Source: a virus. From it: a stretch of 43,123 nucleotides of DNA. The stretch spans positions 1 to 43,123 of IMG/VR virus record IMGVR_UViG_3300032223_000621; one strand, written 5' to 3'. Shown piece by piece: positions 1 through 43,123 of this stretch; the stretch's first letter is position 1; each line of letters begins with the position of its first letter. The translations under genes were made by a program, and so were the position numbers. Below the pieces are notes generated by a model. It saw only the letters and a list, made by a program, of their open reading frames with translations, made no database searches and had not been told where the DNA came from.

Positions 1-648
1 GGAACATTAAATTATTCCAGCAGCACCCTAAGATTAAAAGCAATCACAACCAACGCTGACACAGACAGCGGCGACCTTACACTAATTGGTGCAGGTACAG
101 GAGTTGTTAAAGTTGCAGGAACACTAAACTACGAAAATCAAGTAACCGATGATGACGACATTCCAAATAAAAAGTATGTCGATGACACTATTCAAAATTC
201 ACCATCGTTCCAGATCACAGCAACAAACACAAGAGTTATAGCCACAGACAAAGACGTCAGTGGCTCATTAGCATATATCACAGCACAAACAGGGTATTCA
301 ACCTTCGGTGAAAGTGCTGTGTCAGTTATTGTTGACGGAATTCTAACAAGTCAGTTTTATCAAAACAGAGCATTGATTCAAGGACTAGAATTCAACAACA
401 ATGAAATCACTAACAACACAACAAACGGAAATATCAGTCTTAGAACGCAAGGAACTGGTAAAGTTCAAACTAACTATGCTATAGAACTAGATAATATTGG
501 ATCAACGCCGGCTAGCGTTACCAATGCATCGTTGATTTATAGTTCACCAGTTGGTGCAGGAAATACAGGTGTGTATTTTGCAAATTCTGCATACAACGGA
601 GAATTAATAAGTAAGAACAAAGCATTCGTTTTAAGTATGATATTTTAA
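1..648 (+). CDS. Tail fibre-like structural protein, 5' end missing (partial)
   Basis: The reading frame is open from the first base, so the N-terminus lies left of the window; 215 residues are visible. Residues about 40-63 read GTLNYENQVTDDDDIPNKKY followed by VDDTI, a short segment that recurs in tail-fibre and virion proteins of marine T4-like phages. The rest is rich in Thr, Asn, Gly and beta-strand-forming residues, with the segment NNEITNNTTNGNISLRTQGT resembling repeat strands in the fibre genes downstream (for example GNTISTNVSNSNLELRTNGS in the gene at 4518). No signal peptide or membrane segment is visible. An ATG at 319 is internal and should not be taken as the start. It ends 9 bases before the next gene, so the two are probably co-transcribed. 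The exact fibre (long, short or whisker) cannot be assigned. Confidence 0.75.
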   Translation, partial: GTLNYSSSTLRLKAITTNADTDSGDLTLIGAGTGVVKVAGTLNYENQVTDDDDIPNKKYVDDTIQNSPSFQITATNTRVIATDKDVSGSLAYITAQTGYSTFGESAVSVIVDGILTSQFYQNRALIQGLEFNNNEITNNTTNGNISLRTQGTGKVQTNYAIELDNIGSTPASVTNASLIYSSPVGAGNTGVYFANSAYNGELISKNKAFVLSMIF

Positions 649-657
649 GAGAATAAT

Positions 658-1026
658 ATGATAACAAGTACATTGTCAACGTCAACATCAGTAACAGTTC
701 CTGTAAGAGTATTTAAAAGTACCAACACCGGGCAAACTGGCGGAACTGGAATCCAATCAGCTATTACAACAATTATGCTGTGTAACACTGCGGCAATAAC
801 CCTAACAGACGAAACAGCAAACTCTGTGTCGGTTAACATTTATCTTGTTAAATCTGGTCAGAGCTACAGTGCAACTAATCAAGTAGTTAGTAATTTAATC
901 GTTCCAGCAGGTGAAACAGTTTTCTTTTCAGAAGAAAGAATTGTGCTTGATAGCAACGATGAAATCTGGGTAGGTACAACAACTGCTAACGTTTTAGCAG
1001 TAACAGTGAGCTCATTACTGGTATGA
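658..1026 (+). CDS. Small beta-rich virion protein
   Basis: A 122-residue protein with no charged core, made of alternating Thr/Val/Ser strands (for example SVSVNIYLVKSGQSYSATNQ, then LIVPAGETVFFSEERIVLDS). The layout is a strand pair, then a segment ending in P-x-G-E/Q-x, then 'R.VL...D.I.V.T...N.L.V.VS.L'. This resembles the small proteins at 5578 (110 aa) and 25963 (108 aa), suggesting a shared beta-sandwich fold. Comparable small proteins occur among structural genes of marine myophages, where they are probably fibre- or baseplate-attached decoration. Its last codons overlap the next start as ATGA, indicating translational coupling. No enzymatic motif is visible. The structural role is inferred from neighbours and composition. 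Confidence 0.6.
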   Translation: MITSTLSTSTSVTVPVRVFKSTNTGQTGGTGIQSAITTIMLCNTAAITLTDETANSVSVNIYLVKSGQSYSATNQVVSNLIVPAGETVFFSEERIVLDSNDEIWVGTTTANVLAVTVSSLLV

Positions 1027-1520
1027 AATTTCTTAAAGGTTCTAGTCTTAATAAGTTTAAGCCTAATAGTCAACAGCTATTTACAAATGCGTTTGGCCGC
1101 ACAGTAATGGATGGCACAGGCGCATTGATGCTGCCCAAAGGTACTACAGCACAGCGTCCTAAGGTCAGCGGAGTACGTGCTCCAGCAGGAGCCAACGGCT
1201 ATATGAGATACAACAGCCAAACCAATGTAATTGAAGGTTATATTAATGGTGTTTGGGAAGTTGTTAAAGCACCAAGCACAAGTTCTATTTCAAAACAAAC
1301 GCTAGGTCCAGGCGATGCAACAACTACTATTTTTGGACCACTGAGTTTTACTCCGGCAAACGATGATAACATTATCGTATTAGTTGGCAATGTTTGGCAG
1401 ATTTCTGTGTCAAACTACAGCATTCTCTACAACTATCTAGGCGGCAACAACGCCTTTATACAGTTCACAAGCCCAGTACCTATCGGTACATACATCACAA
1501 TTTACTACGGATTCGTTTAA
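1023..1520 (+). CDS. Tail fibre-like protein with AQRP/RYN/E/W motif
   Basis: This 165-residue protein starts inside the stop codon of the preceding gene (ATGA overlap). Residues about 38-80 contain LPKGTTAQRP, then GYMRYNSQTNVIEGYINGVW. That is the 'LP.GTTAQRP...G..RYN..T...E.Y..G.W' motif common near fibre C-termini in tailed phages and seen again here in the genes at 3011 and 4518. The region after residue 90 is a compact beta domain ending in an aromatic segment (TYITIYYGFV), as in proteins that end in a receptor-facing or trimerising tip. No enzymatic residues are evident. It probably forms part of a fibre or whisker. Which fibre cannot be told. Confidence 0.68.
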   Translation: MKFLKGSSLNKFKPNSQQLFTNAFGRTVMDGTGALMLPKGTTAQRPKVSGVRAPAGANGYMRYNSQTNVIEGYINGVWEVVKAPSTSSISKQTLGPGDATTTIFGPLSFTPANDDNIIVLVGNVWQISVSNYSILYNYLGGNNAFIQFTSPVPIGTYITIYYGFV

Positions 1521-1538
1521 TCCAAATTAGGTTAAATA

Positions 1539-1563
1539 TACGTATCGGATTTGGAGATACGTA
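1539..1563 (+). promoter_or_regulatory. Inverted repeat enclosing the ribosome-binding site of the next gene
   Basis: TACGTATC (1539-1546) and GATACGTA (1556-1563) are perfect 8-base inverted repeats separated by 9 bases. The GGAG ribosome-binding sequence (1553-1556) lies at the loop/stem edge and the start ATG follows immediately at 1564. In RNA this would make a hairpin that holds the ribosome-binding site and abuts the start codon. A regulatory effect is inference. It may also act as an mRNA processing or stabilising hairpin. No good NATAAATA late promoter is seen here; the AT-rich stretch at 1531-1540 is only a weak candidate. Confidence 0.5.
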
Positions 1564-3009
1564 ATGGCCTTAGTAATCAAGGATAGAGTAAAAGTAAGAT
1601 CAAGAACCCAAGGTACAGGTACTTTCACCTTAGAAAATACCGTAGACGGCTTCCAGTCTTTTGACGCAGTAGGTGACGGCAACGAAACTTACTATGGTAT
1701 TGTAGACCAAGTAGGTAATTGGGAAATAGGTCGCGGAACTTATACAGCGATTGGTGCAACTCTATCAAGAACCACAGTATTATCATCATCCAACAGCGAT
1801 CAACTAGTCGATTGGCAAGAAGGTTCTAAAAACGTATTCTGTACATTTCCTGCAAGTATCGCACAGCTTAATTTTTCAAGCTCAGGTAGCGGCCTTGGCA
1901 AGTTTACTTTCAACGGCAGCATCATTGATACCAACGATGCATCAGCAATTACCATACAACGCAGAACAACGTTTGCTAATAATGTAGTAATTACCGGAAC
2001 ACTAACAGCATCAGGCGACTATGCAGGTAATGCTACCACAGCATCTACTTTAAAAACAGCACGTACGATCAACGGTGTAAGTTTTAATGGTTCAGCAAAT
2101 ATCACAGTTCCAGCTGACGCCAGTACACTAACTGGAACTGTTTTAAAATCTTCAGTTGTTACATCAAGTCTAACATCCGTAGGTACAATCACATCCGGAA
2201 CTTGGTCTGCATCGTTTGGCACAGTCAGCGGAGCAAACTTAACAAACTTAACCGCAGCTAACCTAACAGGAACTATTCCTTCAGGTGTGCTAGGTAATTC
2301 AAATATATTCCTTGGAACAACAGCAGTAGCACTTAACAGGGGTCCAGGAGCGCAGACAGTTGCAGGATTTAATACCACAGGTAACGCTGCTACTGCAACA
2401 ATATTACAAACTGCTCGCAACATCAACGGAGTAAGTTTCAACGGTGCCATTGATATCACAGTACCGGCAGCATCAAATACACTAACTGGAAATATACTAG
2501 CATCAAACGTTGTCAACAGTAGCTTAACAAGTGTTGGTACACTAACAGCATTGACAGTAAACAATGTCATTGAAAGACAGGTCGCTAGTCTTAGTAAGAA
2601 ACACGCAACAAGTCAACTTATTGGTAACGCAACTCCGTTTAGAGTTGAATTTGATACCACAGTGGATTCAACTGTTAGCACTGGCCTGACTTATAGCACC
2701 GGAACTAATGCTGGTAGATTTACAAATTCATCTGGTGAAACTAGAGTATATTCTGTTGCAATTACAGTTAATTTTGATCTAAACGCTACGGGATACAGAA
2801 CAGCCTGGATTGAAAAGAATGGTGTTAAACTTCAACAAACACAAGTACCTGCAGTTTCTGGAGATCACACTTTAATGAATTTGTCAACATCAGTAGTTCT
2901 AGCACCAACGGATTATATTGAAATTTACGCAGCGCAAACATCTGGTGTAAACCTTGCTATTGGTACAGCACCGTTCAACGGAAATTACATCAGCATAACC
3001 TGGATCTAA
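1564..3009 (+). CDS. Tail fibre protein with repeat shaft and jelly-roll-like C-terminus
   Basis: This protein has 481 residues. Residues 1-95 form the widespread phage fibre N-terminal domain: it begins MALVIKDRVKVRSRTQGTGT, followed by GFQSF, a G-x-GN-x-TYY turn, GNWEIGRGTY, TLSRTTVLSSSN and VFCTFPA. The middle (about 125-335) holds shaft repeats, most clearly TARTINGVSFNGSANITVPA near 165 and TARNINGVSFNGAIDITVPA near 284, each followed by LTG...L..S.VV.SSLTSVGT. From about 338 the sequence changes to a globular beta domain with CxQ/TNF-like strand spacing (TPFRVEFDTT, GRFTNSSGETRVYSVAITVN, VKLQQTQVPA, YIEIYAAQTSG), a common tip domain. It is separated by one base from the next gene. The role is a fibre or whisker; receptor binding by the C-terminus is inferred. 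Confidence 0.8.
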   Translation: MALVIKDRVKVRSRTQGTGTFTLENTVDGFQSFDAVGDGNETYYGIVDQVGNWEIGRGTYTAIGATLSRTTVLSSSNSDQLVDWQEGSKNVFCTFPASIAQLNFSSSGSGLGKFTFNGSIIDTNDASAITIQRRTTFANNVVITGTLTASGDYAGNATTASTLKTARTINGVSFNGSANITVPADASTLTGTVLKSSVVTSSLTSVGTITSGTWSASFGTVSGANLTNLTAANLTGTIPSGVLGNSNIFLGTTAVALNRGPGAQTVAGFNTTGNAATATILQTARNINGVSFNGAIDITVPAASNTLTGNILASNVVNSSLTSVGTLTALTVNNVIERQVASLSKKHATSQLIGNATPFRVEFDTTVDSTVSTGLTYSTGTNAGRFTNSSGETRVYSVAITVNFDLNATGYRTAWIEKNGVKLQQTQVPAVSGDHTLMNLSTSVVLAPTDYIEIYAAQTSGVNLAIGTAPFNGNYISITWI

Positions 3010-3010
3010 A

Positions 3011-4396
3011 ATGAGAGACGGTGATTTAACATTAGGCGATGGCGGTCTTGGCGAGGAGTACGGTAGTGTCAATTACTCTGCTTCACTTGGACGTATTGGC
3101 GGCAAATTACTAAGCAGTAACTTAGTTAGAAACGGTGTTGATTTAACGTTTCGAAATTATGCTGCTGATCCGGATATTTTATATCTTGATGTAACAAACA
3201 AAAAAATAGGTATCAACACAAGTAGTCCTGCTTACGAAATCGACCTTAGCGCAGATTTTCGTACAAAAAACTACATAGCAACATCGCAGGCAACAATCGC
3301 AAACATTGTTTTTACAGCACCTAACACAGTTTCTACAGTAGTTGGCGCACTGCAAATTGCCGCAGCTGACAAAGATACTCCTATACTATTTCATAGAATT
3401 ACCACAGACAATTTAGAAATTCGAGCAAATTATATTGGCGGATTAAACAATTCCAGTGTGGTACTAGATCCAAACGGTGCAGGAACTATTGAATTAAAAA
3501 CCACAACTAATGTTACCGGTGATGTTGGAGTCAGCGGTAATATTTTAGTATCAGGTAACTTATCAGCAGCCGGTACAGTAACCGTCGGCGATACACCCTA
3601 CGATACAGTTTCTGTTACTCCTAGCTTTAATCAAGGAATTAACACTGGTACAGATAATACCTACGATCTAGGTAGTTCTACTCAGCGTTGGGCAAATGTC
3701 TACGTTGAAGATTGGACTACTGTAAACAATCTACGCCCTAACACAGTTTCTGTTAATTCACAAGAATTAATCGACGGTGTAATTAATAAAATTTATCCGC
3801 AGACAACTAATACAGATACTGCTATTTCTCCATCGAGCGGCATAACCTACATTGAAGATTTAAAATTCCAAGGTAATGTTATCACTAACTTAGATAATAG
3901 AGTCTTAACTGGAACCCCTGGAGTTTTGTCGGTTTATAATGTTGGACTAGGATATGTAGACGGAGTAGCTACATCTGCTAGCGGAACACGTTTTAATATT
4001 ACTACTACAGGCGGTGGCGCCATAGCTACTATCTCAGCTATCGATCCTATTACATCATATATAGGGCAAGGCAACATTGCCTTATTCCAGGGCATTACAG
4101 CTCTTGGCGGCAGCTTTAGCGTTAGCGGTTATGTTGAGTCTAGCGGTATGTCATTGGCTTCTACTGGAGCAGGTTATGTACAATTTGATGGCACTACTGG
4201 CGTATCACTACCTTCTGGAAATACCGCACAACGTCCTACTTCGCCTGAAGTTGGCGACACACGTTGGAACACAGATCTAGGTTATCTAGAATGTTTTGAC
4301 GGCAGTGTTTACATTATCGCAACAGGCCCCGGCCAAACAATTAACCGTAACAAAATGGAAGACCTTGGCAATATATGGACGCTTATACTGGCCTAA
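3011..4396 (+). CDS. Tail fibre/virion structural protein, paralogue of the 4518 gene
   Basis: This protein has 461 residues. After a short N-terminal leader, residues about 26-75 read LGRIGGKLLSSNLVRNGVDL then LYLDVTNKKIGINTSSPAYE. The same block occurs at the N-terminus of the gene at 4518 (VGRITGPLLKANLNRDGVDL, LYLDVTNARIGVNKTSPQYP). A beta-strand repeat shaft follows (TTTNVTGDVGVSGNILVSGN), then a shared 'NTYDLGSSTQRWANVYVEDW' segment. The last 70 residues carry LPSGNTAQRPTSPEVGDTRW and YLECFDGSVYIIATGPG, matching the fibre C-terminal motif. The two genes are therefore duplicated fibre-type proteins. The stop is followed by a 121-base gap with a late promoter. No enzyme signature is visible. 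Confidence 0.75.
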   Translation: MRDGDLTLGDGGLGEEYGSVNYSASLGRIGGKLLSSNLVRNGVDLTFRNYAADPDILYLDVTNKKIGINTSSPAYEIDLSADFRTKNYIATSQATIANIVFTAPNTVSTVVGALQIAAADKDTPILFHRITTDNLEIRANYIGGLNNSSVVLDPNGAGTIELKTTTNVTGDVGVSGNILVSGNLSAAGTVTVGDTPYDTVSVTPSFNQGINTGTDNTYDLGSSTQRWANVYVEDWTTVNNLRPNTVSVNSQELIDGVINKIYPQTTNTDTAISPSSGITYIEDLKFQGNVITNLDNRVLTGTPGVLSVYNVGLGYVDGVATSASGTRFNITTTGGGAIATISAIDPITSYIGQGNIALFQGITALGGSFSVSGYVESSGMSLASTGAGYVQFDGTTGVSLPSGNTAQRPTSPEVGDTRWNTDLGYLECFDGSVYIIATGPGQTINRNKMEDLGNIWTLILA

Positions 4397-4408
4397 TTTC
4401 GCCCTAGA

Positions 4409-4416
4409 CATAAATA
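4409..4416 (+). promoter_or_regulatory. T4-type late promoter (CATAAATA)
   Basis: CATAAATA followed by CTATTA lies at the start of the 121-base gap before the gene at 4518. T4 late promoters consist essentially of TATAAATA centred near -10, and cyanophage T4-like genomes use NATAAATA. The position, about 100 bases before the next start, would give a long untranslated leader containing the small hairpin at 4488-4500. Confidence 0.65.
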
Positions 4417-4487
4417 CTATTACTGTAAAGACTGACCAAGTTTTTACGATATCAAACTGTGGTAAACCCGCAATGCAAGGTGGTTAA

Positions 4488-4500
4488 CCGTGAAACACGG
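4488..4500 (+). promoter_or_regulatory. Small hairpin in the leader of the 4518 gene
   Basis: CCGTG-AAA-CACGG forms a perfect 5-bp stem with a 3-base loop. It sits just upstream of the strong ribosome-binding site AAAGGAG (about 4507-4513). The adjacent GGTTAACC (4482-4489) is a palindrome. There is no T-run, so it is not an intrinsic terminator. A role in mRNA stability or processing is possible but unproven. Confidence 0.3.
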
Positions 4501-4517
4501 GGTCTAAAGGAGAGCTT

Positions 4518-5573
4518 ATGGCGGCTGTTGGTCGAATTACAGGCCCGCTCTTAAAGGCGAATCTTAACCGTGACGGGGTAGATCTGGCTTTTGAGACGGA
4601 CTTACTATATCTAGATGTTACTAATGCTCGCATTGGAGTTAATAAAACTTCACCGCAATATCCTTTAGACGTCAATGGTACCACACGCACAACAACAGCA
4701 AGAGTAGACACTTCTTTAACTGTTGGAAATCTAACACTTTCTGGTAACACACTTGCTAGTACAACTGGCATTATTTCCTTTGCTCCAAGCGGCGGCGAAG
4801 CAACAGTTTACCACTCTAAATTACAAGTAGATGAAATTCAAATTGTTGGAAACACGATTTCTACTAATGTATCAAATTCAAATCTAGAACTACGTACTAA
4901 CGGTTCTGGACAGATTAGCTTATATGCAAACACCAACGTTACAGGTAACTTGAATGTTACAGGTAACATCAACGCTACAGGAAACGTTACTATTGGCGGC
5001 AATATCACCATTGGTGATCAAACAACTGACAGTTTAGTTGTTAACGCAGGTATCAACAGTAACCTACTTCCAGCAACAGATAATACCTACAATTTAGGTT
5101 CTTCATCTTATAGATGGAGAAGTTTGTATGCTGCTAACTTATACACAGATCAACTTAATGTTCCAACACTATCGATTGGTAACATTAATTTTACAGGCAA
5201 CACAATTAGTACACCAACAGGACAAGACCTGTATATCAACGGCAGCGGTACTGGTGGTGTTAGATTAGGCAATTTCAAAATAACCGGCAACGTTATTACT
5301 AACGTAGTTGCTGATGCCGTTACAGAAATTGCACAGACAGGCAGTGGCTATTTCAAAATTGATACCACTAACGGTTTTGTATTTCCAAAGGGCAACGACG
5401 CACAAAGACCAAACGGCTATCAAGTTGTTGGTATGACACGTTACAACACAGGTTCTAGATCTCTTGAAGTTTGGGACGGATTTGGTTGGGCTAGTCCATC
5501 AGGCGCCAGCGGTGCTGTTAGTGAAATCCAAGCCAATGCTATTGCGATAGATTTTGTTTTAACATTAGGATAA
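4518..5573 (+). CDS. Tail fibre/virion structural protein, paralogue of the 3011 gene
   Basis: This 351-residue protein has a strong ribosome-binding site (AAAGGAG) before ATG. Its N-terminal block (GRITGPLLKANLNRDGVDLA, LYLDVTNARIGVNKTSPQYP) and its middle 'NTYNLGSSSYRWRSLYAANL' segment match the preceding gene. The shaft contains short repeated strands such as NVTGNLNVTGNINATGNVTI, an obvious 6-residue beta repeat typical of triple-stranded fibre shafts. The C-terminus has FPKGNDAQRPNGYQVVGMTR followed by YNTGSRSLEVWDGFGW, the same motif as in the genes at 1023 and 3011. It is read from the late promoter at 4409 and runs into the gene at 5578. A structural fibre role is well supported. The specific fibre is not known. 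Confidence 0.77.
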   Translation: MAAVGRITGPLLKANLNRDGVDLAFETDLLYLDVTNARIGVNKTSPQYPLDVNGTTRTTTARVDTSLTVGNLTLSGNTLASTTGIISFAPSGGEATVYHSKLQVDEIQIVGNTISTNVSNSNLELRTNGSGQISLYANTNVTGNLNVTGNINATGNVTIGGNITIGDQTTDSLVVNAGINSNLLPATDNTYNLGSSSYRWRSLYAANLYTDQLNVPTLSIGNINFTGNTISTPTGQDLYINGSGTGGVRLGNFKITGNVITNVVADAVTEIAQTGSGYFKIDTTNGFVFPKGNDAQRPNGYQVVGMTRYNTGSRSLEVWDGFGWASPSGASGAVSEIQANAIAIDFVLTLG

Positions 5574-5577
5574 GATA

Positions 5578-5910
5578 ATGCCAACCGTATTTAAAAACGT
5601 TTTAGCTTCAAGTTTAGATATAGCACCTACAACGGTGTTTACCACACAGGCTGGTGTTAAAACTACAGTTGTGGGAATGAGCCTTACAAACACCACAGCT
5701 AGTATTGTGCTAGCTAGTGTTTTATTGAGTGATCAAGTTAACTCTACACAGGCATATTATATACAAAATGCAGTTATTCCACCAAACCAAAGTCTGCGAG
5801 TTGTCAATGGTGGGGAGCGTCTAGTGCTAGGCGAGCAGACACAAATTATCATAACTACTAACACAGATAACAGTGTGGATCTAGTTTTGAGCTACGTTGA
5901 GATTAGTTAA
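5578..5910 (+). CDS. Small beta-rich virion protein
   Basis: This protein has 110 residues, starts 4 bases after the preceding stop and resembles the small proteins at 658 and 25963. The pattern is a leading strand pair with TTVVGMSLTNTTASIVLASV, a Y-x-I-x-N-A-x-I-P-P-N-Q-S-L-R-V turn, then ERLVLGEQTQIIITTNTDNS and a closing V-x-L-x-L-S-Y-V-E. The order strands, 'P.N..' turn, 'R.VL', then 'I.....N..V....V' is shared with the paralogues. Small proteins of this layout are found among fibre and baseplate genes of marine T4-like phages. The role is probably an accessory or decoration structural subunit. No catalytic motif is seen. Confidence 0.6.
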   Translation: MPTVFKNVLASSLDIAPTTVFTTQAGVKTTVVGMSLTNTTASIVLASVLLSDQVNSTQAYYIQNAVIPPNQSLRVVNGGERLVLGEQTQIIITTNTDNSVDLVLSYVEIS

Positions 5911-5921
5911 GGAATAATATT

Positions 5922-6272
5922 ATGAGTTATGTTGGTCAAATTACAACCGCTGATATTCTAGGTGCAGGCAACCCTAGATATTTTCTCGCACTTCGCCGCA
6001 CTGATGACGGCACTTTGTACTTTGCCAAGATAGATCAAATTAATTCAACAGAATCAATTACAATCAACATCCCAGGTCCAAACTCAGGAAACTACGAAGA
6101 TTTTGAATATGGCGTAGATTTCTTTGATGGTCGTACAGCAGCTGATCACAGCAGACCCTATGCTAACTTATTCTACGATCAATATCGCTGGGACGATAAA
6201 AACATTTTTTATTATATTGATGCACAGGGCGAACTAGTAGTTAGAGTTAATCAATCATATAGTTACAGTTAA
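5922..6272 (+). CDS. Conserved small virion structural protein
   Basis: This 116-residue protein is preceded by AAGGAATAATATT. It contains RYFLALRRTDDGTLYFAKID, then NIPGPNSGNYEDFEYGVDFF followed by DGRTAADHSRPYANLFYDQY, RWDDKNIFYYID and a C-terminal ELVVRVNQSYSYS. This block (GVDFF.GR...HSRP..N...DQYRWD..NI.YYI) is recognisable as a conserved short protein beside fibre genes in marine myophages. It sits 14 bases before the first giant structural gene and is probably co-expressed and co-assembled with it. The function beyond structure is unknown. No signal peptide or membrane segment is visible. Confidence 0.65.
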   Translation: MSYVGQITTADILGAGNPRYFLALRRTDDGTLYFAKIDQINSTESITINIPGPNSGNYEDFEYGVDFFDGRTAADHSRPYANLFYDQYRWDDKNIFYYIDAQGELVVRVNQSYSYS

Positions 6273-6286
6273 CAAGGAATTAGACA

Positions 6287-9200
6287 ATGTCAGCAGAATT
6301 TAAAATCGCCCGATTAAGATTTAACTGGGCAGGAATTTGGACAACAGGTGCAACATATAATCGTGACGCAGTTGTTGGTTACGAAGGTAAGACCTATGTT
6401 TGTTTAGTCCCACATACCGCAGGTGATTTCTATCAAGATCTAGGACACGTGACTAGTGGTGGCGCACTAACACCATACTGGCAGCTCACACTAGAAGGTA
6501 AGACTTGGCACAATGCGTGGACACCAAACACATATTACAGCCTTGGTAACATTGTAACCTACGGCGGTGTTGTGTATGTTTGTAAAACAAATCATACCAG
6601 TGATAATTCTGCACAGCCACAGATTGATCTAACTAAATGGGATACACTTTCTACATTTGCAAAATGGGATAATAGTTGGACTCCTAATACTATCTACGGT
6701 ATTGGTGATATGGTCAAATATGGCGGTATCGTTTATAGCTGTAACACAAATCATATTTCAGCAGTTGACTATGCAACTGGGTTAGAAGTAGACCAAAGCA
6801 AATGGACATTGATCAACAACGGCGTTGAATACAAACTAGGATGGCAAAGTGGCGTTCGTTACAAAAAGAATGACCTAGTTAAAGAAGGTGCAGATCTTTA
6901 TATCTGTAATACAGGACACACTTCTACAACGACATTTGATGGTTCACAATTTACTCTATGGTTGCCAGGACTAGAGTTTGCAACAACTTGGTCATCTGCA
7001 ACTGTTTATGAGCCAGGCGATGTTGTTATGTACGGTGGCTACAGCTTTGTCTGCGTAACTGTTAATAATCAAAATCATATTCCTTCATTGTTAGACGGAA
7101 ACTGGACAGTATTGACCCAAGGGTTCAATATGCGCAGCGAATGGGATACAACAACTTCCTATAAGATCGGTGATGTTGTTACTCGACACGGTTACTTGTT
7201 TGAAGCAGCACAAGATACTGTATTCACTACAATTACAAATCTTGATAATAGTACTTCTACAGTTGGAAATGATCCAACTGGTTTTTCAATCTCAACAACA
7301 ATCACTTCCTTGACAGGAACTACAATGGTAGTTGGCGCAGGCACTGGCCTACGTCCTGGAATGATTATCGTTTCTAATGGTTTTACACTTGGACAAACTA
7401 TTGTTTCAGTTAACGGTACTACTGTAACTATCAGCGCAGGCGCAGATGGTGCGGTCAGCAACGGTCAAGGAATTAACTTTGTAGGTGTTAATTATGCCTA
7501 CTGGCAGTTATTGTCCCCAGGTGCTCAATGGCAAAACCGCTGGCAATATACAACCAACTATGTAGTTGGTGATGTGGTTGTTTGGGCAAACCGTACATAT
7601 CAATGTATTCAAAATCATACATCAACCGCTAAAAATGCTATTGCTCCTAATCGTCCAGATACTGATACAACAGCAACATACTGGATTGTATTGGCATTAC
7701 ACGCTAAGAAAAATTCCTTAAATACTGTGGGTGATATTGAAGTATATGACGGCACAAAACATATTCCTATCGCAATCGGCTTAAAAGATCAAGTTTTAAA
7801 ATCAAAAAATTCTTTGCCGGCCTGGAGCGACATTAACCAAGTAGCCAACGTTTATTACGTTTGCACTACCAGCGGCGTTGATGATTCCGCCCACGGTACA
7901 AGTTGGGATAAGCCTTGGAAATCTATTAGATACGCCTGCGATACTATAGGTACTGGTCAGCAATATCTAAATGCAGCCTATATGATCCAGGCCAACAGAG
8001 ATTGGTTGATTACAGAAATGTATCAATGGATGCTGCTACAGAAATCTACAAGCACATCACCATTTACTCCAAGTTCTGTGTTTGACAAAGTAAAAACATA
8101 TCGTGATGCAGAATATGTATTAGATGCTATCTGCTATGATATGACTCGTGGCGGAAACAGTCAAACGGTTGCAGCAACATTGGCTTACTTTGCAGAAAGC
8201 TATACAAATAAATTTTTCAATACAACCGTTGCTGCAGAAATGCCTTATTTTATCGCAGCATTGACAAGACTGCAATATCTTGTAACATCGTATGCTGTTC
8301 AAAACGTAGCATTGCCAAGTCTTAACAGTTCACAAATAGCCAACGGTATTGCTACAGCACTGTTAGTAAATCAAGTAATTGACAACACGAATCATCCAGT
8401 TGAATCTGGTGCTATTGCTTCGATTACTGCGTTAATGAACATTTTATTAACAGCATTACAGAATCAAAGTACTCTAGCTGTGCCAGCAGCTAACCAAGGT
8501 ATCACTGCTACGGTATTTGTTAGAACAGGTACATACTCAGAATTGCTACCAATCGTAGTTCCAGAAAACGTTGCTATTGTTGGCGACGAACTACGTGGAA
8601 CTGTTGTACAGCCTAAGTTGAGAATTAACACAACAGTGACCAATACCACATCTAACGATAATTCATTTACAGTTACAACAACTGCTGGACTATATGATGG
8701 GTGCCCAGTTCAATTCTCAGGAGCAATTGACATCGGTGCAGGTACATTGTCTATCGGTGGTATCACTACAGGTCAGACATTCTATGTTAACACGCTAAAC
8801 AATGCCAATGTTGGAACAAAAGAAACAGATGCAATACAATATCTAAACGGCGGACTAACTCATCCTGATGGGCATAGTAAGATCATTGGATTTGCCATTG
8901 ACGGTTATCCAATCTACGGACCATATGGTTATACACAGGCCTCAAACGCTGCCAGTGCGCCAAAACGTATGCAAAGCGGTTACACATTAAACGGTTCAAA
9001 TACTCGTGTAAACCCAGTAACTAATACAAGTCAGTATCCAATGGGATTGTTTAATGAAGACTATTCATTTACAAACCCAGCTGGTACAGACCTTGATGTA
9101 CACAATGGGAGATATTGTGTAACTCCTGATTATCCTAACGGAACCTATGCGTATTTTACAACGATTAATTCGTCAGGTAAACCAGCTTATCCATATGTGA

Positions 9201-12200
9201 TTGGTAAAACTTTCTACGGTACACCAAACCCAGGTTACAGCATTTATACCAGTGGTGGTGGTTCTGCACCAGCAGGCTATTCAATCTCATTTACAACACA
9301 GAAATCAAACTTTGACGGAGTACAGTCAAGTTGGACACTAAGCACCGACGGCGGCACTATGAAAGTTAAAGCCAAAGGGGTTCCGTATCATAGTTTTGGT
9401 AATGGCTCTTCAACAGTTAATCCAGCTATTCAAAATTACAACTTATCATTTGCCTATCGCGGAGGTACTAACGTAGCTGCCCCAACTAGTTTTAGTACAG
9501 TAGGAACTGGAGTTGCAGGTTACTGGTTGAATGGCGTAGCAATCTACGGACCAACATCAACTACTGCACCGTCTGGCTATACCGCAATTACAGGTTATAC
9601 ATACAATGCTTCATATCAATCTGGTATTGAGTTAGGTTACAATTTTAATCAAGACCTAGCCGGCGGTTATGCCATTACAGGTGGAATTTATAGCTATCGA
9701 GATTTTAGCTTCGGTACAGCGTGGACTAGTGGCACAGGATCAACATTGGTTGGTATTCAACTAACATCGACAAAATTCAGTCTAAGTGCTTTCCCAGGTG
9801 GCCCAGTGTTTCCAATTCAAACACAGTCAGCAGGACAGGCAAAAATTTATCTATACGGCGGAGACGCACTACAAGATATGTTCCGTTTACGTAACGGTTC
9901 CGGACTACGCAATATGACCTTTACAGGTCTACTAGGATCTCTAAGTGGTATTAATCAATATCTAACACAGCGTCCAACAGGCGGATCTTATTCTGCGCTT
10001 GATCCAGGCAAAGGGCCAAACGATACATCAGCGTGGATCTTTAGACGCTCACCATATACACAAAACTGTACGGTGTTTGGTTATGGCTGTACCGGTATTA
10101 AGATCGACGGCGATCTACATACTGGCGGTAACAAATCAATTGTTGCTAACGACTACACAACTATTCTTTCAGGCGGTGTTGGCGTATGGTGTACAGGCAC
10201 AGGCGCACTAACAGAACTTGTTTCTGTGTTTGCATATTACTCATATTCCGGATATCTTGCAGAAGCCGGCGGACGCATTCGTGCTACCAACGGTAACACA
10301 TCATATGGTACATACGGTGTTATCGCAGAAGGCTACGACTTATCAGAAGTTCCAATCTCTGGAGTTATCTTTAACAAGTCAAGTCAAGTACAGGCCGCAG
10401 TTCAAAGTTCATTAAGTGGGTCTGCTCAACTAGTTGCTATTAATTACAGCAACTCAGGTGGCGGCTATCTTACAACAACAACCAATTTATTACAGTACAG
10501 CAACAACTTATTAAACGGCGCCTGGACCAACGACGGCAACGTATTGTTAAACAAAAACGCTATTGCTCCAACAGGTTATAGCGAAGCTTGGTCATTAACA
10601 GGTACAACATCTGGTACTGACAGTGCTTACCTAACACAAACCGTTGGTATTCCACAAGCAGGTGCATTTTATTCTGCACAACCTGCAACAAATACCAGCG
10701 GTAGTGGTATTGGTGCAACGTTCGATATCACAGTAACCAGCACAGGGTATCTTGCATCAGTTAACAGTGGTGGTAGTGGTTATGTTACTGGTAACTCAAT
10801 GTATATTTCAGGTGCAACACTAGGTGGTATACAAGGTGGCGTTGGTACAGGAAACGATTGTATCCTTACAGTAACTTCACTAGCAGGTTCTGCTATTTTA
10901 ACAGTGCAGGTAACTGGTACAGTTCCAACAGGATCAGCAAGAAAGTATACACTGAGTGCTTATGTTAAGTATGGTTCAGCAGCATCTATTGACTTAGATG
11001 GTATATTCTCTGGATCAAGTACAGTTCGTAGTTCTGTAAACTTCAACTTTAATACAGGTGTAGTTACTCCATCGAGCGATGGAAACGGTAACGTTCCTAC
11101 ACAATACGGTGCAGTGGTATTACCAAACAGTTGGTACAGACTATGGATGGCAATCAACGATACCACGGGCCTAAACACAAATCTACAGTATAAGATTTAC
11201 AGTCGTGGTAGAAGCAATGCTGCTGGCTACACATATTTCTATGGTGGGCAATTAGAGCTATCTCAAACAGCCGGTACTCCAAGTTTCTATTATGAAACTA
11301 CAACGTATCCTTATACCAGCTATGCTAACTTCAACGTTGTTGGATCTGGTACAGGCGCAGTATTGGTCGGTAATGAAATTCGCAGCAACTCAATTTTCCA
11401 AAGTCGTATCACTGACCCAGGAACTGGTGCAGGTGGTGCAAACTATCTAACTGCTTCTAACAACGCACAGGGCGGAACTGATCAATATATCTTGCTTGCT
11501 GGTTCTGACACTAAAACAGCTACCAACTATATCGGTATGCGTGTGTTTATCAACAGCGGTACTGGCTCCGGTCAATACGGTTACATTTCAGACTTTGATT
11601 CCGGCGTCAGCAAGAGAGCAGGTGTATTGAAAGAAAGTTTTGACACAATCAAAATCACATCAACAACAACAGGTACTAATGCCTTTAACCTAGCTCCAAA
11701 CTACGATGTTAACTTATTGTACACAGGTATGCCAGTGAAATTTATTCCTACATACTATCAAACATCTGTTACTTCAGCATCTATCGGTACAGTTTTAGTA
11801 ACATCTACTGTAGGCGGAACATACAACCAAGTAGTAGTCGCCAGCACAGCACAGTTACGTGTAAATCAAGCAGTTACATTCTTTGCTGCTGACAACACTC
11901 AATCACTGTTTGGCGGAATTACTGGCGCATATCAATACTATATTTCATCTATTATTGACGGTCAGACAATTCAGATCGCGGCAACTCTTTACGGTACTGC
12001 ACAACAATTACAAACAGTCAGCAATGGTTCAATGACATTGGCGTTCCCAGCTAACACCAGCTACTATACTGGTCTAACTGCAAATATGGCACCAAACCTT
12101 GTAATCCAATTTACAGGTACATCACTGGGCGGTATCACTACTGGTAACATCTATTACATTCAAGACATCATTGACTACACAACATTCACTGTAGCTACTA

Positions 12201-14971
12201 CAGTGAATACAATATCTCCTACGGCTACTGCATCAACAGGTAATGCTATCACAGCTACTTCTACAGATGTAGGTAAATTAGTAGCATTGAATCCAATTAT
12301 ATTTGCTGGTACAACTACTGGAACAAATATTGTAGAAGGTAACAAATATTACATCAGTAAAATTATTAACTCTACACAGTTCCAAATATCTGCATCATTA
12401 TTAACTCAGACAGCCACAGCTACACAAGTCGTATCTAACTTGATTACTGTAGGTTCAACTACAGGATTTGTAGCAAACAACCCAATCGTGTTTATTGGAA
12501 ATACATTTGGTAACCTACAAAACGAAACAGTGTACTACATCCTAGCGGTCAACGATACAACATCATTCACAGTTAGCCAACAACCAGGCGGTTCTGCTGT
12601 AGGCTTACAGACATCAACAGGTCAGATGATTGTCAAGACAGCACCAGCAGCATTCAGTCTTGGCACACAATCCGGCATTTCGGGATTAACAGGTTCAACA
12701 ACCAATGCCAAGACAATTCTAAGTGCTGGTACAGGTGTAATGAACGCACAGTTCCAAACAGCATTGTTTGGTAACGTTCAAGCAGGTACTACTTATTACA
12801 TCAATACGTTTGATACTATTGCTAAGACATTTACAGTTACAGCAACACAAGGCAGCGGTACACCGTTTGCACTAGCAACCAAGGCAGGTTCTATGAACCT
12901 CGGAGCTATTGGTTGGGATCACGTTATTGCAGGAACACCTATTGCATCTGTCTTAGACAGCTCATCAGTCTACTACATTGAGCCAAGATTGACCTATGCA
13001 GATCCATCATTTGGTCAATCATCTGCTACGCTATCAACACAGTTACCTGGTAACTATTATGTTGGCGTAGCCAGCGGTGGGGGAAGTTGGATAGCAATTC
13101 CAAATACTTCAACGTCAGCAAGTATTTCGACAAACGGTACAACTTGGAGTAACATTATTCTGCCAACAGCAGCAAGTTGGACAGACATCGCCTATGGCAA
13201 CGGTATGTGGGTAGTGATATCTACGGGTGGCTTTACTAGTTCCGTTGTTGCATATTCAACTTCAAACGGTGCAGGCTGGCGCACAACACAGCAGACATTA
13301 GGTTCTTGGTCTAGCCTAGCATATGGTCAAGGGCGATTTGTTGCTATTGCAACAGGTAGCACATCATCTGCATACAGCACCAATGGAGGTCAATCTTGGG
13401 TTTCTGGAACAGGACTAGGAAATCTTGCTTGGTCAGATCTTGCTTACGGTAAAGGTTTATTTGTTGCCGTTGCATCAGGAAGTCGTGATGTTTATACTTC
13501 ACCAACAGGTGCAACTTGGACACAGCGAGCAAATGCACTACCTGTATCAAGCAGTTGGTCAAATATTTCTTACGGTAACAATAGATTTATTGCTATCTCT
13601 AGCACAAGCCAACAGCCAGCATATAGTTTTGATGGTATTACTTGGTACAGCGCAAACACAACGATTGCCGCTGACAAACTAGAATATGGCCAAGGCGTGT
13701 TCTTAGCATTATCTGCATCAAACACATCGGCTTGGACCAGTGAAGACGGCCTGTGGTGGAAAGCTAAAACAGTTAGTAATGACGGTTATGCAGATATGGC
13801 ATTCGGATTTACCGCTGCTGGAGACGGAATGTTCTTAACTGTAGCATCACAGACTACAGGTAGCAAAATCATAGCAGGCACTAGAACCAAAGCAAGACCT
13901 ATTGTAACCAGCGGAGTTATCACATCGATTAGTGAGTTTGAACCGGGCTCAAATTACATAACAACAACTCCGACAGTAACGATCACCGATCCTAACGTAA
14001 CAACAACCGCAGTGATTCAAACTCGTGTTGGTAGTGGTGCGTTGGCAAACCCAACCTTTATCAGCAAAGGTACAGGTTATAACACTAACTCAACTGCAAT
14101 TACAATTACTGGTAACGGATATTCAGATGCTTATCAAACTGGATTGACATTGATTATGAATAATCTTTCTAGATTACCACAGCCAGGTGACAACCTTGCT
14201 ATCAGTGGTAACAGTAAGATCTACAAGGTAACCAATGCCACAGCAATGTTTGGTACAACAGCACCAAATATTGAAGCTAACGTACAGATATCTCCAGATA
14301 TGAGTGTTGCGTTGAGCCCAGCAGACGGTACAGCAATTCAAATTCGTCAGAAATACAGCCAGGCTAGATTAACTGGACACGACTTCCTAGACATTGGTAC
14401 TGGCGATGTTGTAACAACAAACTATCCAAAAGTTGATACATTAACAGATCAACCACAGAACCAAACAGTTGAAACCAACTATGGTCGTGTGTTCTACACA
14501 TCAACAGACCAAGACGGTAACTTTAAAGTTGGTACATTGTTTGGAGTCCAACAGGCAACAGGTATTGTTACCCTAAGTGCTTCACAATTTGGACTAACTG
14601 GATTGAACACATTGAGCTTGGGTGGTATCGCAGTTGGCGGATCAAGTGTTATTGTTACACAATTTAGTACAGATCAAACGTTTGTGGCTAACTCAAATAC
14701 CATTATTCCAACACAAAAAGCAATTAAAGCATACTTAACAGGACGATTGAGCCAAGGTGGTTCAAACACATTTACAGGTCAGCTAATTGCTGGTACTGTA
14801 TTAGTCGGTGGGCCTGATAAGATTGCTTCTACTATCCCAGCAGGCACAAATGGCTCAAATGTTAAAATAATAAACAAAATGAATTTCACTACCAACGGTG
14901 GCTACGGTCAGGTAGATGGAAATTATATGGCTATGGACTTGTTCTTCAAGGGAGCATTTAGCCGTGGATAA
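6287..14971 (+). CDS. Giant modular virion/tail fibre protein with CBM-like repeats, YHYH domain and beta-propeller
   Basis: This protein has 2894 residues. About 12-447: seven repeats of W...T.Y..GD.V.YGG..Y.C...HTS, resembling CBM5/12-type modules, with a non-repeat insert at about 312-400. About 521-775: beta-helix entry (YYVCTTSGVDDSAHGTSWDK) with one RDAEYVLDA repeat at 604 and RTGTYSELLPIVVPENVAIV. About 855-985: a YHYH-like domain (HSKIIGFAIDGYPIYGPYGY, NGTYAYFTT, YPYVIG), then a second related segment (GYWLNGVAIYGP, YSYRDFSF). About 1195-1350: conserved beta-helix core (LQDMFRLRNGSGLRNMTFTG, LHTGGNKS, GALTELVSVF). About 1420-1670: jelly-roll-like domain interrupted by a small module. 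About 1790-2205: several YYI/FTV modules. About 2267-2520: about seven YGxGxF.A/S.DG..W blades. C-terminus: STDQDGNFKVGTLFGVQQAT. It is paralogous to the 15019 gene. Cell-surface glycan binding is inferred. Confidence 0.82.
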   Translation: MSAEFKIARLRFNWAGIWTTGATYNRDAVVGYEGKTYVCLVPHTAGDFYQDLGHVTSGGALTPYWQLTLEGKTWHNAWTPNTYYSLGNIVTYGGVVYVCKTNHTSDNSAQPQIDLTKWDTLSTFAKWDNSWTPNTIYGIGDMVKYGGIVYSCNTNHISAVDYATGLEVDQSKWTLINNGVEYKLGWQSGVRYKKNDLVKEGADLYICNTGHTSTTTFDGSQFTLWLPGLEFATTWSSATVYEPGDVVMYGGYSFVCVTVNNQNHIPSLLDGNWTVLTQGFNMRSEWDTTTSYKIGDVVTRHGYLFEAAQDTVFTTITNLDNSTSTVGNDPTGFSISTTITSLTGTTMVVGAGTGLRPGMIIVSNGFTLGQTIVSVNGTTVTISAGADGAVSNGQGINFVGVNYAYWQLLSPGAQWQNRWQYTTNYVVGDVVVWANRTYQCIQNHTSTAKNAIAPNRPDTDTTATYWIVLALHAKKNSLNTVGDIEVYDGTKHIPIAIGLKDQVLKSKNSLPAWSDINQVANVYYVCTTSGVDDSAHGTSWDKPWKSIRYACDTIGTGQQYLNAAYMIQANRDWLITEMYQWMLLQKSTSTSPFTPSSVFDKVKTYRDAEYVLDAICYDMTRGGNSQTVAATLAYFAESYTNKFFNTTVAAEMPYFIAALTRLQYLVTSYAVQNVALPSLNSSQIANGIATALLVNQVIDNTNHPVESGAIASITALMNILLTALQNQSTLAVPAANQGITATVFVRTGTYSELLPIVVPENVAIVGDELRGTVVQPKLRINTTVTNTTSNDNSFTVTTTAGLYDGCPVQFSGAIDIGAGTLSIGGITTGQTFYVNTLNNANVGTKETDAIQYLNGGLTHPDGHSKIIGFAIDGYPIYGPYGYTQASNAASAPKRMQSGYTLNGSNTRVNPVTNTSQYPMGLFNEDYSFTNPAGTDLDVHNGRYCVTPDYPNGTYAYFTTINSSGKPAYPYVIGKTFYGTPNPGYSIYTSGGGSAPAGYSISFTTQKSNFDGVQSSWTLSTDGGTMKVKAKGVPYHSFGNGSSTVNPAIQNYNLSFAYRGGTNVAAPTSFSTVGTGVAGYWLNGVAIYGPTSTTAPSGYTAITGYTYNASYQSGIELGYNFNQDLAGGYAITGGIYSYRDFSFGTAWTSGTGSTLVGIQLTSTKFSLSAFPGGPVFPIQTQSAGQAKIYLYGGDALQDMFRLRNGSGLRNMTFTGLLGSLSGINQYLTQRPTGGSYSALDPGKGPNDTSAWIFRRSPYTQNCTVFGYGCTGIKIDGDLHTGGNKSIVANDYTTILSGGVGVWCTGTGALTELVSVFAYYSYSGYLAEAGGRIRATNGNTSYGTYGVIAEGYDLSEVPISGVIFNKSSQVQAAVQSSLSGSAQLVAINYSNSGGGYLTTTTNLLQYSNNLLNGAWTNDGNVLLNKNAIAPTGYSEAWSLTGTTSGTDSAYLTQTVGIPQAGAFYSAQPATNTSGSGIGATFDITVTSTGYLASVNSGGSGYVTGNSMYISGATLGGIQGGVGTGNDCILTVTSLAGSAILTVQVTGTVPTGSARKYTLSAYVKYGSAASIDLDGIFSGSSTVRSSVNFNFNTGVVTPSSDGNGNVPTQYGAVVLPNSWYRLWMAINDTTGLNTNLQYKIYSRGRSNAAGYTYFYGGQLELSQTAGTPSFYYETTTYPYTSYANFNVVGSGTGAVLVGNEIRSNSIFQSRITDPGTGAGGANYLTASNNAQGGTDQYILLAGSDTKTATNYIGMRVFINSGTGSGQYGYISDFDSGVSKRAGVLKESFDTIKITSTTTGTNAFNLAPNYDVNLLYTGMPVKFIPTYYQTSVTSASIGTVLVTSTVGGTYNQVVVASTAQLRVNQAVTFFAADNTQSLFGGITGAYQYYISSIIDGQTIQIAATLYGTAQQLQTVSNGSMTLAFPANTSYYTGLTANMAPNLVIQFTGTSLGGITTGNIYYIQDIIDYTTFTVATTVNTISPTATASTGNAITATSTDVGKLVALNPIIFAGTTTGTNIVEGNKYYISKIINSTQFQISASLLTQTATATQVVSNLITVGSTTGFVANNPIVFIGNTFGNLQNETVYYILAVNDTTSFTVSQQPGGSAVGLQTSTGQMIVKTAPAAFSLGTQSGISGLTGSTTNAKTILSAGTGVMNAQFQTALFGNVQAGTTYYINTFDTIAKTFTVTATQGSGTPFALATKAGSMNLGAIGWDHVIAGTPIASVLDSSSVYYIEPRLTYADPSFGQSSATLSTQLPGNYYVGVASGGGSWIAIPNTSTSASISTNGTTWSNIILPTAASWTDIAYGNGMWVVISTGGFTSSVVAYSTSNGAGWRTTQQTLGSWSSLAYGQGRFVAIATGSTSSAYSTNGGQSWVSGTGLGNLAWSDLAYGKGLFVAVASGSRDVYTSPTGATWTQRANALPVSSSWSNISYGNNRFIAISSTSQQPAYSFDGITWYSANTTIAADKLEYGQGVFLALSASNTSAWTSEDGLWWKAKTVSNDGYADMAFGFTAAGDGMFLTVASQTTGSKIIAGTRTKARPIVTSGVITSISEFEPGSNYITTTPTVTITDPNVTTTAVIQTRVGSGALANPTFISKGTGYNTNSTAITITGNGYSDAYQTGLTLIMNNLSRLPQPGDNLAISGNSKIYKVTNATAMFGTTAPNIEANVQISPDMSVALSPADGTAIQIRQKYSQARLTGHDFLDIGTGDVVTTNYPKVDTLTDQPQNQTVETNYGRVFYTSTDQDGNFKVGTLFGVQQATGIVTLSASQFGLTGLNTLSLGGIAVGGSSVIVTQFSTDQTFVANSNTIIPTQKAIKAYLTGRLSQGGSNTFTGQLIAGTVLVGGPDKIASTIPAGTNGSNVKIINKMNFTTNGGYGQVDGNYMAMDLFFKGAFSRG
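6320..7625 (+). repeat. Seven CBM5/12-like protein repeats at the N-terminus of the first giant protein
   Basis: Seven copies of a 30-35-residue pattern (W, T/S-x-Y, G/N-D-x-V, Y/W-x-G, Y-x-C, H-T/I-S) encode residues about 12-45, 74-107, 126-158, 182-213, 231-257, 282-310 and 414-447. Clear examples are SWTPNTIYGIGDMVKYGGIV and AWTPNTYYSLGNIVTYGGVV. This is the spacing of chitin-binding CBM5/12 modules. The match was made by eye. Confidence 0.6.
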
Positions 14972-14990
14972 ACGCATCAAAAAAGTTTTA

Positions 14991-14998
14991 GATAAATA
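14991..14998 (+). promoter_or_regulatory. T4-type late promoter (GATAAATA)
   Basis: GATAAATA lies in the 47-base gap between the two giant genes and is followed by the ribosome-binding sequence GAGGAA upstream of the ATG at 15019. It matches the NATAAATA late consensus of T4-like cyanophages. It would give the second giant gene its own late transcript with a short leader. Confidence 0.6.
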
Positions 14999-15018
14999 AA
15001 TTCGAGGAATGAAATAAA

Positions 15019-18000
15019 ATGGCAGAATTTAAACTAGGTAGGATCAAATTCGTATATCAAGGTGCTTGGCAAACAGGCCAGAGCTATGTAGTTGACGACG
15101 TTGTAACAGTCGGCGGCAAAACATATATCTGCGTACTCAGTCACTCATCAAGTCCGTTGTTCGCAACAGATCTAGCACATAATCCATCATATTGGAATAT
15201 TATGGCAGACGGTCTAAGCTGGAAAGGCGATTGGACTGCAACGACATACTATAACAAGGGCGACCTTGTAAAATACGGCGGTATTGTTTATCAATGTAAT
15301 ACAGCTCACACTTCGGCAACAAACATAAGTCCAACCTACCTAGGACTTGAAAACGATCAAAGCAAGTGGGATGCGTTTGCTACTTCTTTCTACTGGGCCG
15401 GAGCCTGGACAACTACAACAAAATATCGCGTAAGAGATTTTGTTAGCTATGGTGGCTATACCTATGTTTGTAAGACAGCGCATATTTCTGCCAGCACTGC
15501 TTCGCTAGGTCTAGAAAACGACCAAAGCAAATGGGACACATTCAACGCAGGTGTTAATTACCTAGGTAGCTGGAGCGGTAGCTCAGTTCGTTATAAACTT
15601 AACGATGTGGTAACCTATGGTGCAGACCTTTGGATTTGTACTACTCAACATACATCAAGTACTTCATTTGATCAAGCCAAATGGAGTGTATTTGTTAGCG
15701 GTCTACAATTTGAAAACTCTTGGGACCAAGCAGCAACATACCAAATTGGCGATGTAGTAACCTATGGTGGTTACTCATACATTGCTTCACAAAATAACAG
15801 CAATCAGATTCCAAGCAGTTCACCGAGTTATTGGAATGTCTATACAACTGGTTTCAACTTCCAAGGTGATTACAACAACGGTACATCATACAAAGTTGGT
15901 CAAGTTGTAAGATTAGGTGGTTTTGTTTATGTTTGTACAGCTGACACAGTTGGCAACACACCACCAAATACATCATATTGGGCAAGACTAGCATCTGGTA
16001 TTAAATGGAATCCAAGCACACAAACCTACACTGGCGTTACAGCAACTAACGTTTCAAGTTCCGGTACAAGTGCGCAGTTCTCTATCACTCGTCAAGGCAC
16101 AGTTTACACAGCAAGTGTAACTACAGCAGGAACTGCCTATGCAATTAACGACACATTAAAAGTTCTAGGTTCTAACCTAGGCGGTATTAGCCCAGCTAAC
16201 GATGTAATCTTAACTGTTACAGGGGTTACTTCTGGTGGTATTACCAGCGTTTCAACAAGCGGTTCTTCAACAACTTGGAGCACAAGTGTTGCTTATGTTC
16301 AAGGTGACGTAGTATTCTGGGGCGCAAGCTCATACATCTGCGTAAGCGCACACGTTGCATCATCAGGTAACAGACCAGACAACGATACAACAGCAACATA
16401 TTGGAATTTATTAGCTAACGGTACAGATGTAGCGACACTAACTACACTAGGTGATACATTCTACTACGGCGCCAACGGTGCTCAACGTTTGCCTATCGGT
16501 ACAGACGGACAAGTTCTACGTGTAACCGCAGCAGGTGTTCCTGCCTGGGCTTACTACGGTCAGATCAACAACCTAGTTTGGGTAACACCGACAGGTGTTG
16601 ATACATTGGCAAACGGTCAAGGTACAACAATCGATAAACCTTGGAAGACTGTAAAATATGCAGCAGCACAAATTGATCGCGGTTATCTAAATACCGGTGC
16701 ATACACATTGTTGGCTAAGAACAAACAGTTCTTGATGAAAGAAATCAACAACTATGTAGCCTACACATACAAAGTCAGCGTTACAGGCACATCAGGTGGT
16801 GCATTTACAACAGCATCTACCAGCGGTCTACGTGTAAATATGCCAATTAACCTAACTCCATTATCAGGTAGTTTGACATTAGGCGGTAGTGCATTTACAT
16901 CTGCTACAACATACTATGTTAAAGCAATTACTACAAATACTAGCTTTACAGTCAGCGCAACACAAAGCGGCGGTGTAGCCGGGACAGCATTAACAGCAGC
17001 AGGTACAGGTACAGCATCGGGTGTCTACGCATACAGCACATCTAAAACAGAACGCGATGCTGGTTATATGGTTGATGCTCTAGTATTTGATCTAGGTCAC
17101 GGTGGCACAAGCAAGACTACTGCTAACACATTAGCCTACTACAATGCTTCAGGTACAGCCTACACAACCAACGTCGGTGCTTATGAAATCACAGAATTTA
17201 CAGAAGCATTGTCGTATATGAAGACATTGGTTGCTAACATTTTAGCAAACACTGCTCCGACAGCTAACTATCAATCACTAAACAGCGTTGCAGCGGCAAG
17301 TCAAGCAACTCAAATTATTGATGTTACATTGACTGCCGAAAGCGGAACAACAACTGTAGCTCAAACATTGATTGACATTGTTCGTAACGGTCTAAACGCC
17401 GGTAATACTACCGCAGTTGTTCCAGCTGTTCAACCAACAACAACCATTAGAGTTGCAACTGGTACATACAACGAAACATTGCCGATTAGCATTCCTACAT
17501 ACACAGCCGTTGTAGGTGATGAATTGCGTACAACTGTAATTCAACCTTCAGCTGCCAACGCTTATCTAGTTAATGACAAACCAAGATCAGTTAACGCATT
17601 GAACAGATTGAAATCGATCGTTCCTGCGATTATGACTAATACTCCAGTAGTTGCCACATCTGGCAACACTGCTACACAAAAGTATTTGTTTAACACTAAC
17701 TTAGATGTAGCATCTACATCAATTGCAGCAAACATCACAACGATGACCAACATCATCAGCACTGGTTTGTCAGCAGTACCTGGAAGCTATACATTACCAA
17801 CTCCAACAGGCGGTACAGGCAATGCCAGCGATTCTGGTTATTTCAACGCAGCACGTTTGATCCTTGCTAACAAGGCGTTCTTACAAGCTGAAGTTACAGC
17901 ATATATGGTTGCTAACTACAGCACATTATGGACCAGTCTTGGCGCAACCGGACAAGCATTATGTACACGTGACGTTGGTTACATCATCGACGCAGTAAAC

Positions 18001-21000
18001 TATGATGTTACCTATGGCGGTAATCTTGCAACTGTTATTGCTGCTCGTTCATACTATTCATACGGTCAGTTTACTGAAGCAGCTGGTGAAAAAACAGCAG
18101 CGATCGCTGTTCAAACTAGACTTGCAGCAATTATTTCTTATATTGCACAAGGACTTACAGCTGGTTGGACAAAAACATCTGGTAACGCAGCAAGCCAAGT
18201 AACATCTGGTACTGCTGGTAGTTCAGCAGCAGGCACATTTGCCGCAGCACGTTTCACAGAAGTTAGCAACACAATCAACACAGGTACAACTCCGACAACT
18301 ATTGCTCCAGATATTACTTGGCCAGCAACAGCATTGAAGACTGCAAATACAAATATCCGCACATACACATCTGCGGTACAGGCAAATACCATTGCTTGGA
18401 TCAATGATACATTCAGAGATTTCTATTATAATGCAGATACTTGCTCACGTGACCTAGGTTACATCATCGATGCTCTAGCATACGATATGTTATTTGGCAG
18501 CAACTTCCTAAGCTGCTGGAACGCTATGTCATATTACAGAGCAATTACTTCAACACAGGTTGTTATTGCCGGACAATTACAACAAACACTTGGATCAATT
18601 GCATTTACAGGCGGTGCAGTAAGAGATATCACCAGCGGTACTTATGGTACAACAGGTAGTATCACCGCAGTTAATAGAGCATTGTCAGCAGCTCATACAA
18701 TCTACGATGTGTTTGCCAATGGTATTACATCATTGCCAGACTATCAAATTCCAGATCCAACTAACTATAATTCATCATTAACTGATACAGCCTATGCTGC
18801 TACGTCAAACTTAACTGGTAGCACATTAAACTATGGTGACGGTCGTACATTAATCGTAAGCAACTATCAATTCTTGAAAGATGAGATTTCAGCTTACTTG
18901 AATATCAACTATAATGCTATTTGGGTAGCATTAGGTGCTACTGGTCAAGCAAAATGCCAACGTGACGTTGGTTACTTGACAGATGCTTTGATCTATGATA
19001 TCACTTACGGTGGTAATACACAGTCATTGATCGCTGGTAGTTCTTACTATTCATACTATCAATTAACAATCGCTGCCACAGAAAAGGCTGCAACTATTGC
19101 AGCATACGGTAGATTAAAAACAGTTATCGGCCAAATCGTTACAGCAGCTTCTGTAACACGCAGCTCAGGAAACGTAACAGTACAAGTAACATCTGGTACA
19201 GCAGGTTCTGCAGGTGCAGGTAATTTTGCACAAGCACGTATCCAGGACGTAGTTGATTGGATCAACAACGGCTATGCTAATGCTACTATTGCACCAGCAA
19301 CTTCTTGGGTAGGCCCAGGTATTGTTGCTGCAAACACAGCATTACAATCAAGAAAAACAGAAATCCAAAGCGATGTTTCGGCCTGGGTTAAGAAGTTCTA
19401 TCAATCATTGAACTTTACAGTAGCAACTTGCCAACGTGACGTTGGTTATATGGTTGATGCTATCGGCTACGATATAATGTTTGGCAGCAACTTTGCTTCT
19501 ATCGTATCTGGTATGAGCTATTACAGAGCTACAGCATCTGCAGCAGTTGTAACTGGTAACCAGTACGATGCACAGCTTGGCGCTATTACATTCTTGAAAT
19601 ACAAAGTTAAAACAATTCTAGCAGTTGGTGCAACAGCACAGGTTGAATCTAACATCAACGATTTAATTGGTTACATTTATGGTGGCGGTGTTCCAAGATT
19701 CCGTTGGCCAGATCCTTCAAACATCAACAGTGGCTATGCAGCCGCTAAGATGGCATTGTTTGACAACCTAGCGTTCTTACAAGCAGAAGCCGTAACATAC
19801 ATTCAAACAAACTATTCATCAGTTAGCTACAGCAAAGCAATTTGCAAACGCGATATTGGTTATATCGTTGACGCATTGCGTTACGACTTAACCTACGGCG
19901 GCAATTTTGCTTCAGTACAGGCAGGCAAGAAATACTATTCTGCACTGACCAACGCTTTTGAAATTGCTTCTAGCGAAAAAGCAGCTACATTGGCTGTTTA
20001 CGGTTACTTGAGCACACTAGCACAATCAGTTGCACAGAACAATACTGTAGTAAGTCCACTACAAACAACAGTAAAACAAGTACTCACTAAGGGTACACAG
20101 ACTGTTGGTTCGTCTGCAGCGGCTACACAGATTGGTGCATTGATGACAATTATCACAAACATCGTCAACAACGGACTAACAGCTGGTGTTCCGACACTAA
20201 CAATTACTACTATTGCTACAAACAATACATTTACATCAAATGGACACGGTCTAGCAGTTGGTGATTTGATCACTGCTCAATCAACCAGCAACGGTTTAGT
20301 ATCAGGTACAGTATATTATGTACAGAGCTTTACAACAAACACATTCACATTGTCAGCAACCTACGGTAGCGCAGCGATTGCTACATTTACCAACGGTTCA
20401 GGACTAACTCTTGTTGTAGAAAAGACAAATCAACCAAGCATTACTTGGGTTGACAGCACTCTACAAGCTCAATATGTTGCTCTACAATCTGCAAAAGCAA
20501 CTATCCAGACAGCAGTTATCAGTTACATTGGAACTAACTATCCAACATTAACATACGACTCTGCAACTTGCTCACGTGACGTTGGTTACATCATTGACGC
20601 TGTGGCTTTTGACTTTATGTTTAACAGCAACTACAGATCTGTAATTGCAGGTAGAACATACTACTCAGCACAGGCAGCATTGGTTATCGCAGGTCAGAAA
20701 GCAGCTACATTAGATGCAATGGCATATCTACAAACACAGATCACTGCTACAACCTACGCAAGCACTACAGCGATTGCTAGAGCGAACTCATTGATGTTGA
20801 CAGTCATCAAGATTATCAACCAAGGTATTGGCGCAGCAACAAGCACACAAGAAACTCCAGAGTTTACAGGTACATTGACCTATAACAACAACCTACAAAT
20901 GGTTAACGCTTCTGAGATTCTACGTGCTAACAGTGACTTTATTGCCGCAGAACTTGCAGCATATACATCTGCAACCTACAGCGCAACAGTTACAAACACA

Positions 21001-24000
21001 ACGGTAACTACAAACGTAATTACAACAAGCTCAGCACACAACCTAGTAGTTGGCGATCCTGTACAATTTACAGCAACAACTGTTAATACCACAGCGACAC
21101 AAACTATTGTAAGCAGTGATGGCACAAGACCAAATCAAATCGTTGTCGGTACAACAGTAGGTATGGTAGTTAATATGCCAATTTCGTTCACTGGAACAAC
21201 ATTTGGCGGACCACAACCTTCAACAGTTTACTACATCAAGTCAATTGTTGACTCAACACACATCACAATCAGTGATACTTCAGGCGGAACAGTTAAAGCG
21301 TTAACTGGTGCCACAGGATCAATGGGTGTTGTAGCAGGCGGATTGTTTGGTAATCTAGTAGCCGGAACAGTATATTGGGTACTAACTACACCAAGCACAA
21401 CAACATTCACAGTTAGTGATAGAACACAAACAGCTACTACACCATTTAGTTTGGTAACAGCTAGCGGTGTTGCTACTTCAACATACTACTATGATCCAGT
21501 TAAGTGTAAGAGAGACACTTCAGAAATCGTACTGGCATTGATTTATGATTTACAATACACTGGCACATACAAAACATTGTTGGCTGGTAAGTTCTATAAC
21601 AATGCAGTCGCTGGATCACAATTACAAGATATGTTCTGGGTAAGAAATGCCACAGGCCTACGTAACTGTACACTCAGCGGACTGTCAGGCGCTATGACTG
21701 CGCTAAATCAATACGGTACAAAACGTCCAACAGCTGGTGGTTACACAGCATTGGATCCAGGATTTGGACCAAACGACAGCAACGTATGGATCAATTCACG
21801 TTCACACTACTCACAGAACGTGACAATGTTTGGTACAGGTTGCTCAGGTGCTAAGATTGATGCTGCGCTACACACAGGCGGTAACAAGTCGATGGTTAAA
21901 AACGACTACACAACAATTATCAGTGATGGTATTGGTGTATGGGTAACTGGTAGTGGTGCGTTAACCGAACTTGTTTCTGTGTTTAACTACTATGGTTATG
22001 CAGGTTACCTAGCAGAACTAGGTGCTAGAATCCGTGCTACCAACGGTAACAGCTCATATGGTACATATGGTGTTGTTGCAGAAGGTGTAGATACATTTGA
22101 AACACCATTGTATGCTACAATGAACAACCGTTACTTCCAAGCACAAATTACAAATACTGTAACTGACGCTAACAACAAGATTCTACGTTTAGAATATGGT
22201 AACGCAGGTACTAACTATACCAATAGCGTGGTAACAATCAACGGTTCAGGCTACAACGCAACTGCGGTACACGATGAATTCCGTGACGGTGCAACATTTG
22301 AAACTCGTTTAATTGATTTAAACGACGGTAACGGCTACGGTGGTACTAGCTATGTAACATTCTCTAATGCTGCTCAAAGCGGTGACAGATATAGTATTAC
22401 AATCGCTGCTACTGATACATCGTTGAGCACAGCTTATGTTGGAATGAGAATTCAAGTTACAGCTGGTACCGGTGTCGGGCAATACGCTAACATCTACTCA
22501 TATAACAACGGCAGCAAAACTGCTCAGGTATTCAAAGATAGTGTACCTACACTGACAATTACAGCAACTACAACAGGTACTCCAGGATATGCAACAGTGG
22601 CTAGCACAACTTCATTGTATGCTAATATGCCATTCTATGTAAGTGCAAACGTTGGTGGTCTACAAACACTTACTGTTTACTTTGTAAGAGCGGTATTGAG
22701 TGGTACAACATTTAGTGTAACTACTTCAAGTGGTGGTACTAACGATCCGATCAGTGCAACTACTACAGGTCAAACAATTACATTCTATCCAGCAGGATGG
22801 GATCACACAGTTTCTGGAACAACAATTCCAGCAGCACTTGACTTGACAACAACTTATATCATTGAGCCACGTATTAATTACTCGGCTCCAGGATATGCAA
22901 CAGCTTCAACAACAATGCCGACTATCGCAGCATCTGTTTCAATTGCAGCAACAGGTACTAGTGGACAAAACACTATTTCTGTAGCATCAAGCAACAGCAT
23001 CGCAGTTGGTCAAGGTGTAACTGGTACAAATATTGGTACAGGTGCTTATGTAACTACTATCGCAGGAACAGGACCATACACAATTACATTGAGTGCAACT
23101 AACAGCGGCGCAGTAGCAAGCTCAGTTACATTCACAGGTGTATATGGAGCAATAGCTTATGGTTCTGGTAACTATATGACTATCGCTACAGGCGGTATAG
23201 CAGCAGCTTACTCAACAAACGGCAAGACCTGGACAGCAGTTGCCAGTGCATTGCCAAGCGTAAGAAACTGGTCACAGCTAGTTTACGCAGGCGGCGAAGC
23301 AGCAACAGCAACAGTTACAGTTGGCGGCTTTGGTGGATCAGGCGCTGTGTTAACAGCGGTACTTGGCACAGCTGGCAACGCAGTAGCTGGTGCAGATCAA
23401 GTTGCGTCAGTAACTATCGTTAACGGTGGTACTGGTTATACAACACCACCAACAATCGTGTTTACAGCAGTAGCTGGTGGTTCTGGGGCACAAGGAACAG
23501 CAGTTGTTCTAAACGGTGCTATTGTAGGCGTAACAATGTCAATTCCAGGATCTGGATACACAGTTGCTCCAACAGTATCAGCTCGTACTGATATCGTAAC
23601 AGGATTTAACCCAGTATCTTGGGGTAGAAACTACACAGTTCCAACTGTTGCAGTAAGCGATCCGTTCTCAGGTACAGCTTGGTCATCAGGTGGATCAGCA
23701 ACACAGAACACAACTTACTTCTATATCAATAGTAACATCAAGAACTGGTACACTTGTACTAGTGCTGGTACATTTACTACTACTGGCCCGATACATACAA
23801 CAGGTTCTGCATCAAACGGTACAGCAACTCTATTGTACATCGGTACAACAGCAGCAGGTAACGCAGTATTGACTAACGGCGGTGTATCAAGTATCACCCT
23901 AGTTAACGGTGGTTATGGTTACGCAGCAGTTCCTACAGTGTCAATTACAGAAACTGCTGGGCTGTTTGTAGCAACATCAGGCAATACTACTGACACTGCT

Positions 24001-25947
24001 TCTGTAGCAGCAACCAACGTAGGTGGCACTTGGAGTGCTGGCGGTGCATTACCAGCAGCAAATATGAAAGGTCTAACATACGGTAACAGTATTTTAGTTG
24101 CAGTAGGCGGTACCGCACAAGGAGCAACGTCAACAAACGGTGGTGTTTCTTGGACAGGTAGAACTTTACCAACACTGGGTTCTGGTACGTACGATCACGT
24201 TGTCTACGGCGCAGGTACATTTGTTGCAGTAGCAACAACTGGTGTAACAGCAACATCTACAAACGGTATTACTTGGGTCGCAGGCGGAACAATTCCAGGT
24301 TCAGTAACTAATATTACTTCATTAACGTACGGCAACGGAAGATTCGTTGCAATCGCAGGCGGACAGTTTGGTTCAGCATCAACTGTAGCAGCCTACAGCA
24401 TTGATAACGGTGTAACTTGGACACAAAGCGCACAAGGCCTAACAATCAGTCAAAACTGGACAAGGATTCGTTATGGTCAAGGGCAATTCTTTGCGGTTGC
24501 AGCAGGTTCTGCAATTGGTGCATCGAGCCCAGACGGTGTTGTTTGGACACAAAGAGCAATGCCAGCAACCAGCAACTGGTCATCATTGGCATTTGGTAAC
24601 ACAAGCAAACAACCACTGTGGGCAGTAGTATCTAACACCAACGGCACAGTAGGCGGTACACTAAGAACTGGTGCTCAATCAACAGGACGTATGAAAGTAG
24701 CGTCAGGTGTTGTTACTGAAGTTCGTATGCTTGAGCCAGGTTCAGGATATCCAAAAGGCAACGTAACAAGCATTGGTGCAAGCAACACTATTAACGTTGA
24801 TAATACAGACTTATTAGTTGATGGACAACCAATTGAATTTACCAGCTTAGATAGCTATGGTTTAGTAACCAACACCACTTACTATGTAATTGGTTCAACT
24901 ATCGTTGCTGGTACATCATTCAAAGTTGGCTCATTGGCAACACCTTCAACTCCAGTAACATTAACAACAGCGACAGCTACTGGTGTTTGGAGAGCAGGTC
25001 CGATTGTAACTATTACTGATCCTAACAAGGTTAAGACAGCAGCTCTACGTGTACGTATGGGCGACGGCGCTCTAGGTAATCCAAGCTTCACTAACAGAGG
25101 GTTAAACAATACCACAGCAAGCTCAACAACGCAAGGTGACGGTTACGGTGAGTTCTATCAACCAAGTAACTTCGTCAACGTTGGCGGATTGTACGCATCA
25201 CCTACACCAGGTGCTAACGTAGAATTTGCTAACATTCCAAATACTTGGTTCAAACTAGTTGCGGTAACTAATATTCTTGGTACACCTGGTAACTACACAG
25301 CACAGTTCCAGATCAACCCAAGTCTAAGCGTATACAATGCACCAGCACACGGTGTAGCGATTACAACTAGATTGAAATATTCACAGGTACGTCTAACTGG
25401 ACACGACTTCTTGTACATTGGTACTGGAAACAGAACTAAGACTAACTACCCATACGTAGATCCAACAACTGCTAGCCAGGCTAATCAGTCGTTGTCAAGC
25501 GGTGGTGGACGAGTATTCTTTACAAGTACTGACCAAGACGGTAACTTCAACGTTGGTAACTTGTTCGGAGTTCAGCAAGCAACTGGTACTGCTACATTGA
25601 ACGCTTCGGCGTTTAACTTAGCAGGTCTACAATCCTTGCAATTGGGCGCGGTAAGTTTGGGTATTGGCTCAGCTGTTATTACACAGTTCAGTACAGATCC
25701 ATACTTTACAGCAAATAGCGATAGCATAGTACCAACGCAGCGAGCTATTAGAGCATATATTACAGCACAGATTGGTGGTGGTTCAAGCTCATTGAACGTA
25801 AATACACTGACAGCAGGTGTTGTGTATCTGGCTAATAATACGATAAGTACTACAACCGGTGTTCAGATAAACGTAACATCGAAGATGAATTTCACAGGCG
25901 GCATCGACGGAGCACCCGTTGCCCTGGGATTCTTTTTACAGAGATAA
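15019..25947 (+). CDS. Giant modular virion/tail fibre protein with CBM-like repeats, RDVGY array and beta-propeller
   Basis: This protein has 3642 residues and is a paralogue of the 6287 gene. About 11-450: seven CBM5/12-like repeats (GDWTATTYYNKGDLVKYGGI, AWTTTTKYRVRDFVSYGGYT), with a foreign module at about 335-415. About 520-553: VWVTPTGVDTLANGQGTTID and KPWKTVKYA, then GTYNETLPISIPTYTAVVGD near 815. About 676-2183: eight C-x-RDVGY-IIDA-x-x-YD-x-x-YGGN repeats. About 2203-2360: conserved beta-helix core (LQDMFWVRNATGLRNC, HTGGNKSMVKNDYTTIISDG, GALTELVSVF). About 2638-2706: a G...I.VA...VGQGVTG module. About 2710-3214: seven propeller blades (YGNGRFVAIAG, STNGGVSWTG), the second interrupted by about 230 residues. 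C-terminus: STDQDGNFNVGNLFGVQQAT and VPTQRAIRAYI. It lacks the YHYH domain of its paralogue. The role is probably a long receptor-contacting virion fibre or spike. Confidence 0.82.
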   Translation: MAEFKLGRIKFVYQGAWQTGQSYVVDDVVTVGGKTYICVLSHSSSPLFATDLAHNPSYWNIMADGLSWKGDWTATTYYNKGDLVKYGGIVYQCNTAHTSATNISPTYLGLENDQSKWDAFATSFYWAGAWTTTTKYRVRDFVSYGGYTYVCKTAHISASTASLGLENDQSKWDTFNAGVNYLGSWSGSSVRYKLNDVVTYGADLWICTTQHTSSTSFDQAKWSVFVSGLQFENSWDQAATYQIGDVVTYGGYSYIASQNNSNQIPSSSPSYWNVYTTGFNFQGDYNNGTSYKVGQVVRLGGFVYVCTADTVGNTPPNTSYWARLASGIKWNPSTQTYTGVTATNVSSSGTSAQFSITRQGTVYTASVTTAGTAYAINDTLKVLGSNLGGISPANDVILTVTGVTSGGITSVSTSGSSTTWSTSVAYVQGDVVFWGASSYICVSAHVASSGNRPDNDTTATYWNLLANGTDVATLTTLGDTFYYGANGAQRLPIGTDGQVLRVTAAGVPAWAYYGQINNLVWVTPTGVDTLANGQGTTIDKPWKTVKYAAAQIDRGYLNTGAYTLLAKNKQFLMKEINNYVAYTYKVSVTGTSGGAFTTASTSGLRVNMPINLTPLSGSLTLGGSAFTSATTYYVKAITTNTSFTVSATQSGGVAGTALTAAGTGTASGVYAYSTSKTERDAGYMVDALVFDLGHGGTSKTTANTLAYYNASGTAYTTNVGAYEITEFTEALSYMKTLVANILANTAPTANYQSLNSVAAASQATQIIDVTLTAESGTTTVAQTLIDIVRNGLNAGNTTAVVPAVQPTTTIRVATGTYNETLPISIPTYTAVVGDELRTTVIQPSAANAYLVNDKPRSVNALNRLKSIVPAIMTNTPVVATSGNTATQKYLFNTNLDVASTSIAANITTMTNIISTGLSAVPGSYTLPTPTGGTGNASDSGYFNAARLILANKAFLQAEVTAYMVANYSTLWTSLGATGQALCTRDVGYIIDAVNYDVTYGGNLATVIAARSYYSYGQFTEAAGEKTAAIAVQTRLAAIISYIAQGLTAGWTKTSGNAASQVTSGTAGSSAAGTFAAARFTEVSNTINTGTTPTTIAPDITWPATALKTANTNIRTYTSAVQANTIAWINDTFRDFYYNADTCSRDLGYIIDALAYDMLFGSNFLSCWNAMSYYRAITSTQVVIAGQLQQTLGSIAFTGGAVRDITSGTYGTTGSITAVNRALSAAHTIYDVFANGITSLPDYQIPDPTNYNSSLTDTAYAATSNLTGSTLNYGDGRTLIVSNYQFLKDEISAYLNINYNAIWVALGATGQAKCQRDVGYLTDALIYDITYGGNTQSLIAGSSYYSYYQLTIAATEKAATIAAYGRLKTVIGQIVTAASVTRSSGNVTVQVTSGTAGSAGAGNFAQARIQDVVDWINNGYANATIAPATSWVGPGIVAANTALQSRKTEIQSDVSAWVKKFYQSLNFTVATCQRDVGYMVDAIGYDIMFGSNFASIVSGMSYYRATASAAVVTGNQYDAQLGAITFLKYKVKTILAVGATAQVESNINDLIGYIYGGGVPRFRWPDPSNINSGYAAAKMALFDNLAFLQAEAVTYIQTNYSSVSYSKAICKRDIGYIVDALRYDLTYGGNFASVQAGKKYYSALTNAFEIASSEKAATLAVYGYLSTLAQSVAQNNTVVSPLQTTVKQVLTKGTQTVGSSAAATQIGALMTIITNIVNNGLTAGVPTLTITTIATNNTFTSNGHGLAVGDLITAQSTSNGLVSGTVYYVQSFTTNTFTLSATYGSAAIATFTNGSGLTLVVEKTNQPSITWVDSTLQAQYVALQSAKATIQTAVISYIGTNYPTLTYDSATCSRDVGYIIDAVAFDFMFNSNYRSVIAGRTYYSAQAALVIAGQKAATLDAMAYLQTQITATTYASTTAIARANSLMLTVIKIINQGIGAATSTQETPEFTGTLTYNNNLQMVNASEILRANSDFIAAELAAYTSATYSATVTNTTVTTNVITTSSAHNLVVGDPVQFTATTVNTTATQTIVSSDGTRPNQIVVGTTVGMVVNMPISFTGTTFGGPQPSTVYYIKSIVDSTHITISDTSGGTVKALTGATGSMGVVAGGLFGNLVAGTVYWVLTTPSTTTFTVSDRTQTATTPFSLVTASGVATSTYYYDPVKCKRDTSEIVLALIYDLQYTGTYKTLLAGKFYNNAVAGSQLQDMFWVRNATGLRNCTLSGLSGAMTALNQYGTKRPTAGGYTALDPGFGPNDSNVWINSRSHYSQNVTMFGTGCSGAKIDAALHTGGNKSMVKNDYTTIISDGIGVWVTGSGALTELVSVFNYYGYAGYLAELGARIRATNGNSSYGTYGVVAEGVDTFETPLYATMNNRYFQAQITNTVTDANNKILRLEYGNAGTNYTNSVVTINGSGYNATAVHDEFRDGATFETRLIDLNDGNGYGGTSYVTFSNAAQSGDRYSITIAATDTSLSTAYVGMRIQVTAGTGVGQYANIYSYNNGSKTAQVFKDSVPTLTITATTTGTPGYATVASTTSLYANMPFYVSANVGGLQTLTVYFVRAVLSGTTFSVTTSSGGTNDPISATTTGQTITFYPAGWDHTVSGTTIPAALDLTTTYIIEPRINYSAPGYATASTTMPTIAASVSIAATGTSGQNTISVASSNSIAVGQGVTGTNIGTGAYVTTIAGTGPYTITLSATNSGAVASSVTFTGVYGAIAYGSGNYMTIATGGIAAAYSTNGKTWTAVASALPSVRNWSQLVYAGGEAATATVTVGGFGGSGAVLTAVLGTAGNAVAGADQVASVTIVNGGTGYTTPPTIVFTAVAGGSGAQGTAVVLNGAIVGVTMSIPGSGYTVAPTVSARTDIVTGFNPVSWGRNYTVPTVAVSDPFSGTAWSSGGSATQNTTYFYINSNIKNWYTCTSAGTFTTTGPIHTTGSASNGTATLLYIGTTAAGNAVLTNGGVSSITLVNGGYGYAAVPTVSITETAGLFVATSGNTTDTASVAATNVGGTWSAGGALPAANMKGLTYGNSILVAVGGTAQGATSTNGGVSWTGRTLPTLGSGTYDHVVYGAGTFVAVATTGVTATSTNGITWVAGGTIPGSVTNITSLTYGNGRFVAIAGGQFGSASTVAAYSIDNGVTWTQSAQGLTISQNWTRIRYGQGQFFAVAAGSAIGASSPDGVVWTQRAMPATSNWSSLAFGNTSKQPLWAVVSNTNGTVGGTLRTGAQSTGRMKVASGVVTEVRMLEPGSGYPKGNVTSIGASNTINVDNTDLLVDGQPIEFTSLDSYGLVTNTTYYVIGSTIVAGTSFKVGSLATPSTPVTLTTATATGVWRAGPIVTITDPNKVKTAALRVRMGDGALGNPSFTNRGLNNTTASSTTQGDGYGEFYQPSNFVNVGGLYASPTPGANVEFANIPNTWFKLVAVTNILGTPGNYTAQFQINPSLSVYNAPAHGVAITTRLKYSQVRLTGHDFLYIGTGNRTKTNYPYVDPTTASQANQSLSSGGGRVFFTSTDQDGNFNVGNLFGVQQATGTATLNASAFNLAGLQSLQLGAVSLGIGSAVITQFSTDPYFTANSDSIVPTQRAIRAYITAQIGGGSSSLNVNTLTAGVVYLANNTISTTTGVQINVTSKMNFTGGIDGAPVALGFFLQR
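17044..21567 (+). repeat. Eight-copy RDVGY protein repeat array, alternating two subtypes
   Basis: Repeat cores begin near 17044, 17962, 18442, 18955, 19429, 19843, 20569 and 21505. Copies 2, 4 and 6 end in YGGN. Copies 3, 5 and 7 end in FGSN or FNSN, giving an A-B-A-B-A-B order. Copies 1 and 8 are divergent (LGHGGT, QYTGT). Periods are about 410-515 bases where no extra module interrupts. The first giant protein has a single copy (near 8098). Confidence 0.75.
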
Positions 25948-25962
25948 ATGGAGAAATAAACT

Positions 25963-26289
25963 ATTGCAACAGGAAGATTAGGAAATCTAAGCCCAGTGGG
26001 CAGTTTTGGTGGGTCAACACCAGCATATACTGTACCGACGGGCTATTACACAGTAGCTAACATCAGCTTTACAAATACTAACTCAACATCAGTTACTATT
26101 CGTCTAGCGATGGCAACTACTACATCACCGCAGTCGCAGGAATACATTGAATACGGTACAACCATCGTAGCTAACGGTGTATTTGAACGTACAGGTCTAG
26201 TGATGCAAGCTGGTATGAACTTAATGGCATATTGCAGCGGCACTGGTGTAAACGTTACTGTCTACGGTATTGAAACATCAACAACTTAA
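25963..26289 (+). CDS. Small virion protein, probable ATT start codon
   Basis: Reading from ATT at 25963 gives a 108-residue protein beginning (M)ATGRLGNLSPVGSFGG, then YTVPTGYYTVANISFTNTNS, RLAMAT, YIEYGTTIVANGVFERTGLV and a closing VNVTVYGIET. The only later candidate is GTG at 25996, which would remove the GRLG... leader and has no ribosome-binding site. GGAGA (25950-25954) is correctly spaced before the ATT, and an in-frame stop lies just upstream at 25957. ATGRLG followed by 'Y.VP....V.NI...N....SV.V...' is familiar from small structural proteins of marine T4-like phages. The fold resembles the 658 and 5578 proteins. The role is probably an accessory fibre or baseplate subunit. The start assignment is inference from spacing and motif. 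Confidence 0.65.
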   Translation: MATGRLGNLSPVGSFGGSTPAYTVPTGYYTVANISFTNTNSTSVTIRLAMATTTSPQSQEYIEYGTTIVANGVFERTGLVMQAGMNLMAYCSGTGVNVTVYGIETSTT

Positions 26290-26304
26290 TGAGCGAGAAA
26301 ACAA

Positions 26305-27054
26305 ATGGCACGTTATAATACGGTTGTTAATACAACATCAATTTCAGGAGCTCAAACTGTTTCAGCTCCAACCACAGGTTTAACCACAACTATTACAGGT
26401 TCCAGTGGCGTAACAATAACGCTGCCGAGTCCTGTTTTATTCGTTGGTTACACACAAACTTACTATAATGCTACCGCAGGTACCATTACATTAAACACGC
26501 CAGCTGGTAACTTCGTAGGACCTGCATCAAGCGGTAATGCTAACCAATCAATTCCAGCAAACAGTACATATACTTTCACTGCTGACGGTAGTAACTATGT
26601 TATTACCAACATCGAAGGCGGCGTATTAGTTGCTACAACTGGCGCATTCAGCGACAACGTTGTAATGAGCGGTGCGCAGGTTAGATCTAGTTCTTCACAG
26701 ACAATCAACAGTTCATATGATTTGATTCCGTTGACTTATCTACAAAGCAACTATGGCCAAACTTGGCAGCTTATTTCCAGCGGTACTACAGCAGTTGCTG
26801 GTGGTAGATATATGTGTAACACAGCAGGTGGTGGCTTTACAGTAACATTACCAGCAACACCGGCAAGAGGTGATGCGGTTCACATTATTGATTATTCAGG
26901 TACTTTCAATACTCAGAACCTTACCATTGGTAATAATGGTAACTACATTATGCGTCAGAACACTACAATGACTGTATCTACAGTAGGTGCAGCATTCCAA
27001 CTAGTATATTCTGGTGCAGCGAACCCAGGTTGGTTAGTAGCTCAAGGTATCTAA
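26305..27054 (+). CDS. Two-domain beta-rich phage structural protein
   Basis: This 249-residue protein appears to contain two related beta domains. Residues about 20-105 read VTITLPSPVLFVGYTQTYYN, then NATAGTITLNTPAG and STYTFTADGSNYVITN. Residues about 150-249 read FTVTLPATPARGDAVHIIDY, then GTFNTQNLTIGNNGNYIM and AAFQLVYSGAANPGWLV. The shared order is 'VT.TLP.P..G', a 'G/AGT...T...G' turn, then an F-x-x-x-Y closing strand. This is common in fibre and head-decoration proteins of marine phages. It lies between small fibre genes and the adhesin-like trio, with 12-15-base gaps, so co-transcription is likely. No catalytic residues are visible. The structural role is inferred from composition and neighbours. 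Confidence 0.65.
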   Translation: MARYNTVVNTTSISGAQTVSAPTTGLTTTITGSSGVTITLPSPVLFVGYTQTYYNATAGTITLNTPAGNFVGPASSGNANQSIPANSTYTFTADGSNYVITNIEGGVLVATTGAFSDNVVMSGAQVRSSSSQTINSSYDLIPLTYLQSNYGQTWQLISSGTTAVAGGRYMCNTAGGGFTVTLPATPARGDAVHIIDYSGTFNTQNLTIGNNGNYIMRQNTTMTVSTVGAAFQLVYSGAANPGWLVAQGI

Positions 27055-27066
27055 TAGAGGAATAAA

Positions 27067-27918
27067 ATGGCATTTGATTACCAAACACTTAAAAACATTC
27101 GTACAGATGCTGTCATTGACGGGCAGGTACTTACCGCTGATATTGCTAGCCAACAAATTACAGGTACGCTAGTAGCCAGCGGTAACATCACTGCATCAAA
27201 ATATGCTTCAAGCGCAGTTGACAATACTTCAGGTATAGTAACTGGTACTTTGCCAGTCAGCAAAGGCGGCCGCGGCACAACAAGCCTTGGTGGTGCTTAT
27301 CAAGCAGTATACACGGACGGTGGTAGTCAGTATTTCTCCAACCACGGTATCTACGGTATACAGGTATTCACTGGATCAGGGACTTGGAACAGACCAGGTA
27401 ACGTGCGATATATTCGTGTGCAGTGCCAAGGTGCTGCAGGCGGTGGATCAGGACACGGCGAAGGTGGCGGAGCAGGTGGCTACGCTGAACGTTTTCTTGA
27501 CGTAACTGGTATTTCTTCCGTATCAGTTTACGTAGGTGGCGGTGGCGGTGGTACATATTATTCTGGTGCAGGCGGTAATGGAGACTATGCTTCATTTGGG
27601 CCATATTGCTCAGGCGGTTACGGCCACGGAGCCAACAGACAAAACCAACACAGCGGCGGAGTTAGTGGTTCTGGATCAGGCGGCGCACTAAATATTCACC
27701 AAGGCGGTGGATTAAGCCATCACGCTTTCTCAGCACAGAGTTGTGCTGATACATATTTTGGTGGCGGCGCACCAAGTAGTCACCCACAGGGCGGACACTT
27801 TGCACACGTACACCAAGGACACTCAGCACCTGGAACAGGCGGAGCAGGCGCACACTATCACGGTCACCGTGGTTCAGATGGACGACCTGGCTTAGTTTTA
27901 GTAACAATGTATTATTAA
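27067..27918 (+). CDS. Glycine-rich fibre-tip (adhesin-like) protein, copy 1 of 3
   Basis: This protein has 283 residues. Residues 1-75 are a shared N-terminal attachment region (MAFDYQTLKNIRTDAVIDGQ, ending PVSKGGRGT). About 96-125 is the Gly-rich-domain entry strand set (IQVFTGSGTWNRPGNVRYIR, VQCQGA). From about 125 it is dominated by glycine (GGGSGHGEGGGAGGYAERFL, VYVGGGGGGTYYSGAGGNGD), then a His-rich section with SSHPQGGHFAHVHQGHSAPG. It ends GHRGSDGRPGLVLV. This layout fits the Gly-rich tail-fibre domain family and resembles the polyglycine-sandwich adhesins of T-even phages (gp38 of T2/S16 type). The HxHQGH motif could bind metal. Receptor binding is inferred. It has two sister genes immediately downstream. 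Confidence 0.72.
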   Translation: MAFDYQTLKNIRTDAVIDGQVLTADIASQQITGTLVASGNITASKYASSAVDNTSGIVTGTLPVSKGGRGTTSLGGAYQAVYTDGGSQYFSNHGIYGIQVFTGSGTWNRPGNVRYIRVQCQGAAGGGSGHGEGGGAGGYAERFLDVTGISSVSVYVGGGGGGTYYSGAGGNGDYASFGPYCSGGYGHGANRQNQHSGGVSGSGSGGALNIHQGGGLSHHAFSAQSCADTYFGGGAPSSHPQGGHFAHVHQGHSAPGTGGAGAHYHGHRGSDGRPGLVLVTMYY

Positions 27919-27931
27919 GAGAGAACAGTAA

Positions 27932-28789
27932 ATGGCTTTTGACTATCAAACACTCAAACAAATACGTAATGATGCTTTCATCAGCCAGACCCTTACAGGT
28001 TCTGATGTTGGTACTACACAAATTACCACAGCATTATTTGCCTCAGGTACGCTAACAGCTACACAGCTAGGTAGCGGATCAGTTGATCAAACATCAAGCG
28101 TAGTAACTGGTACAACACCTTACAACAAAGGCGGTACTGGTATGAGCAGTATGGGTGGCGCATATCAATTATTAGCAACAAACAGTTCCGGTAACGGCCT
28201 AACATTTGCCAACCACGGTATCTATCGTATGGTTGTGTTTACAGGTTCTGGAACATATTATCCAACAGGCGGTGTACGCTATGTTTGGGTACAAGTACAA
28301 GGCGCCGGTGGCGGCGCAGGCGGCCACGGCGAATCAGGCGCAGCTGGCGGCTACGCAGAAAAGATTGTAAGTATGGTAGGTGTAGGTTCAGTATCGGTAT
28401 ATGTAGGTGGTGGTGGTGGCGGTACTTACTACAACAACGCAGGTGGCAACGGCGACTATGCAGGATTTGGTCCTTATGTGTCAGCAAGCGGCGGACACGG
28501 CTGTAATAGACACAATAATCACAACGGCGGATTAAGCGGTAACGGATCTGGAGGTGACTTTAATATTCACACTGGATCAGGTGGCGGACACGAACAGCGT
28601 TCGTCAGGTATGGGCGGATCAAGTTTCTGGGGAGGCCCAGCACCAGCAGGTCACCCACAAGGCGGACACTTTAGTCATATTCACCAAGGACATTCAGCTC
28701 CAGGTACAGGCGGAACTTCAGGACACTTCAGTGGACATAGAGGTTCAGATGGACGTCCTGGATTAGTTGTTATTACAGAGTTTTTTTAA
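27932..28789 (+). CDS. Glycine-rich fibre-tip (adhesin-like) protein, copy 2 of 3
   Basis: This protein has 285 residues. The N-terminus (MAFDYQTLKQIRNDAFISQT) and the PYNKGGTG element near 68-75 match its neighbours, so all three probably attach to the same partner. The glycine-rich region reads GAGGGAGGHGESGAAGGYAE, VYVGGGGGGTYYNNAGGNGD and GGHGCNRHNNHNGG. The His-rich section is AGHPQGGHFSHIHQGHSAPG and the end is GHRGSDGRPGLVVITEFF. The entry strand differs from copy 1 (MVVFTGSGTYYPTGGVRYVW) and the loops after residue 200 differ in length and sequence, as expected for variable receptor loops. DNA identity with copy 3 is very high around the GGGGGG block (about 28391-28450 versus 29270-29330). 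Host recognition is inferred. Confidence 0.72.
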   Translation: MAFDYQTLKQIRNDAFISQTLTGSDVGTTQITTALFASGTLTATQLGSGSVDQTSSVVTGTTPYNKGGTGMSSMGGAYQLLATNSSGNGLTFANHGIYRMVVFTGSGTYYPTGGVRYVWVQVQGAGGGAGGHGESGAAGGYAEKIVSMVGVGSVSVYVGGGGGGTYYNNAGGNGDYAGFGPYVSASGGHGCNRHNNHNGGLSGNGSGGDFNIHTGSGGGHEQRSSGMGGSSFWGGPAPAGHPQGGHFSHIHQGHSAPGTGGTSGHFSGHRGSDGRPGLVVITEFF

Positions 28790-28804
28790 AAATAGGAATA
28801 AAAA

Positions 28805-29665
28805 ATGGCATTTGATTATCAGACGTTAAAAAATATCAACACTGATGCTATCATTGATGGCACATTGCTAACTGGTAACTTTGCTGGGCAGACAATCACC
28901 ACAGGTAATATTGCAAACGGTCAAGTTACAGGTAACCAACTAGCCAGCGGTGCAGTTGATCTAGGTAGCGGTACAACAACCGGTACTATGCCTGTAGGCA
29001 AAGGCGGAACAGGTTTAAACTCAGTCGGAGCAGCGAACACAGTTTTACGTTCTAACAGTGGTAACAGCGGTTTTGAATATGCTTATGTTGGTCCAAACCA
29101 AATGCAGGTGTTTACAAGTTCAGGTACTTGGAACAGAGGCTCAGGTACACGTTACATAAGAATTAAGTGTCAAGGTGCAGGTGGCGGTGGTGGTGGCCAC
29201 GGAGAGTCTGGCGCAGCAGGCGGTTACTCAGAGCGTGTGCTCGAAGTAGCAGTCAACGGTATTGCATCTGTATCGGTATATGTAGGTGGTGGTGGTGGTG
29301 GTACATACTACAACAACGCAGGTGGTAATGGAGATTACGCAAGTTTTGGTCCTTACTGTTCAGCAGGTGGTGGTCACGGCGCTATTAGACAAAACAATCA
29401 CTCAGGTGGCGTTAGCGGCACTGGATCTGGTGGCGACCTAAACATCCACCAAGGCGGCGGTGGCGCACATCACCACTCATTCGGCCCAGGTGGTACAAGC
29501 CACTTTGGCGGTCCTGCTCCAAGCGGACACCCACAAGGCGGCAATTTCACACACAATCATCAAGGACACTCGGCACCAGGAACAGGTGGTACTGGCGGAT
29601 ACTTCCACGGTCACCGTGGTGCAGACGGTCGTCCGGGAATTGTAGTAATCGAAGAATATAGATAA
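28805..29665 (+). CDS. Glycine-rich fibre-tip (adhesin-like) protein, copy 3 of 3
   Basis: This protein has 286 residues. The N-terminal block is MAFDYQTLKNINTDAIIDGT and the PVGKGGTGLNSVG element lies near 64-76. The globular part has MQVFTSSGTWNRGSGTRYIR, the glycine region GAGGGGGGHGESGAAGGYSE, YVGGGGGGTYYNNAGGNGDY, the His-rich section SGHPQGGNFTHNHQGHSAPG, and the end GHRGADGRPGIVVIEEYR. It contains an additional His cluster AHHHSF just before the conserved HPQGG. It lies 15 bases after copy 2 with AGGAATAAAAA before the ATG. Like its sisters it fits a fibre-tip adhesin. Why three are kept is unknown: they may form a hetero-trimer, be mounted on alternative fibres, or serve host-range variation. 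Confidence 0.72.
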   Translation: MAFDYQTLKNINTDAIIDGTLLTGNFAGQTITTGNIANGQVTGNQLASGAVDLGSGTTTGTMPVGKGGTGLNSVGAANTVLRSNSGNSGFEYAYVGPNQMQVFTSSGTWNRGSGTRYIRIKCQGAGGGGGGHGESGAAGGYSERVLEVAVNGIASVSVYVGGGGGGTYYNNAGGNGDYASFGPYCSAGGGHGAIRQNNHSGGVSGTGSGGDLNIHQGGGGAHHHSFGPGGTSHFGGPAPSGHPQGGNFTHNHQGHSAPGTGGTGGYFHGHRGADGRPGIVVIEEYR

Positions 29666-29672
29666 ATCGGAG

Positions 29673-29680
29673 TATAAATA
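29673..29680 (+). promoter_or_regulatory. T4-type late promoter (TATAAATA), very close to a start codon
   Basis: This is a perfect TATAAATA only 5 bases before the ATG at 29686. In T4 the late start site lies a few bases downstream of this element, so initiation here would give a nearly leaderless mRNA lacking the upstream GGAG (29669-29672). It may be a genuine promoter, or an AT-rich spacer in which GGAG serves the read-through transcript. Confidence 0.4.
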
Positions 29681-29685
29681 ACATT

Positions 29686-30357
29686 ATGAAAAAAGCACTA
29701 GTATCATATCAAGGATATGTCGGAAGAATCGTAGATCCAGGTGAAGAAGGCCCGTTATACGAAGGTCCAGACGCTACGTTTACGTGGGTTGATGCTCCGG
29801 ATAACGTCCAATTAGACTGGACATTAGAATACAGTCCACAGCAAGGCATCTGCGTTTGGGTAGAGCGTGAAGGTCCATATACAGATAACTCCGTTGCTAG
29901 AAAAGTAGCCTACGGGGAACCAGGCGCACAGCTAGGAATGATCTTTGATGCTATCAAAGAAAATGGAGTGTTAGACACTAACAGCGACTGGTATCAACAT
30001 CAGTTGTTGGTTAAATCAATGATTCCTAAACCAGATCCACAACCAGCTCCTTCTAGTTTGGAAGAATATCTAGCAGAACAACAAAACAGAGAGCCACATC
30101 CAGATAAGCCTTGTATTTCACAGTCTATCGAAATGCAGGCCTGGAAACGCTATCCAGGGTGGAAGGGCTATGTTGCTGACAAACTACCAGTTCCAGGTAA
30201 CGCCTGTGTTGGTGAAGACGGCTTTGTCTACAACAAAGAAACTGGCGAGAAATTAGAGTTAGCCAGCGCATACGGCATTGTTTCTGAAACAGCGTTAGAC
30301 GGTACAATTACTTGGTATGGTCCAGACGAAATGCCTGTTCCAAAAAAATCAGCCTAA
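29686..30357 (+). CDS. Conserved phage protein of unknown function at the end of the tail-fibre operon
   Basis: This protein has 223 residues. The N-terminus MKKALVSYQGYVGRIVDPGE, with FTWVDAPDNVQLDWTLEYS near 31-50, has the 'alternate strand, VDPG, F.WVD.PD' layout of many short proteins next to phage fibre genes. It continues with GICVWVEREGPYTDNSVARK, VAYGEPGAQLGMIFDAIKEN, a Pro-rich linker (PKPDPQPAPSSLEEYLAEQQ), and a C-terminal part with WKRYPGWKGYVADKLPVPGN and DGFVYNKETGEKLELAS. It is the last gene before the intrinsic terminator at 30371. By position it could be a fibre-assembly or tip-associated protein, as gp38/Tfa proteins are in other phages, but no diagnostic motif was recognised. 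It could equally be a structural subunit. Confidence 0.55.
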   Translation: MKKALVSYQGYVGRIVDPGEEGPLYEGPDATFTWVDAPDNVQLDWTLEYSPQQGICVWVEREGPYTDNSVARKVAYGEPGAQLGMIFDAIKENGVLDTNSDWYQHQLLVKSMIPKPDPQPAPSSLEEYLAEQQNREPHPDKPCISQSIEMQAWKRYPGWKGYVADKLPVPGNACVGEDGFVYNKETGEKLELASAYGIVSETALDGTITWYGPDEMPVPKKSA

Positions 30358-30370
30358 TAGCTAACACATA

Positions 30371-30400
30371 GAAAAGGCGGTGCTTGCCGCCTTTTTTCTT
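30371..30400 (+). terminator. Intrinsic (Rho-independent) terminator
   Basis: GAAAAGGCGG-TGCTTG-CCGCCTTTTTTC forms a 9-10-bp stem with a short loop followed by a T-run. It is the only strong intrinsic terminator seen in the window. It lies 13 bases after the stop at 30357 and separates the structural operon from the enzyme operon. Confidence 0.88.
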
Positions 30401-30416
30401 GACCATTTTTTTCTGT

Positions 30417-30424
30417 TATAAATA
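30417..30424 (+). promoter_or_regulatory. T4-type late promoter (TATAAATA) of the halogenase/oxygenase operon
   Basis: A perfect TATAAATA follows the terminator directly and lies 27 bases upstream of the first halogenase ATG at 30452, which has its own ribosome-binding site (AAAGGA). This spacing is normal for a T4 late promoter. It implies that the enzyme operon is transcribed late, together with the virion genes, and not as an early metabolic takeover operon. Confidence 0.75.
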
Positions 30425-30451
30425 AACTGGCACTATAATCAAAGGATACCT

Positions 30452-32071
30452 ATGCAAGTCAAAACTGTTAAAATTATTGGTGGAGGATCTTCGGGCTGGA
30501 TGACCGCTGCCGCGCTTTCCAAACTATGCCCACATTTAGACATTACCTTAGTTGAATCACAGAAAATCGGAACCGTGGGTGTAGGAGAAAGTACACTAGG
30601 TCACATCAACAAATACCTAAATATGTTAGGACTTAAAGATGAAGACTGGATGCCAGCTTGTAATGCTACCTACAAGAACTCAATTCGTTTTACAAACTTC
30701 CGAGACAATGACGGAACCTTCTTTGAATATCCTTTCAGTGCAGGATTAGATTTCACAGATAAGCCTTCGGGTTCAAATGCCTGGGCAGAATTAGCAACAC
30801 TATATCCAGATGAATATGGTCCAAGTCAGTTCGCAGAAATGTATTGTGCGGCAAACACATTCCTGGCTTTGTACAATAGACAAACTAGAGATGAAAAGAA
30901 ACTCTTAAGAAACTATGACTTTAGATGGGACACTGCCTATCATATGGATGCAGGGTTATTTGGACAATATCTAAAAGAAAAAATCGCAATTCCAAACGGA
31001 GTCAAACACGTTATCGGTGAAGTACATTCATTCCTTAAAGATAAACTCGGTAATATTACAACCATCTTGATGGATGATCTTAAAACTCAAATCACAGCAG
31101 ACCTTTGGATTGACTGTACAGGTTTTAGATCAGTGCTGTTAGAAGGTTGGATGGGCGCACAGTTTATGCCTTTCGACAAATATCTTGCCAACGACCGTGC
31201 TTGGGCTTGTCGTATCCCCTACGAAGATCGTGAAAAAGAAATGCACAACGTCACTGACTGCCACGCATTAGGTAACGGTTGGTCTTGGAACATTCCACTA
31301 TGGAATCGTATCGGCACAGGCTATTGCTATTCATCTAGATTTACCACAGACGAAGAAGCCAAGCGTGAGTTTAGAAATCATCTAGCAACCACAGGCAGTA
31401 AAGAACGTGCAGAAAATGCAGAGATGTTTCAGATTCAAATCCGTCACGGTATTCGTAGACGTGCTTGGTTAGGTAACGTAGTTGGGGTTGGTTTAAGCTA
31501 CGGATTCGTAGAGCCATTGGAATCAACTGGCTTGCTAACCACACACGAGAATATTACAAAACTAGTTGAAGTTCTAAATCGCCGTGAAGGTTATATCACA
31601 CGTTCAGAGCGCGAAGGGTTTAATTTTGCTGTACAACACGATGTATTGAGATTCCGTGATTTTGTATCACAACACTATGCGTTATCACGCAGAACAGACA
31701 CTCCATATTGGAGATGGTGTACTCAGATCAACGAGTATCAACCAGAGCAAATGGGCGACTATATGTTGCTACAAGCACAGTATCCTAACCTAATGGGCAA
31801 TATCGCTTCAAACGCTACATATCCTGCAGAATATGTTGGTAATATGTTTATTGCTGCTGGTATGGGTGTTAAATCTATTTCAACTCCTGAGTTAATCTAC
31901 TTCAATGGTTCACGTCAAGAGATTGCTAGAAAGCAAGAAGAAATTGGCTACACTAAACGTAGATTCGAAGAGTACCGTGAGTTTGTAGTTGAACACGTAA
32001 AAACACTACCAACTCACTACGAATTCTTAAAGAATGAAATCTACGGCGGGAAAGACGACTACGCTCTATGA
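30452..32071 (+). CDS. Flavin-dependent tryptophan halogenase-like enzyme, copy 1
   Basis: This 539-residue protein fits the FADH2-dependent tryptophan halogenase family (PrnA/RebH type), which makes HOCl from FADH2, O2 and chloride (or bromide) and delivers it to an aromatic substrate through a lysine. Visible motifs: FAD-binding GGGSSGW at 10-16; GESTLGH at 45-51; NATYKNSIRF with the candidate catalytic Lys75 (equivalent of PrnA Lys79); WIDCTGFRS near 219-227; the family signature WSWNIP at 277-282; and GFVEPLESTG at 351-360, with Glu357 in the place of the catalytic glutamate. Length is close to that of bacterial enzymes. It is the first gene after the late promoter, and its stop overlaps the next start (ATGA). 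Substrate is unknown: free tryptophan, a peptide or another aromatic. A flavin reductase partner, needed by such enzymes, is not encoded in the window. Confidence 0.88.
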   Translation: MQVKTVKIIGGGSSGWMTAAALSKLCPHLDITLVESQKIGTVGVGESTLGHINKYLNMLGLKDEDWMPACNATYKNSIRFTNFRDNDGTFFEYPFSAGLDFTDKPSGSNAWAELATLYPDEYGPSQFAEMYCAANTFLALYNRQTRDEKKLLRNYDFRWDTAYHMDAGLFGQYLKEKIAIPNGVKHVIGEVHSFLKDKLGNITTILMDDLKTQITADLWIDCTGFRSVLLEGWMGAQFMPFDKYLANDRAWACRIPYEDREKEMHNVTDCHALGNGWSWNIPLWNRIGTGYCYSSRFTTDEEAKREFRNHLATTGSKERAENAEMFQIQIRHGIRRRAWLGNVVGVGLSYGFVEPLESTGLLTTHENITKLVEVLNRREGYITRSEREGFNFAVQHDVLRFRDFVSQHYALSRRTDTPYWRWCTQINEYQPEQMGDYMLLQAQYPNLMGNIASNATYPAEYVGNMFIAAGMGVKSISTPELIYFNGSRQEIARKQEEIGYTKRRFEEYREFVVEHVKTLPTHYEFLKNEIYGGKDDYAL

Positions 32072-33687
32072 AAGTTAAAACCGTTACCATAATAGGGGGC
32101 GGTAGTTCTGGTTGGATGGCAGCCGCAGCCTTGGCCAAGCTCTGCCCAAACATTGAGTTGACTGTGGTCGAATCGCCTGATATTAAAACTGTAGGTGTCG
32201 GCGAAAGCACTCTAGGACATATCACAAAGTTTTTAGATCTACTAGGGCTAGAAGACAAAGACTGGATGGCAGAGTGTAATGCTACCTATAAAAACTCTAT
32301 TCGCTTTACAAACTTTAGAGAAAACGATGGCAGTAGTTTTCAATATCCATTTAGTCTAGGCTTTGATTACACAGACAAACCCACAGGAATCAACACCTGG
32401 AGTGAACTTGCAGCAGTATATCCCGATGAATTTCCTCCTGAAACCTTCGCAGAATTCTATGCCACTGCTAATACATTCATAGCAAATAAAAATAAACAAA
32501 CGAAAAATACAAACAGACAATTACGTCATTTTAATTTTAAATGGGATACGGCTTACCACGTTGATGCTCAGTTGTTTGGCCAATATTTAAAAGATAAAAT
32601 CGCAATACCTCACGGTACTAAGCATATTTTCGGCGAAGTTGCTTCCTATTCTAAAACAGACAAAGGATATATTGATAAAATATTTCTTATGGATGGAACA
32701 GCATTGGAATCCGATCTGTGGATCGACTGCACTGGATTTAAGTCAATGATACTGGAAGGATGGATGGGGTCAAAATTTGTTAGTTTTGACACACATTTAT
32801 TCAACGATTCTGCCTGGGCTTGTAGAATTCCCTATGAAGATAGAGAAACAGAAATGCACAACTTTACCGATTGTCACGCACTAGGCAATGGCTGGGTCTG
32901 GCATATTCCTTTATGGAATCGTATTGGCACTGGGTATGTCTACAGTAGTAAATTTACATCTAAAGAAGCAGCAAAACAAGAATTTATCAATCATTTAGCC
33001 AGTACTGGCAGCAAAGAACGTGCAGAATCTGCAGAGATGTTTCACGTAGATATGCGACACGGCCACAGAGAAAATGCTTGGGTAAAGAATGTAGTTGGGG
33101 TTGGTCTGAGCTACGGCTTTGTCGAACCATTAGAGTCTACAGGTCTACTTACTACTCACGAAAACATCACAAAGCTAGTTGAAGTATTGAACAGACGTAA
33201 CGGTTTTGTGTCGAATACAGAAAGAGAAGGTTTTAATTTCGCAGTAGAAAATGAAGTTATTAAATTCAGAGATTTTGTATCACAACACTATGCTCTGTCA
33301 ATGCGTGACGATACTCCTTACTGGGAATACTGTACAGAATATCATAACTATTGTCCAGATCTTAGAAGTGAATATCGCTTGGCTAATGCCCAATATTACA
33401 CACTCATAGGAAACATAACTCTAAATAGAACATACGATCCTGGTTTTGTAGCAGGATTGTTTATCGCAGCAGGAATGGGAGTTAAACCAATTTCAACTAA
33501 AGAAATTGCGTTACACACAGGCGGCAGCGGCATAGGAATAATGACAAGGATTGAAGAATTAGACTATGCCAAACGTAGGTTTGAAGAGTATAGAGAGTAT
33601 GTTTCTGATGTTGTCGATAAGTTGCCTAGCCACTACGAATTCTTAAAAAATGAAATCTACGACGGTAAAGATGACTACGCTTTGTAA
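32068..33687 (+). CDS. Flavin-dependent tryptophan halogenase-like enzyme, copy 2
   Basis: This is a second 539-residue halogenase, paralogous to copy 1 along its whole length. Of the first 60 residues 44 are identical by direct count, and both end in KNEIY-x-GKDDYAL. The key residues are kept: GGGSSGW (10-16), GESTLGH (45-51), Lys75 in NATYKNSIRF, WVWHIP (277-282) and GFVEPLESTG. Differences cluster in surface segments and in the stretch after residue 480 (HTGGSGIGIMTRIEELDYAK versus FNGSRQEIARKQEEIGYTKR), which suggests a changed substrate and not decay. Translation is coupled to copy 1 by ATGA. A heterodimer or two sequential halogenations are both possible; sequence alone does not decide. 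Confidence 0.88.
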   Translation: MKVKTVTIIGGGSSGWMAAAALAKLCPNIELTVVESPDIKTVGVGESTLGHITKFLDLLGLEDKDWMAECNATYKNSIRFTNFRENDGSSFQYPFSLGFDYTDKPTGINTWSELAAVYPDEFPPETFAEFYATANTFIANKNKQTKNTNRQLRHFNFKWDTAYHVDAQLFGQYLKDKIAIPHGTKHIFGEVASYSKTDKGYIDKIFLMDGTALESDLWIDCTGFKSMILEGWMGSKFVSFDTHLFNDSAWACRIPYEDRETEMHNFTDCHALGNGWVWHIPLWNRIGTGYVYSSKFTSKEAAKQEFINHLASTGSKERAESAEMFHVDMRHGHRENAWVKNVVGVGLSYGFVEPLESTGLLTTHENITKLVEVLNRRNGFVSNTEREGFNFAVENEVIKFRDFVSQHYALSMRDDTPYWEYCTEYHNYCPDLRSEYRLANAQYYTLIGNITLNRTYDPGFVAGLFIAAGMGVKPISTKEIALHTGGSGIGIMTRIEELDYAKRRFEEYREYVSDVVDKLPSHYEFLKNEIYDGKDDYAL

Positions 33688-34453
33688 AAAACTTTTTGGA
33701 AAATGGTTTAAGAAAAAATCTTTTATAAGATTTTATTCTCTTGAGCCCGGCGTACTAGACCTATTCCCAATAACAAAATCATCAGCAATCAAACGCCCAT
33801 TTGTAGACTTACCAGAGTACTCAGACATTCCTTCAACTAAGAATTGTCCTGGTATTAGAAAAATTGTTTCTACAGGGTGGGTAGTACTTGCACCTGCAGA
33901 CTTTATAATAAAAACCACAGGTGACGGAACTACAATGGAATGGATGGAGCCTTGGAGATTTACCAAAGTCAGCGAAGGACGAGATTCTTATGTTAGTTCA
34001 CACGGTCCAGCGCAAACTGAATTGCTAGCAGATAATGAAACATTAAGGACTGTAGTAAAGATAGAAACTCCTTGGAGAGTTGAAACATCAGACGATGTTG
34101 TACTACTACAGATTCCTGTTACCTACAACAACGAACAGAGATTTTACGCTGCAACAGGGATTTTAGATGCAGGCTACGGTCACACTATTAATGTTCAATT
34201 GTTCTGGAAAAATCTCAACGGAGAAACGCTAGTAAGAGCTGGTACTCCGCTTTGCCAACTAATTCCGGTATCACGTCAATCTTTGAGCACATCAAATTAC
34301 GATGTAACTATTGACGAAGCTACCGAAATTGACAAGAAAAAAGAGCGAGAATTTAACTACGCATCAAATTGTGTAGTATTATCGCAGGATTCTCTAGCAT
34401 CAAGATTAACACGCACACTCACAATTCTAAATAAGTACAAACAACGAGGATAA
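33671..34453 (+). CDS. DUF6065-like protein of unknown function
   Basis: This protein has 260 residues from the ATG at 33671, which overlaps the halogenase end by 17 bases. An earlier ATG at 33650 lacks any ribosome-binding site, and its extra residues lie over the conserved halogenase C-terminus. A basic N-terminus (CKKLFGKWFKKKS) is followed by FYSLEPGVLDLFPI, CPGIRKIVSTGWVVLAPADF, EWMEPWRFTKVSEGRDS, IETPWRVETSDDVVLLQIPV, then YAATGILDAGYG, NVQLFWKN and GTPLCQLIPVSRQS. The order 'FY.L.PG', 'GW....P.DF', 'TPW/PG....P', 'GI.D', 'G.PLCQ.IP' resembles DUF6065 proteins. Recalled examples occur near halogenase or oxygenase genes. The function is unknown. It could be a scaffold or an enzyme acting on the same substrate. 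Confidence 0.6.
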   Translation: MTTLCKKLFGKWFKKKSFIRFYSLEPGVLDLFPITKSSAIKRPFVDLPEYSDIPSTKNCPGIRKIVSTGWVVLAPADFIIKTTGDGTTMEWMEPWRFTKVSEGRDSYVSSHGPAQTELLADNETLRTVVKIETPWRVETSDDVVLLQIPVTYNNEQRFYAATGILDAGYGHTINVQLFWKNLNGETLVRAGTPLCQLIPVSRQSLSTSNYDVTIDEATEIDKKKEREFNYASNCVVLSQDSLASRLTRTLTILNKYKQRG

Positions 34454-34457
34454 TCAA

Positions 34458-34712
34458 ATGGACTATATCACATCACTAAAAGCAACTCTTGCTAAAGTTA
34501 CAGAAGAAAAAGCAAAATTAGACGAAGAGTTGAAAAAGCTCGAAGAAGAATTTGCCAACGTTAAACTAAACCCATACGGAATTACTTCTATCGATTTTAG
34601 TAAACGTCAAGAAATTTCAACTGACTCTATTAAAATGGAAGGCACCATTATGGGAATACAGTTAGCTTTGGATACCTATGACGAGGCTAATGCGAGTGTT
34701 CCAACAGAGTAA
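34458..34712 (+). CDS. Small coiled-coil protein
   Basis: This 84-residue protein has a good ribosome-binding site (GAGGATAATCAA) before ATG. Residues about 7-37 (TLAKVTEEKAKLDEELKKLE and following EEFANV) form a highly charged heptad-like coiled coil. The rest (YGITSIDFSKRQ, MEGTIMGIQLALDTYDEA) looks like a short alpha/beta tail. The gene sits between the DUF6065-like gene and the first oxygenase, and the next gene starts inside it. Such a protein might tether or oligomerise the neighbouring enzymes, but this is speculation. No family was recognised. Confidence 0.6.
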   Translation: MDYITSLKATLAKVTEEKAKLDEELKKLEEEFANVKLNPYGITSIDFSKRQEISTDSIKMEGTIMGIQLALDTYDEANASVPTE

Positions 34713-35280
34713 TGGCGGAGTACATTTATTTCCACCGCTGATATGGAAATTCCAATACGAGTTTGATCTACAAACACTAACGCCTAAGCTAGATCATTTA
34801 TTTTCACTAGTTGAAAAAAATTCTGTATTAGAAGTAGGAGATGCAATTTCAACTGTGTCGGTTGATCAAAACCTTCAACCACACGGTTGGAATGAGCTTG
34901 AGCATTTTCAAATATGGCTAGGCGGTAAGATAGCCGAAATTCGCAGAGCCTATGATTTTGTCATCGGGCATTCAGAAGTCACCCAGTCTTGGTGCAACAG
35001 GCATCGCCGGGGCGGTCAAACCTCAGAGCATACACACAGTTTCGGTACTTTTGTTGCCAGCTGCTATATTAAAGCCCCTTCGATGTCAGGCAACATTGAA
35101 TTTAAAGATCCGCTTGAATATCATAAAAGTTCGTTTCCTATAATTCCAGAATTGTCTTTATACAGACAAGTTGAAGTTAGTACAAATGATGTGTTGATAT
35201 TTCCAGGATGGCTCAAACACAGAGTTCAACCAAGCCAAACAGATGAGGAACGCATAGTAATGACGTTCAATATAAAATGA
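34678..35280 (+). CDS. Fe(II)/2OG oxygenase-like (TIGR02466/2OG-FeII_Oxy_5 type), no. 1
   Basis: This 200-residue protein shows the layout of the putative 2OG-Fe(II) oxygenases of TIGR02466/PF13759 type. It has an N-terminal LFPPLIW, a core EHTHSFGTFVASCYIKAPSM with candidate iron ligands His118/His120, and then VLIFPGWLKHRVQPSQTDEE followed by RIVMTFNIK, with distal His181 and the 2OG-binding Arg192. These enzymes hydroxylate C-H bonds using O2 and 2-oxoglutarate. Recalled members are frequent in cyanophages but their substrates are unknown. Start ATG 34678 has GGA at a 5-base spacing; ATG 34690 is possible. It overlaps the coiled-coil gene by 35 bases and the next gene by ATGA. It is closely related in layout to nos. 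3 and 8. Confidence 0.72.
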   Translation: MTRLMRVFQQSNGGVHLFPPLIWKFQYEFDLQTLTPKLDHLFSLVEKNSVLEVGDAISTVSVDQNLQPHGWNELEHFQIWLGGKIAEIRRAYDFVIGHSEVTQSWCNRHRRGGQTSEHTHSFGTFVASCYIKAPSMSGNIEFKDPLEYHKSSFPIIPELSLYRQVEVSTNDVLIFPGWLKHRVQPSQTDEERIVMTFNIK

Positions 35281-36080
35281 TGGATTTTAAATATTGTAAT
35301 CCAGACGCTAACAGATTTAGAGATGTTATCAAGATTAAAAAACTTGACAATTGGTCTGTTGAATATTTCAAACTCACTGAAGATATTGGCTACTGGATTG
35401 CTGAGCATCCGTTTGAAACAGATGAACAGTTTGAACTTTTTAAAAATGTTATAGCAAGTTTTCCTGTACAGAAAGACAACAGTCATCCTGATAACTTTGA
35501 TCCAAATCCTTTTGATACCATACATTTACCGGACTGGGTATATCAAGATATTTGTTTTTTAATACGTGATTTTTATTTCAAACACGTAACAGATAAAGTA
35601 CAGGAGCCACAAATACACGAGTGGGGTAATCTATATTTTAAAAATAGAACACGACCCATTAGCTGCTGGCGCTATCCACATATCGATTATGTCTACGGTA
35701 TGGTTGCAAATATGTGGTTCACTGATCACGATATAAAAGATAGCTGTACTAAACTATACAAATACCACGGCAAGATGCATAACGATGTCTATGATTTCCA
35801 ACTTGATCTAAACCATCCTATGCGCAAAGAATGGGAAGCAATATCTGTTAAGCCTTTTAGGATGGATAGCTGGATTAATATTCCAGACGACGAGCTAGCA
35901 CGTTGGGGATTTGAACTAGTTGGTTCAGTCCCGACAAAAGAAAAAACTTTGTCTATGTATAAAGCCAATGTCTGCCACACAGCAGTTGTCGGTGATGCCG
36001 TAGATTTTAGATGGAGCCACGCATTTGCTTACAGCCACGAGCAGCCAGTAGATACTTTTTTTAGGGACATATTCAAGTAA
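35277..36080 (+). CDS. Fe(II)/2OG oxygenase-like (DUF6445-like), no. 2
   Basis: This protein has 267 residues. The core WRYPHIDYVYGMVANMWFTD places a classical H-x-D (His135, Asp137) before a strand. KLYKYHGKMHNDVYD follows, and a later His234 (ANVCHTAVVGDAVDFRWSHA) could be the distal ligand, with Arg245 nearby as a 2OG-binding candidate. The order 'PHID..., .NMWF/LYLN, ...Y.YHG..., CH' resembles DUF6445-type proteins, for which a 2OG-Fe(II) oxygenase fold is expected. It is longer than its neighbours because of a helical N-terminal 100 residues. The start overlaps the previous stop and the next gene starts immediately after its TAA. Assignment rests on the H-x-D...H arrangement and context. 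Confidence 0.55.
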   Translation: MMDFKYCNPDANRFRDVIKIKKLDNWSVEYFKLTEDIGYWIAEHPFETDEQFELFKNVIASFPVQKDNSHPDNFDPNPFDTIHLPDWVYQDICFLIRDFYFKHVTDKVQEPQIHEWGNLYFKNRTRPISCWRYPHIDYVYGMVANMWFTDHDIKDSCTKLYKYHGKMHNDVYDFQLDLNHPMRKEWEAISVKPFRMDSWINIPDDELARWGFELVGSVPTKEKTLSMYKANVCHTAVVGDAVDFRWSHAFAYSHEQPVDTFFRDIFK

Positions 36081-36704
36081 ATGAATTTTGAACTTTATTT
36101 TCCAACTCCTATATGGTGGGAAGACACTAACATTGATACCAAAGAAATGTTAGATTTATGTTATTCTATCAGAGAACAAGATCCAGTCGGACGTAAGCTC
36201 AGTAACGACGGCGGCTGGCAAAGCAAGGATTTTAGACCGGGCATCTATTCAGAACTAAAGCCGATTGAAGATAAAATAATGGCGCAGGCACAGCAATGTA
36301 TACGTGACTTTGGCTTCGATGAACAGTGGTGTTTTCCTGTGTTAGAAAATTTATGGTTTAATGTTAACTATAAGTACAGTTCAAATATGGTTCATATGCA
36401 CGATGCATCTTTTGTCTCTGGTGCGTTTTATATAAAAGCTCGCCCAGGACAAGGTAAGATCACAATGTATAAAAATATGATGCAAGACTTTGCTACTATT
36501 TCATTTGCAAACTTAGAAAAGTTTACACCTATTAGTGCATCAGCGATCAGTTATGATCCATACACTGGTAGGTTGATTATGTTTCCGGGGTGGTTACCAC
36601 ACGGAGTATCAGGAAACGAGTTAGATGAAGATAGAATCTCACTTTCGTTTAATATAAAATTAATTAGGACAGACGATGAACGGTATCGGCCAGCGATTAG
36701 TTAA
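36081..36704 (+). CDS. Fe(II)/2OG oxygenase-like (TIGR02466/2OG-FeII_Oxy_5 type), no. 3
   Basis: This 207-residue protein fits the family well: YFPTPIWW at the N-terminus, ENLWFNVNYKYSSNMVHMHD then ASFVSGAFYIKA (ligand candidates His105, His107, Asp108), and GRLIMFPGWLPHGVSGNELD followed by EDRISLSFNIK (distal His174, 2OG Arg185). The SGAFYIK and FPGWLPH strings are typical of this group. No stretch of disruption or missing key residue is seen. It begins immediately after the preceding TAA with no spacer. The next gene starts 29 bases inside its 3' end. Confidence 0.78.
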   Translation: MNFELYFPTPIWWEDTNIDTKEMLDLCYSIREQDPVGRKLSNDGGWQSKDFRPGIYSELKPIEDKIMAQAQQCIRDFGFDEQWCFPVLENLWFNVNYKYSSNMVHMHDASFVSGAFYIKARPGQGKITMYKNMMQDFATISFANLEKFTPISASAISYDPYTGRLIMFPGWLPHGVSGNELDEDRISLSFNIKLIRTDDERYRPAIS

Positions 36705-37401
36705 CGAAACAAACTTATTGTTCGAAGACAAGCCACACTACTTCAAGCAGTTATTGCCAGAAGCCAGTGAAATGGTGACTTGGGCAGATGTTGAATCTTG
36801 TATAAACAAGCCCGAGCTTTATACATTTGAAATGATTGGAAAGGACAATTTAAAAATTGAAATCCCTACAAATAAAAAATCTTGGGTATTTGGAAAACAA
36901 GTGCAAGATAAAGCATTTATGTTTGATCGCATAAATCAAGGTTTTGGTTTTGTTATTATGGACTATGCTTTTCACAGCCCTAAGACAATGAAACTTTTAG
37001 AGATATTAGAAAAAATCTATATGGTGAATTCAGCCATACACGTTTATGGCGGCTTAGAAGATTCTAAATCGTTCTGGATACACGAAGATTATCCATCTAA
37101 TTTTATTTTTCAAGCAGAAGGCAAAACACGCTGGAAAGTTTTTAATAACAGAATATCTTCAATGTATAGAACAGGAACAATGAATCATCAGTTAAAAGAA
37201 GAAGAACTTGATTTAGCATTTGATGTTGTGTTAGAGCCTGGAGATGCCATTTATATTCCCTCAAGGGCCTATCACATTGCAGAGCCAATGGGCCGTAGAT
37301 TAAGTATGAGTGTGCCTTGTTGGACTAAGTTACCAACAGACGACCCTAACGAATCGAGCGATAGAAATTGGTATAGGATAAATTATGACAGAAATATTTA
37401 A
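36676..37401 (+). CDS. JmjC/cupin-type oxygenase-like protein, no. 4
   Basis: This protein has 241 residues. The C-terminal half looks like a cupin_4/JmjC-type double-stranded beta-helix: SFWIHEDYPSNFIFQAEGKT followed by RWKVF, with His136-x-Asp138, and DVVLEPGDAIYIPSRAYHIA with distal His200, then RRLSMSVPC. The strings 'H.D....F..Q.EGK..W.V' and 'L.PGD..Y.P....H' are hallmarks of JmjC ribosomal-oxygenase-like (ROX/cupin_4) proteins, which hydroxylate protein side chains such as arginine or histidine in ribosomal proteins. Here a protein-hydroxylase role is inferred only. The N-terminal 100 residues form a helical region with no match recognised. It has its own ribosome-binding site (AGGA, about 9 bases before ATG). 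Confidence 0.75.
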   Translation: MNGIGQRLVNETNLLFEDKPHYFKQLLPEASEMVTWADVESCINKPELYTFEMIGKDNLKIEIPTNKKSWVFGKQVQDKAFMFDRINQGFGFVIMDYAFHSPKTMKLLEILEKIYMVNSAIHVYGGLEDSKSFWIHEDYPSNFIFQAEGKTRWKVFNNRISSMYRTGTMNHQLKEEELDLAFDVVLEPGDAIYIPSRAYHIAEPMGRRLSMSVPCWTKLPTDDPNESSDRNWYRINYDRNI

Positions 37402-37987
37402 ACCCGTAGAATTTAAAAACATAATTGACAAAGATTATCAAGATCAAATATATTCATATCTTACAGATGTGGAATTTGATTGGCATTTTATGCAAGACAC
37501 AACATCAGAAAACGGTGTTGATAACAACAGTGCGGTAGACGGAACCAATACTCCGGGCTTTGGAAATTTGATTTATTATCACAAACACGAAGAAAATCCT
37601 CACTTAGAATTTTTCAAACCGTTAATCGATGCTGTTGAAAAGGCAACAAACTTTAAAATAGATAGATTGCTAAGAGTACGTGCAGGGTTTTTATTAAACA
37701 CCAAATACATAATGCATCATCAGCCATACAAGCATAATACTCCCCATAGAGATTATGAGCAAGAACACTTCACGGTTGTTTATTATGCCAACGAAGCCGA
37801 CGGCGAAACTGTGATTTTCCGAGAAGTAGAAAAAGCTGAGAAGTATTATCCATTGCACAAATCGTTGCCAGAGAAAGGTAAGATAGTGTTGTTTAACGGT
37901 CTGCACTATCACGCCAGCACCTGCCCTAAGATTTTTACAAAGCGTATCGCTATTACTATTAATTTTATTGGAACGCCTAATGCTTAA
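37385..37987 (+). CDS. 2OG-Fe(II) oxygenase, prolyl-4-hydroxylase-like, no. 5
   Basis: This 200-residue protein has the core RVRAGFLLNTKYIMHHQPYK, then TPHRDYEQEHFTVVYYANEA followed by DGETVIFRE: iron ligands His121-x-Asp123. The distal segment is GKIVLFNGLHYHASTCPKIF, with candidate His176 and Arg187 in TKRIAITINFI. The pattern 'PH.D......VVYYN..DGET.....P..G....F....YH' is that of the P4H-like 2OG oxygenases. It is a paralogue in layout of no. 9 (39912), sharing the DGET/DGDT and FNG..YH-x-AS strings. It overlaps the JmjC-like gene by 17 bases, with AGGATAAATT before its ATG. The substrate is unknown. No N-glycosylation or secretion signals are seen, so it acts in the host cytoplasm or on virion parts. 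Confidence 0.8.
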   Translation: MTEIFKPVEFKNIIDKDYQDQIYSYLTDVEFDWHFMQDTTSENGVDNNSAVDGTNTPGFGNLIYYHKHEENPHLEFFKPLIDAVEKATNFKIDRLLRVRAGFLLNTKYIMHHQPYKHNTPHRDYEQEHFTVVYYANEADGETVIFREVEKAEKYYPLHKSLPEKGKIVLFNGLHYHASTCPKIFTKRIAITINFIGTPNA

Positions 37988-38687
37988 TGATTTTGCTGAA
38001 AAGATGATACGAATGAATCAAGGCAGTGCTGCTGCAATACAAGCAGGCGACCTTAAGAATCGATTCCTTCATCCGTTCTTTCCAACAATAATTGTAGATG
38101 ATTTCTATGAAGATCCAGACCTTTGGAGAGAATATGCACTCGAGCAGGAGTTCTTCAAAGGTGATCGTGGTACGTGGCCTGGTCTTAGATCAAAGTTACT
38201 GCACGAGTTAAACACAGATATGTTTGACATCGTTGCTAAAAAGATAATGTTTGTTTTAAAGATGTACGGCTTTACAGAATTTGCAGAACTACAAACAGGA
38301 TTTCAACTAGTAGATGATACCTATGGTCGCGGTTGGGTACACGACGATGATCCTAAACTTCACGTTGCTGGTGTTGTATATCTAAACAAAGATGCCGAGG
38401 AAGGCTGCGGAACTACCATATACAAAGATGCTCCTGATTTCAACGGTGAAGAATACACCAAGATGTTTATGAAAGATGTTCTAGATTCAACACCAGAGGA
38501 GAGAGCACAGATTGCAAAATACAGAGAAGATCAACTGGCACATTTTACTCCTACTATCAAAGTAGAAAGTGTTTATAATCGATTTGTGTTGTTTGATTCA
38601 CGTTGTTGGCACAGTGCTGATAAGTTCTTTGGAACTACAAAACAAGATTCAAGATTAAATCAAGTATTTTTTGTGAGATTTAAATGA
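37980..38687 (+). CDS. 2OG-Fe(II) oxygenase-like (DUF6445-like), no. 6
   Basis: This protein has 235 residues. The ATG at 37980 is preferred because GGA (37970-37972) is spaced 7 bases before it; a TTG at 37968 would extend it by four residues. Motifs: PTIIVDDFYEDPDLWREYAL near 35-54; YGRGWVHDDDPKLHVAGVVY with His121-x-Asp123; GCGTTIYKDAP; and FVLFDSRCWHSADKFFG with distal His211 and Arg225. These match the H-x-D...H...R set of 2OG-Fe(II) enzymes. It is a clear tandem paralogue of the following gene (no. 7), sharing PTIIVDDF, VWREYAL-type and NWHS/CWHS strings. It overlaps the preceding gene by 8 bases. The N-terminal extra 30 residues are absent from its sister. Confidence 0.75.
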   Translation: MLNDFAEKMIRMNQGSAAAIQAGDLKNRFLHPFFPTIIVDDFYEDPDLWREYALEQEFFKGDRGTWPGLRSKLLHELNTDMFDIVAKKIMFVLKMYGFTEFAELQTGFQLVDDTYGRGWVHDDDPKLHVAGVVYLNKDAEEGCGTTIYKDAPDFNGEEYTKMFMKDVLDSTPEERAQIAKYREDQLAHFTPTIKVESVYNRFVLFDSRCWHSADKFFGTTKQDSRLNQVFFVRFK

Positions 38688-39307
38688 AGCATAGAATTTT
38701 AAGTCAGCCAACTATAATCGTAGATGATTTTTTTGAATCTCCCACAGTGTGGAGAGAGTATGCTCTCAAACAAAAATTTAATTTTGATTCAGAAATAGAT
38801 ACCTATGCGGGCGAACGTACAGCTACATTGGATGTATTAAATATCGATTTATTTCACAAGGTTGCTGGCAAGTTAATTAAACACATTCCGCATAAGCATT
38901 CGTTTTCTAAATTGCAAATGAGTTTTACATTAACAGACAAAACCTACGGAACTGGCTGGATACACGATGATGAAGACTTTTATAATGTAGCCGGAATCAT
39001 TTATCTAACTCCTAATCCTCCTCCTAATACCGGAACTGTATTTTATCATAAAACTGCACACGAGCCGTTGCCGCATTTCAACGATCAGTTTTTCAACGAG
39101 CTCAAAGCAGCACCAGAAGATCGTCACATCTACGAAAAATACAAAGCAGAACAGCGTAATGTTTTTAAAAGAACACTGACTGTTGAAAATATCTATAACA
39201 GATGTGTACTGTTTAATCCTACAAACTGGCACAGCGTTGAAAGATATTTTGGCGACACCAAAGAAGATTCAAGACTTGTATTAACTATTTTCGGACACGC
39301 AGTATGA
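38684..39307 (+). CDS. 2OG-Fe(II) oxygenase-like (DUF6445-like), no. 7
   Basis: This 207-residue protein is coupled to no. 6 by an ATGA overlap. It shares with no. 6 the PTIIVDDFFESPTVWREYAL start, TYGTGWIHDDEDFYNVAGII with His94-x-Asp96, a TGTVFYH strand, and CVLFNPTNWHSVERYFGDTK followed by EDSRLVLTIFG, with His183 and Arg197. The pair is therefore a recent or well-kept tandem duplication with both active sites intact. Two enzymes of the same subtype usually mean two related substrates or positions, but this is inference. No signal peptide is visible. Confidence 0.75.
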   Translation: MKHRILSQPTIIVDDFFESPTVWREYALKQKFNFDSEIDTYAGERTATLDVLNIDLFHKVAGKLIKHIPHKHSFSKLQMSFTLTDKTYGTGWIHDDEDFYNVAGIIYLTPNPPPNTGTVFYHKTAHEPLPHFNDQFFNELKAAPEDRHIYEKYKAEQRNVFKRTLTVENIYNRCVLFNPTNWHSVERYFGDTKEDSRLVLTIFGHAV

Positions 39308-39924
39308 TGTACGGATCATTTCCTAATTTTGGGTTCCTTAGAGATGAAATTCCCAAGGATCTTCTGGAGGATTTGACCAAAGAAATAGAGGACTTAGATA
39401 CTTCTAGAAACAAATACAATATGCGCCTTGCTGGTAATATTGAATCAGAATACCAGTTAAATCGTTGTGCTGCGAAATTAGAAAAATATCTATTAACACT
39501 ATGCGAGCAGTACGAAACTGGACACTCGCTCAATAGAACATCTAAAGATCTCAGAGCAGACAATCTAGAACTACAAAGTTACTGGGTCAATATTCAAAAG
39601 AAAAATGAATTTAACCCGATGCATACACACGATGGAACCTATAGTTTTGTTATATGGATTAAGGTTCCTTATCGTATACAGGATGAACTGGAACATCCCA
39701 GCGTAAAGTTGTCCAACTTGCCTCGTGCTGGGATGTTCTCTTTCATATATACTAATGCGTTCGGTGAAGTTAGAGAATCAGAATTTCCAGTGGATCAAAC
39801 TTTTGAAGGAAATATATTTTTATTTCCTAGTTGTTTACCACATATGGTCTACCCATTTAATACTTCAGACGAAACAAGGATATCAATATCAGGCAATCTG
39901 CATAGGAAACAATGGAAGACATAA
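39304..39924 (+). CDS. Fe(II)/2OG oxygenase-like (TIGR02466/2OG-FeII_Oxy_5 type), no. 8
   Basis: This 206-residue protein has the core SYWVNIQKKNEFNPMHTHDG followed by TYSFVIWIKVPYRIQDE, with ligand candidates His107, His109 and Asp110. The distal part is GNIFLFPSCLPHMVYPFNTS followed by DETRISISGN, with His180 and Arg192. The strings 'YWVN.....N..H.HDG..SFV.W.K.PY' and 'FPS.L.H.V.P.....RIS.SGN' are familiar from oxygenase-like proteins of T4-like cyanophages, more than from bacterial members. The N-terminal half is helical and charged. It overlaps the preceding gene by 4 bases (an alternative ATG at 39307 follows). It belongs to the same broad subtype as nos. 1, 3 and perhaps 10. Confidence 0.78.
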   Translation: MMYGSFPNFGFLRDEIPKDLLEDLTKEIEDLDTSRNKYNMRLAGNIESEYQLNRCAAKLEKYLLTLCEQYETGHSLNRTSKDLRADNLELQSYWVNIQKKNEFNPMHTHDGTYSFVIWIKVPYRIQDELEHPSVKLSNLPRAGMFSFIYTNAFGEVRESEFPVDQTFEGNIFLFPSCLPHMVYPFNTSDETRISISGNLHRKQWKT

Positions 39925-40511
39925 TCGAAATCGATAACTTTATACCAGTAGATTATCAGAATCATCTACTTGAAACTTTCACGGGTTGGGAGTTTCCTTG
40001 GGTGCTGAATAAAAATATGGTATCAGGCGATAAACCTTTTGTTGGCTCGGCAAAGAATCCTCCAGGATTCAATCATTTCTTTTATGAAAAAAATGCTCCT
40101 GTAAGTAACTTTTTTCAATTAGTATATCCTTTAGTACTGAGCATTACAAGTCAGGCAGATGTGCCTTTTAACAGACTATATAGAATGCGAGCAAATATGA
40201 CATTGGCCAACGGCGAAGGTGCATTGTTGCCGCATATTGATAGCTTTCATCCGCACTGGAATGCAATATATTATGTCAATGACAGCGATGGAGATACTAT
40301 TATCTACAACGAAACCAATGATGAATTTGATCCAGGTCCTGCTGATATTGAAAAAATCAAGAGCGGAAAGTTTACTGAAAAGCTGAGAGTAACTCCTAAG
40401 AAAGGAAAACTGTTAGCATTCAACGGAAAGTATTATCACACAGCATCGTTTTGTAAGGAGTCACCTTACCGCTGCTTAATTAATATTAATTTAGGGAATA
40501 TGTTTTTATGA
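39912..40511 (+). CDS. 2OG-Fe(II) oxygenase, prolyl-4-hydroxylase-like, no. 9
   Basis: This 199-residue protein starts MEDIIEIDNFIPVDYQNHLL, the usual opening strand and helix of P4H-like enzymes. The core is YRMRANMTLANGEGALLPHI followed by DSFHPHWNAIYYVNDSDGDT, with His108-x-Asp110, then KKGKLLAFNGKYYHTASFCK with His176 and RCLININLG with Arg187. It is a paralogue of no. 5 in layout and in its distal strings. It overlaps no. 8 by 13 bases and has AGGAAACA before the ATG. The catalytic set is complete. The substrate is unknown; neither peptide nor small-molecule use can be excluded. Confidence 0.8.
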   Translation: MEDIIEIDNFIPVDYQNHLLETFTGWEFPWVLNKNMVSGDKPFVGSAKNPPGFNHFFYEKNAPVSNFFQLVYPLVLSITSQADVPFNRLYRMRANMTLANGEGALLPHIDSFHPHWNAIYYVNDSDGDTIIYNETNDEFDPGPADIEKIKSGKFTEKLRVTPKKGKLLAFNGKYYHTASFCKESPYRCLININLGNMFL

Positions 40512-41077
40512 TTACACATAGAGGAAACGGATTTTTATTATACCAGTCAGAATATATTGCTGGTCATATGCACGATCTAAAAGACGATTTAGAACACGCA
40601 CATCGACTATTCAAAGTAATGTTTCCTGAACACGATTCAACTTGGGGTTATGATAGATACAATATTTTTACTCTAACAGCACCGAGCTCAACATTCTACA
40701 ATGTCTATAAAGAATTAAGAAATCTTATTAGAAGCGAAATGGGAGATGATCGACAACTGTGGATTCAGAGTTGGGTCAATTATCATCGTGACGATCAGCT
40801 GATTCATAGACACCATCACGATTTTGAATATCACGGGTATATCGCGATTGATCCTAAACAGACCAAAACTGTATTTGACGACTACGAAGTGATTAATAAG
40901 CCAGGTCAGATCTATTTCGGTGAAGGTCATAGATACCATCACGTCGAGGCCATCGAGCCATTTGAAGGAATTAGAACCACATTGGGGTTTGATATTCACA
41001 CTACTCCGGTACAGAAGTATGTCACAGACTGGGTTGAAAAACCTTATACCAACAACGGATTTATTCCTTTGATATGA
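40508..41077 (+). CDS. Fe(II)/2OG oxygenase-like protein with HHHD motif, no. 10
   Basis: This 189-residue protein has LWIQSWVNYHRDDQLIHRHH followed by HDFEYHGYIAID, giving a run of His102-104 and Asp105 in the place of the iron-binding H-x-H/D. The distal part is KPGQIYFGEGHRYHHVEAIE followed by PFEGIRTTLGFDI, with His144/His145 and Arg156. The 'QSWVN.......H.H.H....GY..' and 'G.I.FG.....H.V......G.R.....DI' layout is related to the TIGR02466-type group (nos. 1, 3, 8), although the FPS/FPG.L.H string is replaced by YFGEGHRYHH. The unusually dense histidines could bind iron or another metal. Both ends overlap neighbours as ATGA. Confidence 0.68.
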   Translation: MITHRGNGFLLYQSEYIAGHMHDLKDDLEHAHRLFKVMFPEHDSTWGYDRYNIFTLTAPSSTFYNVYKELRNLIRSEMGDDRQLWIQSWVNYHRDDQLIHRHHHDFEYHGYIAIDPKQTKTVFDDYEVINKPGQIYFGEGHRYHHVEAIEPFEGIRTTLGFDIHTTPVQKYVTDWVEKPYTNNGFIPLI

Positions 41078-41718
41078 AACAAGATTACATCATCCTTAGA
41101 AAAGCAGTCAGCGAAGAACTATGTAAGTTTCTAGCACTTGAATTTTCTATGATGGAGACAACTTGTCGTCATTTGTATCCAAACGCAAATCTAGCAGATC
41201 TATGCGAAAACACTTTTGCTAGATACAGTCCGTTGATGATGGAAGCATTGAGCGTACACATACAGCCACTGGTTGAAGAAACTGTCGGTATGAAATTATA
41301 TCCAGTGTATTCTTATGCTAGAATCTACTACGAAGGTTCGGAACTAAAGAAGCACTTTGACAGAGAAAGCTCAGAAATTACTCTTTCTATTTGTTTAGAA
41401 AAGGGCGAAGACTGGCCTTTGTATGTTAAAAATTCTGACGGAGAAACACACGCTCTTAATTTAGAAGTAGGTGATGTTGGAATTTACTGCGGCCGCAAGC
41501 ACGAGCATTGGAGAGAACCTCTCAAGGGAAAACGCCATATACAGGCGTTTTTACAATATGTCGATGCTGAAGGTGAAAGTGCCTGGCTAAAATACGATAC
41601 TCGAGCTTGTTTAGGATTGCCCTTTGAGTATACTAGCCAGGCTATTAAAAACGAACTAACACAAGTTAAAGATTATTATAAATCTTTAAATCCTGATAAT
41701 ATTCTTAGACAAAAATAG
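41074..41718 (+). CDS. 2OG-Fe(II) oxygenase-like, no. 11, last gene of the enzyme operon
   Basis: This 214-residue protein has the core LYPVYSYARIYYEGSELKKH followed by FDRESSEITLSICLEK, with His94-x-Asp96, then WPLYVKNSDGE and VGDVGIYCGRKHEHWREPLK with distal His145, and RHIQAFLQYVD with Arg154. The 'Y..YAR.Y..GS.L..H.DR...E.......' and 'GD...Y.G....HWRE...G...Q.FLHY' pattern is widespread among bacterial and phage 2OG-Fe(II) proteins. It is distinct from the other subtypes in the operon. Its 3' end overlaps by 14 bases the 3' end of the convergent gene at 41705, and no terminator is seen between them, so the two transcripts probably run into each other. Confidence 0.78.
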   Translation: MKQDYIILRKAVSEELCKFLALEFSMMETTCRHLYPNANLADLCENTFARYSPLMMEALSVHIQPLVEETVGMKLYPVYSYARIYYEGSELKKHFDRESSEITLSICLEKGEDWPLYVKNSDGETHALNLEVGDVGIYCGRKHEHWREPLKGKRHIQAFLQYVDAEGESAWLKYDTRACLGLPFEYTSQAIKNELTQVKDYYKSLNPDNILRQK

Positions 41719-41923
41719 CGTCTTTAGCGATCTGGCTATCTTCTAACGGTCCGATCGGGCCAGCAACTACGTGGTGTGGACCTGCATAGCTCTTATCACT
41801 AGTTTCAAACAATTCTCTTGCTTGATTTCTAGATTCTGCTCTAACGTATCTTTCTACGACGTGTAAAGCGTGAGTATCTGGGTTTTCCTCATCGCGATAA
41901 ATCATCTTGTAAACTTTTGACAT
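41705..41923 (-). CDS. Small conserved phage protein of unknown function
   Basis: This 72-residue protein reads MSKVYKMIYRDEENPDTHAL, then VERYVRAESRNQARELFETS and GPHHVVAGPIGPLED. The start at 41923 is chosen because AAGGAGATACAA precedes it; a longer frame to 41965 would only translate the promoter/leader. The 'Y.VRAES...AR.LFE' segment resembles short alpha/beta proteins in T4-like phages, but no family was recognised. It is on the opposite strand to the enzyme operon, directly behind the third halogenase, with a late promoter of its own overlapping that gene's stop. Confidence 0.65.
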   Translation of the reverse strand: MSKVYKMIYRDEENPDTHALHVVERYVRAESRNQARELFETSDKSYAGPHHVVAGPIGPLEDSQIAKDAIFV

Positions 41924-41940
41924 TTGTATCTCCTTAACAG

Positions 41941-41948
41941 TATTTATG
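41941..41948 (-). promoter_or_regulatory. T4-type late promoter (CATAAATA, minus strand)
   Basis: On the minus strand CATAAATACTGTTAAGGAG reads into the ATG at 41923. The TAA inside it is the stop codon of the third halogenase (41944-41946), so the promoter overlaps the upstream gene's end. It matches the NATAAATA consensus and its spacing to the start (17 bases) is plausible. Confidence 0.6.
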
Positions 41949-43123
41949 CTGTCCTTTGGATCCATTCTTCAACGGTCCAAAAAGGATCAACAAGGGCTTT
42001 ATACTTTTGTGCATTCGTATTTAGCACATCGAGCCCTATAGGAAGCAAATTCCTATGGCTCGACGCTATAGGATCAGGGTCAAATAGCTTGATACCCTGC
42101 ATAACCATAATCCAAGCGGTAGCAGAATAGGCTTTAGGCCAGGGTTCTGGAGTGCGCAGATTATAGAAATCTCTCCATTCGTCTAGTTTTTCTTGTAAAC
42201 TCGCCGGAATCCTAAACTTATCATTGCCGTGGCTCTGCCAAAATTCTGTGTCTCTGCGTGGCCCACGATAATGCAATGCTAGGAAATCTTTGATATCGTC
42301 AGCTATAAAGAATGCACGATCATTGGCTCGTTGACGAGTAAATGCTTCGTATTCTTTGATATTAGGATTCCAGTAATCCTGAATAGCATATAGTGTTTCT
42401 ATAATAATTGCTAGTCCGTTGGCTTCTAAGGGTTCGATAAATCCGCTGCTTAGTCCAATAGCAAATACATTTTTCTTCCAGAAATTTTTCATCATACCTG
42501 GAACAAATTGAAAGTTAGCGATAGGATCGATTTTTTTATTGAATCGTTTTTCAGCTTCGCCAATAGCTTGGTCTAGGGTAATATGGTCTGGATCATAGAT
42601 ATACCCGTTACCAGAACGGTGTCGCAGATTGATGTTCCACGACCAACCGTATTTCATTGCAGTGGCATTGGTTGTAGTACAATAACAAGTATCGTCCCAC
42701 CAAGCAACTACAGCTCTTGCTGGAAAATAATCTGTGTAGTCAACTATCGGCTCTTTCATTACTTTTTCTAGCAGCAGTCTAGCGAAACCAGAACAGTCAA
42801 AGAACCAATCGGCAGATAGAACACGCTCTCCGTCAAGTGTAATTGAAGAAATATTGCCAGCGGCATCTTGTGCTGCTTCTTGATATTCACCTTCAACTAA
42901 CTCAATACCTCGAGATATTCCAATTTCTTTAAAGTAGGCTGCGGTAGCACGACTTTCGAAATGCCACATACAGGTAATCGGCAGCTCGGTCTTATCCCCA
43001 GGGCCATAGGGAACTTTGTTTGCTTCTACAAAATAATTTGCATAGAATGCCTTAGCCAACGGAATGTCATTTCCTATGATAGTTTTAAGATAAACATCCT
43101 TGGCACGTTCTTGTCGCATTATA
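41944..43123 (-). CDS. Flavin-dependent tryptophan halogenase-like enzyme, copy 3 (N-terminus outside window)
   Basis: Only the C-terminal 393 residues are present, and the frame remains open at the right edge. An ATG at 43119 is probably internal: about 110 residues including the FAD-binding GGG..GW and the catalytic lysine should lie upstream, judging from the other two copies. Visible motifs: WFFDCSGFARLLLEKVM, the signature WSWNINLRHRSGNGYIYDPD, and FAIGLSSGFIEPLEANGLAI, in which FIEPLE matches the family's catalytic-glutamate region. It also shows FVPGMMKNFWKKNVFAIGLS before it. Sequence similarity to copies 1 and 2 is limited to motifs, so it is a different subgroup, probably acquired separately. 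Opposite strand and late-promoter overlap suggest its own expression unit. Confidence 0.85.
   Translation of the reverse strand, partial: IMRQERAKDVYLKTIIGNDIPLAKAFYANYFVEANKVPYGPGDKTELPITCMWHFESRATAAYFKEIGISRGIELVEGEYQEAAQDAAGNISSITLDGERVLSADWFFDCSGFARLLLEKVMKEPIVDYTDYFPARAVVAWWDDTCYCTTTNATAMKYGWSWNINLRHRSGNGYIYDPDHITLDQAIGEAEKRFNKKIDPIANFQFVPGMMKNFWKKNVFAIGLSSGFIEPLEANGLAIIIETLYAIQDYWNPNIKEYEAFTRQRANDRAFFIADDIKDFLALHYRGPRRDTEFWQSHGNDKFRIPASLQEKLDEWRDFYNLRTPEPWPKAYSATAWIMVMQGIKLFDPDPIASSHRNLLPIGLDVLNTNAQKYKALVDPFWTVEEWIQRTA

Follow-up and report, generated by a model that had tools for sequence, protein, structure and literature searches.

Cyanophage 2OG oxygenases have been given conflicting explanations for over a decade (nitrogen sensing, DNA repair, and antibiotics). 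The closest described gene row is gp38–gp54 of syn9 and Syn10 (Kyanoviridae; Syn10 is the source of the halogenase VirX1), which comprises fibre tips, the candidate fibre chaperone P, two halogenases, protein D, a small gene, and about ten oxygenases. In the literature covered, no description of this region as a fibre-modification module was found. Similarly, ORF64–80 of S-CREM1 encode a collagen-like protein of the fibre-tip family F, P, a halogenase, D, the small protein s, and nine oxygenases. These genes were reported as ten 2OG genes plus PrnA, and the authors invoked DNA repair, protein modification, lipid metabolism, and antibiotic protection (PMC9964418). The S-SSM6a/S-SSM7 cluster combines a halogenase with 2OG and cupin-like genes and was read as a metabolite or capsule pathway (Iyer et al., 2021; PMC7824862). 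Pam3 possesses a glycine-rich receptor-binding fibre tip (gp24) with a dedicated chaperone (gp25), and no enzyme cassette was described for it (PMC9608196).

The window, i.e., the whole stretch of 43,123 nt analyzed here (positions 1 to 43,123 of IMG/VR virus record IMGVR_UViG_3300032223_000621), contains an overlapping row of genes (30452–41718) for two FAD halogenases of the VirX1 type and eleven predicted oxygenases of the Fe(II)/2OG or JmjC kind. The order is near-identical to that of syn9/Syn10, whose halogenase is 56–57% identical to those of the window. Unlike the window, syn9/Syn10 have one of their two halogenases from a different subfamily, fewer DUF6445/Oxy_5 members, a helicase-adjacent site, and a cyanophage core. 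S-CREM1 differs in having one halogenase, while that of S-SSM6a/S-SSM7 is ~30% identical and accompanied by carbamoyltransferases and a methylase. Shorter versions occur in cyanophages such as syn9/Syn10, S-CREM1, and S-RIM44, and the row is not unique to the window. The sequence-only reading, which knew of single such genes in cyanophages, is supported as to a dedicated block, and this block is conserved; it is not unprecedented, since syn9, Syn10, and S-CREM1 hold most of the genes in similar order. Novelty lies in the module and the function proposed for it, the individual genes having been described before. Among sequenced phages, no near DNA match to the window was found, and tblastn with the neighbour gene 4518–5570 gave no matches. 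The features of the locus are as follows.

6287–14971, plus strand: giant fibre/structural protein, 2894 aa; partial matches (31–39% identity) to tail-fibre proteins from S-CAM1, P-SSM2, and others
15019–25947, plus strand: giant structural protein, 3642 aa (ORF), upstream of the cassette, conserved in the window clade
26305–27054, plus strand: small tail-fibre-like protein f (phrog_31104, E 4e-22; weaker tail/fibre families)
27067–27918, plus strand: glycine-rich fibre-tip protein F1 (phrog_863, E 4e-39; family alignment)
27932–28789, plus strand: glycine-rich fibre-tip protein F2 (phrog_863, E 3e-39)
28805–29665, plus strand: glycine-rich fibre-tip protein F3 (phrog_863, E 4e-45; AlphaFold pLDDT 81; Pam3 fibre 7ypx)
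29686–30357, plus strand: protein P (phrog_1787), putative chaperone of the fibre; its place between the tip genes and the halogenase gene is conserved
30376–30395, plus strand: terminator-like stem-loop with T run; similar stem-loops in relatives
30417–30424, plus strand: late-promoter-like TATAAATA, position conserved in relatives
30452–32071, plus strand: VirX1-type FAD halogenase 1 (Pfam E 6e-102; best PDB match VirX1, 6QGM, E 5e-201; motifs)
32068–33687, plus strand: VirX1-type FAD halogenase 2 (Pfam E 3e-104; 67% identical to halogenase 1; motifs)
33650–34453, plus strand: protein D (phrog_7084), dUTPase-like fold (AlphaFold pLDDT 92; Foldseek)
34458–34712, plus strand: small coiled-coil protein s, in most, not all, relatives
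34678–35280, plus strand: oxygenase O1, 2OG-FeII_Oxy_5 (Pfam; HxH...H...R)
35277–36080, plus strand: oxygenase-like O2, phrog_3234/1644-like (PHROG; HxD...H...R)
36081–36704, plus strand: oxygenase O3, 2OG-FeII_Oxy_5 (Pfam; HxH)
36676–37401, plus strand: oxygenase O4, JmjC_2 (Pfam E 5e-15; H136/D138/H200; NO66 match)
37385–37987, plus strand: oxygenase O5, 2OG-FeII_Oxy_3 (Pfam, PHROG; HxD)
37968–38687, plus strand: oxygenase-like O6, DUF6445/phrog_1644 (Pfam, PHROG; HxD)
38684–39307, plus strand: oxygenase-like O7, DUF6445/phrog_1644 (HDD...WHS...R in the window protein)
39304–39924, plus strand: oxygenase O8, 2OG-FeII_Oxy_5 (Pfam; HxH)
39912–40511, plus strand: oxygenase O9, phrog_274 (HxD; 2OG-FeII_Oxy_3 just below cut-off)
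40508–41077, plus strand: oxygenase-like O10, phrog_2696 (HxH; matches O3 in hhalign with 97% probability, profile akin to 2OG-FeII_Oxy_5)
41074–41718, plus strand: oxygenase-like O11, phrog_2954, labelled ferrochelatase (HFD...H...R; weakest assignment)
41705–41965, minus strand: small protein m, convergent end of the row, kept in relatives
41944–43122, minus strand: third, more distant FAD halogenase (Pfam E 3.5e-65), cut by the window edge

Both cassette halogenases are full-length Trp_halogenase proteins and share GGGSSG (GxGxxG flavin motif), GWSWNIP/GWVWHIP (WxWxIP motif), and the invariant catalytic K75. Judged by their sequences, they belong to the VirX1 type, whose hallmark is halogenation with a preference for iodide, and are predicted to be active. 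VirX1 is a characterized viral halogenase for which, to our knowledge, no natural substrate is known. Its open site accepts bulky substrates (PMC8407142). Homologous bacterial halogenases were at most 40% identical and adjoin surface-protein genes (TonB-dependent receptors); unlike the window, their loci lack such an oxygenase row. Only two bacterial loci carried the same row, and both were phage-like contigs in MAGs.

The eleven predicted oxygenase-like genes were likewise recovered as an uninterrupted series of ORFs (34678 to 41718), assigned to 2OG/JmjC-type families by Pfam, PHROG, profile, or motif: 2OG-FeII_Oxy_5 (three), 2OG-FeII_Oxy_3/phrog_274 (two), DUF6445/phrog_1644 (two), and one each of phrog_3234/1644-like, JmjC_2, phrog_2696, and phrog_2954. 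Seven of the eleven were above the Pfam cut-off, counting DUF6445, a family of unknown function; O9 was below it, and O2, O10, and O11 were supported by PHROG, profile, or motif only. In ten of the eleven family alignments, 96–100% of the members retained the putative iron and 2OG ligands (an HxD or HxH motif plus a distal His and an Arg), which argues against the loss of metal binding considered in the sequence-only reading. The family pool for O7 (38684–39307) was mixed, and its triad was taken from the window protein itself. In O4, a JmjC_2 domain and an HxD...H triad are both present, and the nearest PDB sequence was the histidyl hydroxylase NO66 (E 1e-6, ~100 residues), a longer protein than O4. 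NO66 is a ribosomal oxygenase of the JmjC family that hydroxylates histidine in protein. Protein D matched dUTPases in Foldseek (E 1.5e-4, TM 0.35/0.66). The dN/dS values of the cassette genes were 0.02–0.19 wherever dS was estimable, indicating purifying selection.

The row is tight. Its thirteen enzymes are not strictly consecutive: the dUTPase-fold protein (33650–34453) and the coiled coil (34458–34712) stand between halogenases and oxygenases. Overlaps, initially given as 4–35 bases, range from 4 to 38, with one abutting pair (36080/36081) and a 4-base gap (34453/34458). The dedicated block is actually larger than was assumed, as it continues past the right edge; related contigs hold three halogenases to the right of the row, the first corresponding to the one cut by the edge, and more oxygenases.

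A terminator and a perfect TATAAATA had been noted ahead of the block. In the window, the number of TATAAATA is not beyond chance (2 found, 3.4 expected), whereas the position of TAAATA is conserved in relatives: of 47 distinct intergenic sequences, 35 have it 20–48 bases 5' of the halogenase gene (2.5 expected), usually preceded by a terminator-like stem-loop. A conserved TATAAATA-like promoter is thus found at the predicted operon start, as in a T4-type late unit, and the dedicated, conserved block is probably made late in infection.

A search for the same gene order yielded 54 non-redundant viral loci carrying protein D in similar order, ruling out a chimeric or unique arrangement. The fibre-tip family was found upstream of the cassette in 51 of the 52 loci with sufficient upstream sequence, the usual order being fibre tips, P, halogenase(s), D, and oxygenases. 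Furthermore, each of the 19 phage records in which an F-type tip was identified also encodes a full-length VirX1-type halogenase, within about 5 kb. In a profile search of 24 isolated phages, F was present in 10 of 11 with a full-length VirX1-type halogenase and in none of the 13 without (Fisher p 5.6e-6, uncorrected for kinship). Three observations speak against a tie to the fibre: Sf-CH11 has a halogenase and no F; S-H35 has its VirX1-type halogenase among replication genes and one diverged F about 85 kb away; and PF13759 oxygenases were scattered across the genomes of all 24 phages and not confined to the fibre neighbourhood. Searching with the fibre tip instead recovered largely the contigs already in hand and is not an independent test.

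The cassette occupies two sites, either behind the fibres next to the helicase (syn9, S-WAM1, S-SZBM1, P-TIM40) or between fibres and neck genes (S-RIM44, Sf-FP1, Sf-FR1). In S-SSM4, the fibre/helicase site is present and the cassette absent. The linkage of fibre and enzymes could reflect a common insertion hot spot. That unrelated phages share both the row and the fibre genes ahead of it suggests that these phages chemically decorate their own attachment fibres, and the linkage points to a concrete candidate substrate, the phage's own fibre tip.

Terminases of the window clade are 32–34% identical to those of cyanophages, whereas F, P, halogenase, D, and JmjC of the window are 52–63% identical to those of S-CREM1. 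Between S-CREM1 and S-RIM44, cassette proteins are 38–51% and terminases 70% identical. In the cassette tree, a starred branch unites the window clade, syn9, and S-CREM1. AU tests were uninformative here, as the unrooted tree contained the tested groups from the outset. By the identities and the tree, the cassette has moved between phage lineages, and tip and enzymes share a history distinct from that of the phage core. The cyanophage setting assumed for the window was rejected, as the nearest large contigs (eight related contigs) lack psbA and the single terminase tested was closest to that of Pseudomonas phage PA5oct. The block is therefore no peculiarity of cyanophages, and phages with the cassette apparently have different hosts.

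On balance, it seems somewhat probable that the genes of the block are expressed late and form a pathway by which the phage tailors its receptor-binding fibre. Of the targets originally listed, the first, "fibre or other virion proteins", is the best supported. The F3 monomer model had the Pam3 receptor-binding fibre 7ypx as best PDB match (E 2.9e-8, TM 0.46–0.52), at the fold level only and including the glycine-rich domain; this match, the proximity of the JmjC protein to NO66, and the open site of VirX1 all favour fibre tailoring. The three glycine-rich tip proteins would be made together with P, a probable chaperone judging from its position, and the enzymes next. The 2OG/JmjC oxygenases would then hydroxylate side chains of the tip or neighbouring fibre proteins before or during assembly, and the VirX1-type halogenases would halogenate exposed aromatic or heteroaromatic side chains, at one or a few sites per enzyme family. 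The benefit of the cassette may lie in a modified tip with altered binding to host surface receptors or greater stability. More tentatively, and short of being probable, several phage lineages may share a mobile cassette of fibre tips with their own up to five halogenases and dozen or more oxygenases, diversifying virion adhesins post-translationally beyond the twenty amino acids as a virion counterpart of RiPP tailoring.

Synthesis or decoration of a small molecule in the infected cell (a halogenated amino acid, sugar-derived metabolite, or antibiotic) is an unlikely role for the enzymes. Such a role was predicted by Iyer et al. for the S-SSM6a halogenase/2OG/carbamoyltransferase cluster (PMC7824862), and a pyrrolnitrin-like antibiotic role was suggested for phage PrnA (PMC2984593; PMC9964418). 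However, the window and the scanned adjoining genes of related contigs showed no recognizable aminotransferase, transporter, carrier protein, or enzyme that forms a scaffold, and the constant partner is the fibre tip, no metabolic gene. Moreover, oxygenase families are lost singly in other phages with the rest kept, unlike the steps of a linear pathway.

Late modification of the host surface, be it a glycan, lipopolysaccharide, or outer-membrane protein, e.g., blocking superinfection or freeing progeny from receptor debris, is rather improbable. Here, the fibre linkage would be selected because both concern the receptor, and it is compatible with anything that does; as the bacterial halogenase relatives adjoin TonB-dependent receptor genes, the halogenase family at large may act on surface proteins. 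Yet a soluble late cytoplasmic enzyme would encounter new fibres far more easily than proteins that already sit in the outer membrane, and the cassette is common to phages with apparently different hosts.

Tailoring of a RiPP-like small ribosomal peptide, with the coiled-coil protein s or m as precursor, would agree with the small conserved ORFs that head (34458–34712) and end the oxygenase row, and FAD halogenases occur in RiPP pathways. This is nevertheless very improbable: no ORF was assigned to s in S-RIM44, Sf-FP1, and several contigs retaining the enzymes, s is a plain coiled coil under purifying selection along its length, and no leader peptidase or exporter was recognized. Equally doubtful is that several cassette proteins are now non-enzymatic assembly or structural factors of the fibre; the location among structural genes and the PHROG label "minor coat protein" on one family fit, whereas structural proteins would have no need of candidate iron ligands and a 2OG-type arginine conserved so widely. 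Roles in general metabolism or repair (2-oxoglutarate drain, nitrogen signalling, or AlkB-like DNA repair), with clustering as a by-product of a gene-capture hot spot, are likewise very improbable. Although proposed for cyanophage 2OG genes (PMC3037559; PMC2984593) and in line with the widespread PF13759 genes, they leave the halogenases unaccounted for, and 2OG consumption would need far less than eleven different families that keep their own ligands and an almost constant order from contig to contig.

If fibre tailoring holds true, phages would chemically alter the very protein on which host range depends, invisibly to sequence-based host prediction, and enzymes that halogenate and hydroxylate intact proteins could be drawn from the cassette. 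The candidate substrate lies in phages already cultured, and virion mass spectrometry has been published for one: the S-CREM1 virion study reports 14 proteins, and, counting against fibre tailoring, the text consulted mentions no modification (PMC9964418). The 2OG gene of S-TIM4, mutated in host-adaptation experiments (PMC6224464), was discarded as a lead, as it sits among baseplate genes and not in a fibre cassette.

Oxygenase number correlated with tip His and Pro (rho 0.57 and 0.74, uncorrected for kinship). Neither correlation survived analysis by independent contrasts (p 0.14 and 0.15), so no support at the residue level is claimed for hydroxylation of His or Pro. Tip Trp was lower where oxygenases were more numerous (p 4e-4, among 20 tests).

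The oxidative block described in the sequence-only reading, two halogenases followed by eleven consecutive oxygenase-like genes suggested to form a modification pathway, was confirmed as an observation, though with corrections, and its interpretation was in part supported and sharpened. In the source record, a virus sequence of 43,123 bases, positions 30452-41718 hold, on the plus strand throughout, two FAD halogenases of the VirX1 type (a characterised viral enzyme) and eleven ORFs bearing the signatures of oxygenases (O1-O11), with a phrog_7084 protein (D) and a small coiled-coil protein (s) between the two groups. Identity between the two halogenases is 67%; the first matched VirX1 in the PDB over its full length, and both retain the catalytic lysine along with the flavin and WxWxIP motifs. 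Seven of the eleven oxygenase-like proteins passed a Pfam cut-off and O9 fell just under one; O2, O10 and O11 were assigned via PHROG matches, profile comparison or motif. A candidate iron triad plus arginine is kept in ten of the eleven families; the motif is HxH in PF13759-like families and HxD in some others. The O7 triad was read from the single window protein.

Some of these proteins bear PHROG labels, among them 'DNA endonuclease V', 'ferrochelatase' and 'minor coat protein', that are at odds with their motifs. PHROGs 274, 1644, 2954 and 3531, which bear such labels, include oxygenase-like proteins, and the labels have spread into phage annotations. PF13759 oxygenases gave 2-14 matches per genome in all 24 cyanophage and pelagiphage genomes tested, also distant from fibre genes.

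Immediately 5' of the halogenases lie three glycine-rich fibre-tip proteins (F1-F3, here F) and a phrog_1787 protein (P), by position alone a candidate fibre-tip chaperone. The F3 model (pLDDT 81) best matched the fibre of phage Pam3 (7ypx, E 2.9e-8). The Bxb1 tail tip came second, and there was a weaker match to glycine-rich domains of LTK/ALK. In Pam3, a chaperone folds the glycine-rich domain, which forms the receptor-binding end of the fibre (PMC9608196). All 19 phage records with an F-type tip also carried a full-length halogenase. In profile searches of 24 whole phage genomes, chosen partly for carrying the VirX1-type halogenase, F occurred in 10/11 with a full-length VirX1-type halogenase versus 0/13 others (Fisher 5.6e-6, kinship ignored). 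The JmjC gene (O4) was present in eight of nine genomes having the F cassette, and F stood 5' of D in 51 of 52 loci from the best 80 matches per scan. Exceptions to the pairing were S-H35 and Sf-CH11. The S-H35 halogenase, of the VirX1 type, is flanked by gp46 and a peptidase within the replication genes, distant from the sole, diverged fibre-tip gene.

We somewhat favour oxidative and halogenating tailoring of the phage fibre as the role of the row, in which the 2OG/JmjC oxygenases and halogenases would modify the fibre protein. A protein substrate would fit both the JmjC member, whose closest PDB sequence is the protein hydroxylase NO66, and the open site of the VirX1 halogenase type (PMC8407142). 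Histidine makes up ~8% of the C-terminal part of the tips versus <1% in the window's other fibre proteins, and such tips would suit a histidyl hydroxylase. Across phages, the relation of tip His or Pro to oxygenase number failed once kinship was corrected. Alternatively, the enzymes could act on a small molecule, but no scaffold or carrier gene was recognised in the window or among the flanking genes scanned on related contigs; against tailoring of a RiPP-like peptide stands the apparent dispensability of s. Tip Trp content drops with rising oxygenase number after kinship correction (r -0.53, p 4e-4; 40 loci, 20 residues tested).

Viral contigs were searched for halogenase and D homologues, and the ORFs called on them were sorted into families by profiles grown from the window genes. 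Each scan kept its best 80 matches, so the locus counts favour relatives of the query genes. The recurring order was fibre tips, P, halogenase(s), D, s, O1 to O11, optionally a small protein (m) and optionally halogenases on the other strand, with little variation within the window's clade and more elsewhere. Among 54 non-redundant loci thus collected, those with complete downstream sequence held 4 to 11 oxygenases (9-11 in 27 loci), and 468/521 junctions overlap or touch. Pairwise dN/dS was 0.02-0.19 for every gene with estimable dS. The objections foreseen earlier, a chimeric assembly and gene decay, therefore both fail.

The perfect TATAAATA at 30417, stressed in the sequence-only reading, is no more frequent in the window than expected by chance; its support comes from conserved position. 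Relatives with an intergenic gap of at least 60 bases gave 47 distinct sequences, 35 of which have TAAATA 20-48 bases 5' of the halogenase start, versus 2.5 in single-base shuffles; it is mostly preceded by a stem-loop and T run. The gap before the halogenase measures 17-40 bases in syn9-like phages, and the enzymes there are therefore probably on the same transcript as the fibre genes. We infer late timing of the row. A second TATAAATA at 29673-29680, a few bases 5' of the annotated P start, reflects chance or a misplaced start codon.

The window ends inside the first of three opposite-strand halogenases (41944-43122). In related contigs the module continues on that strand, just past the window edge, with a second gene set convergent with the first; it comprises three halogenases of more distant kinship, additional oxygenases and another D homologue:
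L346, 11435-15973, other strand: second set
L348, 14894-19420, other strand: second set
L349, 2401-6984, other strand: second set
The halogenase total is four or five in most contigs of this type. After the module come T4-like genes for sheath stabiliser, neck, sheath and tube.

The cassette sits between fibres and helicase in some cyanophages and between fibres and neck genes in others; S-SSM4 has the fibre/helicase site without it. The window's clade is not typical cyanophage: psbA was not found in eight related contigs (114-278 kb), and the terminase of one (G003; L338) has its closest match (53%) in Pseudomonas jumbo phage PA5oct, with 32-34% identity to cyanophage terminases. Between window and S-CREM1, identity is 52-63% across F, P, halogenase, D and JmjC; between S-CREM1 and S-RIM44 it is 38-51% in these genes, though the terminases of the latter pair share 70%. 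A concatenated tree joined the window clade, syn9 and S-CREM1 (support 100/99). From these comparisons, fibre tips and enzymes appear to have been exchanged jointly between lineages.

Shorter or similar versions of the row occur in syn9/Syn10 (Syn10 being the source of VirX1; PMC8407142), S-CREM1, S-RIM44, Sf-FP1, Sf-FR1, P-TIM40, P-RSM6, S-WAM1 and S-SZBM1. Earlier papers took the genes one by one: cyanophage 2OG genes have been explained as 2OG/NtcA metabolism (PMC3037559), and AlkB-like repair and antibiotic protection have been proposed (PMC2984593; PMC9964418). The 24 oxygenases of S-SCSM1 were explained as host reprogramming (PMC9602691), and a secondary metabolite or capsule was proposed for the S-SSM6a cluster (PMC7824862). 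A literature search, with most subscription journals outside its scope, found no paper connecting the block with fibre modification. The genes and cluster are already in public genomes; the novelty is the module and its fibre partner, not the parts.

Fold search with the predicted structure of D indicated a dUTPase-like fold. A distant homologue (26%) of D (33650-34453) occurs in the haloarchaeal Halorubrum virus HRTV-2 (L344), near a thymidylate synthase gene. Halogenase-oxygenase rows also adjoin genes for virion proteins on phage-like contigs that were binned into bacterial MAGs:
L179, 5167-12094, Maricaulis MAG: row with a fibre gene also present, halogenase 39% identical to the window's
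L170, 5133-9029, Dehalococcoidia MAG: row with halogenase 32% identical to the window's
Bacterial halogenase relatives adjoin TonB-dependent receptor genes in all five loci tested (L181, L190, L198, L227, L236), and an ORF of >700 aa lies within two genes of the bacterial halogenase in 47 of 71 loci.
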